Source of the DNA: Membranipora membranacea
Lineage: Eukaryota > Bryozoa > Gymnolaemata > Cheilostomatida > Membraniporidae
Direction of reading: 5' to 3'
Assembly (NCBI GenBank): GCA_914767715.1
Contig: OU612074.1
Coordinates: 9,892,062 to 9,956,061 of the forward strand
DNA: 64,000 nt
Each line of letters opens with the position of its first letter. Position 1 is the first letter of the stretch. Made by a program: the position numbers and the translations under genes. The notes below the pieces were generated by a model, which had not been told where the DNA came from, searched no databases, and was given only the letters and a program-made list of their open reading frames with translations. Shown one piece after another: positions 1 to 64,000 of the stretch.

Positions 1-3000
1 AAAGGAATGACTAATGAAAAGTGCTTGAGTCCATACTATCCACCAACACCACTACCAACCAAACCAAATTTCCAACAGCAGACTGTCAACACAACCAAAT
101 CAGCATCAGATGCGAATGGGGCAGCTATTCCACAACAGCAGGTGGCCACAAAGAGTCCTTCAGACTCCCAATCTGCAGGGCAAGCTGTGACAACTAAGGC
201 TACAAATGGAGTAACAAATGTGGAAGTGAATGGTGCTGTCGTAACCATTAAGACACAGCAGAATGCTGCAATTGCTGGTCAGGCCCAAACTACTAAACAA
301 CCAAATGCAGGACAAGCTGGAGCAGCAACCACCAAAGCTCATCATTCTCTTTCAGACATTTTATCAACAAACAAGCCAGCAGATAAAGCCCCGACAACCA
401 TCAGTGCCTTAGATATAGCACAGAAAGTCACACAGAAGGATGCAGCTGTCCCAGCCAATCAGCAACCGGTGAATCAAGGTCCCTCCGCTGACTCAGGAGA
501 TGGAACAACCAAAGACGTTGAACAGCAGGTAGGCGGACACCAGTCATCAGAAAGTCTAGTCCAAACTACCCAAGCAGGTTCTAATACAAATAAGAGTGTG
601 ATTCAGCAACAAGTAGCAGGCCAAGCAACAGCAAACCAAACCCCGGCAACACAATCCAGCTCTGATGCCTCTGGGGACTCAGGAGATGGACCAACTAAAG
701 ATGTTGACCAGCAGGTAGGCGGACACCAGTCATCAGAAAGTCTAGTCCAAACTACCCAAGCAGGTTCTAATACAAATAAGAGTGTGAGTCAGCAACAAGT
801 AGCAGGCCAAGCAACAGCAAACCAAACCCCGGCAACACAATCCAGCTATGGTGCCTCTGGGGACGCAAACAAGCAGCAAGGATCAAACCAGGGTACAGGA
901 TCTGAGGGAGGATCAGGTCAAGCTACAGTGAACGGAGCCCCCGTGACACAATCTAGCTCCGACACTTCCGGAGAAGGGACCAAGCCACAAGGATCAAACC
1001 CAGGTACAGGACTTGAGGGAGGTGTAGCAGGCCAAACCCCGGGGAAACAAACTAGCTCTGATGCCTCTGATGAACAGACCCAGGAACAAGGATCAAACCA
1101 GGGTGCAGGATCTGAAGGTGGAACAGGTCACCAGGCTGGAGATAGCAGTGGCGAGAATAATGCTGCCGATAATGATGCAGATACAGAAAGCACCACATCT
1201 TCAGGAGTAGAGTCAGCGGTAACGGCAGCAGGATTACAGCAGACCCAACAAACCAACACAGTGAGTCCAGGTGAGCCTGAACCGGAGCCAGAGCCAGAGG
1301 AGGATCACTCCAGTAGGCCTGAGCAGACAACAGAGAAGGCTGATGATGACGTGACCACAATTCCTGGTAAGATTAAAGCTATTCATTGTCTTGATTGAAC
1401 TGTTGTATTGTCTTGTCATCAAGTATTTTTGGAAGTGTTGTTGTTTCTTGCTTCTCTCATATAAGTGCTTAGCCGATCTCTTCATTAGGACAGTGTTGAG
1501 GTCTTTAACTTTTGTGTGGATAATCTTTGGCGCAACATGCGTCCTAAAAGCGCCTGTTCAGGTCAGATTCATTGTCCAATTGCGCATTACACAGCTTATA
1601 ATTACAAAGACTTATAATATATAACTTAAATCCTCAAACTCTGGTAATTACCAAGCCTATAAACTGATCACTAAATTGTTTCCTTGTTGATTGTTTTTTG
1701 TTCCTTCCTTCGGTTTCTTTGATGGTTGCATGACCTGCGGAGTTCAGTGGCTTTAATGAGCACTCAGCGTTCATAGCTTTGTAAATTTTTTCAACTTGCA
1801 GCATGGCTCTTCCATATGATCTAAGTGTGCTAACAATATCTATCAGACTAAGTAACAGATAAACAGTCTCCATAAAAATCTTGTTGATTAAATTCTATGT
1901 TTTAGCAATCTTGTCCTTTTGTAGTCTCTGTTCAGCTGCCCGACCAGCCGCTCTCCCATGTAGAAGATGACGATAGTCTGAAAGGTAAAGTTCATCTCTC
2001 CAAATTTGCAGTACAAATTCAGAGTTTTTATTAGCGCATGCGCCCACATAAAGTAAGCGCTTGCGCAGTCTCCTGTAATGATAGCAGTTTTGTTGTAAGC
2101 CTGTTATTGCAAGCTGTGTAATGTCAAAATTGCCTTAAATCATCAATGCCTGATACAGAATGATCAAATGGACGGTGTTAAAACTTTTCTGGTTAAGTCT
2201 CTCGGAACACTGTCATCCTGTCAACAGTCATGGCTGAACGTGATACCATAATCATTCATGTAGCGTGTAAAGGCGAAAAGTCACATTTGGCCCTGGCTCG
2301 CAGTCGCTGTGGGCTTTGGTAAAGAAAATTGGTCTATTACCACACTCCCAATTAATGTAATTAATTTACAACCCACAGGGTCAAGAATCAGACACCAGTT
2401 CAGGTAGAAGTTTCGGTTACATTATCATATTCGGAATTCACTAAAGCAACATGGTTTTTCAGTTTTAGGAGTTATAACCTTTTTATCAATGGGAATGTAA
2501 CTCCCAAATAATTAAATAGGCTTTTAATTATAGTTTCCTGTATAGTTTTAGAACTGATCGGTATCGGAATAGCAGCACTGGTAGCCCTTGGTATCATCTT
2601 ATTGGTCATAGGCTGGGTCTGTGGAAGGACATGCTGCAGTGATGAGTCAAGACGACGAAGAAGGTATGTGTCACAGACTCCACCCCATCCCACCCCCAAA
2701 CCTGTGTATGAGCTAATTCTTTTTGTCATAGCATTGGAAGAAAGACAATTAGTTATGGATCACACACAAGTTAGCAATGTAGGTATAACATAGGTTTTAA
2801 GATCGGGCCTGTTGACTCTAAGACAGTTTTGGAGGGAGGGGGAGAGGGGAGGTGTTGTCTTTAGTTTTTATGTTTGATTGTGGATAGCAGAATATTGTAG
2901 ATGTTCATGTTACTGTTATATATTCGATATTAATACAATCAATCATGTTAACCAGTAGCAGGAACAGCTGTAGTGGTAGCAGTCAGCCATGATTGTCAAT

Positions 3001-6000
3001 AATGCATGAAAGGCTGAGGACCTGTATATTCAGGATGCCTAAATAAGGCCATATAAGCAGATGAAAAACATGTTAAACATCTTAATCTCTGAACAGTATC
3101 TTTGATGTTTAGTTATGGACTCAGATTACAACATTATGGTGTGGCCTCTTCATCATTTCTACCTTGTATCAAACTCACTGGCAATAGTGGTAAAGGTCTG
3201 CATAATCTTATCTGCAGCATAAAATAAGCTCAAGCAAATCACACTGACATCGAGACTTCACTATCATGATGTGTATCTCTGATCGTTTGAGTCAATTTAA
3301 TATCAGTGAGTAACTAACATGTACCTGCCCCTAGTTTAAGCACTCAAACGGTGGCGGGATGCTAGTGGAGGCATTTCATTATCAAGGTTGATAATGAAAT
3401 GCCTCTACCAGCATCCTGCCACCGTTTGAGCGCTTCAACTAACCTGCCCCTAATTAGTAAAATTGAACATGGGTTGTCACACCAAATATCTTGGGGTGGT
3501 ACTCCTACTAAATGAATTAATTCACTCTCTATCAATTAGATATATACATGCAATAGTATATCACATGATTAGCGTGCATGCAAATGCACAACCTTCTTCG
3601 AGATCTATCATGTTGCTGAACTGCTGCTGATTGACATATTGTATATCCTACAGGTCCCACTATGGAGAAACTCCTGGTGTAGAGAGAATGAGAGGTGAGG
3701 TAGGAGATCCACTGGCAGCCTCCGGTAACAGCTTCGCTGTCATCAAGAACTACTCTGAGATAAAACATGATGGCGTCTCGCCCAATGTATCTGACATCAC
3801 TCCTGTCAACTTTGAGAACTTCAACCCTAAAGTGTACGACGACGTGCACCCAGGTGAGTGCTCTTTTTTTTTTCCTTTTCCCTACCCTTACCCTTATCCC
3901 TCCCCAACCCTATCCTTCCCTTTCCCTACTACCCTAGAGTGGTCAATGTTAGCTTGAATTAAGATACGCTAGTTCAGTGATGAGTTTATCAAGAACAAGA
4001 TTAATGAGGTAGAGTAAATGTTAGCTACAATTACGATTAGCTAGTTGGAGAGTGAGTTTATGAAGATTGACGAGGAAGTGTAAATGTTAGCTACAATTAC
4101 GATTAACTAGTTGGAGAGTGAGTTTATGAAGATTGACGAGGAAGTGTAAATGTTAGCTACAATTATGATAAGCTAGTTGGAGAGTGAGTTTATGAAGATT
4201 GACGAGGAAGTGTAAATGTTAGCTACAATTATGATTAGCTAGTTGGAGAGTGAGTTTATGAAGATTGACGAGGAAGTGTAAATGTTAGCGACAATTATGA
4301 TTAGCTAGTTGGAGAGTGAGTTTATAAAGACTGACTAGGAAGTGTAAATGTTAGCTACAATTACGATTAACTAGTTGGAGAGTGAGTTTATGAAGATTGA
4401 CTAGGAAGTGTAAATGTTAGCTACAATTACGATTAACTAGTTGGAGAGTGAGTTTATGAAGATTGACTAGGAAGTGTAAATGTTAGCTACAATTACGATT
4501 AACTAGTTGGAGAGTGAGTTTATGAAGATTGACTAGGAAGTGTAAATGTTAGCTACAATTATGATTAGCTAGTTTGGTGGGGGGGGGAGAATTTATATAG
4601 AATAGTAAGGTAGAATATTAATTTGAGCTAGCAAGAAATTTAAATATTCCAAGACTGCAAGAGAAAGCAAACATGTCAACTCAGAGATACTTTTCACTTT
4701 CAGGGTTTCAGCAGACGGAAGGGTCAAATATGAACATCAAAATGGATAATTCTGTCCGATTTCAATGACAAAATTTCTAGATGTGTTCAGTGCGAGGGTA
4801 AAATGGAAGTGTGTGCTGGCTTGCAAACTGGCAAAGGGTTAGCTAGATTCATTAAAAAAACATTGCTAAAGTAGTTGGTTGTTTTTCAGCGCCGCCTCTC
4901 TATTAGAGGCCTTGCTGCTGGCGTTAGTTCTATTTGTTCGGATTGCTACAAATTAACCCCATTTGTAAACATTTATTGTAAAATTGAGGCAGCTGAGTAA
5001 ACTTGCCTTCTGCCAAAGCAATGCCATGGCCTTGGTCATGTCAGTAAATCTACAGTGTCTCAGCCAACCTAACGGGGAACGGAGGGCTTTGAGAGAAGGG
5101 GGAGGGGTTCTTTTGGGATTACAATCTTCCAATATTTTCTTACTATTTGATAATACAATAACTATATTTCACTTTATTGGGCAGTTCGGCAAACCGAAGG
5201 ACCAAAAGGGTGCAGACCTAGAGCAGGTAGCAATGAATCGGCTTACAAAGTGATGCTCAGTCATGATTTCAAGCCACCCCCCCCCATAGTCTCACTCTAA
5301 TTAATTTAATTGCTAGCAAATATTATAATTATGGCAACTTGCTTGACCACTTTATGTCAATCTTCTTGATCGATTAGACTTCAATAATAACTTATTAATA
5401 ACAGAACTTGTAATGTATTTGATTGTTTTCAGAATCTATGACACCTGCCAACATCAGTGGTCCTGTCACATTAAGCTATGACATACGGAAATTTTCATGA
5501 AGTCACAAAAATAATATTCATAAGTTCCAATCTGTGAGCTGAAGCCAAATGGGTTAATAGCAGTAGGTTTTGAGTCTGAATATTCAGTCTAGAATATTTC
5601 AAAAAAGTTGAATGGCCATGAATTAGAGAAAAAGACACTATTATCCATACCACTGATGAAGGATATCCTTACCAAGATAATAACATTTTTTCTTTAGGCT
5701 GAGCTTTGACATAACCATATCGTCACGTTGCGGTTTTCCGTATTAACAGAAATAATGTGAACTCCAGTTCACGCTAGCTGCTGATGTCAACAATACGGCA
5801 TTTTAACGGAATTTATTTTCAACCAACAAGCAGCTTCAACATTCTATGAACAATTGATAGGGACTTCCTTGAGGTAAAGAGCGGTGTCTATATTCTTTCA
5901 TCAAGGCAGATCCCCACAAAAATGCAAGTTGTATTAGTTCCAGTTCGTACCATGCTCAATTTCTTGAATATTACATCCCTGACGCCACGTTTCCTGACTA

Positions 6001-7461
6001 TGTGGTAGAATTATATGAATAAAAATGAAATGATTGTTGAAAATGATGACACAATGAACTGACGTTCTGTCATGTGTCAGCAAGCAATTAAAGATTAATT
6101 GGATTTTTAAAACAGACTGGAATTCTCTGCTTCAGTTGTAGGCACCACTTCTTATTCCAGTGCGGTTAAGTTCAGTCACAAGTTATGATGACAGTAAATG
6201 CGAGTTTGATTGAAGTATCTCGTAATTGTTTGTAGAAGACTTCTTCATTTCTGTCACTGCATTCAAAACATTTTAAAGTATGATTTCAGAATGACATAAA
6301 GAAATAAATTTCATGAATATTTCCCTCATGACGATTTACCACAAACAGGTGGGTTATGACACTCCTTAGGTTGTGGGGTAATTGTTATGTAGAAGACTTC
6401 CCTATTTCATACACATCTCTATTTCCTTAAATTAGCTCCAAACAGGTTGGTTATGACACTCCTTAGGCTGCACAGGAATCATTATGAAAGAGATGGTGTC
6501 ATAGTTTTGCATCATGATCTATTAATTTGTGGTTAATTGTTGACAATGATGTCTTTCATAGGTTGCATTGTGACAGTTTTCCACTTTGGCAAATACTTAT
6601 CTCTTGTGTGTTGTATTTTTCATTGCAATTCCATATGGATCAGTTCTTTTTGAATATGTTGCTTTCTCCCCTGTTTGCTCTACCACCTTCAATTTCACAT
6701 GCGAGAAATAGCCATGGACTTTCTCAAAATTGCTGGCTTCAGAGCTTGGAAACTATGATACATTTTTTACATACCAATATGGAAAACTTATTCTCATAAT
6801 CTCAGCAATTATTGTTAGTCGCTGAGACAAGGGCATGAAATATCTTGAACACAAAACAATTGGCATGACTGTATCTAGTCAAAAGTTACACTGATGAGTA
6901 TAGGAGAATGTATAACCAACTACGAGTATGAGCCAACCATTTTTAAGAGCCAATGGAGAAGGGAACTCGGGGTATCAGATTTTGACCTGTATATCTACTT
7001 GCAGTTTCTCATTTCTCATGTTTCTACCACGATACTAAAGATCTCACTGGTCCATACAGTAGACGCTTTTTTTATTGTTGAGACTACATTGAGTTTCAGG
7101 GTTATACACAGAACTGATATCCTACAATCATGTCTTGCTCACACAACCATTGTCGTCTCTTGCAATTCACAATCTCTCTATTTCAGCTCCGGTTGTTGCT
7201 GAGTTGAACATGGATGTGCAGGAGGTGTCGTTTCCAGTCACTGAAAGAACTCCTACAATCAACACTCCCGAGGTACCAAAATCGCAGGCTATATCTAGGC
7301 TTAAAACCCCTTCTACTGATGGCACCTACGACGCTGAGGATGGTGATAATCAAAGCGCGAATGATATTGATGGTAGCGCGGATGGTACTGATGGTAGCGC
7401 AGTTGCCATGGAGGCGTGCAGCTCTTCAGAGGAGGAAAAGGAACATACTTTGTATGTGTAA
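1..7461 (+). CDS. Mucin-like single-pass membrane protein, five exons, 5' partial
   Basis: Exons 1-1366 (open to the window edge), 1925-1984, 2552-2663, 3654-3853 and 7187-7461 (TAA) join in frame through GT-AG introns of phases 1, 1, 2 and 1; from the first ATG (position 7) this gives 668 residues. No signal peptide is seen at that ATG and the frame is open before it, so upstream exons are likely. Residues 1-474 are rich in T, S, Q, G, A and N with many N-x-S/T sites: a mucin-like ectodomain. Exon 3 gives one membrane segment (about 475-496, starting LIGIGIAALVALG), followed by CCSDESRRRRR, a classic basic stop-transfer. The ~157-residue cytoplasmic tail has YSEI and YDDV motifs, acidic Ser-rich runs and ends LYV. 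The family is not recognised. A cell-surface adhesion or signalling mucin is inference. Further small exons in the 3.3 kb last intron cannot be excluded. Confidence 0.72.
7..1366 (+). CDS. Exon 1 of mucin-like gene (Thr/Ser/Gln-rich ectodomain)
   Basis: Long open exon of low-complexity T/S/Q/G/A/N sequence with repeated TTK, QQQVAGQA and GSNQGTGSEGG motifs. The donor is CCTG followed by GTAAGA at 1367, phase 1. A negatively charged PEPEPEPEEDH stretch lies near its end. Confidence 0.75.
490..861 (+). repeat. Two 186-bp (62-residue) coding tandem repeats
   Basis: Copy 1 is 490-675 and copy 2 is 676-861. Both encode a unit running from DSGDG through TTQAGSNTNKSV to SSSDASG with few differences, so this is a recent in-frame duplication. 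Shorter, more diverged Gly/Gln-rich repeats follow at 880-1130. Array length variation is typical of mucin ectodomains. Confidence 0.9.
1925..1984 (+). CDS. Exon 2 of mucin-like gene
   Basis: A 60-nt exon behind the acceptor tract TTGTCCTTTTGTAG with donor G/GTAAAG. It reads SVQLPDQPLSHVEDDDSLK and keeps phase 1. A nearer AG at 1934-1935 was rejected because it puts a stop in frame after exon 1. Confidence 0.6.
2552..2663 (+). CDS. Exon 3: transmembrane segment and basic stop-transfer
   Basis: The acceptor ends TTTTAG and the donor is AAG/GTATGT. The exon encodes about 22 hydrophobic residues, then CGRTCCSDESRRRRR. The juxtamembrane cysteines could be palmitoylated (inference). Confidence 0.8.
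3323..3452. mobile_element. Foldback MITE with 11-bp target-site duplication
   Basis: 3332-3441 is an almost perfect hairpin with ~54-nt arms and a GG loop at 3386-3387. It is bounded by exact 11-bp direct repeats ACCTGCCCCTA (3323-3333 and 3442-3452), as left by an insertion. It lies in an intron of the mucin-like gene. Confidence 0.75.
3654..3853 (+). CDS. Exon 4: cytoplasmic tail, proximal part
   Basis: Acceptor TATATCCTACAG and donor CAG/GTGAGT. It reads from SHYGETPGVERMRGEVGDPL to KVYDDVHP and carries the tyrosine motifs NYSEI and VYDDV. Enters in phase 2 and leaves in phase 1. Confidence 0.8.
3863..3936 (+). repeat. Pyrimidine tract with telomere-like CCCTTA runs
   Basis: About 70 nt of almost pure C/T starts some 10 nt after the exon 4 donor, with about nine CCC runs including CCCTACCCTTACCCTTATCC. 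The minus strand is rich in GGG runs and could form G-quadruplexes. Confidence 0.7.
3944..4574 (+). repeat. 66-bp minisatellite, about 9.5 copies
   Basis: The GAAGTGTAAATGTTAGC anchor recurs at 4075, 4141, 4207, 4273, 4339, 4405, 4471 and 4537, exactly 66 bp apart. Older, diverged units precede it from about 3944. Central copies are nearly identical, with G/T switches in GACGAG versus GACTAG. Intronic. Confidence 0.92.
4575..7186 (+). other. Rest of the last intron of the mucin-like gene
   Basis: No exon is convincing. A short motif TGGTTATGACACTCCTTAGG recurs about 90 bp apart (6350s and 6440s), a sign of an old degenerate repeat. Short open frames here look like chance. Confidence 0.4.
7187..7461 (+). 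CDS. Exon 5: terminal exon of the mucin-like gene
   Basis: Acceptor CTCTCTATTTCAG, phase 1, 91 codons plus TAA. The tail is acidic (repeated DGS/DGT, then SSSEEEKEH) and ends TLYV, whose last three residues would fit a class II PDZ ligand (inference). Confidence 0.75.
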
Positions 7462-7782
7462 AGTTTCGAATAACGCACTGTTGTCAGCGTCTTTGTTAAT
7501 TTCAAACCTGCTGTGTAGAAGCTATTGGTCTGTAGTTTTCATCTAGATTAGAATTGGAGAGTACTTGTGTCATGACCTTGACAGGGATGATTTGAATGTT
7601 GATAATTAACTGTACAATGTTGAACTTTGGCCATGAACTTTGAAAAAAAGCTGTTTTTACTGTAACTTCTAACATGGTTTGTACCATCCAGCCAGCCAGC
7701 AATAGATATTATTTATCTGTTTATTAAACTTGTTATTTTGTTTTATTTATAATGTTTTGTACGTTTTGTTTGATGAATGATA

Positions 7783-7788
7783 AATAAA
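7783..7788 (+). terminator. Polyadenylation signal AATAAA of the mucin-like gene
   Basis: AATAAA about 320 nt after the stop codon, in AT-rich 3' UTR-like sequence. Confidence 0.55.
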
Positions 7789-8448
7789 AGCATATTTGTT
7801 TTAAAGCATTGCCAGTGCTGAGGTATAAAAAAAAAAATTTTTCTCAAAACTATATTAACCCGGCTTATTGTGGTATGCCAGTTCTAAACATACCTTGACA
7901 AGACAGATGACACAATGATACAGTGGCACAAGCCCATTAGTTGTGAGATGGAATGCTCCACATAATTTTGTCATTCATTAATATTTGTTGTCAAATTCTC
8001 ATCGTTAAAATATCCACAAGAATATGGCTTGCACTCTGATGAACTTTGGAGACACAGTGTCCTGGCCAGACATTTGTACTATGCGTCATAGTTTGTCACA
8101 ATGATCCGTTTCTTTTTAATTGCCCTTAATTGACCAACAGTACCGATCCGTACCTCCTAATGGAAAAGAGAATATAAAAAACATAAGAGGATCCACCTGA
8201 GGAAACTCATTTAGGCAACAAAGTGCAATATGGCTGTAGGTGCTGAAAAGGGCTGAGGATGCAAGAGGGCTCTCATTGTTTTCATCTCCTTACCTCATGA
8301 TGATGAATGTGAGATGGGTTGCAATCAAACTTTCACTTCAAATCTTCACAGGATTTATTTCGAGATAGTTTGTGTGCGAAGATACAATAAAGTGAAACTT
8401 CTTCCGTTGACCTGTTGCAGAATTTATCCAGGGTGCCCGAGAGAAGAG

Positions 8449-8622
8449 ATATCTTAAAAGCCATAAGGAGAGTGGGTAGAAGTCGACGGTATATCGAATA
8501 TATATAATGCCAGCTTTAAGGTTATGATCAATAGATTTTATCAATTAAAACCTTATAGCTGGAATTATATATAATTGATACACCATCGACTTCTACCCAC
8601 TCTCCTTATGGTTTTAAGATAT
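8449..8622. mobile_element. 174-bp foldback MITE
   Basis: Arms of about 75 nt pair from ATATCTTAAAAGCCATAAGG on the left to its complement on the right (CCTTATGGTTTTAAGATAT), with a few mismatches and one indel. No clear target duplication. Confidence 0.75.
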
Positions 8623-9380
8623 ACATAATCATGATCAAATATCTTTTCTAAGATTCAATAAAAAAGATTTTTGATCATATTTATGTTAATGCTCTCAATT
8701 CAGAATATTATTAATGAAGTGCTTCAGAGTAATGTGTTTTGTCAATGGTGTTAATGTCTAGTCCTAGTAATTAATGTGTAATTAATTGTTATGATCTTCC
8801 AGACTGCTGTGAGGGTCTGAAGTTGTCCTTGAGCATAGGCACTGATCTGGAAGCGAGTAGCTATATAAGTTGGATTTATATGCATTAAAGAAACATTCAA
8901 ACTGCTTTGAAGGTTTAGTAGTGCTTCGATCTAATCTGAATAGTATAAGGAATCAAACAAACTGATTTGAAAGTGTAGAAATGCTCTGGTATAATTCTAT
9001 CTCATAGATTCTATCCATTTTGATTGCGTTAATTAGTTTCAACGACTCAGCAGATTTCAATATTTTTAAATTCATTTGCCGATAAAATCACTTGGACACA
9101 TAAGACCATGTACAAACAAATATGATTTACTTTGTCGAGGAGGGCTGTTCTATTGAAAGTTTGGTGGTCTGTATTGAGGACGCGATGACAAACATCCACT
9201 TTTTATTAGAGTAAATTTTAATCTGGAAAAACGATCATCTCGCCAAAATACGAAGTATAGACCACCTAGATGTCGCACTGTGAAGCGAAACAACAGCTTT
9301 TTTCCATTTTATATGCGTCTCTCAAACATTTTTATCATCCTGAAATATTTCTCACTATGATACAGAATGTGAAATAGAAT

Positions 9381-9412
9381 ACATACAAACATACATACAT
9401 ACATACATACAT
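9381..9412 (+). repeat. (CATA)n microsatellite
   Basis: Seven or so ACATACAT-type units in a row. Confidence 0.85.
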
Positions 9413-10854
9413 GGCATGGGTGATTGTCATCGGAAGAGGCTATAGTAATGGGACAAAAACACAAGAGCTGGAGTCGTAAATTCAGTCCATTAAGTTTTCC
9501 AGAAGAAAGTCGTCTTTCATAGTCGTCCTCATCATAAATCATGAGTCTTGTACGATAATTTTAATGCAGTTTCTCTATCTACTATATGAGGATACAAGCA
9601 TTGGGCAGTACATGATGCTTCTGTAAGAATTCTTGCTCTACGGAAAACTGACTGAGCCAATGGAGCAGCGAGGGCGAATGAAGTTATATCTGATATTTTA
9701 AGACTCACTAAGGCATGAGCGGATTTTATTCTCTAAAATAACTTAATTGATATAAGAGTTAAATTTGTTGTAACCCCTAATAACTTTTTTCCGATTGCTG
9801 TGTTCGGGTATCGCCGGACCATGAGAGATGTTGGATAGAGGGATGGATTTCAGTTACCTGAGGCTAATGGATGTTGCATTTTTCACATTGATAACAAGAT
9901 TTTATTTTTGCTTTAGCTTGAAGCGTAATTTAAAGCTATTTCAATGAGACTACTGTTTAAGAGCAGTGTTTGAAGTAAGATGATGGAACAGGGTTATAAC
10001 ATATACTAAGGCACAACTCTTTGACGAAACTAGTTGTGCTCGCAGTGCAGATGATGTAGTCTGCCATAGTCCAAAAAGATGCTAATCATCTCTCGCTCTA
10101 GCTGTTCAACTATATGTAGCTTGCAATAGCGAGCTGCAGCATGTTTATGGCTCCCTTTGGTCAGCTGTTTGCATCCATGCCTGCCAATCTATTTTTGTAG
10201 GAATTCTGCTGTTGAGAAAGCACGTTTTTATATCTTTAAAAGAAGCATATTTACCTTATGAGAAAATAATTGCGATGAGAATAAACTCATCTTTGAATTA
10301 ATTAGATACAAAGAGTTTTAATGAGGATAATAATGATTGATCATCGTTACCTAGCATTACCTAGCGTATTAAATAATTCAGATTTATATGTCATTTCATC
10401 ACACTGCTCAGCCTGATATCATTATCCTATCAGATAACTGGTAGGATTTTCAGCAGGTGGGGTTAACAGTCATTGGTCAGAAATACCAGATGAGCCCTTT
10501 AAAATCAAACTGACAACCTCTAAACCAACCAAACTGAATTCAATCTTTGCTGAGAAGGTCATTCTTCATAAAGGTAGGCGACTGTGATGTGAACGGTGCG
10601 TTGATTGCTAAATTTTTTCCATTTGCATGAAGTGTTTTTTTGTTAACAAATAAATTTGTTATGGGTTTTATCTTTATCAGCTAGCCTGTTTCTAAATCAT
10701 TTAGTGGATTATTGTTTTTCTTCATCAATACATATTTTGTTTATGTGTTTGAAAAAGTGGTAACAGGGTACTCCTTGGTTTGAATTTACCTTTTTAATCT
10801 GCTATCTTAATAAATGTTTTGTAGACAAAGTTTTGACTGGAACAGCTAACAGTT

Positions 10855-11934
10855 ATGTCGACTGCAATAAAGACCATTCTCCTTGGGCTGCTAGCAGTAC
10901 AGATTATTCATACAGAATCACAGAGAATTATTGTGACAGGAGGGGGTGGTAGAGCTTTACTCGGTAATGGAAACAACAGAGTACTAAGTGTGGTTGGTGG
11001 ACGTGGACTCAATGGAGGTGGGGGACAAGTTCTCAATGTTGTTGGTGGACGCGGACTCAATGTAGCTGGTGGACGCGTCCTTAACGTTGTCGGTGGACAA
11101 GGACTCAATGTTGTTGGTGGACGCGGACTGAATGTAGCTAATGGACGCGTCCTTAACGTTGTCGGTGGACAAGGACTCAATGTTGTTGGTGGACGTGGAC
11201 TCAATGCAGTCGGTGGACGTGCCCTTAACGTTGTTGGTGGACGCGCACTCAATGTTGTCGGTGGACGCAGAGTCAATGTAGTTGGTGGACGCGCACTCAA
11301 TGTTGTTGGTGGAAGCGGCCTCAATGTAGTTGGAGGGGGCGGTGTTCGTGTCATCGGTGGACAAGGGCTTCTTGGCAGCAGATTAGTTGGAGCGAATGTG
11401 ATTGGACAAAGATCTGTAGTTGTGAGAGGCGCCAATGTTGTGGGAGTAGGCCGTGGAGTATCTGTAATTGGTGGAGCTAACCTTGTATCAGGAGTCAGAA
11501 GAACTACAGTTATCGGGGGAGGTGTCCCAGTAATTGGCGGAGCAAATCTAGTGGCTGGAAGAGTCATTCAACAACCAACAATCCTTGGAGGACAAACAAT
11601 TGTTGGAGGTGCACAGGTGGTGAATGGACTTCCTGTTGTAGCACAAACAAACCTTGTCTCTAATGTGGTTCCAGCATCAGTAATCGGAGGCCAGACGTTG
11701 GTTGGGGTACCTAATAACATCTCCGGAGGAGTTGTCGGAACTCAAACACACATAGTAGAAAGTGCTAACGTGGTGAGTGGTCTTCCAGTGGTGGGAGGGG
11801 GACGAGTTGTCTCTCATGTGGCCCCGGCTAGAGTAGTTGCAGGACAGACAATACTTCAAGGAGCCAACATTGTTCCAGGAAGAGTTACACATGTGGTGGG
11901 AGGAGCTAATGTACTTGGCAGAACGGTTATAGGG
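10855..11934 (+). CDS. Secreted Val/Gly 8-residue repeat protein, main exon
   Basis: ATG at 10855, 360 codons in this exon, ending ATAGGG/GTGAGT in phase 0. An acceptor (TGTTTTGTAG, 10815-10824) 30 nt before the ATG suggests an untranslated first exon. Residues 1-20 (MSTAIKTILLGLLAVQIIHT) are a signal peptide. Residues ~40-170 are about 15 units of an 8-residue repeat with consensus LNVVGGRG; the second half is looser, alternating VIGGANLV, VVNGLPVV and GGQTIVGG. I see no Cys, Trp, Tyr, Phe or Asp and a single Lys in 360 residues. Regular short Gly/Val repeats suggest a beta-rich fibrous or solenoid structural protein, such as a matrix, capsule or adhesive protein (inference). No family recognised. 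The last exon is uncertain. Confidence 0.8.
10987..11364 (+). repeat. 24-bp coding tandem repeats (8-residue units)
   Basis: Units such as CTCAATGTTGTTGGTGGACG recur every 24 bp with higher-order pairs (GQG then GRG), showing local expansion. Open frames on the opposite strand are shadows of this array. Confidence 0.88.
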
Positions 11935-14018
11935 GTGAGTAACAGATCAAATATATCTTTTTATTGTGTCTAAGCTTACAACCCTTATCAATGAGATATC
12001 TATCATTAAAATTTCTATACATTGTTCATGATCTCAAATTCATTCAACTATATGTACTTCTGCTTTTTGTAGAAATAATTGCGCTGCCAACACATACTCA
12101 ACGCTGCCAAAACACAAGTCTACTAAATCTGTCAAAACGGAAATTTGGAAATTCTCCTTCATAGCTCTGTCAGGCTGTGAATCATATAATCTCACTCTCA
12201 GAAGTATTTAATGCTGACAGCATATTCTCTATCATTGGCAAACTTTCAACACAGACAGCGCCTATTTTACTACTATCAAATATGCGTTATTATTATACAT
12301 TAGTAACTGCTAATACACTGTTGCACAGGTAGAATTGATAATCAAGTTGACTCGAACTCAATTTGTGTGCCATTATTGTTATTTCATATTTGTATCAGCC
12401 TCAGCTCTCTTATATATTTGTTTTCGATAATATATTGTATTATAGTTTTTTTTCATGATTATCTTGTTTTTATTTTTGCTGTTGAGTTTCCCTGTTCTTT
12501 TCTCACTCCTGATGATCAGTTATGGTATACAAAATATTCTATACAATACAAACATTATTGCACATCGCTCATGATCTCATTATAAATACAACTCCTGTTG
12601 ATGTTGAGAGTATTTACAACAGCTATAAAATATGCCACATGGTAATGTAAATGGTAAATGCAAAGTGTGATTACTTTGATGACCATTCAAAAAAGAAATC
12701 ATGTCAATTTGATCATAATATACATGACAGGCTTCATGAGTCAATACATTAACATTTTTGACACTCATAACCTAATAAATGTCTTGTCTCAATTTTGCAT
12801 TTACTCAGGCAGCTCATTCAATACATGATAAACTGCCTGATATTTTCATAAATTGACTTTTGGATGATCATCGCAAATTTTCGATGGTGAATAAGTTGCA
12901 TAAAGTTGACCCCAAAGTTGGCACCTCAAAATCTGCAAGATACATTACCATAATTGGTGTAATATATTTTGCGATGAGCTGATATAGGGTGAATATATAA
13001 ATACTTTTATGTTTATGTGATATAGCCTCAGCAGTGTAACTTTTCAATTTTTTTTATTCAAATATTCCCCTATTAGAAGTAGCTTTACAGATGTATATCT
13101 CCACTTCAGTTAATTAATTGAACATGGAATTAAACTAAGTGCATTTTGAAGGGCCAGTCCTATTAGAAAAGTGGATATATTACCCCAGTAGATCGAATAC
13201 TGTGAGTTCACAGGGCAAATAAAAATAATAAAAATTAAAAATCATAGTGGATCATAGTGGTCAGGAGGAGGCAATAAATCACCATGATCCACTATGATCC
13301 CAATTTTCAGACTTTGCAGCAGTTTTACTGCAATTAGGTTCACAAGCTGTTTTAGTTCATATGCCTTAATGACTTTTCAGCCTTAAAACCATACCAAACA
13401 TGGCCTAGTAAGACTGTTACTTTAAAGATAATACCAACCACTGCAACATCATGAGCAATCATGATAGAGTCTGAGTGCAACTCAAGATTTCTTTTGGGTG
13501 TAGCAGAAAAATTTTTGTCGCTTGTTAATGGATACTGATTTATTAATACTGAGAATTGTGATCCTAAATTTCGATTTTCTTCACATCAAGTATGAGGGGA
13601 TAACTCTAGTTTGTGAAAATACGACGAGAATTTTTTTTGGGAGTTCAGATGAGTAATTCAGCATTGTGTTCAGGATTAGTCTGAAATCACTAAATTAATA
13701 ATAGTTCCTTACAACAATGACATTACTACCCATTAGTCCGAGAGTAATGCAGAACTGCACACAAATACTCTGGTCTATGACAGAACAACTCAGTCCTGGT
13801 CAATTGACAGCACAGTTCTAAGAAATCTAGAGAGCTTCAAAACAATACCAAAACCTCTAAGGTGATAGAAGTGTTATAATGATTGGAGTGATGACAGATC
13901 AGTGCAGTGATTGATTACCATCTCAATTCCGGATCTGGTATGGTGGCTAGCTTGTAATTGCCTTTTGTGACACGACGAGCCATTGCATTGTTGTGATAGC
14001 TTATGGTGCAGGGCCTGG
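11935..14018. other. Intron/intergenic sequence
   Basis: Apart from the candidate exon at 12809-12856 only AT-rich sequence is seen, plus a small inverted repeat at 13240-13298 (CATAGTGGATCATAGTGG facing its complement). Confidence 0.4.
12809..12856 (+). CDS. Candidate last exon of the Val/Gly repeat gene
   Basis: A strong pyrimidine-rich acceptor (GTCTTGTCTCAATTTTGC then ATTTACTCAG) is followed in phase 0 by 15 codons, AAHSIHDKLPDIFIN, then TGA. The phase matches the donor at 11935. AATAAA signals lie near 13215. It is only one of several possible ends. Confidence 0.28.
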   Translation, partial: AAHSIHDKLPDIFIN

Positions 14019-16089
14019 CATTTTTAATTATAATTTCCTTTAAGTGTGAGATTGCTGACCGATGGGCATAAATCTATATCATATTTATTACTAGCATCCA
14101 TGCATGGATGCTAGTAATAAATATGATACAGATTTATGCCCATCGGTCAGCAACAATCTCACACTTAAACCACTAGGTGGCTCAATATTACTTATGCATC
14201 ACATTATTCTCTGATTCTTTACCTCCGTAATGATATGCTTCTTAAAAAAATTGATCCACTCTAAGTGCATTATATATCTATCGCAGTAGAGGCCTTCCTA
14301 AAAACGCTCGCATAAAATTAACGCTGAAAAGGGTGTGATATTTGACGTCACAGAGCTGTTAGTGCGCTGTGTTGATAGAAATTATTCAACAACTTTAGCT
14401 AAATAGGTCACGCATCAACATCTTTGGTGACTACACACAGTATCCTAGTGGATGCGGTTTTGTCTACATGGCCAGTGTTTTATAATCTTTGACAAGGCTC
14501 TCCCCACATAAATTATCACATTGCTGTCAAATCAAACATTATTGTGGCTCATAATAAATTACCTCATCGATGATTGCAAAATATGCTCATCGTATAAACA
14601 TCCATTACCGGAATGATACAAGCCCCAATTCACAAAGCCAGAGTTTATTAGCTACGATCAATTTGTCTAACATTATTCAACACACATTATCAAATTCACG
14701 ATCCTAAGTTTTGTGCAAAATATTTCGATGGCAATAATGTCGTCAGATAACTGATGTTATCTAAGTGACAGATCTGTTGATTCAGAGAATGAAGCTTCTG
14801 GGGCCATTCTGGAGGAATAGGGCAGGCAACTGATGGTGAAGGAATAGGTTTCTTCCCAAGAACTGACCGTGGAAGACATGCATGTAGAAGTAGACAATAA
14901 TATATCAATGGACATTACAATAATTGATGACAAATGGATTTTGATTTACATAATCAGTAAAAATTTGTGTAAATAAAAATGTGGTTGATTTTCTGGCTAT
15001 TTAAACAAATAAAAAGAATCTTTGTCACAGTTAGCCGCAGCACAGTATTTTTTGGATTTACCTCGGCACGCGATCTACCCAGAACATTATTTAGAACTTT
15101 ATCATCACATAGAATATTTGTCTGCTGATAAAGTTGGATCAATTAAAAATCTCCAAATATAAATATACAATGGATGGCAAACAGCAGGTCCTCACCGAAA
15201 GTTTTTAGTAAAGTTCACATTATTATACATAACGGCACGCAGGCATACTGATAAGCTTGTCAGTTTCAAGAATGTGAGAACAGTAACACAGTTAATGTCT
15301 AAAGCTTTATCTAAAGTCTAAAGCTAAAACAAATTGGAATGCTAAGGTCTAAAAATTCTTGATCTCCTTTCTGTCGTCGCCTTATTTTCACCAACTTTGT
15401 GCAGCCGATGACTCAGCTATCGCTCGATTATTTTATTATCTGACCAAGGATTTCAAGAAATCCTTGATCTGACCTGCGTCTTACCTCAGTTTATAGCATG
15501 TGTCATTTATTCTCAATCGAACACACACACCCGTGCTTGTTGTAATATAAAATTCCAAGTTTGTTTACTTAGCCAGTGGATTTCAGTGGAGTATTGTACC
15601 CAATGGGGGCATTTCATAGAATACCTTACTACACAATATAGCCTTAGTTCAGTGCTCTGTGTTGACCTACATTTGCAGGAATCACACAAATAAGCTGACT
15701 TTTTAGACCATCATATATCAAATTTGGGGATGGGGATGCCAGTGCCCTTCCATGAGGTTGCAATTGAGATGTGGATGCAAAGGCTCATAGTGGAAGATGA
15801 AAATCAGCACCATGGATTTTCTGCTGTATTGAATACAAGATAGCTCTGTTTGTTTTGATTTTACAATAGGCTGATCACTCAAACAGCTCTCTGACGTCAC
15901 AAAATGTTAGTCTGGCTTGATGTGAGCGTTTTCGGGAAGGCCTCTACTGGGATAGATATAAAATGCACTAAGAGTGGACCAATTTTCTAAATAAGCACAT
16001 CATTACGGAGCTGAAGAATCAGAGAATAATTTGATGCATGAATAAAATTGAGCCACCTAGTTGTTTAAAGGCAATTATAATTAAAAATG
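14019..16089. mobile_element. 2.07-kb transposon with long terminal inverted repeats
   Basis: The left end (14019 to ~14370, less a nested insertion) matches the complement of the right end (~15878 to 16089) from CATTTTTAATTATAATT inward past GGTGGCTCAAT, GTAGAGGCCTTCC and TGACGTCA, so the TIRs are about 210 bp. The interior holds only short minus-strand frames (14696-14908, 14954-15142) with no recognisable transposase, so the element is probably non-autonomous. Similarity stops abruptly at both outer ends; no target duplication is obvious. Confidence 0.75.
14044..14164. mobile_element. 121-bp palindromic MITE flanked by TTAA
   Basis: The palindrome starts GTGTGAGATTGCTGACC and ends with its complement. 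TTAA lies on both sides (14040-14043, 14165-14168). The corresponding site in the right TIR of the host element reads CTTTAAACAAC without insertion, which proves insertion and a TTAA duplication, as for piggyBac-type elements. Confidence 0.85.
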
Positions 16090-16570
16090 ACTTTATTATT
16101 CAACATCAGAATGTTGTACTTTTCCATAAGGAGCAGCAGGGTGAATAAAATGTATAACTGGTTTGCTTTGTATATTTTGATTTAATTTGCATTGAATTGT
16201 TGAATTTTAATTGTTCTTTAATTTGATTATGACACCAATTGTCTCCAATACCTAAAACTTTTTGGCATGATCATTTTATTACAGTTTTACGTGCGAACGA
16301 CAACAATAAAGTCTAGTACTTATTCATCCATCATACTCGACTCCATAATTCAACAAATTGAAGCCTGCACTCAACTCATACTGCATATTTGCACCTGCAG
16401 TAACGACTGGAATATTGAGTCTCACTTTTTTAGTATGGTAATACCTTAATAAGCTCAAATGTTTAGTATGAAAGGGACATGAATAAAAATTTGATACACT
16501 CTCTGAAAGCATTTTGTACAATCATAAAAATCGTACAATATTGACGGCAACTGACATTGTTTCCTCCCAG

Positions 16571-16650
16571 AACCGTGGAGCAATCCTGACTCCATTGTTG
16601 ATATGACTGTTGCCAAGAGAACCGGCTACCAGTGCTTTACCCCTCGATAG
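16571..16650 (+). CDS. Orphan candidate terminal exon
   Basis: Acceptor GTTTCCTCCCAG followed in phase 1 by an open frame from PWSNPDSIVDMTVAKR to GYQCFTPR and TAG. It looks protein-like but no matching upstream exon was identified; linking it to the repeat gene at 10.8 kb would need an intervening exon of length 3n+1. Confidence 0.2.
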
Positions 16651-17310
16651 GATTTCGTTGTGTGAAAACCGCCAAAGGTCTCAATGCATTTCCTGCAACT
16701 AGGCTAGCGGCTCTGGCAAGTAGAACTGTTTTACATGAGTTTGTGATGTTTTATCTGTAGTCAAATAAGGAGGGTTGAGCTAGGTCATTCACTAACATAT
16801 TCACAAACTTGATCGTCTGCGAGTTGGAAAAGATAACCTCAACCATTTCTGGTAATAAACTTCACCAAACATTAATCTCATAGATGGGAGTTATCCTACA
16901 CCGTCTGATAGGGGGCAACTCTTGATCTACTTTTATCGTTCCAAATGTGTTGGCCATTAACTCAACACAAGATATACTCATGTGACATGGGTAGTCAGAC
17001 ATGTCTTAATTATTTTTAAACTTTGCATCAACCAAAGGCTATTATTCTATTATGGCAATAATCTTTTGATTTTTTGTAGATAATCATATTGGCCTAGTTA
17101 AACATATAAAGACAAGTTTTCTATCTGCCAAAAAAATTTATATTAGCTAAATTAATTATGCCATATGAACCTCTCAAAAATATCAACAATCTGAAAACGG
17201 GCAATACAAGATCAATTGGGGGGTCCTTGAATTTATTCGACAAGGGTAATATTTTCATAAAAAGACTTGGTGATCAGCATCAAGTATTATAGGGTTCATA
17301 CTGATGTGCA
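16651..17310. other. No gene seen
   Basis: Unique-looking AT-rich sequence without convincing open frames or repeats. Confidence 0.4.
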
Positions 17311-17311
17311 C

Positions 17312-17750
17312 TGTTGGGGCAGAACGCCCGTGATTCCTAACTAACTCAAGTGAAATAAACTTCACCGAGCTTGTATAGATTTAAATAGTTTATTTATTGT
17401 TTAAAATAGTTATTATAATTACATGATATGTGTTCACAATATAGACCCGAACGAACCTTCCATCTTTCAGTATATTGTGGTAATTCTGCCAAGCTGTCTC
17501 TCTGAGTCTGAGTGCGTCTCTGTTGGCGGCTCAATTTATACTTGTTTTTCTTTGCACTCACTACCACAACTACGCCGTTCACTCGCCCTCATATTATTGT
17601 CCCCATCCAATTATATTATAATTACTTCTCAAAATTTTTTACCACCACCAGCATCATGTCACCAGACTGCCTCAAACAAAGAACAAGAGAACAAAGAACC
17701 AGACTGTTTCAAACAAAGAGCGACCTCAGTATATAGCCAGAACATATCTC
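17312..17750 (-). mobile_element. Probable solo LTR
   Basis: Read on the minus strand: a TATAAA box (17540-17535), a region like a transcription start ~30 nt on, AATAAA (17398-17393), then ~80 nt ending CCCCAACA at 17312. This order matches U3-R-U5 of an LTR. Upstream U3-like sequence holds a 37-bp direct repeat (CCAGACTG then TCAAACAAAG at 17662 and 17699). No internal retroviral-type region and no clear target duplication; the left boundary is a guess. Confidence 0.35.
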
Positions 17751-18027
17751 AATCGTACTTTATAACCATGGGATGTGGACGAGACAGCCTACACCATACA
17801 TTTAATGTGTCTATGATCTGTTCTGAATTTAATCCTTTATAGTATATTGTGCTTTTGAAAAGCAGAGCGTGTGATATGATTATTGATGACTTGTATGAGT
17901 AACATCATGCTTATACTGGTTTTCATATGAATAAGTGTGTAGGAGAAAAAAACCGCACCTTAAAAATTAGTGTAATGTTCTATCAATAATTAGTTAAATT
18001 TCATCAACATTATCCAAGCTTGTTTAC

Positions 18028-18165
18028 TGTCCCTGTGCTGATAAATCTAAGATCTGTGGTGTGTAAGAAACCCTACTATGTCTAATTAGTTAGATGTTAT
18101 TATGATTTTCCAGGCATGTTTACTGATAAATCTAAGATCTGTGGTATGGAACAAACCCTAGTATA
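18028..18165 (+). repeat. Short direct repeat, 90 bp apart
   Basis: TAAATCTAAGATCTGTGGT occurs near 18041 and 18131, just before the large duplication. Confidence 0.6.
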
Positions 18166-20297
18166 AATAAACTTTTTTATAGACCTAAATTTCCATTGCA
18201 ATATTTTAATTGCAAACAATAACAAACTCTTCTTATCAAGCGTCTTTAAAACCCAAATTTCAATACACTGCACTGCATGATTTCACTGCAGTAAATCCAG
18301 AGATGGTCTGATTGTGAAGGACTCAATTCATTTTGTTTTTGACTAAGTTTTCGGCAATTTTTCATCATTACGTCTCCAGCAGCACAACATACAACATGTG
18401 AAATCTGGACGAGAAGTATTGTAAAATCAGAATTATTCTGGTACTTCTCTGACATTATATATTATTCTGAATTATATGAATAATATTTTATATCTCAATA
18501 CTTATACTCAGCTGCCCTTACATAAGCAGCAACCACTAAATAGCCTCTCCTTGGATGGAGCAATCAAGGTAAATTTACATTTTATCATTTTGTTGTTATA
18601 TATTTCACAATCCAGGAATAACCTGTTTTTATTTGTAATTTGCGTAATTAGATTTAGAATAATTTGCACTAATTTTGAGCCATTGTTATCTAATGTTTAG
18701 TCTTCAAATTGTTTTACAGCTGTGCTGTTCTCAAGATTAATTTGTTTTACATGACTCATTTTATATCAAAATTCTCAAAACCTTTACAAAAATGTTATAT
18801 GTTAACGTTATTATTTTAGTTTCACGGTGTTATCGTGGATAGTGAGAATCCAATAAAAGAATTTATGCCACATAGCATCAGTAAAAACTAAAGCACTTCG
18901 ATTAATCCAAGAGAGCCGCTACAATTAGTAAAAAGCAATTCTGAAGTCTAGGGATAAATATGAATGAAAAGAGACTGATGATATGATTTGAGATGTGCAT
19001 TTGAGTTGGTGTGGCCTAAAATAGTCTTTGTCTGTTACCTCAAACCTTACCAATACCAGCCTGAATTCAACAGCAAAAGACCTTGCTGATTCTTAACAAT
19101 ATAGGTAGTGGCAGTGAACGGTATTGACCGCCATGAAGAACAATCCTTTCTATAAGTCAACTGTACACAAGTTTGTAAGACAGAACGGAATTGTTGTGAT
19201 GAATTGCTACTAAAAGTGTCTCCTCATCTGTAAACAAGTCGAATACTTGTGATTTTTTTCCTAATCTGTCCTTGAACTTCCTCAACTTCTCGCCTAAATT
19301 GAAAAAAGAAATAACATCAAACTCAAATTGATCTATACAAATTAAATTTTCAACTTAAAAAGCTCTTCCAAGTGATGATCAGGTATACCATTTCAACATT
19401 AATTAATTTATTATTATGTTTTTTCGGAGTAATCTCCCTTGATTATTTACAGCTGAGACCATACTTTTGCAAAGTTTTATATAAGCCATAAAGGAAGCAG
19501 ATGAGATCTTTTGCTGCAAAGACTCCTTGGTTTCAGCTAACTACAATTGATCTACATATTCAGTAATCCAAAAAATTTACCTTTATGCTGAAATAAAAAA
19601 GTATCCAAATATCTTAATTTTTAATACAATTAAAATTAAATGACAATATATTAAAATATCAAAGCTTGATCAATCAGAGTGAAATTCAGTGTAAGAAAGG
19701 AAAAGGTCTCAAAATAAACAGCTAAATTTGTTTCGCAAAAAAGTTCTTTATATGTATTAAGTTATTGTATTAAATATAGAATTGTTTTGTATTACAATTA
19801 CATTAAATATCTATATGCTATTATGAATTCCTTTTCTGCAATCAATATTTTCAGGTTGGATTTATATAATATTCAAAATTCAAAGCTTGAATATTATTAT
19901 TTCTCTTTATTTTAATGATATATATATTATATTATATAATATAATAAATATCAAATTATATTCGCAGTAAATGAAATGATTTACCCCAAAATGGGTGAAA
20001 AGACTATATAGTCAATGGGGCTTATTTGACCCTTACATTGTCATTGGGGAAATTAGATAATAATAACCTATACCAGATGATTATAAAAACAAGATTGAAT
20101 TCTCAACCTATTTTATATTGTCTTCAGTGTTATTGTGTGAGACATGACAGCATTCGATAATAGGGCTAATTTGACAATGCCAGAATTTATTCCTACTAGA
20201 AGACTGTGGAATACTAGAGTTCATGTGTCCTCAGTTCACGCAAAGCATCGTTCATGTCACGATGTTAATATCAATATCTTTGTTGGGTTTTTTGCTG

Positions 20298-21665
20298 TCA
20301 TTCCACAAACATGTAAATGAAATATTTGGCATGTTCCACTGCAAATAATTCGCAATTCCAACCTTTGTCTTGGCATTGTGTGACCAGATCTTCGTATCTT
20401 GTCAGTTTTCTCTCATGCGCGTATGAGAGATTTTCTTCCCAAGGCACCGTCAATTCCATCAGTATTAGTGCTTTTTCTTTGTCAGACCAAACAATTAAGT
20501 CTGGTCTTAGGTTCGTGATCACAATATGCTGTGGAATGCTGAGCTGCTCTGTGAGGTCTCATCTCACCTGCCATTCTCCGCTGTTCATCAATCCCTTTTT
20601 GCGCAAAATCTTTTCACGCGCTTCACCACCAGCATTAGCATATTCACACTTCTCCGTGACATATTTACACAACACTTTCAGGACTTGATTATGCCTATAC
20701 GTGTATCTTCCCAGGGTCTGTTGGCAATTCGACAGTATATGTCGAAGTGTGCCCTTAGCCGAGCACTCGGCGCATTTCGAGTTCTCGGTCAAATTCCAGC
20801 GTTCCAGGTTTGCCGGGGTCGGTAGTTGATCATAAGCTGCACCAACCAGAAAGCTGATCCTTTGTGGCTCCATCGACCACAATTCTGTCCATTTGAGCTG
20901 ACGCTGCTCAACAGACTCCCAACCTGTCCACCTGCCTTGTTGGGCTTGGCCTACAGCTTGTGTCTGGCGGCGCTCCACTTCCATCTTGCGCACCTCATCA
21001 ACTACCATCTCCCGTCTAACCTTTGGGCTTTCCTGTAAGAACCACCGGTTTGCTTCCCAGCCGATGCCATGACGTGCAGTTGTCACAGCACCCACAATCT
21101 CACTTATCTCCAGTCGAGATTTGGCATCTCTGACAGTCTCTGTGACAGACCATTTTTTACCAGTGTCAAGTGTTGGAGCACATTCCCTTATCACCTGGTC
21201 TGGTGACTCGTTCAACATCATATCCAGTCTCACCTTTGATGTTTTGTACTCTTCCAAAAGCGATTTCATAGGTAGTGAAAGAGTAAACGAACTGGCAGAC
21301 AGTGCATTAGTGTTGAAGCTCCTTGGAACTCCGAGCCACTTACACATGTGCTTGTTGATCATTTGCTCCATTCTCTCAACTGGTGTTAGCGGAACATCAT
21401 AAACTGTCAGAGGCCACAGAATTCGAGGCATGAGTGCAAAGTTGAAAATCCAGGCTTTGTATTTACCAGACAGACCACATTTTGCAATCGCGTCCAGCCC
21501 TGTAATGAGTTGCTTTTTCACCTCGTTTCCGCGAAACCTGTCTGTGATCGGTAAACTATACCATCTTACTAAGCTCTTCACAGGCTGCTCTGCAAGCGTA
21601 GGTATATGCTCTGTTCCTATGAAGTATGTATTTGGTACAGGTTTGCCTGTACCAAGGCTTAGAGC
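20298..21665 (-). pseudogene. RT C-terminal/RLE endonuclease remnant, copy A
   Basis: One minus-strand frame runs from about 21665 to a stop at 20298, broken by a single TGA at 20559-20561. The upstream part resembles the region after the polymerase palm in these elements (EQPVKSLVRWYSLP, LMPRILWPLTVYDVPL, CKWLGVPR). Then comes the zinc motif CAECSAKGTLRHILSNC (C-x2-C-x7-H-x4-C) and, after the stop, RPDLIVWSDKEKALILMELT, which fits the R/K-P-D-x12-14-E signature of restriction-like endonucleases of R2/R4/Hero-type elements. It would nick target DNA for target-primed reverse transcription. The clade cannot be assigned by eye. The catalytic palm is absent. Confidence 0.8.
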
Positions 21666-21667
21666 TT

Positions 21668-21775
21668 CTACTACTACTACTGGTAGTAGTAGTAGTAGTA
21701 CTAGTAGTTGTAGTTCTACTACCTCCTCCAGTGGCTGTTGTTGTTGTGTTCTTCTTCCTCTTCTTGTTGGTTACT
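21668..21775 (-). repeat. Trinucleotide tract in element copy A
   Basis: TAC/TAG and TTG/TTC triplet runs on the plus strand, encoding Thr/Ser homopolymers (TTTTSTTTTTTSSSS) on the minus strand in the broken leader frame of the element. The same tract is at 28784-28891. Confidence 0.8.
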
Positions 21776-22501
21776 TCTATTGCACTGTCTCTGTATCCTC
21801 CCAATAAGTCACTATCATCTCCACATCACTATCATCACTGAGTGTCATCAGTCTCATGCTGTTTCTCTTTCATTTTAGTTTTAGGCTTGTTGGTGGCCAT
21901 GTGATGTTTGAATCAAATAATGATGTACATGTAGTTTGTTCTGCACACGCTTGACTTAATAATCAAAGAAATTTCATTCTGCTGTTTGAGGTTTGAAACA
22001 TGGTGGTAGGAGGTGAACACTCATAGTTTATAGTAAGTAGCAACTTCTTACCTGCATAGCATATGGACACAGCCTAACAGTTTTAGAGGCCACTCTTTGT
22101 CTATTTGTTTTTCAATATGATAGCCCAAGTCATAATATTAGCACACAATTAATAATTAACAATTTTATCACTTGTTACACATACTGACTCTCGTGATCTG
22201 ACTGGGCATGTAGATCACTGATAAACTTGGCTATCATTACCACAAAACAGGTGTCGTAAGGCTAAGTATGCATCATGCGTGACTTGAATTTGCGCATGTG
22301 CAAGAACAATGAGTTTAGTTTGAGTTCTGTTGCAACTTTGGTAAGGGAGAATGGGATACCCCCTGCATAAACTGTCAATCAAAATCAGCTAATAATGACA
22401 AGAGAGGATAACTATTAATAACAAATCCACAAGCTTTGGGGAATATGTCACCAGAGCAGGTAGCCAATCAGATGGCTTCGGAATTCCGAGACACAATATT
22501 T

Positions 22502-22633
22502 TTTCTTTTTTTTCTATGCACTAGGTCTTATTTGACCGCCCTATTTAACGGGCCCCCTTAAGCTCGGGTCGCTTGTGTGAGGTAGTACCCTATACCCTTG
22601 CCCGCCGTTGCTGGCTACTCTTTTTTCGAAAAT
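22502..22633 (-). mobile_element. 5'-truncated SINE tail
   Basis: A T-rich run followed by GCACTAGGTCTTATTTGACC and on to GGCTACTCTTTTTTCGAA matches the 3' part of the full SINE at 54893-55213 and a copy at about 29583-29713. It lacks the tRNA-like head. Confidence 0.7.
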
Positions 22634-22971
22634 TTAGGAAATCCTCCTGGCACTAAAATTAGGGGTCAAAATCCGAGCATACTCGGATTTCATCCGAGTA
22701 GTTGAGAACCCTGAGCTGAGTTCAGAAAAGAGTTCAGCGAGGTCCTAAAGGATTCAAAAATAGAGGACTGGGTCACTCCTCACTCCTCACTCATTAAGGC
22801 GATGTGGTGCTACCTGGGCTAGCATTCAGGGCTGGTCTGACTCAAGAATAATATCCTTTGGCAGGTGGTCATCTGATGCCTCAAGAAATGTATTTTGATA
22901 AACTAAGGTGCAGTTTTGGCGAAACAATTGTCCTGAGCTTGCTATGTATGCCTTGCTCAGAACAATTGGTT

Positions 22972-23650
22972 TGGTGTTCATTTGTTCGTCAATTCTGCAC
23001 CAGATTTAACAACATCTAATACTCTGGCAAATATCCTGCCTGCCAAACAACATATACAGTGGCGCTGATCGTCACTTTCGGTTACAAATGCGTGAAGGGC
23101 CCCATATTTATTCCCCATAATCTGTTACATTAAAAGAAAAAAAAATATAGATTTTGGTACAAAAAGATTTTTTTCTGCCCTTATAACACTCTCCTTGTCT
23201 TGGCAATCAAGCTCAAGACTTGACAATAATACCCAGGTCAACTAGAATGAGAAGTTGCCCTCCCTCAACAAACAAAGGAAAACCTAACGGTAAGGAAAAC
23301 TTAAAACTATTGTTAAAAGCCAATGATGGGGTTTTATGTTATTCACATCGTTCCTTCAAACAGGAAACTGGTCAGCATGCAAGTATTGAAAGAAAAAAGT
23401 CTGCTCAAATTCCCCTCCCACCTCCCTTTCACTAACCTATGTCGTACATTATTGAAATTCTAACAATTTCGTGGTGATGGTGTTCATTTGTTCGTCAATT
23501 CTGCACCAGATTTAACAACATCTAAGCAACACATGTCTGCCAAACAACATATACAGTGGCGTTGATCGTCACTTTCGGTTACAAATGCGTGAAGCAGCCC
23601 ATATTTTTTCCCCATAATCTGTTACATTATAAGAAAGAAAAAATATTATA
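22972..23650 (+). repeat. Pair of ~175-bp direct repeats inside copy A
   Basis: 22972-23150 and 23478-23650 share TTCATTTGTTCGTCAATTCT through TACAGTGGCG and TCACTTTCGGTTACAAATGC. The same pair exists in copy B (about 30058 and 30521), so it predates the large duplication. Confidence 0.8.
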
Positions 23651-25167
23651 CAGCAGAGGCTGCCAAGTTTCCTTCTCATCTTAGTCTGTTTGTTGACATT
23701 GATAACTGTTTATGCTGCCCTTTCCTACTTGGATAATTACTGTGCCAACTAATTTGTGGACTTGATGACATAAGGGCCATCAAATACGTACTCGCTGTCT
23801 CACTGTTTCTAAGATTAAATGATACAGCAGCTTTCTAAAGATGTATAGAAAACCTCTAAATGACAACCTGTTTTATATTGACGACCCCTCTTATAATGGT
23901 GACCCCTCCTATAGTGGCGACCCTCCTACAGTTGTTTATGTTTTACATCCCATTATGTTTGTTTGGTCTAGTGTTTCATCCACCATAACTCAAAACCTTG
24001 TTTTTCTGTTTTATAGATGTACACTGCGGCATCAAGTTCATATACCATAATTAAACTCACATAAAAACTAACAACCTAACCACTCACAACAAACAACATT
24101 AACAACAGTGGTGACCCCAGGGATTTTCCCTGGTCACTCCCTTTCCGAAACTCACAAAACTCAGATCACCCTCAACCATCAACTCTTGCAAATCACCCAA
24201 AACACAAACTACGGCAAATCTAATAATCACAACACTGACAGATGGAGCTCTCATCCTTCTAACATCAACAATATGTTCTACCAGTAATAATCAAAATTGT
24301 CATGGGATCTTTGAGAACTAAGTGTGTCAATAAACTGTCCATATAAGGCAAAACAAGACAAAGCCTGACCTCATATGGCCTACTACTGTAACCGGTCAAA
24401 TGGAGTTTCGATACAGTTCATTTGATGAGGCATTGGATGAGCTTTGATATACCATAAGTGTATCAGCACGCCATTACTAGAACATACAGCCTACTCTGTA
24501 GCTAGCAGCCAACATAACATCATACTTGGTTGTTTTGTTGATGAGCTGCAGACTCGGCAAAAATATGCAGTCTTAAATTATTGCATAGTTTTCATCATGT
24601 AAAGTCATTTCTGATAAAGTATTTAGTTTTAACAAATTAAATTTCCCCACACACAGTTATTAGCTGTTGGTAGCGTAAAACTGAGAGTGAGTTGCCATGG
24701 AGTCTATCACAAGCTGATCAAAAACTTAAGAACTTAAAAGGAGCAACCAGTAACAGAGCTGATAATACCGCCAAGTAGGTAATGGCCTGTCACTAACAAC
24801 TAGAAAAGAGGTCCCATTATAGTGCTTTAGAATCACATGCCTGTTTCATCAACTGCTGGTGAATAGCGAGCAAACTTAGCACCCAAATTTCCTCAACACC
24901 GATTCCCCCTCATCTAGAGAATGTGCTAAATCATTGATAATCTGATGATATTATTGTGTAGTTTGTGCCATCGACATTGCATTGGAATACAAATTTGCGC
25001 AGCCTGATTATCGCGATGTCACATTGAGGTGGTAAAGACTCTTTGTATGCATTGGTTTCAGTGAACCTTTGTAAAGGTGGTATCATTTCTTTACAGATAT
25101 GGTTTCAATTTCTCTTTTAGTGTGAGTGATAAGTCTCTCTCTCTCATAAGGCCCTGTTTATGACAAA

Positions 25168-25360
25168 ACAGAGGGTAGGCTGCCCCTAAGGAGGCATGCA
25201 AGTTTCCCGAAATCCTCGTACTGAGAGTGTGATACATCCTAGAAAACGAGAATGCATCCTGGAGAGGACCTCCCAATCATGAGTGTGCAGCAAGCTGCCA
25301 AAAACTGAACCGGGCAATAATCGCCTATTGGCAGTGACACTCTGATATATCAGTGCTTTC
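25168..25360. repeat. Dispersed ~190-bp repeat (GGCTGCCCCTAA family)
   Basis: Runs from GGCTGCCCCTAAGGAGG through GAATGCATCC and GGACCTCC to TTGGCAGTGACACT. Other copies are at 32207-32390 and 49970-50165. Identity unknown; possibly a short retroposon. Confidence 0.7.
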
Positions 25361-27084
25361 TCACCTAGCCAAATTTCAATACACTGCACTGCATGATTTC
25401 ACTGCAGTAAATCCAGAGATGGTCTGATTGTGAAGGACTCAATTCATTTTGTTTTTGACTAAGTTTTCGGCAATTTTTCATCATTACGTCTCCAGCAGCA
25501 CAACATACAACATGTGAAATCTGGACGAGAAGTATTGTAAAATCAGAATTATTCTGGTACTTCTCTGACATTATATATTATTCTGAATTATATGAATAAT
25601 ATTTTATATCTCAATACTTATACTCAGCTGCCCTTACATAAGCAGCAACCACTAAATAGCCTCTCCTTGGATGGAGCAATCAAGGTAAATTTACATTTTA
25701 TCATTTTGTTGTTATATATTTCACAATCCAGGAATAACCTGTTTTTATTTGTAATTTGCGTAATTAGATTTAGAATAATTTGCACTAATTTTGAGCCATT
25801 GTTATCTAATGTTTAGTCTTCAAATTGTTTTACAGCTGTGCTGTTCTCAAGATTAATTTGTTTTACATGACTCATTTTATATCAAAATTCTCAAAACCTT
25901 TACAAAAATGTTATATGTTAACGTTATTATTTTAGTTTCACGGTGTTATCGTGGATAGTGAGAATCCAATAAAAGAATTTATGCCACATAGCATCAGTAA
26001 AAACTAAAGCACTTCGATTAATCCAAGAGAGCCGCTACAATTAGTAAAAAGCAATTCTGAAGTCTAGGGATAAATATGAATGAAAAGAGACTGATGATAT
26101 GATTTGAGATGTACATTTGAGTTGGTGTGGCCTAAAATAGTCTTTGTCTGTTACCTCAAACCTTACCAATACCAGCCTGAATTCAACAGCAAAAGACCTT
26201 GCTGATTCTTAACAATATAGGTAGTGGCAGTGAACGGTATTGACCGCCATGAAGAACAATCCTTTCTATAAGTCAACTGTACACAAGTTTGTAAGACAGA
26301 ACGGAATTGTTGTGATGAATTGCTACTAAAAGTGTCTCCTCATCTGTAAACAAGTCGAATACTTGTGATTTTTTTCCTAATCTGTCCTTGAACTTCCTCA
26401 ACTTCTCGCCTAAATTGAAAAAAGAATTAACATCAAACTCAAATTGATCTATACAAATTAAATTTTCAACTTAAAAAGCTCTTCCAAGTGATGATCAGGT
26501 ATACCATTTCAACATTAATTAATTTATTATTATGTTTTTTCGGAGTAATCTCCCTTGATTATTTACAGCTGAGACCATACTTTTGCAAAGTTTTATATAA
26601 GCCATAAAGGAAGCAGATGAGACCTTTTGCTGCAAAGACTCCTTTGTTTCAGCTAACTACAATTGATTTACATATTCAGTAATCCAAAAAATTTACCTTT
26701 ATGCTGAAATAAAAAAGTATCCAAATATCTTAATTTTTAATACAATTAAAATTAAATGACAATATATTAAAATATCAAAGCTTGATCAATCAGAATGAAA
26801 TTCAGTGTAAGGAAGGAAAAGGTCTCAAAATAAACAGCTAAATCTGTTTCACAAAAAAGTTCTTTATATGTATTAAGTTATTGTATTAAATATAGAATTG
26901 TTTTGTATTACAATTACATTAAATATTTATATGCTATTCTGAATTCCTTTTCTGCAATCAATATTTTCAGGTTGGATTTATATAATATTCAAAATTCAAA
27001 GCTTGAATATTATTATTTCTCTTTATTTTAATGATATATATATTATATTATATAATATAATAAATATCAAATTATATTCGCAGT

Positions 27085-29795
27085 AAATGAAATGATTTAC
27101 CCCAAAATAGGTGAAAAGACTATATAGTTAATGGGGCTTATTTGACCCTTACATTGTCATTGGGGAAATTAGATAATAATAACCTATACCAGATGATTAT
27201 AAAAACAAGATTGAATTCTCAACCTATTTTATATTGTCTTCAGTGTTATTGTGTGAGACATGACAGCATTCGATAATAGGGCTAATTTGACAATGCCAGA
27301 ATTTATTCCTACTAGAAGACTGTGGAATACTAGAGTTCATGTGTCCTCAGTTCACGCAAAGCATCGTTCATGTCACGATGTTAATATCAATATCTTTGTT
27401 AGGATTTTTGCTGTCATTCCACAAACATGTAAACGAAATAGTTGGCATGTTCCACTGCAAATAATTCGCAATTCCAACCTTTGTCTTGGCATTGTGTGAC
27501 CAGATCTTCGTATCTTGTCAGTTTTCTCTCATGCGCGTATGAGAGATTTTCTTCCCAAGGCACCGTCAATTCCATCAGCATTAGTGCTTTTTCTTTGTCA
27601 GACCAAACAATTAAGTCTGGTCTTTGGTTCGTGATCACAGTATGCTGTGGAATGCTGAGCTGCTCTTTAAGGTCTCATCTCACCTGCCATTCTCCGCTGT
27701 TCATCAATCCCTTTTTGCGCAAAATCTTTTCACGCGCTTCACCACCAGCATTAGCATATTCACACTTCTCCGTGACATATTTACACAACACTTTCAGGAC
27801 TTGATTATGCCTATACGTGTATCTTCCCAGGCTCTGTTGGCAATTCGACAGTATATGTCGAAGTGTGCCCTTAGCCGAGCACTCGGCGCATTTCGAGTTC
27901 TCGGTCAAATTCCAGCTTTCCAGGTTTGCCGGGGTCGGTAGTTGATCATAAGCTGCACCAACCAGAAAGCTGATCTTTTGTGGCTCCATCGACCACAATT
28001 CTGTCCATTTGAGCTGACGCTGCTCAAGAGACTCCCAACCTGTCCACCTGCCTTGTTGGGCTTGGCCTACAGCTTGTGTCTGGCGGCGCTCCTCTTCCAT
28101 CTTGCGCACCTCATCAACTACCATCTCCCGTCTAACCTTTGGGCTTTCCTTTAAGAACCACCGGTTTGCTTCTCAGCCGATGCCATGACGTGCAGTTGTC
28201 ACAGCACCCACAATCTCACTTATCTCCAGTCAAGATTTGACATCTCTGACAGTCTCTGTGATAGACCATTTTTTACCAGTGTCAAGTGTTGGAGCACATT
28301 CCCTTATCACCTGGTCTGGTGACTCGTTCAACATCATATTCAGTCTCACCTTTGATGTTTTGTACTCTTCCACAAGCGATTTCATAGGTAGTGAAAGAGT
28401 AAACAAACTGGCATACAGTGCATTAGTGTTGAAGCTCCTTGGAACTCCGAGCCACTTACACATGTGCTTGTTGATCATTTGCTCCATTCTCTCAACTGGT
28501 GTTAGCGGAATATCATAAACTGTCAGAGGCCACAGAATTCGAGGCATGAGTGCAAAGTTGAGAATCCAGGCTTTGTATTTACCAGACAGACCACATTTTT
28601 CAATCGCGTCCAGCCCTGTAATGAGTTGCTTTTTCACCTCGTTTCCACGAAACCTGTCTGTGATCGGTAAACTATACCATCTTACTAAGCTCTTCACAGG
28701 CTGCTCTGCAAGCGTAGGTATATGCTCTGTTCCTATGAAGTAGGTATTTGGTACAGGTTTGCCTGTACAAAAGCTTAGAGCTTCTACTACTACTACTGGT
28801 AGTAGTAGTAGTAGTACTAGTAGTTGTAGTTCTACTACCTCCTCCAGTGGCTGTTGTTGTTGTGTTCTTCTTCCTCTTCTTGTTGGTTACTTCTATTGCA
28901 CTGTCTCTGTATCCTCCCAATAAGTCACTATCATCTCCACATCACTATCATCACTGAGTGTCATCAGTCTCATGCTGTTTCTCTTTCATTTTAGTTTTAG
29001 GCTTGTTGGTGGCCATGTGATGTTTGAATCAAATAATGATGTACATGTAGTTTGTTCTGCACACGCTTGACTTTGTGATCAAAGAAATTTCATTCTGCTG
29101 TTTGAGGTTTGAAACATGGTGGTAGGAGGTGAATACTCATAATTTATAGTAAGTAGCAACTTCTTACCTGCATAGCATATGGACACAGCCTAACAGTTTT
29201 AGAGGCCACTCTTTGTCTATTTGTTTTTCAATATGATAGCCCAAGTCATAATATTAGCACACAATTAATAATTAACAATTTTATCACTTGTTACACATAC
29301 TGACTCTCGTGATCTGACTGGGCATGTAGATGTAGGTGTCGTAAGGCTAAGTATGCATCATGCGTGACTTGAATTTGCGCATGTGCAAGAACAATGAGTT
29401 TAGTTTGGGTTCTGATTGCAACTTTGGTAAGGGAGAATGGGATACCCCCTGCATAAACTGTCAATCGAAATCAGCTAATAATGACAAGAGAGGATAACTA
29501 TTAATAACAAATCCGCATGCTTTGGGGAATATGTCACCAGAGCAGGTAGCCAATCAGATGGCTTCGGAATTCCGAGACACAATATATTTTTTTTTCTATG
29601 CACTAGGTCTTATTTGACCGCCCTATTTAACGGGCCCCCTTAAGCTCGGGTCGCTTGTGTGAGGTAGTACCCTATACCCTTGCCCGCCGTTGCCGGCTAC
29701 TCTTTTTTCGAAAATTTAGGAAATCCTCTTGGCACTAAAATTAGGGGTCAAAATCCGAGCATACTCGGATTTCATCCGAGTAGTTGAGAACCCTG
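27085..29795 (-). mobile_element. Decayed RLE-type non-LTR retrotransposon, copy B
   Basis: Counterpart of the copy A element inside the second duplication unit, with the same inferred ends and the same leader, triplet tract and truncated coding part. Confidence 0.65.
27414..28781 (-). pseudogene. RT C-terminal/RLE endonuclease remnant, copy B
   Basis: It shares the TGA stop of copy A (before the RPD motif). It has two further in-frame stops that copy A lacks: TGA for Trp in the GIGWEANRW region (~28175) and TGA for Arg after DVKS (~28229). The CCHC and RPD...E motifs are still readable. It was therefore already dead at duplication and has decayed since. Confidence 0.8.
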
Positions 29796-32206
29796 AGCTG
29801 AGTTCAGAAAAGAGTTCAGCGAGGTCCTAAAGGATTCAAAAATAGAGGACTGGGTCACTCCTCACTCCTCACTCATTGAGGCGATGTGGTGCTACCTGGG
29901 CTAGCATTCAGGGCTGGTCTGACTCAAGAATAATATCCTTTGGCAGGTGGTCATCTGATGCCTCAAGAAATGTATTTTGATAAACTAAGGTGCAGTTTTG
30001 GCGAAACAATTGTCCTGAGCTTGCTATGTATGCCTTGCTCAGAACAATTGGTTTGGTGTTCATTTGTTCGTCAATTCTGCACCAGATTTAACAACATCTA
30101 ATACCCTGGCAAATATCCTGCCTGCCAAACAACATATACAGTGGCGCTGATGGTCATTTTCGGTTACAAATGCGTGAAGGGCCCCATATAGATATTGGTA
30201 CAAAAAGATTTTTTTCTGCCCTTATAACACTCTCCTTGTCTTGGCAATCAAGCTCAAGACTTGACAATAATACCCAGGTCAACTAGAATGAGAAGTTGCC
30301 CTCCCTCAACAAACAAAGGAAAACCTAACGGTAAGGAAAACTTAGAACTATTGTTAAAAGCCAATGATGGGTTTTTATGTTATTCACATCGTTCCTTCAA
30401 ACAGGAAACTGGTCAGCATGCCAGTATTGAAAGAAAAAAGTCTGCTCAAATTCCCCTCCCACCTCCCTTTCACTAACCTATGTCGTACATTATTGAAATT
30501 CTAACAATTTCGTGGTGATGGTGTTCATTTGTTCATCAATTCTGCACCAGATTTAACAACATCTAAGCAACACATGTCTGCCAAACAACATATACAGTGG
30601 CGTTGATCGTCACTTTCGGTTACAAAAGCGTGAAGCACCCCATACTTTTTTCCCATAATCTGTTACATTATAAGAAAGAAAAAATATTATACAGTAGAGG
30701 CTGCCAAGTTTCCTTCTCATCTTAGTCTGTTTGTTGACATTGATAACTGTTTATGCTGCCCTTTCCTACTTGGATAATTACTGTGCCGACTAATTTGTGG
30801 ACTTGATGACATAAGGGCCATCAAATACGTACTCGCTGTCTCACTGTTTCTAAGATTAAATGACACAGCAGCTTTCTAAAGATGTATAGAAAACCTCTAA
30901 ATGACAACCTGTTTTATATTGACGACCCCTCTTATAATGGTCACCCCTCCTATAGTGGCGACCCTCCTACAGTTGTTTATGTTTTACATCCCATTATGTT
31001 TGTTCGGTCTAGTGTTTCATCCACCATAACTCAAAACCTTGTTTTTCTGTTTTATAGATGTACATTGCGGCCTCCAGTTCATATACCATAATTAAACTCA
31101 CATAAAAACTAACAACCTAACCACTCACAACAAACAACATAAACAACAGTGGTGACCCCAGGGGTTTTCCCTGGCCACTCCCTTTCTGAAACTCACAAAA
31201 CTCAGATCACCCTCAACCATCAACTCTTGCAAATCATCCAAAACACAAACTACGGCAAATCTAATAATCACAACACTGACAGATGGAGCTCTCATCCTTC
31301 TAACATCAACAATATGTTCTACCAGTAATAATCAAAATTGCCATGGGATCTTTGAGAACTAGGGGTGTCAATAAACTGTCCATATAATGCAAAACAAGAC
31401 AAAGCCTGACCTCATATGGCCTACTACTGTAACCGGTCCAATGGAGTTTCGATACAGTTCATTTGATGAGGCATTGGATGAGCTTTGATATACCATAAGT
31501 GTATCAGCACGCCATTTCTAGAACATACAGCCTACTCTGTAGCTAGCAGCCAACGTAACATCATACTTGGTTGTTTTGTTGGTGAGCTGCAGACTCGGCA
31601 AAGATATGCAGTCTTAAATTATTGCATAGTTTTCATCATGCAAAGTCATTTCTGATAAATTATTTAGTTTCAACAAATTAAATTTCCTCACACACAGTAA
31701 TTAGCTGTTGGTAGCGTAAAACTGAGAGTGAGTTGCCAAGGAGTCTATCACAAGCTGATCAAAAACCTAAGAACTTAAAAGAAGCAACCCGTAACAGAGC
31801 TGATAATACCGCCAAGTAGGTAATGGCTTGTCACTAACAACTAGAAAAGAGGTCCCACTATAGTGCTTTAGAATCACATGCCTGTTTCATCAACTGCTGG
31901 TGAATAGCGAGCAAACTTAGCACCCAAATTTCCTCAACACCGATTCCCCCTCATCTAGAGAATGTGCTAAATCATTGATAATCTGATGATATTATTGTGT
32001 AGTTTGTGCCATTGTCATTGCAATGGAATATAAATTTGCGCAGCCTGATTATCGCTATGTCACATTGAGGTGTTAAAGACTCTTTGTATGCATTGGTTTC
32101 AGTGAACCTTTGTAAAGGTGGTATCATTTCTTTACAGATATGGTTTCAATTTCTCTTTTAGTGTGAGTGACAAGTCTCTCTCTCACATACGGCCCTGTTT
32201 ATGACA

Positions 32207-32397
32207 TAACAGAGGGTTGGCTGCCCCTAAGGAGGCACGCAAGTTGCCCGAAATCCTCGTACTGAGAGTGTGATACATCCTGGATGCATCCTGGAGAGGA
32301 CCTCCCAAGCATGAGTGTGCAGCAAGCTGCCAAAAACTGAATCAGGCAATTATCGCCTATTGGCAGTGACACTTTGATATATCAGTGCTTTCTGACC
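32207..32397. repeat. Second copy of the GGCTGCCCCTAA repeat
   Basis: Same family as 25168-25360, at the end of copy B; a short stretch (about 14 nt, around GAAAACGAGAATGCATCC) is missing. Confidence 0.7.
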
Positions 32398-32402
32398 TAG
32401 CC

Positions 32403-33985
32403 TGATTATTATATTGATATTACTATCGTTACGAAAGGTTGTTGAGCTAGTGTTAAGGCTTGCTGTTATGTTGTAGAACGCTGCGTTGCTGAGATGGAGA
32501 TTTGGTGTTCATAAGAGACATGCACATGTCATTGGGCTCAATCCAGTATTCCTCTGGGAAACAGAGCTGATAATAAATACAGTAATAAATTGAGCATTTG
32601 TTCTTTGGAGTTGTCTTATTGAAGAATGAGAAAAAACTATGAAATTTTCAAGCTTTGATAGCAACACAGGTTCTTTTGCCTGTCAATCAGTCAGCTTGGT
32701 TTGCTTGGTTCATGTTTACAGCTGATATCACTGAAGCTGCGTGCATGCTTTCTAGTATCAGTCATAATAAAATATAGACGCTCGTGATGACGATGCAGTA
32801 TTCTCACCAGAAATGTTGGTACAGACAGTGACAAAAGTCTTCGAAGCAGCCTCATTAAAATACACTACAAATCTTGTTCTCACTTCGAATTTAGATGGCT
32901 AGTTCAATAAATGACTATTCATCTGAGCCTTAGTAACCTCCGTGATAGAAAGACTTGCAGTAGGTTCAACTAGCAGCTCTGCAGATGCTACTACAGTAAA
33001 CCTATTTTTTTGCTCTTAAGGTAAAAATATGGGAGTCCACAATGTCAAATAATATTAATTTTGTTCAGGAGTTGTCCTCTTAATGTCACTGAACAGACAA
33101 CTCCTGATACAAACAAATAATTCCCAGAATAATGAAAAGACTAAGAACAGACTGCAATCAGGCCCAGAAATCGCTTCTCATTTGAGGCAACCAATAACTT
33201 GCCACCCATGCTTCAGGACGTGGCGTCTGATATGGTCACCTGATTTTAATCGACCATTGGATCAACAATAGATTTACTTTCAACTATGATTAACCCAAAT
33301 ATCAATAATGATATTTGACAAGAAGAATTGAAAGTTTTCAACCAATAGACATGATGATGAATGAAGTACAATTTTTTTGCAAGATCTACAATGATGTCGG
33401 CCACTTGTACTTTTAAAAATCCTCATCGACAGGTTCATACCAGCTCTCATACTAAAGATTCTGGCTGATCACAGGCGATATAACAGTATTATTTTATCAG
33501 TTGTTTTTACTAAGTACATGGGGCGATATACGCTAAACTTGACATCCCAGTGATATAAATGTATTGTGTTACAGTTTTAATTGGATTTCAATAAACATAA
33601 CAAACAGCAACTAAATGACATACACATATACACACACATACACTACATATGACTTTTCAAATCATGTAAAACCCTGCTGTTCAGTGTGACGATTAACTAA
33701 ACTGAAAGCTCATGTCACAATTGCAAGCATGATGCAATGTCTGCATAATTATAAATATCTCAAAGAACAAGTCGATCATCGCATGATGCATGAAGAAACG
33801 TATGAAAACACATTATTAGGTATAAAATGAAGCAAAGCATGATGGCCTCCAATTCGCAGCTAAAATACACCAATCATATATACTTTTAGGAAAAATATTA
33901 GAATGAGAAGAGAAAAGCTTCTGTGTTCCACAATTTGTCATATGCTTTGTTCAGTCGGAGTCTCCTGGTGTTGGTGAGTAAATTT
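32403..33985. other. No gene seen
   Basis: Unique-looking intergenic sequence. A 62-codon frame at 33083-33271 has no recognisable features. Small CACA/CATA runs occur at 33625-33650. Confidence 0.4.
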
Positions 33986-33991
33986 TGCTTG

Positions 33992-34471
33992 TCAGCGGCA
34001 GAATTTTCCCTTAAGGCATCCTGCTCCATATCCAATACCACCTCCCGCACTGCCAACGACTACTGCTCCTCCAACTACTCCTGCTGCGACCCCGAGAGGT
34101 CCTGTAGCTGGTCCAATACATGCTACTTCTATAGCTCCGGTCATTACTAATGCTCCTGCTGCTCCTCCTCCTAGCATCCCTACAATGGCTCCTCCAAATG
34201 CAGACTGCTTTGCCTCCTCTGCAATCATTTTTTCCTTCAATTTCTTGATATTTACCCGGTCTTCTTCCCTGTCCTTTTCTAGTTGCTTTACTTTATTTTT
34301 GTCTTCTTCCCTGTCCTTTTCAAGTTGCTTTATTTTATTTTTGTCTTCTTCCCTGTCCTTTTCAAGTTTTTCAATACGCTCTATCAATGAGAGGAGCTGT
34401 CTGCTGCTGTCTTCGTAGCCTCCTTTATAGTCCTCACCAACAACCTGCATCGGAATTGTAAATTGTGCCAT
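33992..34471 (-). CDS. Coiled-coil protein with glycine-rich hydrophobic tail
   Basis: 159 codons from ATG 34471 (MAQFTIPMQVVGEDYKGGYE) to the stop at 33992. I chose this ATG because a possible acceptor (CTATGTTTGTCAG, ending 34485) lies just upstream; an in-frame ATG at 34498 would add nine residues. Residues ~35-85 are a highly charged coiled coil containing three 14-residue repeats (QLEKDREEDKNKIK type). Residues ~95-150 are Gly/Ala/Val-rich and hydrophobic with small-residue spacing like a glycine zipper (GGAIVGMLGGGAAGAL, VGGAVVVGSAGGGIGYG), ending CLKGKFCR. Such a tail can insert into membranes or oligomerise (inference). No family is recognised and no signal peptide is seen. TATA box and poly(A) signal were not located. 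Confidence 0.6.
   Translation of the reverse strand: MAQFTIPMQVVGEDYKGGYEDSSRQLLSLIERIEKLEKDREEDKNKIKQLEKDREEDKNKVKQLEKDREEDRVNIKKLKEKMIAEEAKQSAFGGAIVGMLGGGAAGALVMTGAIEVACIGPATGPLGVAAGVVGGAVVVGSAGGGIGYGAGCLKGKFCR
34252..34377 (-). repeat. 42-bp coding tandem repeat, three units
   Basis: TTGTCTTCTTCCCTGTCCTT recurs every 42 bp on the plus strand, corresponding to the 14-residue coiled-coil repeats of the minus-strand gene. Confidence 0.9.
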
Positions 34472-34499
34472 CCTGATTATGAGTAACCTGACAAACATA

Positions 34500-36120
34500 G
34501 ATTATAGGACATAATTATCAATTATTGTCCTCCAAACTTAAATCAGTATGCTGATGTTTGTCTTAGACTAATGTGATACTTATCCTTCTATATCTGAAGA
34601 AGGCAAAATATTCATGCACCATTAGCAAAATTATAAATAATGTTGAATGGTCAGTAGACCCTGGATCTTAGCGATGTAATATTGCAGCTTGTATCAATTA
34701 GTAAATGACATTGCTAAGCAGTGAAAACAAATTTCCTTCACTATTTGATGATACGAGTATCCACTTAACCATTTACCTCATAAATTATGACCATGATCTC
34801 AATTGGTGCGCGTTTGACAGAGAAGCAGTAACTTCAAGCTTGACAAAGAGTGACATTAAAAATATAATAATTATTATATAATACAATATTCTGTTCCCTT
34901 TTTATAATATCGACATTTCGAAGAGTTATTCTAATAATCTAGCTATACTAGTAATTCACACCGATTCGTTTTATAATTCTTAGATTTTTTTGGTCTTATG
35001 AGCTGACACCACACCCTATGCAGGTAAAAATATCGAGGCAGATGGTGTCCAAGATTGATACTGCAGCATAAGAGAAGAGGATTAAAGGGTTAAATTTGTA
35101 TTGAGCTGTAGGCTGATTAAATACTCTACGAGTATAGCCTTTGTTTCATTACTCACCTCTTGCAACGAATAACTCCAAAGTAAGCTCAGATACTATACTT
35201 GTGGTACCACCGAGAGCTAAATTAAGAGTGACTCTGCTCAAATTTGAAGATATCACAGCGCCGCAATTTTAATATGTACTGTAAAACTCTGAAACACTGC
35301 CTACATTATAGCTGCATGTGAACCAAATATTCACTGATAGCATTAATTCACGATACTATTGTCCATTCACGATATCCGCTAAAGCCATGTAGTTGCGTTG
35401 TTACTATGTTGTTATGTTGTTGTTATTATGTTGTTGTTATTATGAGAAGGGAATAATTCATAGGGTGATCACCGATCAAAGCTATTTGGCATTTCTATGT
35501 TTTCATCATAGCCTAGCCAAAATTCTTTCCCTGGTTTTTGTCACGTCTCACTGTTTCTTGCTCATTTTATGTCATATGAATCACTTTTATTTTGCCATGT
35601 TTGGCACTTGTTTGGCACTAGTTTGTTGAGTGGAAATTGATATATTTTCCTACTGTTTGATGGTATCTAAGGGTAAGCAGTCTAACTGAATAATAATTAA
35701 ATTGATATGATTGACAAAAAGGAGCACCAATTGTGTAAATTCATTTTCATGATTAGTAATTTGTGCAATTTTAGTTGTTATTATGAGAAGGGAACAATTC
35801 ATAGGGTGATCACCGATCAAAGCTATTTCATGGCTCATGATACGCCTATTTTTCTGGTCCATCATTCGATAGGTTTTCTCTCTTACTCTCACTGAGTAAG
35901 ATTTCAGTTTTGACTCAGCATTGCGGCAACGTTCAATTCTTAAGATGCATAATCCACCTGATTATTAGTCTTTGAAAACCTGAAGAATCAATCACCATGA
36001 TCCCATGTTGCGATTTCGTAAAGATTTCAGGAGTAATCGCCCCATGGAAATGAGATTAAAGTCACTTTCAGATTTTTACGAATGACCTTTTTTACGCGAA
36101 TAATCATCCCATGTTGATTC
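34500..36120. other. Intergenic with fragments of dispersed repeats
   Basis: GAGAAGGGAA then AATTCATAGGGTGATCACCG occurs at 35442 and 35781. A 127-bp block from GGCATTTCTATG to TTGGCACTTGTTT at 35487-35613 recurs at 36962-37088. No gene is seen. Confidence 0.5.
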
Positions 36121-36129
36121 GCTCCAAAT

Positions 36130-36330
36130 CCTAATTGGCGCGTTGCTGAATGGTTTGCGCCCTTGCACACAATAACTTTAAAGGGATTAGACGCGGGAGA
36201 TCGGGTTTAGGCTGCGGCAGATGTTTTTCATGTTTTTTCCATCATTGGAATGGTTAGCATCCATAATTCAAAATTAGCGTAAACCACAAATTCGAAGCAT
36301 GGGACCATAGTGAATGGCTTTATCAGTTTG
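36130..36330 (+). mobile_element. tRNA-derived SINE, family 1
   Basis: GGCGCGTTGCTGAATGGTTT resembles a tRNA start with A box; GATCGGGTTTAGGCTGCGGC sits at the B-box place. The body through GATGTTTTTCA and CATAGTGAATG matches 39195-39345. Confidence 0.5.
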
Positions 36331-36592
36331 CATGAAATTTTTTTAGTTAGCTTGGATGTTATAGTATAAAACTATATAGATTGTTCAGGCTGTACAACTA
36401 GGCTGGACTGCAAAATTTGATGGCTGAGCTAAACAACTAGCCTTGAGGTCATGACAGGATGTAATGCCTTTACGACTACATTAGATGGCATCGGCAAGGG
36501 TGGAGCGCAAGGCTGAACAACTACGCTGGACAACAAGGCCAGACGGCCAAGGTTAAGCATGCGCGGCAGAGCGGCAGAACCATATATCGTTG

Positions 36593-37428
36593 AAATGAAA
36601 TGATTTACCCCAAAATAGGTGAACAGACTATAGGTAATGGGGCTTAATTTACCCTTACATTGTCATGGGGGAAATTAGATAATAATCTATACCAGATGAT
36701 TATAAAAACAAGATTGAATTTTCAACCTATTTTATATTGTCTTCAGTGTTATTGTGTGAGACATGACAGCATTTGATAATGCCAGAAGTTATTCCTACTA
36801 GAAGACTGTGTAATACTAGAATTCATGTTTCCTCGGTTCATGCAAAGCATCGTTCATGTCAGGATGTTGATATCAATTTCTTTGTTTGGATTTTTGCTGT
36901 CATTCCACAAACATGTAAGTGAAATAGTTGGTATGTTTTTAAGATGTGCGGTGAAAAAGTTGGCATTTCTATGTATTCATCATGGCCTAGCCAAAATTCT
37001 TTCCCTGGTTTTTGTCACGTCTCACTGTTTCTTGCTCATTTTATGTCATATGAATCACATTTATTTTGACATGTTTGGCACTTGTTTAAGACCAACTACT
37101 TTTTTTAAAAATCTAAGCCTGAAAACATATTCAGACTATCTAGCGAGTACAATAAAATGTTTTATATTTAGCTGTGAGTGATAAGACAACAGGTTGAGAA
37201 GGATAAATTACACCATACTGACTCTCGTGATCTGACTGGGCATGTAGATCACTGATAAACTAGGCTATCATTACCACAAAGAAAGTGTCGTAAGGCTAAG
37301 TATGCATCATGCGTGACTTGAATTTGCGCATGTGCAAGAGCAATGAGTTTAGTTTGGGTTCTGAATGCAACTTTGGAAAGGGGAAATGGGATATCCCCTG
37401 CATAAAATCCGAGTAGTTGAGAACCCTG
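36593..37428 (-). mobile_element. Third, internally deleted copy of the RLE element
   Basis: 36593-36930 matches 19969-20330, and ~37215-37428 matches the other end of the element (22170-22380, then 22695-22713). The coding part is lost and a foreign 127-bp repeat (36962-37088) sits in the middle. It defines the ends of the family. Confidence 0.7.
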
Positions 37429-37429
37429 C

Positions 37430-39190
37430 CACCTACTGTATTGCTCCAGGTATGAGAGTTTTCCAGTCAGACTCTGGGAAAAGTAGCCTCATGTTTGGGC
37501 GATACCCATGAGCAGAGATATTCACTGCCAAGTAGTGAAGAAAATCTCAACCAGAATTTCTTTCATTTTGAATAAGGGCGGTCATTGGTAACATTGACAA
37601 AAGGTCATTCCATAAACATATAAATACTCTACACTGGAAACTATTGGCTATTTGATACAGGCTCAGCGCCTTCTCTAATTCAGTGACGCGACGTTACTGC
37701 ATACATGACAAGTTGGTAGACCAAGAAATCAGGAGTACCACTCTGCGCGTCCCGCAGTGAAGGTGTAATTTGGCCGTTGTTGTCATTTGTTTTAAGCCAA
37801 AATTAGAGAGTTAATATTATGAAATGCATAATTTTACCTGATTTTACAAATTATATTGTTGCACTTTATCCGAACGAGGAGAGATGGTATGTAAATAGGC
37901 ACACTGCGTTTCATACCCAAGAATTGTTGGACAATTCTGTGCAATTCTAGAATTGTTCGAAACTGACCCATATATCATTACCCAACCAGCAACCATTATT
38001 GTGTAATTAACCCTGCCTGCTAAATAAATTACATTTATTATTGCTATTGTGTAGTTATAGTATAAGCCTTTACAGTTCTAGTCAATATTATATAATTGGA
38101 TTGACATTGTATCAAATGAGTTTGTATTTAGATGACCAGGCAAGATCTCCTGTAATGAATAGATATTGCTGTGCAAGGTAGCATCAAAGTCTATAATGTG
38201 GGAGGCCCAAGTTCAAATCCCAGCAGGAAACAGTACAAAGAGTGTGAGTTCCCCATAAAAAGCATTACCAGTTAGGGGTTTCCCCAAATAAAATTAATCA
38301 CTGTCAGGCTTTTATCAATCTTTTGGCATAAAATCATATAATACAACTTGAAAACGATTTGTTTCATGGTGTTTCCCCATATAAAACAATTCCAGTTAGG
38401 GGACTTCCCAATTCCCATAGACTTTAAGTTGCCAAATCAAATTAATAAACAAAGTTAAACGTAATCATTTGGGAGCATTGCCAACTAAGTGATTCATAAA
38501 ATATTCAAGATAACTACCAGGAAACAAATGAGAGGCCTGTGCTCAATTACAAAGATAATATGACAAAATAGGACTGAACAGGAAAAGTTGAAAGTACTGG
38601 GGACTCAGTCTAAATATCAGCTCACAATCCCCGATTGGGATTTTTCCAAGGTGAATTCATACTTGTGCTGAGTTTTTCCTCGTACACAACAGATACTTAC
38701 TACTGAAATGTGATGCTTTATATTTGTCTTGCCCACTGGATGGGACTGAAAACAAGCCAACCAATTTCAACCTTTGGCACTCCTGCCCTGATGAAGTCAT
38801 TTTATGGAAATGAAAAATTCCCTAGAAAATCAGTAAGAATAAATCGGAGAAAATTTGACCCGTAGGAAGTACCTCATTTAAAATATATAACCGGTTATTC
38901 ACACGATAACACTTGCAGTGTACACATGAGAGATGAGATATCAATGGGCATTACTGACAGAAAAATGAGCATTAGGGAGATTCGTGGTGATAGCCTCCAA
39001 AGCTTCCAACTTTGTGGATATCAATAGGTAAAGACATTGTGACCTATTCACTATGTTTCCATAGATCGATTTGACACCAGTTTTAAATTTGATCGATACA
39101 TGGGAATGACCTTTAATAAGTCAACTTCCGCTTCTGCCGAATGACACTTTTTGACGCGAATACAAATAGCTTGTTGAATCAAACAATTAT
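37430..39190. other. Intergenic; one possible SINE remnant
   Basis: CCCAAGTTCAAATCCCAGC near 38208 is a good B-box match but the A box is unclear. Two related motifs (CCCATAAAAAGCATTACCAG; CCCATATAAAACAATTCCAG) occur ~130 bp apart. No gene is seen. Confidence 0.4.
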
Positions 39191-39194
39191 TCCA

Positions 39195-39345
39195 AATAGG
39201 CGGCGTGGCGGCTTGCACACAATGCCTTGAAGGGCAATTGACGCGGGCGATCCGTGTTCAAGTCCCGGCCGTTGCAGATGTTTTTCAGTTTAAAAATCAA
39301 AATTAGACCACTCATTCGAGGCATGGAACCATAGTGAATGACATG
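39195..39345 (+). mobile_element. tRNA-derived SINE, family 1, second copy
   Basis: GGCGGCGTGGCGGCTTGCAC starts the tRNA-like part and GTGTTCAAGTCCCGGCC is a near-consensus B box. The body matches the 36.1 kb copy through GATGTTTTTCA and ACCATAGTGAATG. Confidence 0.6.
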
Positions 39346-39684
39346 CAGGCCTGGTTTAAAGAGCAAAAATACAACCAATATAATTATTGTGTATCTGAGA
39401 AGCCTGTATTATGTCTATCAAACTCAACTCTCTCCATTAGATTGAAAGGTTTATTACTTTAAACGGTGTTGCTACTAGTCTTAGTCTAACATTTTAATAC
39501 TATCTGTACTAGTGCCAACACCTACTAGGGAACTACCATCCAAGAGTGAGAGAGAAAAATGCCAAAATTGCTTCCTGTACACCATATAACTGAGATGGCT
39601 GAGAATGATATAGTATAACAAAAAACAAGAGCTCCTTTGTAGACAGGTAATGAATATATACCAGGCTTACAATAGTTGATTTAC

Positions 39685-39790
39685 CTTTGCCTCCCTCAGC
39701 CCACATACCATAACAATCAGAGCTAACTCCATGCTCAGAGCATCTTTTGCTAACAAATAGAAATAGCTGAGAGCCATTCACTCTCAATAA
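39685..39790 (-). CDS. Weak candidate exon
   Basis: The minus strand reads RVNGSQLFLFVSKRCSEHG then SSDCYGMWAEGGK up to a GTAAAT donor at 39684. It looks protein-like, with two Cys, but has no partner exons identified. Confidence 0.15.
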
Positions 39791-40077
39791 TCACAAGAAG
39801 CGTAGTTTAGACTATGCCAATAATCAGCACTCGTACTACTTGCTGTGACACCAAGTTTGAGTTTTTTTAACATCGGTCAGCATATTTTCAGTAGTCAGTG
39901 GTTCTGTGGAAAATATGGCCTCATTCACATATCACTTCTCTCCACTTAGGCATGTAGGACAATTGATACAAAGTAATTCCTCGCTCAACTGGTGAGCGAT
40001 GTTGTACATTATTATAAGTAGCAGAGTTTTCTGATAATTCTGCTAGCTAAATGTAAGGTGAGGCTAAGTTAAACGCA

Positions 40078-40165
40078 GCCAACCAACCAACCTACCAACT
40101 AACCAACCAGCCAACAAGCCAATTCAAGCCAACAATCCAATAATCCAACCAACCACCCTGTGTTC
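40078..40165 (+). repeat. CCAA-rich tetranucleotide tract
   Basis: Imperfect CCAACCAACCTACCAACTAA-type units over about 85 bp. Confidence 0.8.
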
Positions 40166-40169
40166 AAAA

Positions 40170-41460
40170 ATGCATTTGATTCAGGTAATATTGGCGAGTA
40201 CCTTCACCAAGGCAATAATACTACTCGCCATCTTGTAAAGTATTATTGCGACCTGAACCAATAAAATATGTGTTAGGAACCCCTGCCACATTTTTCAAGA
40301 TTTGAGGACAACCCTACCTGTTTAGCTTGTTTTTAGGAAGTAGTTAAAAAGAAGTATTGTAAGCCCTCGTGAAAACAGAATAATTCTAAATCCATAACGG
40401 TGGATTATGTGTCGGGAACACACGCTATACACACCCGAAACCCCTATTTATCATTCAAAGCTAACCAACTCCATCCAGGTTCAGGCATTGAGGAAATATT
40501 TTTGAACAAAATGGCGTTAGCCCTCTTTAGACCAAAATGTTGAAAAACCCTAACCCATTGTTTGTGTGACAAGAACACAGGCTACTACACCGTCTTATCA
40601 TGGCTGGAGGTTAACTCGATGCACCACCCGCACATATGGCTAACCCTATTGGACATAGCATTGGTTACAGACTATGTGTCAAGAACCCAGGCCAAACTTA
40701 TTATACTTTATTACCTTTTGGCGAGCAACGCAAATAGAACCCACCCTCGTAACCAACGTACAAACACAAACTGATAAAACACAGCGGGCAGCGCATGACA
40801 AACTGCCTCTACCTGTAGATTTATAATCTATGAGAGTAACTAAGGAAGCCTCGACTAGAGTAATAAAATATTCAAAAGTTGAGATCTACGCCTTTGAAAT
40901 TTATGGCTGCCAAGCATTTACTCACCCTTTTTAATTTAGCTAGTAAATCCAGTGCTAGCTGACATTAATAAGTTGCCCCCTACAAGCTAAATTAAAGTCT
41001 AGCTAATATTTACCTGATCAGGGTGTTTTTATGACTGTATCTATGGGACTCATCAAAGCTCTGTACACACTCTGTACACACTCCTGATATATGTAACAGC
41101 TTGCATGTATACACAGTTATCTAGGGGCGTAGGACAGCGCCCCAACCTGAGTCAGCCTTAAAACCTGACCTTTTGGAACAGCTTGTATGAATGACTTTCA
41201 TAAAAAGTATTTGCCCTCTGAATGTAATGTCTGAACTTACAACCCTAGGGGAGTAATTATTGGCTAGAGTCTAGTTCAGCCAGCTTGCAGGTGACTTAAT
41301 GATAGCTAGCACCAAATTGTGGCTAGTTAAGGTGAAAGCCTATATATATAGTAAAGAGATTGTGCGAATTTTAGCTAGTAATAAATAACTTTATTTCAAG
41401 CATGTTTGGCAACGTAACTCTTTACTCTCCTAGTATACCATATGCAGCTAGGTTAATTGT
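40170..41460. other. No gene seen
   Basis: Loose repetition of TGTGTCAAGAACCCAGGC-like motifs at 40405, 40560 and 40672 suggests an eroded tandem repeat. Otherwise unremarkable. Confidence 0.4.
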
Positions 41461-41465
41461 TTGAG

Positions 41466-41640
41466 GATGGTGAGATGGTGAAATCGGTAAGCGCGCTTTC
41501 TATTCACCACAATGAAATTGATGCCGCAGGAGTTGTGGGTTCTAGTCCTACTCGGGGGGCTTTCATGGTGAAATAGACCAGCCCCCAGCACCATCTGGTG
41601 TACCTACCGCCCATACACACTTACCCTCATGCTTTGTGAT
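41466..41640 (+). mobile_element. tRNA-derived SINE, family 2
   Basis: GGATGGTGAGATGGTGAAAT with A box TGGTGAAATCGG and B box GGTTCTAGTCC, followed by a tail shared with 50811-50980 (GGGCTTTCA, GGTGTACCTACCG...CCAT). Confidence 0.7.
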
Positions 41641-41649
41641 TCCCATATT

Positions 41650-42500
41650 AGTGGTAGTATTGTCTGTTGGCAGCACTGTCAATAACACAACGTCACAGAA
41701 AAAGGTAACTCAGATATCAAAAGTTCGCCTGAGAGAAAGTTTTGTGCTGCTCAGTAATGTCTAGTACTGAATATACTAGTTAATGTGCGACACTACGTTC
41801 TGCCGCCGACCAGTACTTTTATTATTAAGGCAGCATTGTATTGTAAAATTTGTAGCAAATAACTTTTAAGAATTCAATAAAGCGGCTCTATAAATGCTAG
41901 CTTCTTTTGTTGAAAATTTAGTTTCTTAACATTATTGTTTACAAATAGCCTCAATCAAGTTCTTAATACAATATAAATTTACATAGTCTACAATCTACAT
42001 TCTAGTAAAACCCTCTCTTTCAGAATTATAAACTGTAAATGCTTTTACTATGAACGTCACAATTAGCATTGCTGTATAAACAATGAACTAACGCTTGTAG
42101 ATACTAGTTTTTCTTGTGAACCTTGTGGGTAGAAATATGCTTCTAGTTTGAGCGTGTTAATAACTCAGATACACAATGCGGGGGGGGGGGGGGCTCAGAT
42201 ATACAATGCGGGGGGGGGGGGAGGACCTTGCCTTCTTACATTAGAAGCTGCAGGACCTTGAAGCTGAGTAAGCAAGAACGCAAGAAGAATCTCATATTTA
42301 TATTCATCAATTCAAATTAAATTAAAGTACACCATGGTACAGTACAATAGAATCAACCCCTCTTCCCATAGACCTACAATAGAACATTGAATACTGTGAC
42401 AAATCTTATACCGCCTCAATATTTACATAACATGGTTTGAAGATAGTAAAAGATCCATTCACAACGGCAAAGCAATAAAGAGCTGGCCTTAGTGACACAG
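41650..42500. other. Intergenic with two long G runs
   Basis: 42163-42224 is a direct repeat (CTCAGATAYACAATGC) whose two units each end in a run of 12 or more G, a strong G-quadruplex candidate. No gene is seen. Confidence 0.6.
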
Positions 42501-42527
42501 ATTTCAGGGTCCTTCATATTGATTAAC

Positions 42528-43225
42528 ATGGTTCATTTCTAGTTGTATGTCGCTCTAAATATTGAAATTAAAATATTACAATCTTGTCAGTATTGCTTAG
42601 CCAGTACCTTTATTTTAACATGTTACCCAGAGAGAAACGCGAAGACATGAATAGGGGGTGTCAATGGTCTATGATATTATCAATTATTAAATTAAATTAA
42701 AAGGTCTTACAGCGAGCTTGTGCTGTGATCAGCAGCAACGCATGGCATAGAAAAATTATCAAGTCAAATTGTAGAAGCGTTATTGCAGGTAGTAACGTAT
42801 GCTTGCCTTGTGGCAAGTTTTTGTAGAAATGAGAACTTGGCTACGTCACAAGGCTACACCTACACATTGCTACATCCGTTGGTTTTTAAAGTTTCAGGGT
42901 TACGATGCGTCTATTCACACCTTTTCGAACCATTTAAACTCTTATCATTGTTATAACAAGAAAGCAAATATTCAAAGTAAAGTACACCCAAAATTCTTGA
43001 GATAAAATTTATCCTAAGCTTCAATAGATTCTAAGTTAATTTGAGGTGACTTATCGAATTCACCCAATACAAATTTAAAGCTTGAGTAACCATTAGAACA
43101 CCATTGTATTTGTACTATGGATGTCATGGGTGAAACAAGGTTACAGGTGCAGATGATGCCATGAATTTTTCACACAATGGCAGCTCAAGTTAGTATATCG
43201 CAATATGTATATATATATATATATA
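42528..43225. repeat. ~700-bp repeat, inverted relative to 57660-58372
   Basis: The complement matches 57660-58372 from GGTTCATTTCTAGTTRTATG at one end to a (TA)n microsatellite at the other. Roughly 85-90% by eye. Probably an unclassified transposable element. Confidence 0.8.
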
Positions 43226-43255
43226 TCAGATTATATATATATACTCTGCTATATA
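43205..43255. repeat. (TA)n microsatellite at repeat boundary
   Basis: Two TA runs. Similar (TA)n runs occur at 46000-46025, 51066-51089, 56108-56130 and 57663-57682. Confidence 0.85.
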
Positions 43256-44539
43256 ATCGTTTTTATGGGAGAAAGTAATAGCCGGCGCCTTATAAAGCTC
43301 TGGGTGTAAGCCATAATATAACCATGAGGGTTGAAGTTATCCTCTCTCAATTTCTAAGAGGACAGCTCCGAATTCTAAAATCAATAAGACAGGGCAGATT
43401 CTAGGGCACCATTCAATATTGTGTTCAAATGAGTACTAGACCGGTATGAGATGCAGGTACCTATTAGCCAGAGCTGACAATGGAATGCCAGGAACCAGTC
43501 GCTGTGTGGTAAAAATCCAGTGTCCACCGCTTAGAAGTTGACATTAAACAGTAAATATATATACTGTCATATTTTGTTTGAGTAATGTGAAACCTCTCTG
43601 CAATGTTTAAATACTCCATGTAACAAACCCCCTATGAGTTCATCATTCGAAGATGCTAAATAACATTTCTTGGAGGTCTGTGTCCTTGTAATTGAGAGTC
43701 TATAGCAAATTCGTGAAAATATGAATGAAATATGAAAACTTTATTTATGTTAAATGATACCATAATAGCTCAAAGCATAATTTGATCAAATAACTACAAT
43801 CAATAAAACTTGTTTTATCTGTGGAAGGCAGGCCCAGCGCAAAAGAAAAAATCTGTTTATATATCCTAATAATAATACTAATATATAATATAACATAATA
43901 TGTAATAATATATAATTCTAATGAGCGCAACATAATATCACAAAAGCACAAAGATACAACTCAGAACACTCATTGGTCAACAGAATATCCTCAGATTACA
44001 TAATGTGAGCTCCAATGAAGGTGTAATTGTTTAATCACCATGATGTCAAATTAAAATGTTGAACGGTATTATAATGATAATTATAGAAGTGGTAACAGTA
44101 TATGTAACTAATTCAGATTATTGTAACAGAGACCAGTTTAGGAAGCAATACTAATAAAATTTATTTCGTTAATGAATTCAGGTGCAAAACATAGACTATT
44201 GAAATATAGTATATATATATATAATTATATGACTGCACTACTGATCTATTATTTTTACTTGTGATATGAACTATATTTATCTATAAATGTAAAATGTATT
44301 TTAATTAAATATGAGAATTGTGAACAAAGGGAGAGTGAATATACAAACATTAATTGGGATATGCGGTTGGCACTAAATCTAAACAATGGGAACATTTGGT
44401 CATGCTCAAAAAGTATTGTCGGCTCAAAATTCACTCTGCATGCAAAATAAAATTTAGCATATTTGAATGATTAGGGCACAGTATACAATGTAAATTTATT
44501 ATTGATCTGAAGATTTTCAGCTCGGTATCTTTGATTTTT

Positions 44540-44678
44540 TCAATATCTGGGCTCGTTGTAAAGTTCACATTGAGCTTGAGGGCTTGTTGGATACTGATAT
44601 GGACCCTCATAAGAGTGGTGGTCACTGGCAGAAAGATTCCTTCCAGTATGGATTGGTTGAATATTGGCTGCTGCCTGA
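44540..44678 (-). CDS. Orphan terminal exon with Tyr-rich tail
   Basis: The minus strand has acceptor ATATCTGATCTTGTAG, then in one frame QAAANIQPIHTGRNLSASDH, HSYEGPYQYPTSP and a last segment ending CELYNEPRY before TGA at 44540. Composition and the tyrosine motifs look like a real protein C-terminus, possibly a cytoplasmic tail. Upstream exons (above 44.7 kb) were not found. Confidence 0.35.
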
Positions 44679-45363
44679 CTACAAGATCAGATATGTCTGT
44701 ATATACGCAGTCTAAACAGAATCCCCATGATAAAAAACTCCTAGACTGAGTTTGTTACTCTGGTAGGTTAGTAAATTGAGAGAGCGAAGTGGTCATTCTA
44801 GAATACATGCTTGTTAGACGCAATAGAGCTTAGCTTATAATTTTAATTAAAAGAGTACACTATTGCCTTCTAAAGTGTTTTGATTTAATCGTTACTTTGA
44901 CCTTTTATTACAGTCTGTACGTAAGTTTCATCGTTTCATAACTAGTGGTAGCATCCGCTGGCATAATTTACTTACTTACTCACTTACTAACTACTTACTC
45001 TGTGTTGTAGATATGATCAATAATTCTGTTCTGACTCAGTGTGGTGTATCTTGGCTTTGGACGTCCTTACAGATTTAATTTTTCAATGCTCTGAGTGTTT
45101 CGTTTTTCAAATGGTACATAATTTTAAGTTTCCATTATAGTTTCATTAAAATACTTTTCATAAGCTTATATTGCATGTGATTCAAAAAGTAAGTCTGTGA
45201 AGTATTATCAAAAGATTGCGTATATAATGCTGACAAAAATATTTCTGATCATTGATGGTGACAAAACAAAACCACGATAAAAAAAATCAGATCTAGTTGA
45301 ACTTTCTGAGCCAGTCTTCAAGGCTGCAGCGAAATTGAAAAAGAAGTGTCGCTTTAATGATGG

Positions 45364-45593
45364 TTCAGGGTCGCAGTTTAGAAAAAATGGTAGGGGAGGC
45401 AAAACTCTCTGGGGAGTCCGAAGCATCACCAGGAGGGGTGCTGTAAACTCCTCTCGAAGCAATTTATGGCATATAATTAGCAAATGGAAATCTGATTCTG
45501 ACATAGATTATGCAGTTATAGTGTTTTTGGTCACTGTTTTTAGCTTTCTAGGGGAGGCAGTGCCTCCTTTCCTCCCCTAGAACTACGGGCCTG
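45364..45593 (+). mobile_element. hAT-like MITE, copy 1
   Basis: Begins CAGGGTCGCAGTTTAGAAAA and ends CTAGAACTACGGGCCTG; near-complementary CAGG(G/C)CCGTA ends resemble hAT TIRs. The complement matches 46298-46535. Confidence 0.55.
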
Positions 45594-46297
45594 TAGGTTA
45601 TATACAGGCGATATAAGGGGGTATTGCAACTATTGTCGGCCACATCATTATGACATGCTCTCTCAGATTTTAAAACCGTATCATCATTTTTTGATCACTT
45701 TCCCTTTTGCCGGCAGAATTTTTGGAATTTAACCGCCTATTGTGCAACTCAGTTTAAGGTACAATATAACCATTGCGATCAGCATGAAAAACTCTACCAG
45801 AAACAACTGTCAAATCCTTTCCGCCAAAAATTTTAAATGAAGTTGCATTTCTTGCCACTATTTGCAAAGTCTGCCACCAGACTACTTTGACTTGCCCACT
45901 CAGCACCATATCTTTGGTGTAGTGTTGTCTGATTATAATGGCAAATGAACATGATAGCACATTACGGTTTGTTCATATGATATTTAGTATAAAGTATATA
46001 TATAGTATATATATATATATATATGTAGTATATAGTATGTAACATCCTACCACTTACATCTTTTTATTCAAGTCATTTTTTTTTTAATATCTATGTTAAT
46101 GTGTGTGAGGTCAACAAGTTATTTTTAATTTGCTTTAATTATAAACTTTTAGTAAACCGCAATGAAAAAATAAATAATTAATTGATATTTACAATAATAG
46201 GATATTGTTATTATTTTAGCCAATGAAACTCACTGGAGGCCAGCTGTCCAATTCAGTAGTTCTACAAAGCAAAGGGCGTGAGTCATCTGTAAGATAT

Positions 46298-46535
46298 AGG
46301 CCCGTAGTTCTAGGGGAAACAGAGAGGCACTGCCTCCCTCAGAAAGCTAAATAAAGTGGCATAAAACACTATAATTGAGTAATACATGTCAGAATCAGCT
46401 CCTCTGGGCATTCCATTTGCTAATTATACGCCTTAAAATGCTTGGGGAGGAGCTTACAGCACCCCTCCTGGTGATGCTTCGGATAAGCCTCTGACTTTTG
46501 CCTCCCCTACCATTTTTTCTAATTTACGGCCCTGC
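46298..46535 (-). mobile_element. hAT-like MITE, copy 2 (inverted)
   Basis: Complement of copy 1: AGGCCCGTAGTTCTAGGGG at one end and TTTACGGCCCTG at the other, sharing GAAGCATCACCAGGAGGGGT. The 8-bp target duplication expected for hAT is not clear. Confidence 0.55.
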
Positions 46536-46621
46536 ATAATAAAACAAAAATTACGTATGCGGTATCGGGCGAATTAGCCTCCAAAGTGTGAGGTTCACAA
46601 ATGTCCTCTTACGTTTTATAG

Positions 46622-46929
46622 ATGACACAACACGTCAAGCTCCTATGGGCAACTGATTTATCCACACAAACACAGTAAGATAGTGCAGCTAATTGGCCAT
46701 GAAAGCAAAGCATTTTCAGGCCTGGTATTATGCAATGATCGTAATTGCAGCTGCGGTGCGCTGCATTGTGGCCCCCACCATTCACTGGGAGTGTTCGCTA
46801 ATTGTACTGTCATTGTGTGGCCTAAATTGTGTCAAGCTATGTATGCTTGCATGCCCAATTAGCTGCACTATCTTACTGTGTTTGTGTGGATAGATCAGTT
46901 GCCCATAGGAGCTTGACGTGTTGTGTCAT
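46622..46929. mobile_element. 308-bp MITE with 79-bp TIRs
   Basis: 46622-46700 and 46851-46929 are near-perfect inverted repeats starting ATGACACAACACGTCAAGCT. The interior has no coding potential. Confidence 0.85.
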
Positions 46930-46934
46930 ACAAT

Positions 46935-47635
46935 TTCACTAAAGTAGTTATGCTCCACCGTTCTATTTGGCGTTTATAATTGATATTCTATTCTACTGGG
47001 CAAATGTGTTTCTTAAACAATCCAAGGGAGTCAAAAAGGTAAATATAATTTATATTATCATTTTATGTAGGGTTAGTTTGTTTAGATAATAATAAATTTG
47101 AAATTTTTCTTGCGTTAGTGGTAAATCCGTTAGTAAACGAAATTAATAGGGTTTAACATTTGTGATAATTGATTTGAGTGTTTACTCCCACTTTTAGAAT
47201 TAGCATTAATTTAATGACGGCAAATTGAGGTACAACAGTTTTCACCTTTTCAGCACCTGATTTTTATATGCTTTTACTTTCAGTTTCACGATATCAATAC
47301 GAATAATTATCTGTAAACTTGAGATAACCGCCATTCCGTTTAATCCACCCACCGATGGCCAGTACAGCAATATATCTGGTCTTTGATAATAAAATTGTGC
47401 TAGCTTTGCTGGCCTCGAATTATAAGCTGTAGGTTTTTTTAATTTTTTTTAATTGCCTTATTTTTATAGTTTATAGATGTAATTTTTTGTATTTCAATTG
47501 GTTCATCTTGTCCAGGTGTCAAGCTGTGATTTGTTCAATGTAACTCCTCATGTTATACTCAGCATTCACGTTTCTTTAATTTCACATGCTTGTTATGCCT
47601 AAAATGTAATTCAATTTGTCTAGCCGTAAGGCTCG
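46935..47635. other. No gene seen
   Basis: AT-rich intergenic sequence without notable structure. Confidence 0.4.
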
Positions 47636-48411
47636 ATATTGAACCTGGTACTTGAGGGTATTGCCTCCTTGTAACAGGACCAGGTCAGGATTCTTTAAAA
47701 TACCCTAACACTGAGGCCTTGTTGTACAACCAACCGCTTTCACATTGTAATACTTATCTGTCAGAACAACTGCCCCATCCAGGAGAGAAACGGGATCCAC
47801 TTGATCAGTAGTCCTGGAATTTCCAACTAGGCCACGCCGCATTGTCTAAAATTAGCATTTTTATTTACGCTCATTGTATAGGGAAAGGGGACATGACTCC
47901 AGTTAAGGTGTGTTTTATATCACTGTTAAGACAGCTTTTCATGTTACTATCATATCAACTATCAGTATTGGTTTTGTGAATGTTAACAATATGACTTGTC
48001 AGGTGATGACAATATTAAAGCCCAGTATGAAACAGTCAGGCTTAATTAGAAAATAAAGTTGAAGGCATTTGGGACCATTTCACAGCCGATCAAAGGTCCA
48101 AGCAATCTTCTGGTATCATTTAAATGGCCAAATTTACATTTCTGTCAATCAAATTTGTATTTCTTCATTCAAGTATTGGTCGCCCAATATTGACATTTTT
48201 ACCATCCTCAAATCTGTGCTAACACAGTAATACTGCTATAAAAAATTAATTCAGTCAAAAGTTTTAGAGTGTATTCAATAGGCTGCTATGTGAAATTAAT
48301 TTCTGTTTGCTGCAGGTTTTTTAGTTAATAAATTAAAACTGGTGGTTAACATGGAATGGAATGCTATGATGTCTTTAACACTCTTAACATGTTAGACAGA
48401 TTTATCATTGT

Positions 48412-49152
48412 CTACTTATACAGTACAGCACAAAACTTAGATTTCTTACAGGCCTCCAGTGAACTGACAACTGATGCTCTCTTGTTTCTATTACCTAGTG
48501 GCTGCAACCTCAGAGTAAGTGGTTTTATTGCTCTCTTGTTTCTATAACTCAGTGGCTTAAACCTCAAATTGAGTGGTTTTATTGCTCTCTTGTTTCTATG
48601 ACCATCTGGTTGCTCCTGATTGGATGCTAATATTGCTCCCTCTGTTCCGCTCTTGTTTCGGTGGCCCAGTGGCTGATTGCTCCTATAACCCAGTGGCAGA
48701 ATCATATTCGGCATCGGTTTTATTGCTCTCTTGTGTCTATAACTCAGTGCCGGGTTAAACCTTAGAGTTCTCTTGTTTCTATGATCATTTGGGCTATCCA
48801 GCTGAGATGTTGGTCTCCCTCCACCATATGCTACAATGTTTACTGTTTTCTTCTTTCCACCATGTACTGCGCCCAAAACACGAAATGGTATTACTTTGAA
48901 CTGCCAGTATATTACGCAGATTTTGGTTAAACACAGATTTAATTCATACTGTCTATATTGAGTAACTCCCTAACTCTAGTCTATTAATTTAGCTTCTCAA
49001 CCTGAAGAAAAAACAGTCATTCAACGCAGCTACTGGGTTCTTTTCAAATATTCTTAGCATAATTCAAATTGAGCTGTGTTCTATAAAACGCTTTATTACT
49101 TACTTGCACCGAGGATGGCGAAAAGGAGAGTGATAAGAATAACCTTGTTCAT
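48412..49152 (-). CDS. Secreted multi-peptide precursor with R-x-K-R sites, minus-strand paralog
   Basis: Coding exons are 49152-49104 and 48866-48412, joined in phase 1, for 167 residues. The first coding exon is only the signal peptide (MNKVILITLLFAILGA). The acceptor GGGCGCAG sits 6 nt inside the position used by the paralog at 59.9 kb, where the AG has become GG here. The mature part has cleavage sites RNKR, RHKR, RNKR, RNKR and RNKR, plus one lost site (RNKS). Predicted peptides include TLRFNPALSY, GTEGAILASNQEQPDGH, AIKPLNLRFKPLSY and AIKPLTLRLQPLGN. The last one, starting ASVVSSLEACKKSKFC, has a C-x5-C pair that could form a loop. The logic is that of a prohormone, neuropeptide, toxin or antimicrobial precursor cut by furin-like proteases in the secretory pathway. 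Family unknown. Confidence 0.72.
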
Positions 49153-49153
49153 T
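49104..49153 (-). CDS. Signal-peptide exon of the minus-strand precursor
   Basis: Acceptor CTCTTTTTAG, then A, then ATG; donor GCAA/GTAAGT. 49 coding nt, ending in phase 1, same length and phase as in the plus-strand paralog. Confidence 0.75.
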
Positions 49154-49359
49154 CTAAAAAGAGGGAAAATATTTATGTTATGAACGGCAGAGTCTGAGAG
49201 ATCAGAGAATTGTGTTGAGAATACAACATGCCATATCCATTGCAATAATAGATGCCGTGTTCATGATATGCCAAGGAGTTAGTTTCACTTTTTGAGCTGA
49301 TATACACACAGGAAAGATTGAGTTTTCAGTGCTATCTTAAAACTTACCTACTTGTGTAT

Positions 49360-49441
49360 CAAAGATGAAGTTGTGCTCTGTGTTGCTGTTTCACTATACA
49401 GAGATGTGTGCTTTCTCCAAAACCCTCCCATGCTTTTTATA
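49360..49441 (-). promoter_or_regulatory. TATA box and untranslated exon 1 of the minus-strand precursor
   Basis: On the minus strand TATAAAAAGC (49441-49432) is followed ~30 nt on by an untranslated exon containing GTGAAACAGCAACACAGAG and a GTAGGT/GTAAGT donor. The same elements precede the paralog at 59466. Confidence 0.6.
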
Positions 49442-49969
49442 CATCTCAAGTTCCATACAGGACATCCTTTTAGAGACAAAATGATTTACTGAAGTTGTTT
49501 TTATGATGCCCATCAAGATTGGATGCATATAATGATTATATGTTATTGATGAAGATGCACCTTATGGGGAACAGCAGTTTCTGAGATTGATATCCTGCTT
49601 ATTACGTTTGTGAAAGGGAAGTAAGATAAATATGGCCTAACTGATCTTTTTCACAGACAAGCTAATTTTAGTTTTCCTTCATTTAATGTGAATCTACTAG
49701 TCCTGGTGATAATTGTAATAGAGGGAAATCCTTTATTGATTGCAAAACTGGGTTAACCAACAGAAAGTCACACAAAGTATGTGTCAAGGGGAAGCAAAAT
49801 GGAAATGACTATTTTCACAGACTAGCCAATTTTGGTTTATTTATAGTATTTGAAGTTTGTAAAGGTCAAGAGTCTCAAAGGTCCTGGGAGATTTGTACAT
49901 CCTTCAAATAAATATCTAAATTAATATTTTATCATCACCATCTTGCTGTTTAGTAAGAAACAGAATATT

Positions 49970-50165
49970 GGGCTGCCCCTAAAGAGGGTTGCAAGGTACC
50001 CTAAATCCTCATACTGAGAATGTGATACATCTGAGATAACTAGAATGCATCCTAGAGATGAGGCCAGGGTGGACCTCCTAATCGTGGGTGTGCAGCGAGC
50101 TGCCAAAACTGAACTGGCACTAATGGGCCATTGGCAGTGACACTTTGATCTTAGCCAATAGGTAA
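49970..50165. repeat. Third copy of the GGCTGCCCCTAA repeat
   Basis: Diverged relative of 25168-25360 and 32207-32397. It ends CACTTTGATCTTAGCCAATA, whose complement resembles the start of U2 snRNA over ~18 nt; the other copies lack this. Confidence 0.65.
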
Positions 50166-50169
50166 AAAG

Positions 50170-50805
50170 TATAATTGGTGTACATCTGTGCAATCAGATA
50201 TCTTTATCCATAACATTATTGTGACTGCCTAAAGTGTGGAAAAGTAAAAAACAACCACTCTTTTTATCAAAGTATACTCATAGCGTTGGACAATAAAACT
50301 AAATTTACTCGCACAAGGACATTATTGAATGATAGAATCGACTTCAAAGCGCAAAAACCCAGGGTCTAGATCCCGTGTCACGGGTTAAATTAAAATATCT
50401 TTGCCTATGCTGTTATTGACCAATTCATATTTATGATAATTTGAAAGTATAGCAGCTTGACTAGGCGAACCAGTGCTAGGCTTACTGTTATACTGTTTGT
50501 GGATCATCATTTTAGTGTAAATATGTAACTGGGGAGAAACACACTCTAGACCTTGAGTTTTTGCACTTTGAAAATAGATTAGATATGAACATTGGTTGTT
50601 TTTTGCTTTCCTTAACACTTTCAGAGGAAAAATTTGCAACCTCAGCCACTGATACTATTTCTTAAACACCTTGCTGACCACCAGAACTTCCCTCTGGGGT
50701 AACAAAGGGTATTCCAATTATCTTTGAATCAAGGTGTTGTGCCAATGTGAAAAAGCAAAAGCCAGTGCACCCTGCAGACTATGTTTCACATCTTTACAAC
50801 TATAC
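50170..50805. other. No gene seen
   Basis: GGGTCTAGATCCC near 50365 is B-box-like and could be another decayed SINE. Confidence 0.35.
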
Positions 50806-50810
50806 TATTC

Positions 50811-50980
50811 GGGGATGGTGAGATGGCGCAATTGGTTAGAATGCTTGCTATTGACTGTCAGGCAATTGGTGACGCAGTAGTTGCGGGTTTAAATCCCATC
50901 GAGGGAGCTTTCAAGGTTGATTGTTCCTGCCCCCCCCCTTCAGGTATCTACCTCCTCTCCATCAGTTTATTGTTGTCCTC
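50811..50980 (+). mobile_element. tRNA-derived SINE, family 2, second copy
   Basis: GGGGATGGTGAGATGGCGCA with A box TGGCGCAATTGG and B box GGTTTAAATCC, ~70 nt apart, then a body shared with 41466-41640 (GGGAGCTTTCA...). Confidence 0.7.
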
Positions 50981-51089
50981 TCCTAGATATAAGTCTGCCA
51001 CCACAGGCAGAACTAACTTGTAGCCGTAAACCAAAAACTGTTGGCCATCTGTCCACCGTTAATGACATATATATATATATATATATATC

Positions 51090-52895
51090 TTGATCCATTT
51101 TTATCTAGGAAGAATATCTCGATGCTGAACCTCAATAAAAATTGATGCTGGTCTCTAATTGTATTAATGATATTCAATGAAATTACTATAATTTAAAAAG
51201 CATGATATCTCTAAGCCTAATGAGAATGAGCACATCATCTGATTTTAACCTACATTCTTCCAACCGCATTATTGGCTAAGCCAACAATGTGTCACTTGAT
51301 TGATGAGAGCTTGAATTATGTGTATTGTATTGTGTAAAAGCTGTTATGAAAATTTGTTCGCATTTTTGATTGTTGTTCTTGGTCAAAAGGTGATACCGCA
51401 ACGGCACTGCATTTCACTAATGATAAGAGTAACCCATATATTTGCTGAAAAGTTAGATTTCTGAATTGAAGACACACTAAGGCATTATGGGGGCATCATT
51501 TTCAGATTTGTTAACTCTTCCTACGGACAATAGCATCACAGTCATCTGTGCCTAGAATCAGGTTTTCCTAAATAACTTGATCCTTAAAAAATCAGGACAA
51601 TTGCTGTATGGGCTATAACTCATTGGGGTGTGCTTAGTGCCCAAGTGTGTGCAAGGATCCTAATAATTGCTGTATATTTGATAATCTAGAGAAATGTATT
51701 CCCAAGTTGGTTTGATGAATAAGAAACATCCAATGTTAGATGCACTTGTCATAAAAGACCACCAAATTATGGCGGTAAAACAAATTCATCGGCTAGGGCA
51801 AATCACAATTTTCATCAGACTAAATGATTGACATGAGCGTTTATAACACGGATTAATAAAGGAAATTATTTACGTCATCATCATGTTATATTAGGCGATC
51901 CTGGCACAGTTGATCTGCGGCACACGAATGGGCGTTAATTTCCAGTGTTGTCGCAATCAGTTTTGTAAAGTGTTTTGAAGGCTTATCTTTGGACCTAAAA
52001 TTGTCATTATTACATATCCAATTAAAGATGCATGACATGAATCACTATATTAAATCCACGACTACTAACTAATTAAGTAATGTTGTGCATTTAAGTGGGA
52101 CAGTATTGAATGCTATTAGCCTGTCTAGGAAGTATATTAAGACTATGATGGGATGTGAACCTTACAATTTGTTGGCTTCAATATTTTCGGTAGCTAATGA
52201 TACAAGTTAGTTTTTTGTTTGTAATATTCACTTCCACTCTCACATGATACTGCAATAAAACTAACTAAATTAAGTTTTTATATTTGTGCAAGAATTGCAT
52301 GACAAGAAAGATAAAAAGGATATTTATAATATTGACATTTGATTAAGGATGAAACCCCCATTATAACAAGCAAAAGAGGAAATTTCCTGCTATAATCTCA
52401 GTCACATTTGACGATTGTTGGTGCTCTTCACTGTATCCTAATTCATTGCCCACTTCGAGTTGATCTGACAATCAGTTCAGTATGATGTGTTTATCCACAA
52501 AGTTTCACCATCAATACCACCTGGAGCAATAATGGACAAAGAGAGTATACACCAGGAATTAAATAATGAATTCTACCGCCTCCCTCGCTATCCCATCCTT
52601 CAATTGATAGCTTGATTTGATTATAAGATCAAACTTGACTGAAAAGTATCTACCGTAATACCAACATGCTTCTCTCCATGGTTTATCACTCATAACTTCT
52701 GGGCTAATTGATCAATCACCTTCTTACTTTTACATCATACCCATTGATGTCTCGAAGTACAAATTGTATGGTTAAAAGAATTAATGCGCATAACTAAATA
52801 AAAGTAATGCGGTTGTTGCAATAATAGCCTTCAGGCTAGCAACAAGGATAGCTTAGAAAATTAATCTTGAGCTACTCTAGAAAGTTCATGAATTT
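51090..52895. other. No gene seen
   Basis: AT-rich intergenic sequence, no convincing exon or repeat. Confidence 0.4.
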
Positions 52896-52897
52896 CC

Positions 52898-53098
52898 ATG
52901 TTAAACATTGATCAATCTTTTTTATTGGGAGAAAGCTGTCACACTTTTTCCTTCCCAAAGGACTGTGCTATGCTCAACAAGTGGATAGCAAATGTAACGC
53001 TGACAAGGCCGTCGATCAAGCTCACATCAAAGTCGAAGCTATGTTCAAAACACTTTGATGATAACGCTTTTGAAAACAAGGACCCATACAAGGAATAG
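52898..53098 (+). pseudogene. THAP zinc-finger domain fragment
   Basis: The frame contains HTFSFPKDCAMLNKWIANV and then SKLCSKHFDDNAF, matching the middle and end of a THAP (C2CH) DNA-binding domain: the FPKD and W core positions, then C-x2-H-F. The N-terminal C-x2-4-C pair is not clear and the frame stops soon after, so this is a fragment. THAP domains occur in P-element-type transposases and host regulators derived from them; the adjoining dispersed repeat favours a transposon origin. Confidence 0.55.
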
Positions 53099-53245
53099 AC
53101 AAACTTAGTGATGCACAGACAGTTAAATTTATACTTTTGTTTGCTAGTGCTTGTTACTGTTAAAACAATTTACAGATTCAGGTTCTGCTTCTTTTCTGAA
53201 TCCTGTTATTGGTTCAACTTTCCATTTGTAGTGAGTTGATTGATT
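53082..53245 (+). repeat. Repeat inverted relative to 55417-55572
   Basis: The complement of 55417-55572 matches from ACCCATACAAGGAATAGAC to GTGAGTTGATTG. It overlaps the end of the THAP fragment. A ~10-nt insertion (TTCTTTTCTG) is present only here. Confidence 0.85.
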
Positions 53246-53267
53246 TTTTTATTACTGATCTGAAGAA

Positions 53268-53715
53268 GCTTAGTCACCATTAGTAAATAATCAACAGTAT
53301 TTACAGTCTCATCTACATTGGAACAAGGAGCTAGACATGATTGGAAGAAACATAATCCGGCAGGATATCATTGTATAGACAGTATTAACCATTTTATTAA
53401 ATACATCTAAACTTACTTCCTCTTTTTCCGTCCAAGCTAATGATCCCGGATTCAACAGAAATACCATAAATTTGCGTCTATTGGCCTCACTTGCACTTCC
53501 AAGTGTCTCTCATAGATAATTTGTTATGATTATTGATGATGGCTAATGCACTCATAGATTCTAGTGGCTACTTAAGGAATATAGGAACTTTTAATAGCTT
53601 CCAGCTAATTGAATGCTTTACATATTTTGTTGTATATAAAGAGGCATCGACTTAGATAAGTTATCAGTCTTCTCAGTTCACATACTCCTATTGATCTCCA
53701 AATAAAGTAAGTTAA
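53268..53715 (+). repeat. Promoter-region duplication, copy 1
   Basis: Near-identical to 63548-64000 from CTGAAGAAGCTTAGTCACC through the TATA box, untranslated exon 1 and its donor. Differences are few (a ~9-nt loss and scattered substitutions). Confidence 0.92.
53633..53706 (+). promoter_or_regulatory. TATA box and untranslated exon 1 of the small secreted peptide gene
   Basis: TATATAAA at 53633-53640, a TCAGTC initiator-like sequence 31 bp downstream (53664), then an exon ending AAATAAA/GTAAGT at 53706. Confidence 0.65.
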
Positions 53716-54104
53716 GTATACTGTAATATAGAGCTAACTGTGGTAACCTTTTGGAAAAAAAGTTCAATGTGTTCTATTGATTAATTACACATTGACTTGA
53801 ACTTCTCCAACAAAATACTTAGGTGCTTGGTACATTATCCTATTACCTATATCTGCAAGGGGTGGAATGATGTCAGGGAGGGATTCTGACTTTTAAAGTT
53901 TATCAATGAACTGTGCAACACATTCTGATCACTGAACACTAATATATTGGTTCTCATGTATATTTGTTCTCACAAGTGTAGGAATGAAATGATATTTGCC
54001 TGCGAATAAATCGACAGAGAGCTGCTAAAAAATAGATTTTACTGTTTTTCACTGTGTTTCTCCTATAATCTTATCTCTCCAATCATCCTTTCTTTCAGAT
54101 AATA

Positions 54105-54420
54105 ATGAAGGTACTCGTACTCATCTCACTGCTCATTGCTGTGTTCGGTAAGTTAAAACTTTACACAAATATTATCCATCTCTAACCTTTGCAAATCATT
54201 CTCCCCTGAGTGGATAAAATTTGATAAATTATTTTGTTTCGTTCCATAGAAATTTGCCAACATTCACACTTTGCCTTAATAGATAATCTGATCTATATTT
54301 GCAGCTGTTACTCAAACTGAAGCTGATCTTAAATCAACCATCGGCAAAATAGTGAATAGTGATGCTGGTCAAAAAGTAATATCGGTAGTTGGGAATGTTT
54401 ATGATAAGATTAAAGGATAA
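54105..54420 (+). CDS. Small secreted amphipathic peptide (52 residues), split by one intron
   Basis: Coding exons 54105-54147 and 54305-54420 join in phase 1 (GTTCG/GTAAGT; acceptor ATATTTGCAG). Exon 2 begins at 54099 behind ATCATCCTTTCTTTCAG. Residues 1-21 (MKVLVLISLLIAVFAVTQTE then A) are a signal peptide. The remaining ~31 residues contain DLKSTIGKIVNSDAGQ and VISVVGNVYDKIKG; Leu/Ile/Val recur every 3-4 positions, there are five Lys against three Asp, and no Cys. This fits an amphipathic helix as in linear antimicrobial or cytolytic peptides, or a small signalling peptide; function is inference. A fourth, untranslated exon starts at 54699 after donor 54448, with AATAAA at 54807. Confidence 0.72.
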
Positions 54421-54698
54421 CAAAACAAGACGCAGCCTACTATCAAGGTATGTAATATATCTTATGAATATTGTAATATAAATGCCCTTGTGCTGTCATG
54501 AACAGAAATGACAATGAGGACATATTTGACTACGAGGCATACGATTTTTGAGATTGCACATAATTTATTGAAAAGTGATTACGGGATCTCTGTCTGTATT
54601 TTAGTCAGTATTAGACACATCATTATTAGTAATATATGTGTCGAGTAAGAACGTAAAAATTTAATCTCAATGACCTATGTTCCTTTTTCCTTTTATAG

Positions 54699-54830
54699 AT
54701 GTCAATGACGCATATATGAGCCATATAGAAAGCCGGCAATCCTTTCATCCAGCATTATAAGATCCATTTTCATGCATGACATTGCTAATTGCTAAACAAA
54801 TAAGTAAATAAATTATACGACACCAAAGAT
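54699..54830 (+). other. 3' untranslated exon and poly(A) signal of the small peptide gene
   Basis: Acceptor CCTTTTTCCTTTTATAG, then AATAAA at 54807-54812. The stop codon lies only 27 nt before the previous junction, so nonsense decay would not be triggered. Confidence 0.5.
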
Positions 54831-54892
54831 CTTTTTCAACAAAAAATGTCAGTAGATATTCAAGCAACTTCTAGTTTCCCGAGATCTACAGT

Positions 54893-55213
54893 ATTTTTTT
54901 TTTTTTGCACTAGGTCTTATTTGACCGCCCTATTTAACGGGCCCCCTTAAGCTCGGGTGGCTTGTGTGAGGTAGGACCCTATACCCTTGCCCGCCGTTGC
55001 CGGCTACTCTTTTTTCGAAGAGGCAGAGGGGGATTTTTATACTGCATGCAAGCACACAGTAGACCTCCTGTATTTATGGTCCTGATCCGAACAAACCTGG
55101 CTAGGATGAATGGCTTGCCAGTGCCAAATCAGAAATGACAGCCGGCGCCGGGAATCAAACCTGGATCATAAGATCACAAGTCCATACCCTTAACTGTCAG
55201 ACCACTGCTGACT
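54893..55213 (-). mobile_element. Full-length tRNA-derived SINE, family 3
   Basis: On the minus strand: GAGTCAGCAGTGGTCTGACA (A-box region), GGTTTGATTCCCGGCG (B box), a ~190-nt body and a poly(A) tail, seen as a T run at 54893-54906. The 3' body recurs at 22502-22633 and ~29583-29713. Confidence 0.7.
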
Positions 55214-55416
55214 CCTATATTAAGTAAGGTAGCACCATCAACAAGTGATAGTAATGCATCTAAGATTAAAAATCTATGGTAAAAAAATCCAAAAAAAACT
55301 TAACGCCTAGAGGATTTGCAATCTAGTTATTTCGAAGTGCGTAAGAGAAACTAAATATGATGACAGTCAGTGAACCGTGAATCTGATCAGTCAGATCGGT
55401 TATCAACAAAAATTTT

Positions 55417-55572
55417 AATCAATCAACTCACAACAAATGGAAAGTTGAACCAATAACAGGATTCAGAACCTGAATCTGTAAATTGTTTTAACAGTAACAA
55501 GCACTAGCAAACCAAAGTATACATTTAACTGTCTGTGCATCACTAAGTTTGTCTATTCCTTGTATGGGTCCA
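55417..55572 (-). repeat. Inverted partner of the 53082-53245 repeat
   Basis: The two copies face each other across the small peptide gene. Confidence 0.85.
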
Positions 55573-55574
55573 GA

Positions 55575-57655
55575 AGGGCTAGAGCCAAAAGGTTGTTAAT
55601 TCAACCAATTTACTATGGGGATATGTGTCTGTCTGAAGGAAATTGGGATAGCTAATGACTGTTTTGCCTTCTCTATTTAGAGAATTTTTTTCCTTTCAAA
55701 CCATCTGTCTCAGTGGTACAGTAATTGACTATACACTCACTGTTCTTAATGTCCTGCATTTAGCCCCGCTTGCACCATATATTTTGATAATAGCTGTTGG
55801 TAAAAGTCAGTGAAAATCACATGGTTCTGTCTCAGTCCGAAGACTGAGAAACACAGGTGCAGCCGCCATACTTGGTGCCAAGTTGCACACAGTTTGCAAG
55901 CATTGCCTTATGTGATGTTGCTCTGATGTTATATCGGCTGATTCCCAATGCCAAGTGACTACCAATGCCTTTAAAGTTTAAAATCTCATAACTACCTCAA
56001 TATAGATTCTAATGCTGAAACTTGGTTACTTGAAAAACTAGTCTGAGCCCCCTTCCTCCGGCGACCCCCAGCCAGGGGGGAAGATGATTGTAGATTGACG
56101 ATATAAGTATACATATATATATATATATAACTTCAAATAAAATGTATGTACAGGAATCAATGGCACAAGAATTTCCTACCAACATTCCCTTTTGTGTATG
56201 CTAGAGTTTTTAGTCGGCTGTTCTACTCAAATTGATATAAAAACCTATTGAAATCTGTGGAAAATCCGACCGTTCATGATATTTATCCATCAATTATCTT
56301 AGCATAGTGTATTTCACAATAGTTCATAAGCTGACCTGCTAATTCCTGTATGTTTCCATGGAACCTTTCTCCTGCATGTAAAGGCTTGCTACTAAGAACC
56401 ATTATCATAAAACAATTTTTGGAGACTACTTAGTGCAATCCTGGCTTGAGATGAATACATTGTTTTGAGGTACCTAATCCAGATGGTCCCAGCTATTGGC
56501 AGCTCCTATTCATTTGCATCCGCACCAATTGATTAATTTTTTAAATTGCAGTCACAATCATGGCGGACACTCTGTATGATTCTTAGCTTGAGTTGCTTGA
56601 TTTACTGTAATCTTTGTCGAGCAAAAGATTGTTTTACCAGAATTCAGCAAAAATCAGGTTCCGTAATGCTGTTACACGGGTACTCGTACCCTAGCCAAAT
56701 TTTTGAAATACTCGATATCCATTCTAGTTTTCGCCTACCTATTCAACCCCTAACCATCCAGATGCATTATGATTTGTTGTCTAATCTCTATGAAATGTTT
56801 TTTTTATTTATTTCACTCAACAGGAAACAAATTTTACTGAACATTTTAGATGTTTTGTTATGTCACCCTCCGCAATAATAAATAATAACCTCCATTCTGA
56901 TTTTTTGTATATATAGAGGATTAACCTATGATCAGACATCAGTGTTTTATATCACATCCATACAAAGAATCACCAAAATGATAGTAAGTAACCGTTATAT
57001 ATCAAGATTCCTACCAAAGATTCAAGGGGATTCTCCGAAAACAGGATCTTATAGTAATTCAGTCATGCAAGAGCAGGGTATGAGTTTTCTTGCCATCATT
57101 CAATAAGTCTTTATATTGTTTCCGTTAGTTACAACATGAAACTCTGCTTGACTTTCTAGTGGAATGATGACCTGGTAGTTCATCTTAATTATTGATGGTC
57201 AATTGCGAATGTGCATTGTTAACACTTCTGCCAGAATGCTGCTCAATAATATCTCATCTGATGAGTCATTTCCACAAAATTTCTAAATATAACTCAAATA
57301 AAAGCACTTATTTTTCTGATTTCTGATTCTGTTTTTGAAAGGATTGGGAGTTATTATTTTACAGGTGACTGAAGCTGAAAATTTTCATAGTTACCAAGAT
57401 TAGGCAGGAATTTTGAATGCATATGTATGACTAGAGGCGGAACAAGTAGGCTTAAATGAGCACGGGTATATGAAGTAGTCTGGAAAAAAAATATTCCATA
57501 CTCAACGAAGAATATAGAAAATCCAATACATAAGCATGCAGTTCAAGTAATAACTGAAAATCGAAGAACCATCCTGTATGGAACCATACTCCAAATCAAA
57601 AAATTATTTCTGATGTGATAATTACATGAATAGTTCTCTTCGCAAAGATATATAA
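55575..57655. other. Intergenic with decayed repeat copies
   Basis: TTTTACCAGAATTCAGC...AAATCAGGTT at 56630-56665 and CTGCCAGAATGCTGCTCAATA near 57232 are diverged copies of parts of the palindrome at 61.9-63.4 kb. A 110-codon frame at 56546-56878 overlaps the first and has no family features. Confidence 0.45.
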
Positions 57656-57659
57656 AACA

Positions 57660-58372
57660 CTTATATATATATATATATATAAATATATTGAGATATGCTA
57701 ACTTGAGCTGCCCTTGTGTGAAAAATTCATGGCATCATCTGCCTGTAACCTTGTTTCACCCATGACATCCATAGTACAAATACAATGGTGTTCTAATGGC
57801 TACTCAAGCTTTAAATTTGTATTGGGTGAATTCAATAAGTCACCTCAAATAAACTTCGAATCTATTGAAGCTTATTTTATCTCGAGAATTTCGGGTGTAC
57901 TTTACTTTGAATTTTTGCTATTTGTTATCACAATGATAAGAGTTTAAGTGGTTCGACAAGGTGTGATTAGACGCATCGTAACCTTGAAACTTTAGAATCC
58001 AATAGATGTAAAAAAGTGTAGGCGTAGCCTTGTGACCTAGCCAAGTTCTCATTCCTACAAAAACTTGCCGCAAGACAAGGCTAGCATATGTTGCTACCTG
58101 CAATAACGCTTCTACAATTTGACTTGATAATTTTTCTATGCCTTACGTTGCTGCTGATCATAGCACAAGCTCACTGTAAGACCTTTTAATTTAATTTAAA
58201 TTAATTTTAATTTAATAATTGGTAATATCATAGACCATTGACACACCTATTCATGTCTTAACGGTTCTCTCTGGGTAAAATGATAAAATAAAGGTACTGG
58301 CTAAGCAATACTGACAAGATTGTAATAATTCAATTATCAATATTTAGAGCGACATATAACTAGAAATGAACC
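57660..58372. repeat. Inverted partner of the 42528-43225 repeat
   Basis: It carries GAATGAGAACTTGGCTAGGT and TTTCAAGGTTACGATGCGTC on the minus strand, as at 42.8-42.9 kb. Confidence 0.8.
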
Positions 58373-58374
58373 AT

Positions 58375-59115
58375 GAACCATGAATTAGTTTGGCTAGATA
58401 ATCATAGTCATATAAATAATATAGATAGTGGAAGTGAGCATTACAAACAAAAAACTAGTTTCTATCATTATCTCGTGGAAGAATGGAAGCCAACGAATGC
58501 TGAGGATGACATTACACAAACAGTCTTGATTGTTGCCCTGCTCGAGTTCAATAGGATGTTGATGATTGTTCTAAGTGCTGATAATTACTAATGGCATTTT
58601 TTAGTAAAAGCTATTGACTCGGATATGTTTTCAATTATATTTCCAGGATTAATTATGACAACCATGCTGGAAAATATGAATCGTTTTTTGACAAATACGA
58701 CTTTCATCATTACATTAAACCACTTCCTCTATTGTATTTTTTGTAATGATGGTTTAATTTGTGCAACATGTTTCAACATGTCATGTATTTAGGTCTGACA
58801 GTATTGGCAGTATCTGTCTATAGGGAGATGGCATTTTTCAGTGAAACAGTATCGGTGAGCTTCCGCCATATTACTTTACAGAGTTGATTGTGAAAACATA
58901 GGTAATTAGCATCCATTAGCGCAGACTAGCTATGCCAAATGCCAAATATGTCTAAGATCATTGCATGAAATCATCTCCCCTGTATCTGTGTGTTATGATG
59001 ATTCAGGCAGATTGTTTTGCGTAATGGAAATTTTGGTTTGCCCTGGCTGATGAATTTGTTCTACTCCAATAAATTGGTGGTCTTATATGACACTTTCACT
59101 TAATGGGTTGGGATC
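58375..59115. other. No gene seen
   Basis: A 72-codon frame (58373-58591) has no recognisable features. The rest is AT-rich. Confidence 0.35.
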
Positions 59116-59465
59116 ATTAAACAGATGTGCACCAATTTCTCCTAACATGATGAGGGATCTTTACAAAAATGATAGGAAAACTGAAATTAGTTAGTATCTA
59201 GAAGTCATCATTTCCATTTCGCTTCCTCTCTGCATATTTTGTGTCACTTCCTGGTTGTTAAACCAGTTCTGCAATTGGTAAAGGATATCCCTATTTTCAA
59301 TTAGCAAAGAAACTGGAAATGAACACTAAAAGCAGGAAAACTAAAATCAGCTAGTTTGTGAAAATTATCATCCTGTTTCCCTTTCACAAATGTTTGATCT
59401 TGAACTTGATCATGCATAGTAAATCATTTTGTTCCAAAGGAAGTCCTGTATTGGAATGAGAAATG

Positions 59466-59548
59466 TATAAAAAGCTTGGAAAGATTTTGAAGACAGCATA
59501 TATATCTGTATAGTGAAACAGCAACACAGAGAAGAACTTCATCTACAA
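59466..59548 (+). promoter_or_regulatory. TATA box and untranslated exon 1 of the plus-strand precursor
   Basis: TATAAAAAGC at 59466-59475, then an exon with GTGAAACAGCAACACAGAG ending TCTACAA/GTAAGT at 59548. Confidence 0.65.
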
Positions 59549-59757
59549 GTAAGTAAGTTTTCTTGTCACACAGACAAATTAAACCAATCTAAACAACATG
59601 CCTTTATGCGTATTGGCTCAATCAATGAAATTATCTCCTCAGCGTATCATGAATATAGGCATCTATTATCCAAACTTATATATGTGTTAATATACACACA
59701 ATAATCTTATCTCTCGGGTTCTGCCGTTCATATCATATTATTGATCTCTTTTTTTAG

Positions 59758-59807
59758 AATGAACAAGGTTATTTTCATCACTCTGCTTTTCACCATCCTC
59801 GGTGCAA
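59758..59807 (+). CDS. Signal-peptide exon of the plus-strand precursor
   Basis: Acceptor TTGATCTCTTTTTTTAG, then A and ATG; donor GCAA/GTAAGT; 49 coding nt. Confidence 0.78.
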
Positions 59808-60527
59808 GTAAGTAATAATGCCCTTCATAAGACACATCTTAATTTTAATTATGTTAAGAATTCCAGGTTGAGAAGAGGAATGGTTAGATAAGAGGTTTGA
59901 GGTTTGAACGACAATGTATATGAAATCTGTGTTTAACAAAATCTGAATAATAAACTGGTGATTTATGATATACTATTCTGTGTTGAAGGCGCTGTACTTG
60001 ATGGGAATAAGCAAACAGTAAACAATGTAGCTATAGCATATGGTAGAGGGACACCAACATCACAGCTGGATAGCCCAGATGGTCATAGAATCAAGAGAGG
60101 AACAGAAGGACCAACACCAGCATCCAAGCATGATCGTCCAGATGGTCATAGAAACAAGAGAGCAATAAAACCACAACCTCTGGGGTCTAAGCGACTGGGT
60201 CATAGAAACAAGAGAGCAATGAAACCGCTTACTCTGAGGTTTAACCCACTGAGTTATAGAAGCAAGAGACGGACAGAAGGACCAACACCAGCATCCAAGC
60301 ATGATCGTCCAGATGGTCATAGAAACAAGAGAGCAATAAAACCAGAACCTCTGGGGTCTAAGCGACTGGGTCATAGAAACAAGAGAGCAATGAAACCGCT
60401 TACTCTGAGGTTTAACCCACTGAGTTATAGAAGCAAGAGAGGGACAGAAGGACCAAGACCAGCATCCAAGCAGGATCGTCGAGATGGTCATAGAAACAAG
60501 AGAGGGTTTAAGGGTCACTTCCACTGA
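59759..60527 (+). CDS. Secreted multi-peptide precursor with R-x-K-R sites, plus-strand paralog
   Basis: Coding exons 59759-59807 and 59989-60527 join in phase 1 for 195 residues. MNKVIFITLLFTILGA is the signal peptide. After a spacer come eight furin-type sites (RIKR, RNKR, RNKR, RSKR, RNKR, RNKR, RSKR, RNKR). They separate a three-peptide cassette, used twice and begun a third time: GTEGPTPASKHDRPDGH, AIKPQPLGSKRLGH and AMKPLTLRFNPLSY. The last predicted peptide is GFKGHFH before TGA. Peptides are basic and Pro-rich, lack Cys and lack the C-terminal Gly needed for amidation. AATAAA lies at 60700. The tail appears frameshifted relative to the paralog at 48.4 kb. Signalling, antimicrobial or venom roles are all possible; no family is recognised. 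Confidence 0.75.
60099..60527 (+). repeat. 171-bp (57-residue) coding tandem repeat, ~2.5 units
   Basis: Units start at 60099, 60270 and 60441 and encode the three-peptide cassette with its cleavage sites. The first two are nearly identical, so the expansion is recent. Confidence 0.92.
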
Positions 60528-60607
60528 GGTATAGAACCAAGAGAGCATCAGTCTTCAGTTCCCTGGCGGTCTGTAAGATATCTCAGTTTAGTGCTGTTCT
60601 TAATTAA
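60528..60607 (+). pseudogene. Out-of-frame remnant of the precursor's last peptide
   Basis: In another frame, from the bases around the TGA to TAA at 60607, the sequence reads YRTKRASVFSSLAVCKISQ and on to AVLN. This aligns with the in-frame C-terminus of the minus-strand paralog (RNKRASVVSSLEACKKSK and on). A small indel just before 60527 must have cut the plus-strand precursor short, assuming no sequence error. Confidence 0.65.
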
Positions 60608-61872
60608 TAGAAAATGAAAAATCTGTCTAACATGTTAAGAGTGTTAAAGACCTCATAGCATTCCATTCCATGTTAACCACCAGTTTTATTTTATTAACTA
60701 ATAAACCTCTCAGCAAACAAAAATTAATTTCACATAGCAGCTTATGGATGTACTCTAAAACTTCTGACTGAATTAATTTTCCATAGCAGTATTACTGTAT
60801 TAGCACAGATATAATGATGGTATTAATGTCAATATTGGGCGACCAATAAATGAATGAAGAAATACAAATTTGATCAACAGAAGTAAAGCAAAGTAAATTT
60901 AGCCTTTTAAATGATACCAAAAGAACGTTTGACCATTTGATATATTATTAATATTATTTTCTTATTTAGCCTGAGTGTTGCATACTGGGCTTTAATATAT
61001 CATCACCTGACAAGTAATATTGTTAACATTTACAAAACCAATACATATAGTTGATATGATAATAACATGAAAAGCCATCTTCACAATCATTTGAAACACA
61101 CACTTAAATGGATTCATTTTTCCTTGCCCTACAATGAGAATAAAAAAGTATACTTATTATTGACATTTTTTAAAGGATATAGACTTATTGTAAATTCCAG
61201 GACTACTGATCAAGTGGATCCTGTTTCTCTCCTGGAAGGGCAATTGTTTTGACAGATAAGTATTACAATGTGAGAGCGGTTGGTTGTACAACAAAGCATC
61301 AGTGTTAGGGTATTTTTAAATACCTGACCTGGTTCTGACACAAGGAGGCAATACCCGCAAGTCAAGAACCATGTTCAATACCTGTTCCAACGGAAAAGGA
61401 TGAAGAAAGTATCAAACGTATTTAATAAATTTATCAATACCATCTAACAATGATATTCCTGCCCAAATATGTTACTTCCAATGTAGAAGGTACATAGATC
61501 AGAATTTAGTGCAACTCTCACAGAAATCATGGGGTTCATGATGAAGAAGTATTTTTATATGAATAAAAACAATTTTAAAATATAGTGCATGCAGATAGAC
61601 TAGATAGCCTTTATTTAACAAAAAAGCTATTGGTGTACTTTGCAGTGTAACACAAAGGTACACCGCTCATTTGTTGCGGTGTGTGGAGCGGTTTGGTTTG
61701 ATGGTACAGTTTGAAGGATGCCACTAATCCCCAAGAATCTTCTGAATATATACAGCACTCCTGTCATGAATTGGCAGAGAATACAGCAAACACTCACAAA
61801 CTCTCCTGTTGGTATAGGATGGATGATCTTAATATCTTGCTTTTCAATCATTTCAAGTGCCTTCAAGTTTTC

Positions 61873-63392
61873 CTGTGTACTCGAAAAAAAATTTCAAAGA
61901 ACCTGCTGAGAAACTGAATGTGATTACCAGGATCAGACCAGGTTGTGTTGATATTCTCTCACACAGGCCTGGGTAGTCATAGCAGTTGTACAACCAATTA
62001 CTAGTTACATGTGCTGCTAGTTGGTCAAAACGGTCACCCACCATGGAATGAGCCGAGGTCCGCGGGATCAGCAGTCCTGAATTTTACCACAAGACAACCC
62101 ATCTTATGTATTTTCAATGAAAATTCCAACTAAATCATAATATCAGATTCTCATAAGAATTAGGGAAAACAGAACTCTTCATACGGTTCAGTCTGCTGTT
62201 TTGCTTTTGCAGTCATTACTTGAAAAGCTGTATCCTTTTAGAGTACAAAACGGTTTTACCAGAGTTCAGCTGAAATCAGGTTAAGTAGTGTTGTCTCACA
62301 TGTACCTATTCTATTTTTGCTTAGCAATTCAGATGTGCCAGCAATGTCACCATCAACATCAAAAGCCTTACAACCAATTACCAAACCATATTTATCACTA
62401 TTATTAAAAATGTATTGATACTAATAATGGAGATTTTATTGATCAGGATTTTGGCAGAATCATTAACATGGCACTATGAAGCATTTGTGTTTAGTCTCCA
62501 TTTCCATTATTGCAAGCCAAGTAAAGTTCCACTTTGTGACTGATTGCAAATAATATGAAGATTTAATAAATGCAAAAACAGGATATGAGTTTTATTGCCA
62601 CTATTAGCATTATTTGCAATCAGTTACAAACTTTGCTTGGGTTGCAAGTGGAAATGGGGACTAAACATAAATGCTTCATAGTGCCTTGTTAATGATTCTG
62701 CCAAAATCCTGATCAATAAAATCAGTAAAAATTAATATATCATATAATCATAAAAACCTTAAATGATAGCGATAAATGAGTTGGTAAATGGTTGGAGTGC
62801 TGGAAGTGGTTATTATTGAGGATGACTGCAATACATCATAACTGCTCAGCAAAATTGCTGGTAGGTGAAAATATTAAGAATTCATCTGGATAGCTAGGGG
62901 TGGAATGTATAGGTGAAAACCAGTATCAGTACATGTGAAACAGCGCTACTAAACCTGATTTTCGCTGAACGCTGGTAAATCCGGTCATGACTGCAACAGC
63001 AAAACACCAGACTGTAGGATCCATATTGAACCTAATCAATGCCAAATCCGATAATTATTTCTGATATGAAACTAACATCAAAAGTTGTCTTTACAAAGAT
63101 CTATAACACACCTAAATCTGTTTTCCTAACTCTACCATGAGAATTATTTAGTTGGTCTTTCCATTGCAAGCGTTTAAAATGGGTTGTCTTGGGGTAAAAT
63201 TCAGTAACAGTAAATCCCGAGGACTTAGGCTCAATCTGTTGGGGGTTGGGGAGTGGGATGTTTTGACCAGCTAGCAGTACAGGTAACAAGTAATTGGTTG
63301 TACAACTGCTATGCCTTACTGCGCCTAGTTGAGAGCCTGGTTTTCACATTCAGTTTCTCAGCAGGTGCTTTGAAAAATTTTTGAGTACACAG
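61873..63392. repeat. ~1.5-kb imperfect palindrome
   Basis: Pairs of inverted segments nest around ~62.6 kb: CTGTGTACTC (61873) with its complement at 63392; GCAGTTGTACAACCAATTAC (61980s) with ~63300; TTTTGCAGTCAT (62208) with ~63000; GATCAGGATTTTGGCAGAAT (62440s) with ~62710. Arms are ~75-85% alike with indels. A foldback element or local inverted duplication. Confidence 0.8.
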
Positions 63393-63547
63393 AAATGACT
63401 GTCTCACTATCCAACCATATTTTGCGATTCAGTTACAATAAAATGCCAGAAGGTGTACACTTGATAAAAGAGAAATGGATATAACGGCCATAGATGTTGG
63501 CATTTTTGAGTGTCAATCAAGTTACTGTCACATCTCACATTTCCATC

Positions 63548-64000
63548 CTGAAGAAGCTTAGTCACCATTAGTAAATAATCAACAATATTTACAGTCTCAT
63601 CTACAAGGAGCTAGACATGATTGGAAGAAACATAATCCGGCAGGATATCATTGTATAGACAGTATTAACCATTTTATTAAATACATCTAAACTTACTTCC
63701 TCTTTTTCCGTCCAAGCTAATGATCCCGGATTCAACAGAAATACCATAACTTTGTGTCTATTAGCCTCACTTGCACTTCCAAGTGTTTCTCATAGATAAT
63801 TATGTTATGATTATTGATGATGGCTAATGCAGTCATAGATTCTAGTGGCTACTTAAGGAATATAGGAACTTTTAATAGCTTCCAGCTAATTGAATGCTTT
63901 ACATATTTTGTTGTATATAAAGAGGCATCAACTTAGATAAGTTATCAGTCTTCTCAGTTCACATACTCCTATTGATCTCCAAATAAAGTAAGTTAAGTAT
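63548..64000 (+). repeat. Promoter-region duplication, copy 2 (runs off the window)
   Basis: Near-identical to 53268-53715, including TATATAAA (63914-63921), the initiator-like TCAGTC (63945) and exon 1 with its donor at 63988. Its coding exons would lie about 0.4-0.75 kb beyond the window. Confidence 0.9.

Follow-up and report, generated by a model that had tools for sequence, protein, structure and literature searches.

Within the 64,000-nucleotide stretch of DNA that we analysed (the window), two genes, A on the minus strand and B on the plus strand, were found to be paralogs lying within an inverted duplication. The coding sequence of A joins 49152-49104 to 48866-48412 (minus strand, 167 aa), and that of B joins 59759-59807 to 59989-60527 (plus strand, 195 aa). 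Additional inverted matches were observed at 51747-51971/59092-58873 and 52153-52241/58512-58424. Both genes share the same plan, namely, a TATAAAAAG box, a presumed untranslated exon 1, a short exon for the predicted signal peptide, and a single exon carrying the modules. The features are as follows:

47637..49838, minus strand: arm A of the inverted duplication, holding gene A
49434..49441, minus strand: TATA box of gene A (TATAAAAA), lying ~30 bp before the presumed start site and aligning with an identical box in B
49348..49411, minus strand: exon 1 of gene A, presumably untranslated; its 5' end (putative start site) was placed by reference to the TATA box and its 3' end at a GTAAGT donor
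49104..49152, minus strand: coding part of gene A exon 2, predicted signal peptide MNKVILITLLFAILGA; phase-1 donor GTAAGT; 92% identical to B
48867..49103, minus strand: gene A intron 2, 237 bp
48412..48866, minus strand: gene A exon 3 coding sequence, with a spacer, modules, 5 R-x-K-R, the degenerate junctions RSNQ and RNKS, and a two-Cys tail ASVVSSLEACKKSKFCAVLYK
59178..61380, plus strand: arm B of the inverted duplication, holding gene B
59466..59473, plus strand: gene B TATA box (TATAAAAA), aligned and identical in A
59497..59552, plus strand: exon 1 of gene B, presumably untranslated; the 5' end is an estimate and the start site putative
59759..59807, plus strand: coding part of gene B exon 2, predicted signal peptide MNKVIFITLLFTILGA
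59808..59988, plus strand: intron 2 of gene B (181 bp), with its acceptor AG lying farther upstream than the one in A
59989..60527, plus strand: gene B exon 3 coding sequence, with three modules of type G and four of type K, 8 R-x-K-R, and a stop after GFKGHFH
60071..60412, plus strand: 171-bp (57-aa) repeat, two copies 94% identical, also detected as a tandem array
60521..60601, plus strand: sequence resembling the C-terminal tail of A, in a different frame from the coding sequence of B (tblastn, 67% over 27 aa)

The sequence and its conservation between the paralogs agree with the coordinates and exon joins originally predicted for the pair. The donors of introns 1 and 2 are GTAAGT in A and B alike, and the intron-1 acceptor (TTTTTAG, followed by AATG) is identical in both; splicing is supported because these signals were kept although the introns themselves are only 70–73% identical. 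The identity of exon 2 (92%) is significantly higher than that of the introns (Fisher p 0.0016), and the segment running from just past the TATA box to nearly the whole of exon 1 (49429-49350) is 86% identical in B (p 0.009). At intron 2, the acceptor AG of A is TG in B, where an AG further upstream preserves the frame, and the join reads LGA-IHGGKK in A and LGA-SAVLDGN in B. Gaps in the A/B alignment were divisible by three in 3 of 4 cases inside the coding sequence vs 4 of 27 outside (p 0.028). The 3' flank is 87% identical between the paralogs, more than the last exon (77%). Across 86 aligned codons, dN was 0.14 and dS 0.17, an overall dN/dS of ~0.8 that weak constraint or drift would yield as well.

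Both proteins begin with MNK and a hydrophobic run (Kyte-Doolittle mean over residues 4-16 of 2.94 in A and 2.67 in B). These hydrophobic N-termini, on a separate exon conserved between the paralogs, bear out on hydropathy the signal peptides that had been proposed. Two types of module were distinguished, K (18 aa, AIKP/AMKP) and G (21 aa, GTEGP), each ending in R-x-K-R. The 57-residue cassette described earlier is present as a repeat, but it is not one unit, being composed of G+K+K modules of 21 and 18 aa. R-x-[KR]-R was counted 5 times in A and 8 times in B, matching the earlier tally of intact sites; however, A has lost two sites (RSNQ, RNKS) rather than one, and two 18-aa modules look fused at these degenerate junctions. 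An antisense ORF of B (60060-60554, minus strand) was attributed to the repeat and disregarded.

When each body was shuffled 20,000 times, the mean number of sites was 0.32 (A) and 0.92 (B), the maximum was 3 and 5, and the observed number was reached 0 times; because of the internal repeats, this test speaks to the arrangement of the sites and not to independent sites. All 13 intact sites are coded AGA-xxx-AAG-AGA, with x being N in 9, S in 2, I in 1, and H in 1. Beyond R-x-K-R, there are three KR/RR sites in B (SKR twice, DRR once) and none in A, leaving R-x-K-R as 5/5 of such sites in A and 8/11 in B. No amidation Gly precedes R-x-K-R at any of the 13 sites in A and B. Acidic residues make up 4% (A) and 7% (B) of the proteins, and basic residues 22% and 26%. 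The R-x-K-R share, the missing amidation Gly, and the few acidic residues argue for constitutive furin over a neuroendocrine style of processing. Cys is absent from the modules, with the two Cys of A sitting in its tail, and the sole N-x-S/T past residue 16 falls at a degenerate junction of A. The gene anatomy, module array, sites, and paralogy are evident from the sequence itself. The furin-type sites predicted between modules are likewise backed by the sequence and its conservation between paralogs; cutting at them may follow, as may the release of active peptides.

D/E-type carboxypeptidases are known to strip Lys and Arg only, so the products would keep the first Arg and the x after a cut at R-x-K-R. 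The peptide ends originally given as ...PLSY and ...DGH should therefore be revised, and those expected after trimming are ...RN, ...RS, or ...RH (...PLSYRN, ...DGHRN). Predicted [M+H]+ values are 1930.138 (AIKPLNLRFKPLSYRN), 1804.092 (AIKPLTLRLQPLGNRN), 1894.037 (AMKPLTLRFNPLSYRS), 2028.959 (GTEGPTPASKHDRPDGHRN), and 1772.040 and 1773.024 (AIKPQ/EPLGSKRLGHRN). The 12 predicted products have net charges of 0 to +4 and helical moments (muH) of 0.03-0.39, with mean hydrophobicity below 0 in 10/12, and the positive charge with high hydrophobic moment of amphipathic helical cationic AMPs was not found among them; in these values they differ from membrane-active AMPs. Pro content was 0–12% in 10 products and 16% in two, while natural PrAMPs have 14–49% Pro (PMC11678341). 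Pro-Arg-Pro, often present in PrAMPs, occurs once overall, in the last G module of B (11% Pro). As a family, the products lie outside this PrAMP profile, with two G peptides alone falling within the Pro range.

The original prediction recognised no described family, which agrees with the sets covered here: Pfam (A and B), PDB (B), and the literature searched. The spliced A and B proteins matched no Pfam family above the curated cut-off (three matches below it; best E 0.077 for A and 0.038 for B), and B matched no PDB sequence. With B, none of 64 pattern-matching stretches in GTDB species genomes and none of 4 pattern matches in IMG/VR was confirmed, where records from its own genome may have been left out. 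Literature searches on the module peptide strings returned only papers judged unrelated by their titles and abstract openings, and the papers listed for RNKR/RSKR dealt with viruses, the envelopes of retroviruses, NGF, and processing by furin in yeast. No Rfam match at the gathering score and no tRNA was found. In the surroundings, Pfam was run on 6 ORFs, 42 stretches picked by eye, and 10 ORFs, part of the 447 ORFs of at least 45 codons. Among the 6 ORFs, THAP passed the Pfam cut-off and zf-RVT fell just below it; nine further families among the 42 stretches, listed at E 0.0013 to 0.04 but with no cut-off given, were taken for chance matches. The THAP domain presumably points to an animal. 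A mucin-like ORF at 1-1395 had no PDB match. CpG o/e in the window was 0.47, and TG and CA o/e 1.26, a depletion and excess that suggest a methylated genome; the Drosophila genome, by contrast, is not known to be of the methylated kind.

We tentatively read A and B as duplicated genes for secreted, furin-cut precursors whose products would most likely be host-defence peptides. The MNKVI... signal peptide would send both pre-pro-proteins into the secretory pathway, where a furin-type convertase would cut after every R-x-K-R to give several linear peptides, most of them basic and 12 to 19 residues long, in two types, K (AIKP/AMKP...) and G (GTEGP...). In addition, gene A would yield a 45-mer formed by fusion and a two-Cys tail of 20 residues, and gene B a 7-residue end. 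Trimming of basic residues would leave ends like ...PLSYRN and ...DGHRN, and the products would act as extracellular host-defence peptides, the bulk output of a 'protein operon'. The host-defence reading is only moderately favoured, given the weak amphipathicity, Pro content mostly below the PrAMP range, and the absence of an NF-kB or AP-1 consensus within 1 kb upstream of either gene. The 1 kb upstream of B alone contained STAT-type (one place) and IRF-type (two) matches, and C/EBP-type matches in the same interval numbered 3 for A and 8 for B (window ~2.7 per kb). No consistent enrichment of immune promoter motifs was observed upstream of A and B. Divergence in some modules, such as K B1/B2 (dN 0.31, dS 0.13), is nonsynonymous more than synonymous, which can be compatible with fast-evolving effectors; K A2/B2 (dN 0.10, dS 0.32) has the pattern a conserved signal would show, and not every module is diverse.

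The K A2/B2 values also suit a multi-copy signalling precursor, whose products would act on receptors as hormones, neuropeptides, or pheromones, a reading that we consider unlikely but credible. In the multi-copy prohormones of cnidarians, placozoans, and ctenophores, a signal peptide is followed by short peptides in many copies, released by cleavage at basic sites. A and B resemble them in their many short peptides behind a predicted signal peptide and in a K module core (AIKP...PLSY/PLGH) still recognisable in both paralogs; they differ from multi-copy neuropeptide prohormones in the lack of amidation Gly, the scarcity of KR/RR elsewhere, and the few acidic residues, and other copies (K B1/B2) diverge at numerous positions, the C-terminal end among them. 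Missing Gly alone does not decide against signalling in every animal, since mass spectrometry of the sponge E. fluviatilis found no amidated peptide (PMC9525235).

Points against intact function, namely, the tail of B lying out of frame and the two lost sites and fused module in A, would fit a decaying gene pair or a non-coding minisatellite merely staying open, as would the overall dN/dS, the 164-codon antisense ORF that stays open across the array of B, and the better conserved 3' flank. This is nevertheless improbable: the signal exon and exon 1 region exceed the introns in conservation with identical donors, coding indels mostly stay in frame, and 13/13 intact sites keep their codon pattern although x varies. 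A structural role, or one in matrix, adhesion, or mineral binding, in which the basic repeats of a cut or intact polypeptide would bind polyanions, is rather improbable. It would account for a basic-rich repeat protein with Pro, and the window also holds a Gly-rich repeat ORF (10837-11973, signal-like start) and the mucin-like ORF; however, these lie ~36 kb or more away with no visible link, R-x-K-R falls on the module boundaries, and the modules offer no Cys and no N-x-S/T outside the degenerate junction. Some spiders make linear venom peptides from multi-peptide precursors, and a TATA promoter with paralogs suits abundant secretion, yet similarly processed venom or predator-deterrent peptides are very unlikely here, with module peptides that are cysteine-free and weakly amphipathic.

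The layout assumed in the host-defence reading is documented for insect defence peptides, namely, for Baramicin (PMC8423362, PMC9246212), tandem-repeat drosocin (PMC5078906), and apidaecin (PMC11678341). Drosophila Baramicin A (BaraA) is like A and B in having several short peptides of more than one type per precursor, furin sites between them, and paralogs in which a site is missing or an end cut short (PMC8423362, PMC9246212), while the sites are RXRR in BaraA and R-x-K-R here. The BaraA IM10-like motif (VWKRPDGRTV; PMC8423362) and the G modules have the four residues RPDG in common, by eye only. As in apidaecin, riptocin, and tandem-repeat drosocin, each precursor holds several similar peptides, with a conserved motif or furin-like sites between them (PMC11678341, PMC5078906); unlike natural PrAMPs (14–49% Pro), the products of A and B span 0–16% Pro with a single Pro-Arg-Pro. 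Fungal KEX2-processed repeat proteins (KEPs) are likewise secreted repeat precursors with convertase sites beside peptide cores, by the abstracts of PMC9769878, PMC6339444, and PMC7329392, but KEX2 products are fungal, whereas A and B use R-x-K-R and the window carries a THAP domain. A sponge such as Amphimedon has a furin (PMC6850559).

Tandem-repeat organisation is called rare among AMPs in PMC8423362, and multiple furin-made products are called widespread in animal AMP genes in PMC9246212. On these statements the kind is not new, and what makes the pair interesting is its sequences and alternating modules. It is plausible, though short of probable, that the pair represents an undescribed animal family of secreted peptides, in which a G-K-K order behind furin sites would give two peptide types in a fixed ratio, the array would grow and fuse by unequal exchange, and the 'protein operon' would have been invented separately outside insects. 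If real, this orphan set of short peptides would join the known multi-peptide furin precursors, and the alternation of two types per chain would make it possible to ask whether tandem precursors serve to keep cooperating peptides at a set dose ratio.

Genes A and B, paralogs encoding repeat-bearing predicted precursors, each lie in one arm of an inverted duplication:

49152-49104, minus: gene A signal exon (spliced frame, 167 aa in total)
49103-48867, minus: gene A intron after the signal exon
48866-48412, minus: gene A last exon
49347-49154, minus: gene A intron upstream of the signal exon
59759-59807, plus: gene B signal exon (spliced frame, 195 aa in total)
59808-59988, plus: gene B intron after the signal exon
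59989-60527, plus: gene B last exon
59553-59757, plus: gene B intron upstream of the signal exon
47637-49838 against 59178-61380: arms of the inverted duplication, holding A and B respectively, with weaker matches further in

In both genes a short first exon, presumed untranslated, lies 5' of the upstream intron; its start, an estimate in each case, would be ~ 30 bp past a TATAAAAAG box. Searching the entire window by tblastn with the two proteins turned up no third copy: all other matches had E values of at least 2.6. The spliced frames of the original prediction were borne out at the coordinates it gave, and splicing fits the conservation between the paralogs. The signal exon is 92% identical between A and B and the segment running from immediately past the TATA box almost to the end of exon 1 is 86% identical, against 70–73% for the introns (Fisher p = 0.0016 and 0.009, respectively). 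The last exon is 77% identical, a figure that takes in possibly mispaired repeats. A GTAAGT donor was observed at both introns of both genes, and alignment gaps were divisible by three in 3/4 cases in the CDS versus 4/27 elsewhere (p = 0.028).

The last exons encode two types of peptide module ending in R-x-K-R: an 18-aa K module (AIKPLNLRFKPLSYRNKR, AIKPLTLRLQPLGNRNKR, AMKPLTLRFNPLSYRSKR, AIKPQPLGSKRLGHRNKR, AIKPEPLGSKRLGHRNKR) and a 21-aa G module (GTEGPTPASKHDRPDGHRNKR and variants). Their order in B is G-K-K-G-K-K-G, and a 171-bp unit, as long as one G-K-K set, is present twice with 94% DNA identity; B has an early stop, with sequence resembling the tail of A downstream in a different frame. 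In gene A, a K module of reduced length is followed by a fused stretch, which contains two degenerate junctions (RSNQ and RNKS) and leads into a G module, and then by two further K modules and a two-cysteine tail. All 13 intact sites use the codons AGA-xxx-AAG-AGA, with x being N in nine, S in two, and I and H in one each. Composition shuffles of each protein body (20,000 trials per gene) gave means of 0.32 and 0.92 R-x-[KR]-R sites for A and B, and never reached the observed 5 and 8; since the modules are repeats and the sites non-independent, this result speaks to sites that are arranged rather than scattered.

Signal peptide routing, furin-type cutting, and removal of K and R by basic-residue carboxypeptidases are established processes. 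The signal peptide would direct each precursor to the secretory pathway; cutting after every R-x-K-R would fall to a furin-type convertase, and carboxypeptidases would then trim K and R. We consider it probable that A and B are secreted and cut in this way. The furin-type release proposed in the original prediction is kept, but its peptide ends needed one correction: with K/R trimming alone, the site's first Arg and the next residue would be retained, so that products end in RN, RS, or RH. The 12 predicted products (B's two identical AMKP copies share one entry) are mostly about 1.5–2.1 kDa, the exceptions being the fused 45-mer of A (4907.490) and the terminal 7-mer of B (829.410).

Because of the site type, the lack of an amidation Gly ahead of any of the 13 R-x-K-R sites, the low acidic residue content of A and B, and the variation among several copies, constitutively secreted effectors would fit better than amidated neuropeptides, and with such features host defence is the favoured role. 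Several results count against this role. Pro content is 0–12% in ten predicted products and 16% in two, while natural PrAMPs have 14–49% according to PMC11678341; Pro-Arg-Pro occurs once, in the last G module of B. Helical moments are 0.03–0.39 and mean Eisenberg hydrophobicity is below zero in 10/12. In neither gene does the upstream 1 kb carry an NF-kB or AP-1 consensus, and STAT- and IRF-type matches are found for B only. C/EBP-type motifs match 3 times in A and 8 times in B, with a background of some 2.7 per kb, and GATA-type motifs 6 times in A and 3 times in B, with one of some 3.3; both kinds are so frequent that they say little. The products thus fit no known AMP class, and the defence claim rests on architecture.

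Over 86 aligned codons (signal exon, N-terminal spacer minus two B codons, and one module per type, in a pairing of our choosing), dN was 0.14 and dS 0.17, from 25 nonsynonymous and 9 synonymous differences. Other module pairings, labelled by gene and copy, point both ways (dN and dS of 0.10 and 0.32 for K A2/B2, 0.31 and 0.13 for K B1/B2, 0.19 and 0.15 for G A/B1). Strong selection is not favoured by the 86-codon values, nor by the 3' flank (47637-48411 versus about 60609-61380), which at 87% identity exceeds both coding exon and introns. Our guess for the flank is later gene conversion, or else an unseen conserved element; Rfam gave zero matches anywhere in the window, 3' flanks included.

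Several other features were observed in the window. Segments 18253-25370 and 25369-32402, about 7.1 kb each, are tandem copies in direct orientation with 97% identity, and could alternatively be an assembly artefact; both copies hold similar non-LTR retrotransposon-type ORFs, with zf-RVT just below cut-off in the first. The inverted repeat 42527-43240/57648-58375 (89% identical) and the direct repeat 53260-53719/63548-64000 (97%) are perhaps mobile elements. A THAP domain lies at 52892-53098 and a 66-bp minisatellite at 3997-4574 (8.8 copies, 96% matches). An open frame at 10837-11973 (plus), with signal-like MSTAIKTILLGLLAVQ close to its start, encodes a Gly-rich repeat protein of VVGGRGLN units (24/72-bp repeats) and has no Pfam match at E 0.01. 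A Thr/Ser/Gln-rich mucin-like open frame at 1-1395 (plus; 465 codons, 186-bp repeat) and an ORF at 2512-2790 (plus), with a transmembrane-like stretch seen by eye, are perhaps one mucin-like membrane protein. At 33992-34501 (minus), coiled-coil-like KQLEKDREEDK repeats precede a Gly-rich hydrophobic C-terminus, with DUF2207_C and ANG-1-like Pfam matches both under cut-off.

Neither protein has a Pfam family above cut-off, and B has no PDB match. No relative of B was confirmed in GTDB species genomes or IMG/VR; these collections contain prokaryotes and viruses, so a blank result there is not very informative for a gene from an animal. Among the papers listed by the literature searches, none describes the A or B sequences, judging by titles and abstract starts, and orthologs may well already be annotated in relatives. 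In PMC8423362, Baramicin A is one precursor yielding several peptides of different types, cut at RXRR; its authors compare it to a 'protein operon' and deem tandem-repeat organisation rare among AMPs. According to PMC9246212, multiple products made by furin are a widespread feature of AMP genes in animals, and some paralogs lack a site or have a truncated end. A and B have the layout of Baramicin A (several peptide types per predicted furin-cut precursor), and apidaecin, riptocin, and tandem-repeat drosocin are arranged similarly (PMC11678341, PMC5078906); the likeness is in layout and does not amount to membership in any of these families. An RPDG four-mer that also occurs in the Baramicin IM10-like motif is no more than a lead, and fungal KEPs, judging by abstract starts, share the processing logic. 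From their sequences, A and B would be multi-peptide furin precursors, a kind already known. We tentatively favour, at somewhat under even chances, the whole reading in which these duplicated genes encode secreted, furin-cut precursors of several linear peptides that may serve host defence.
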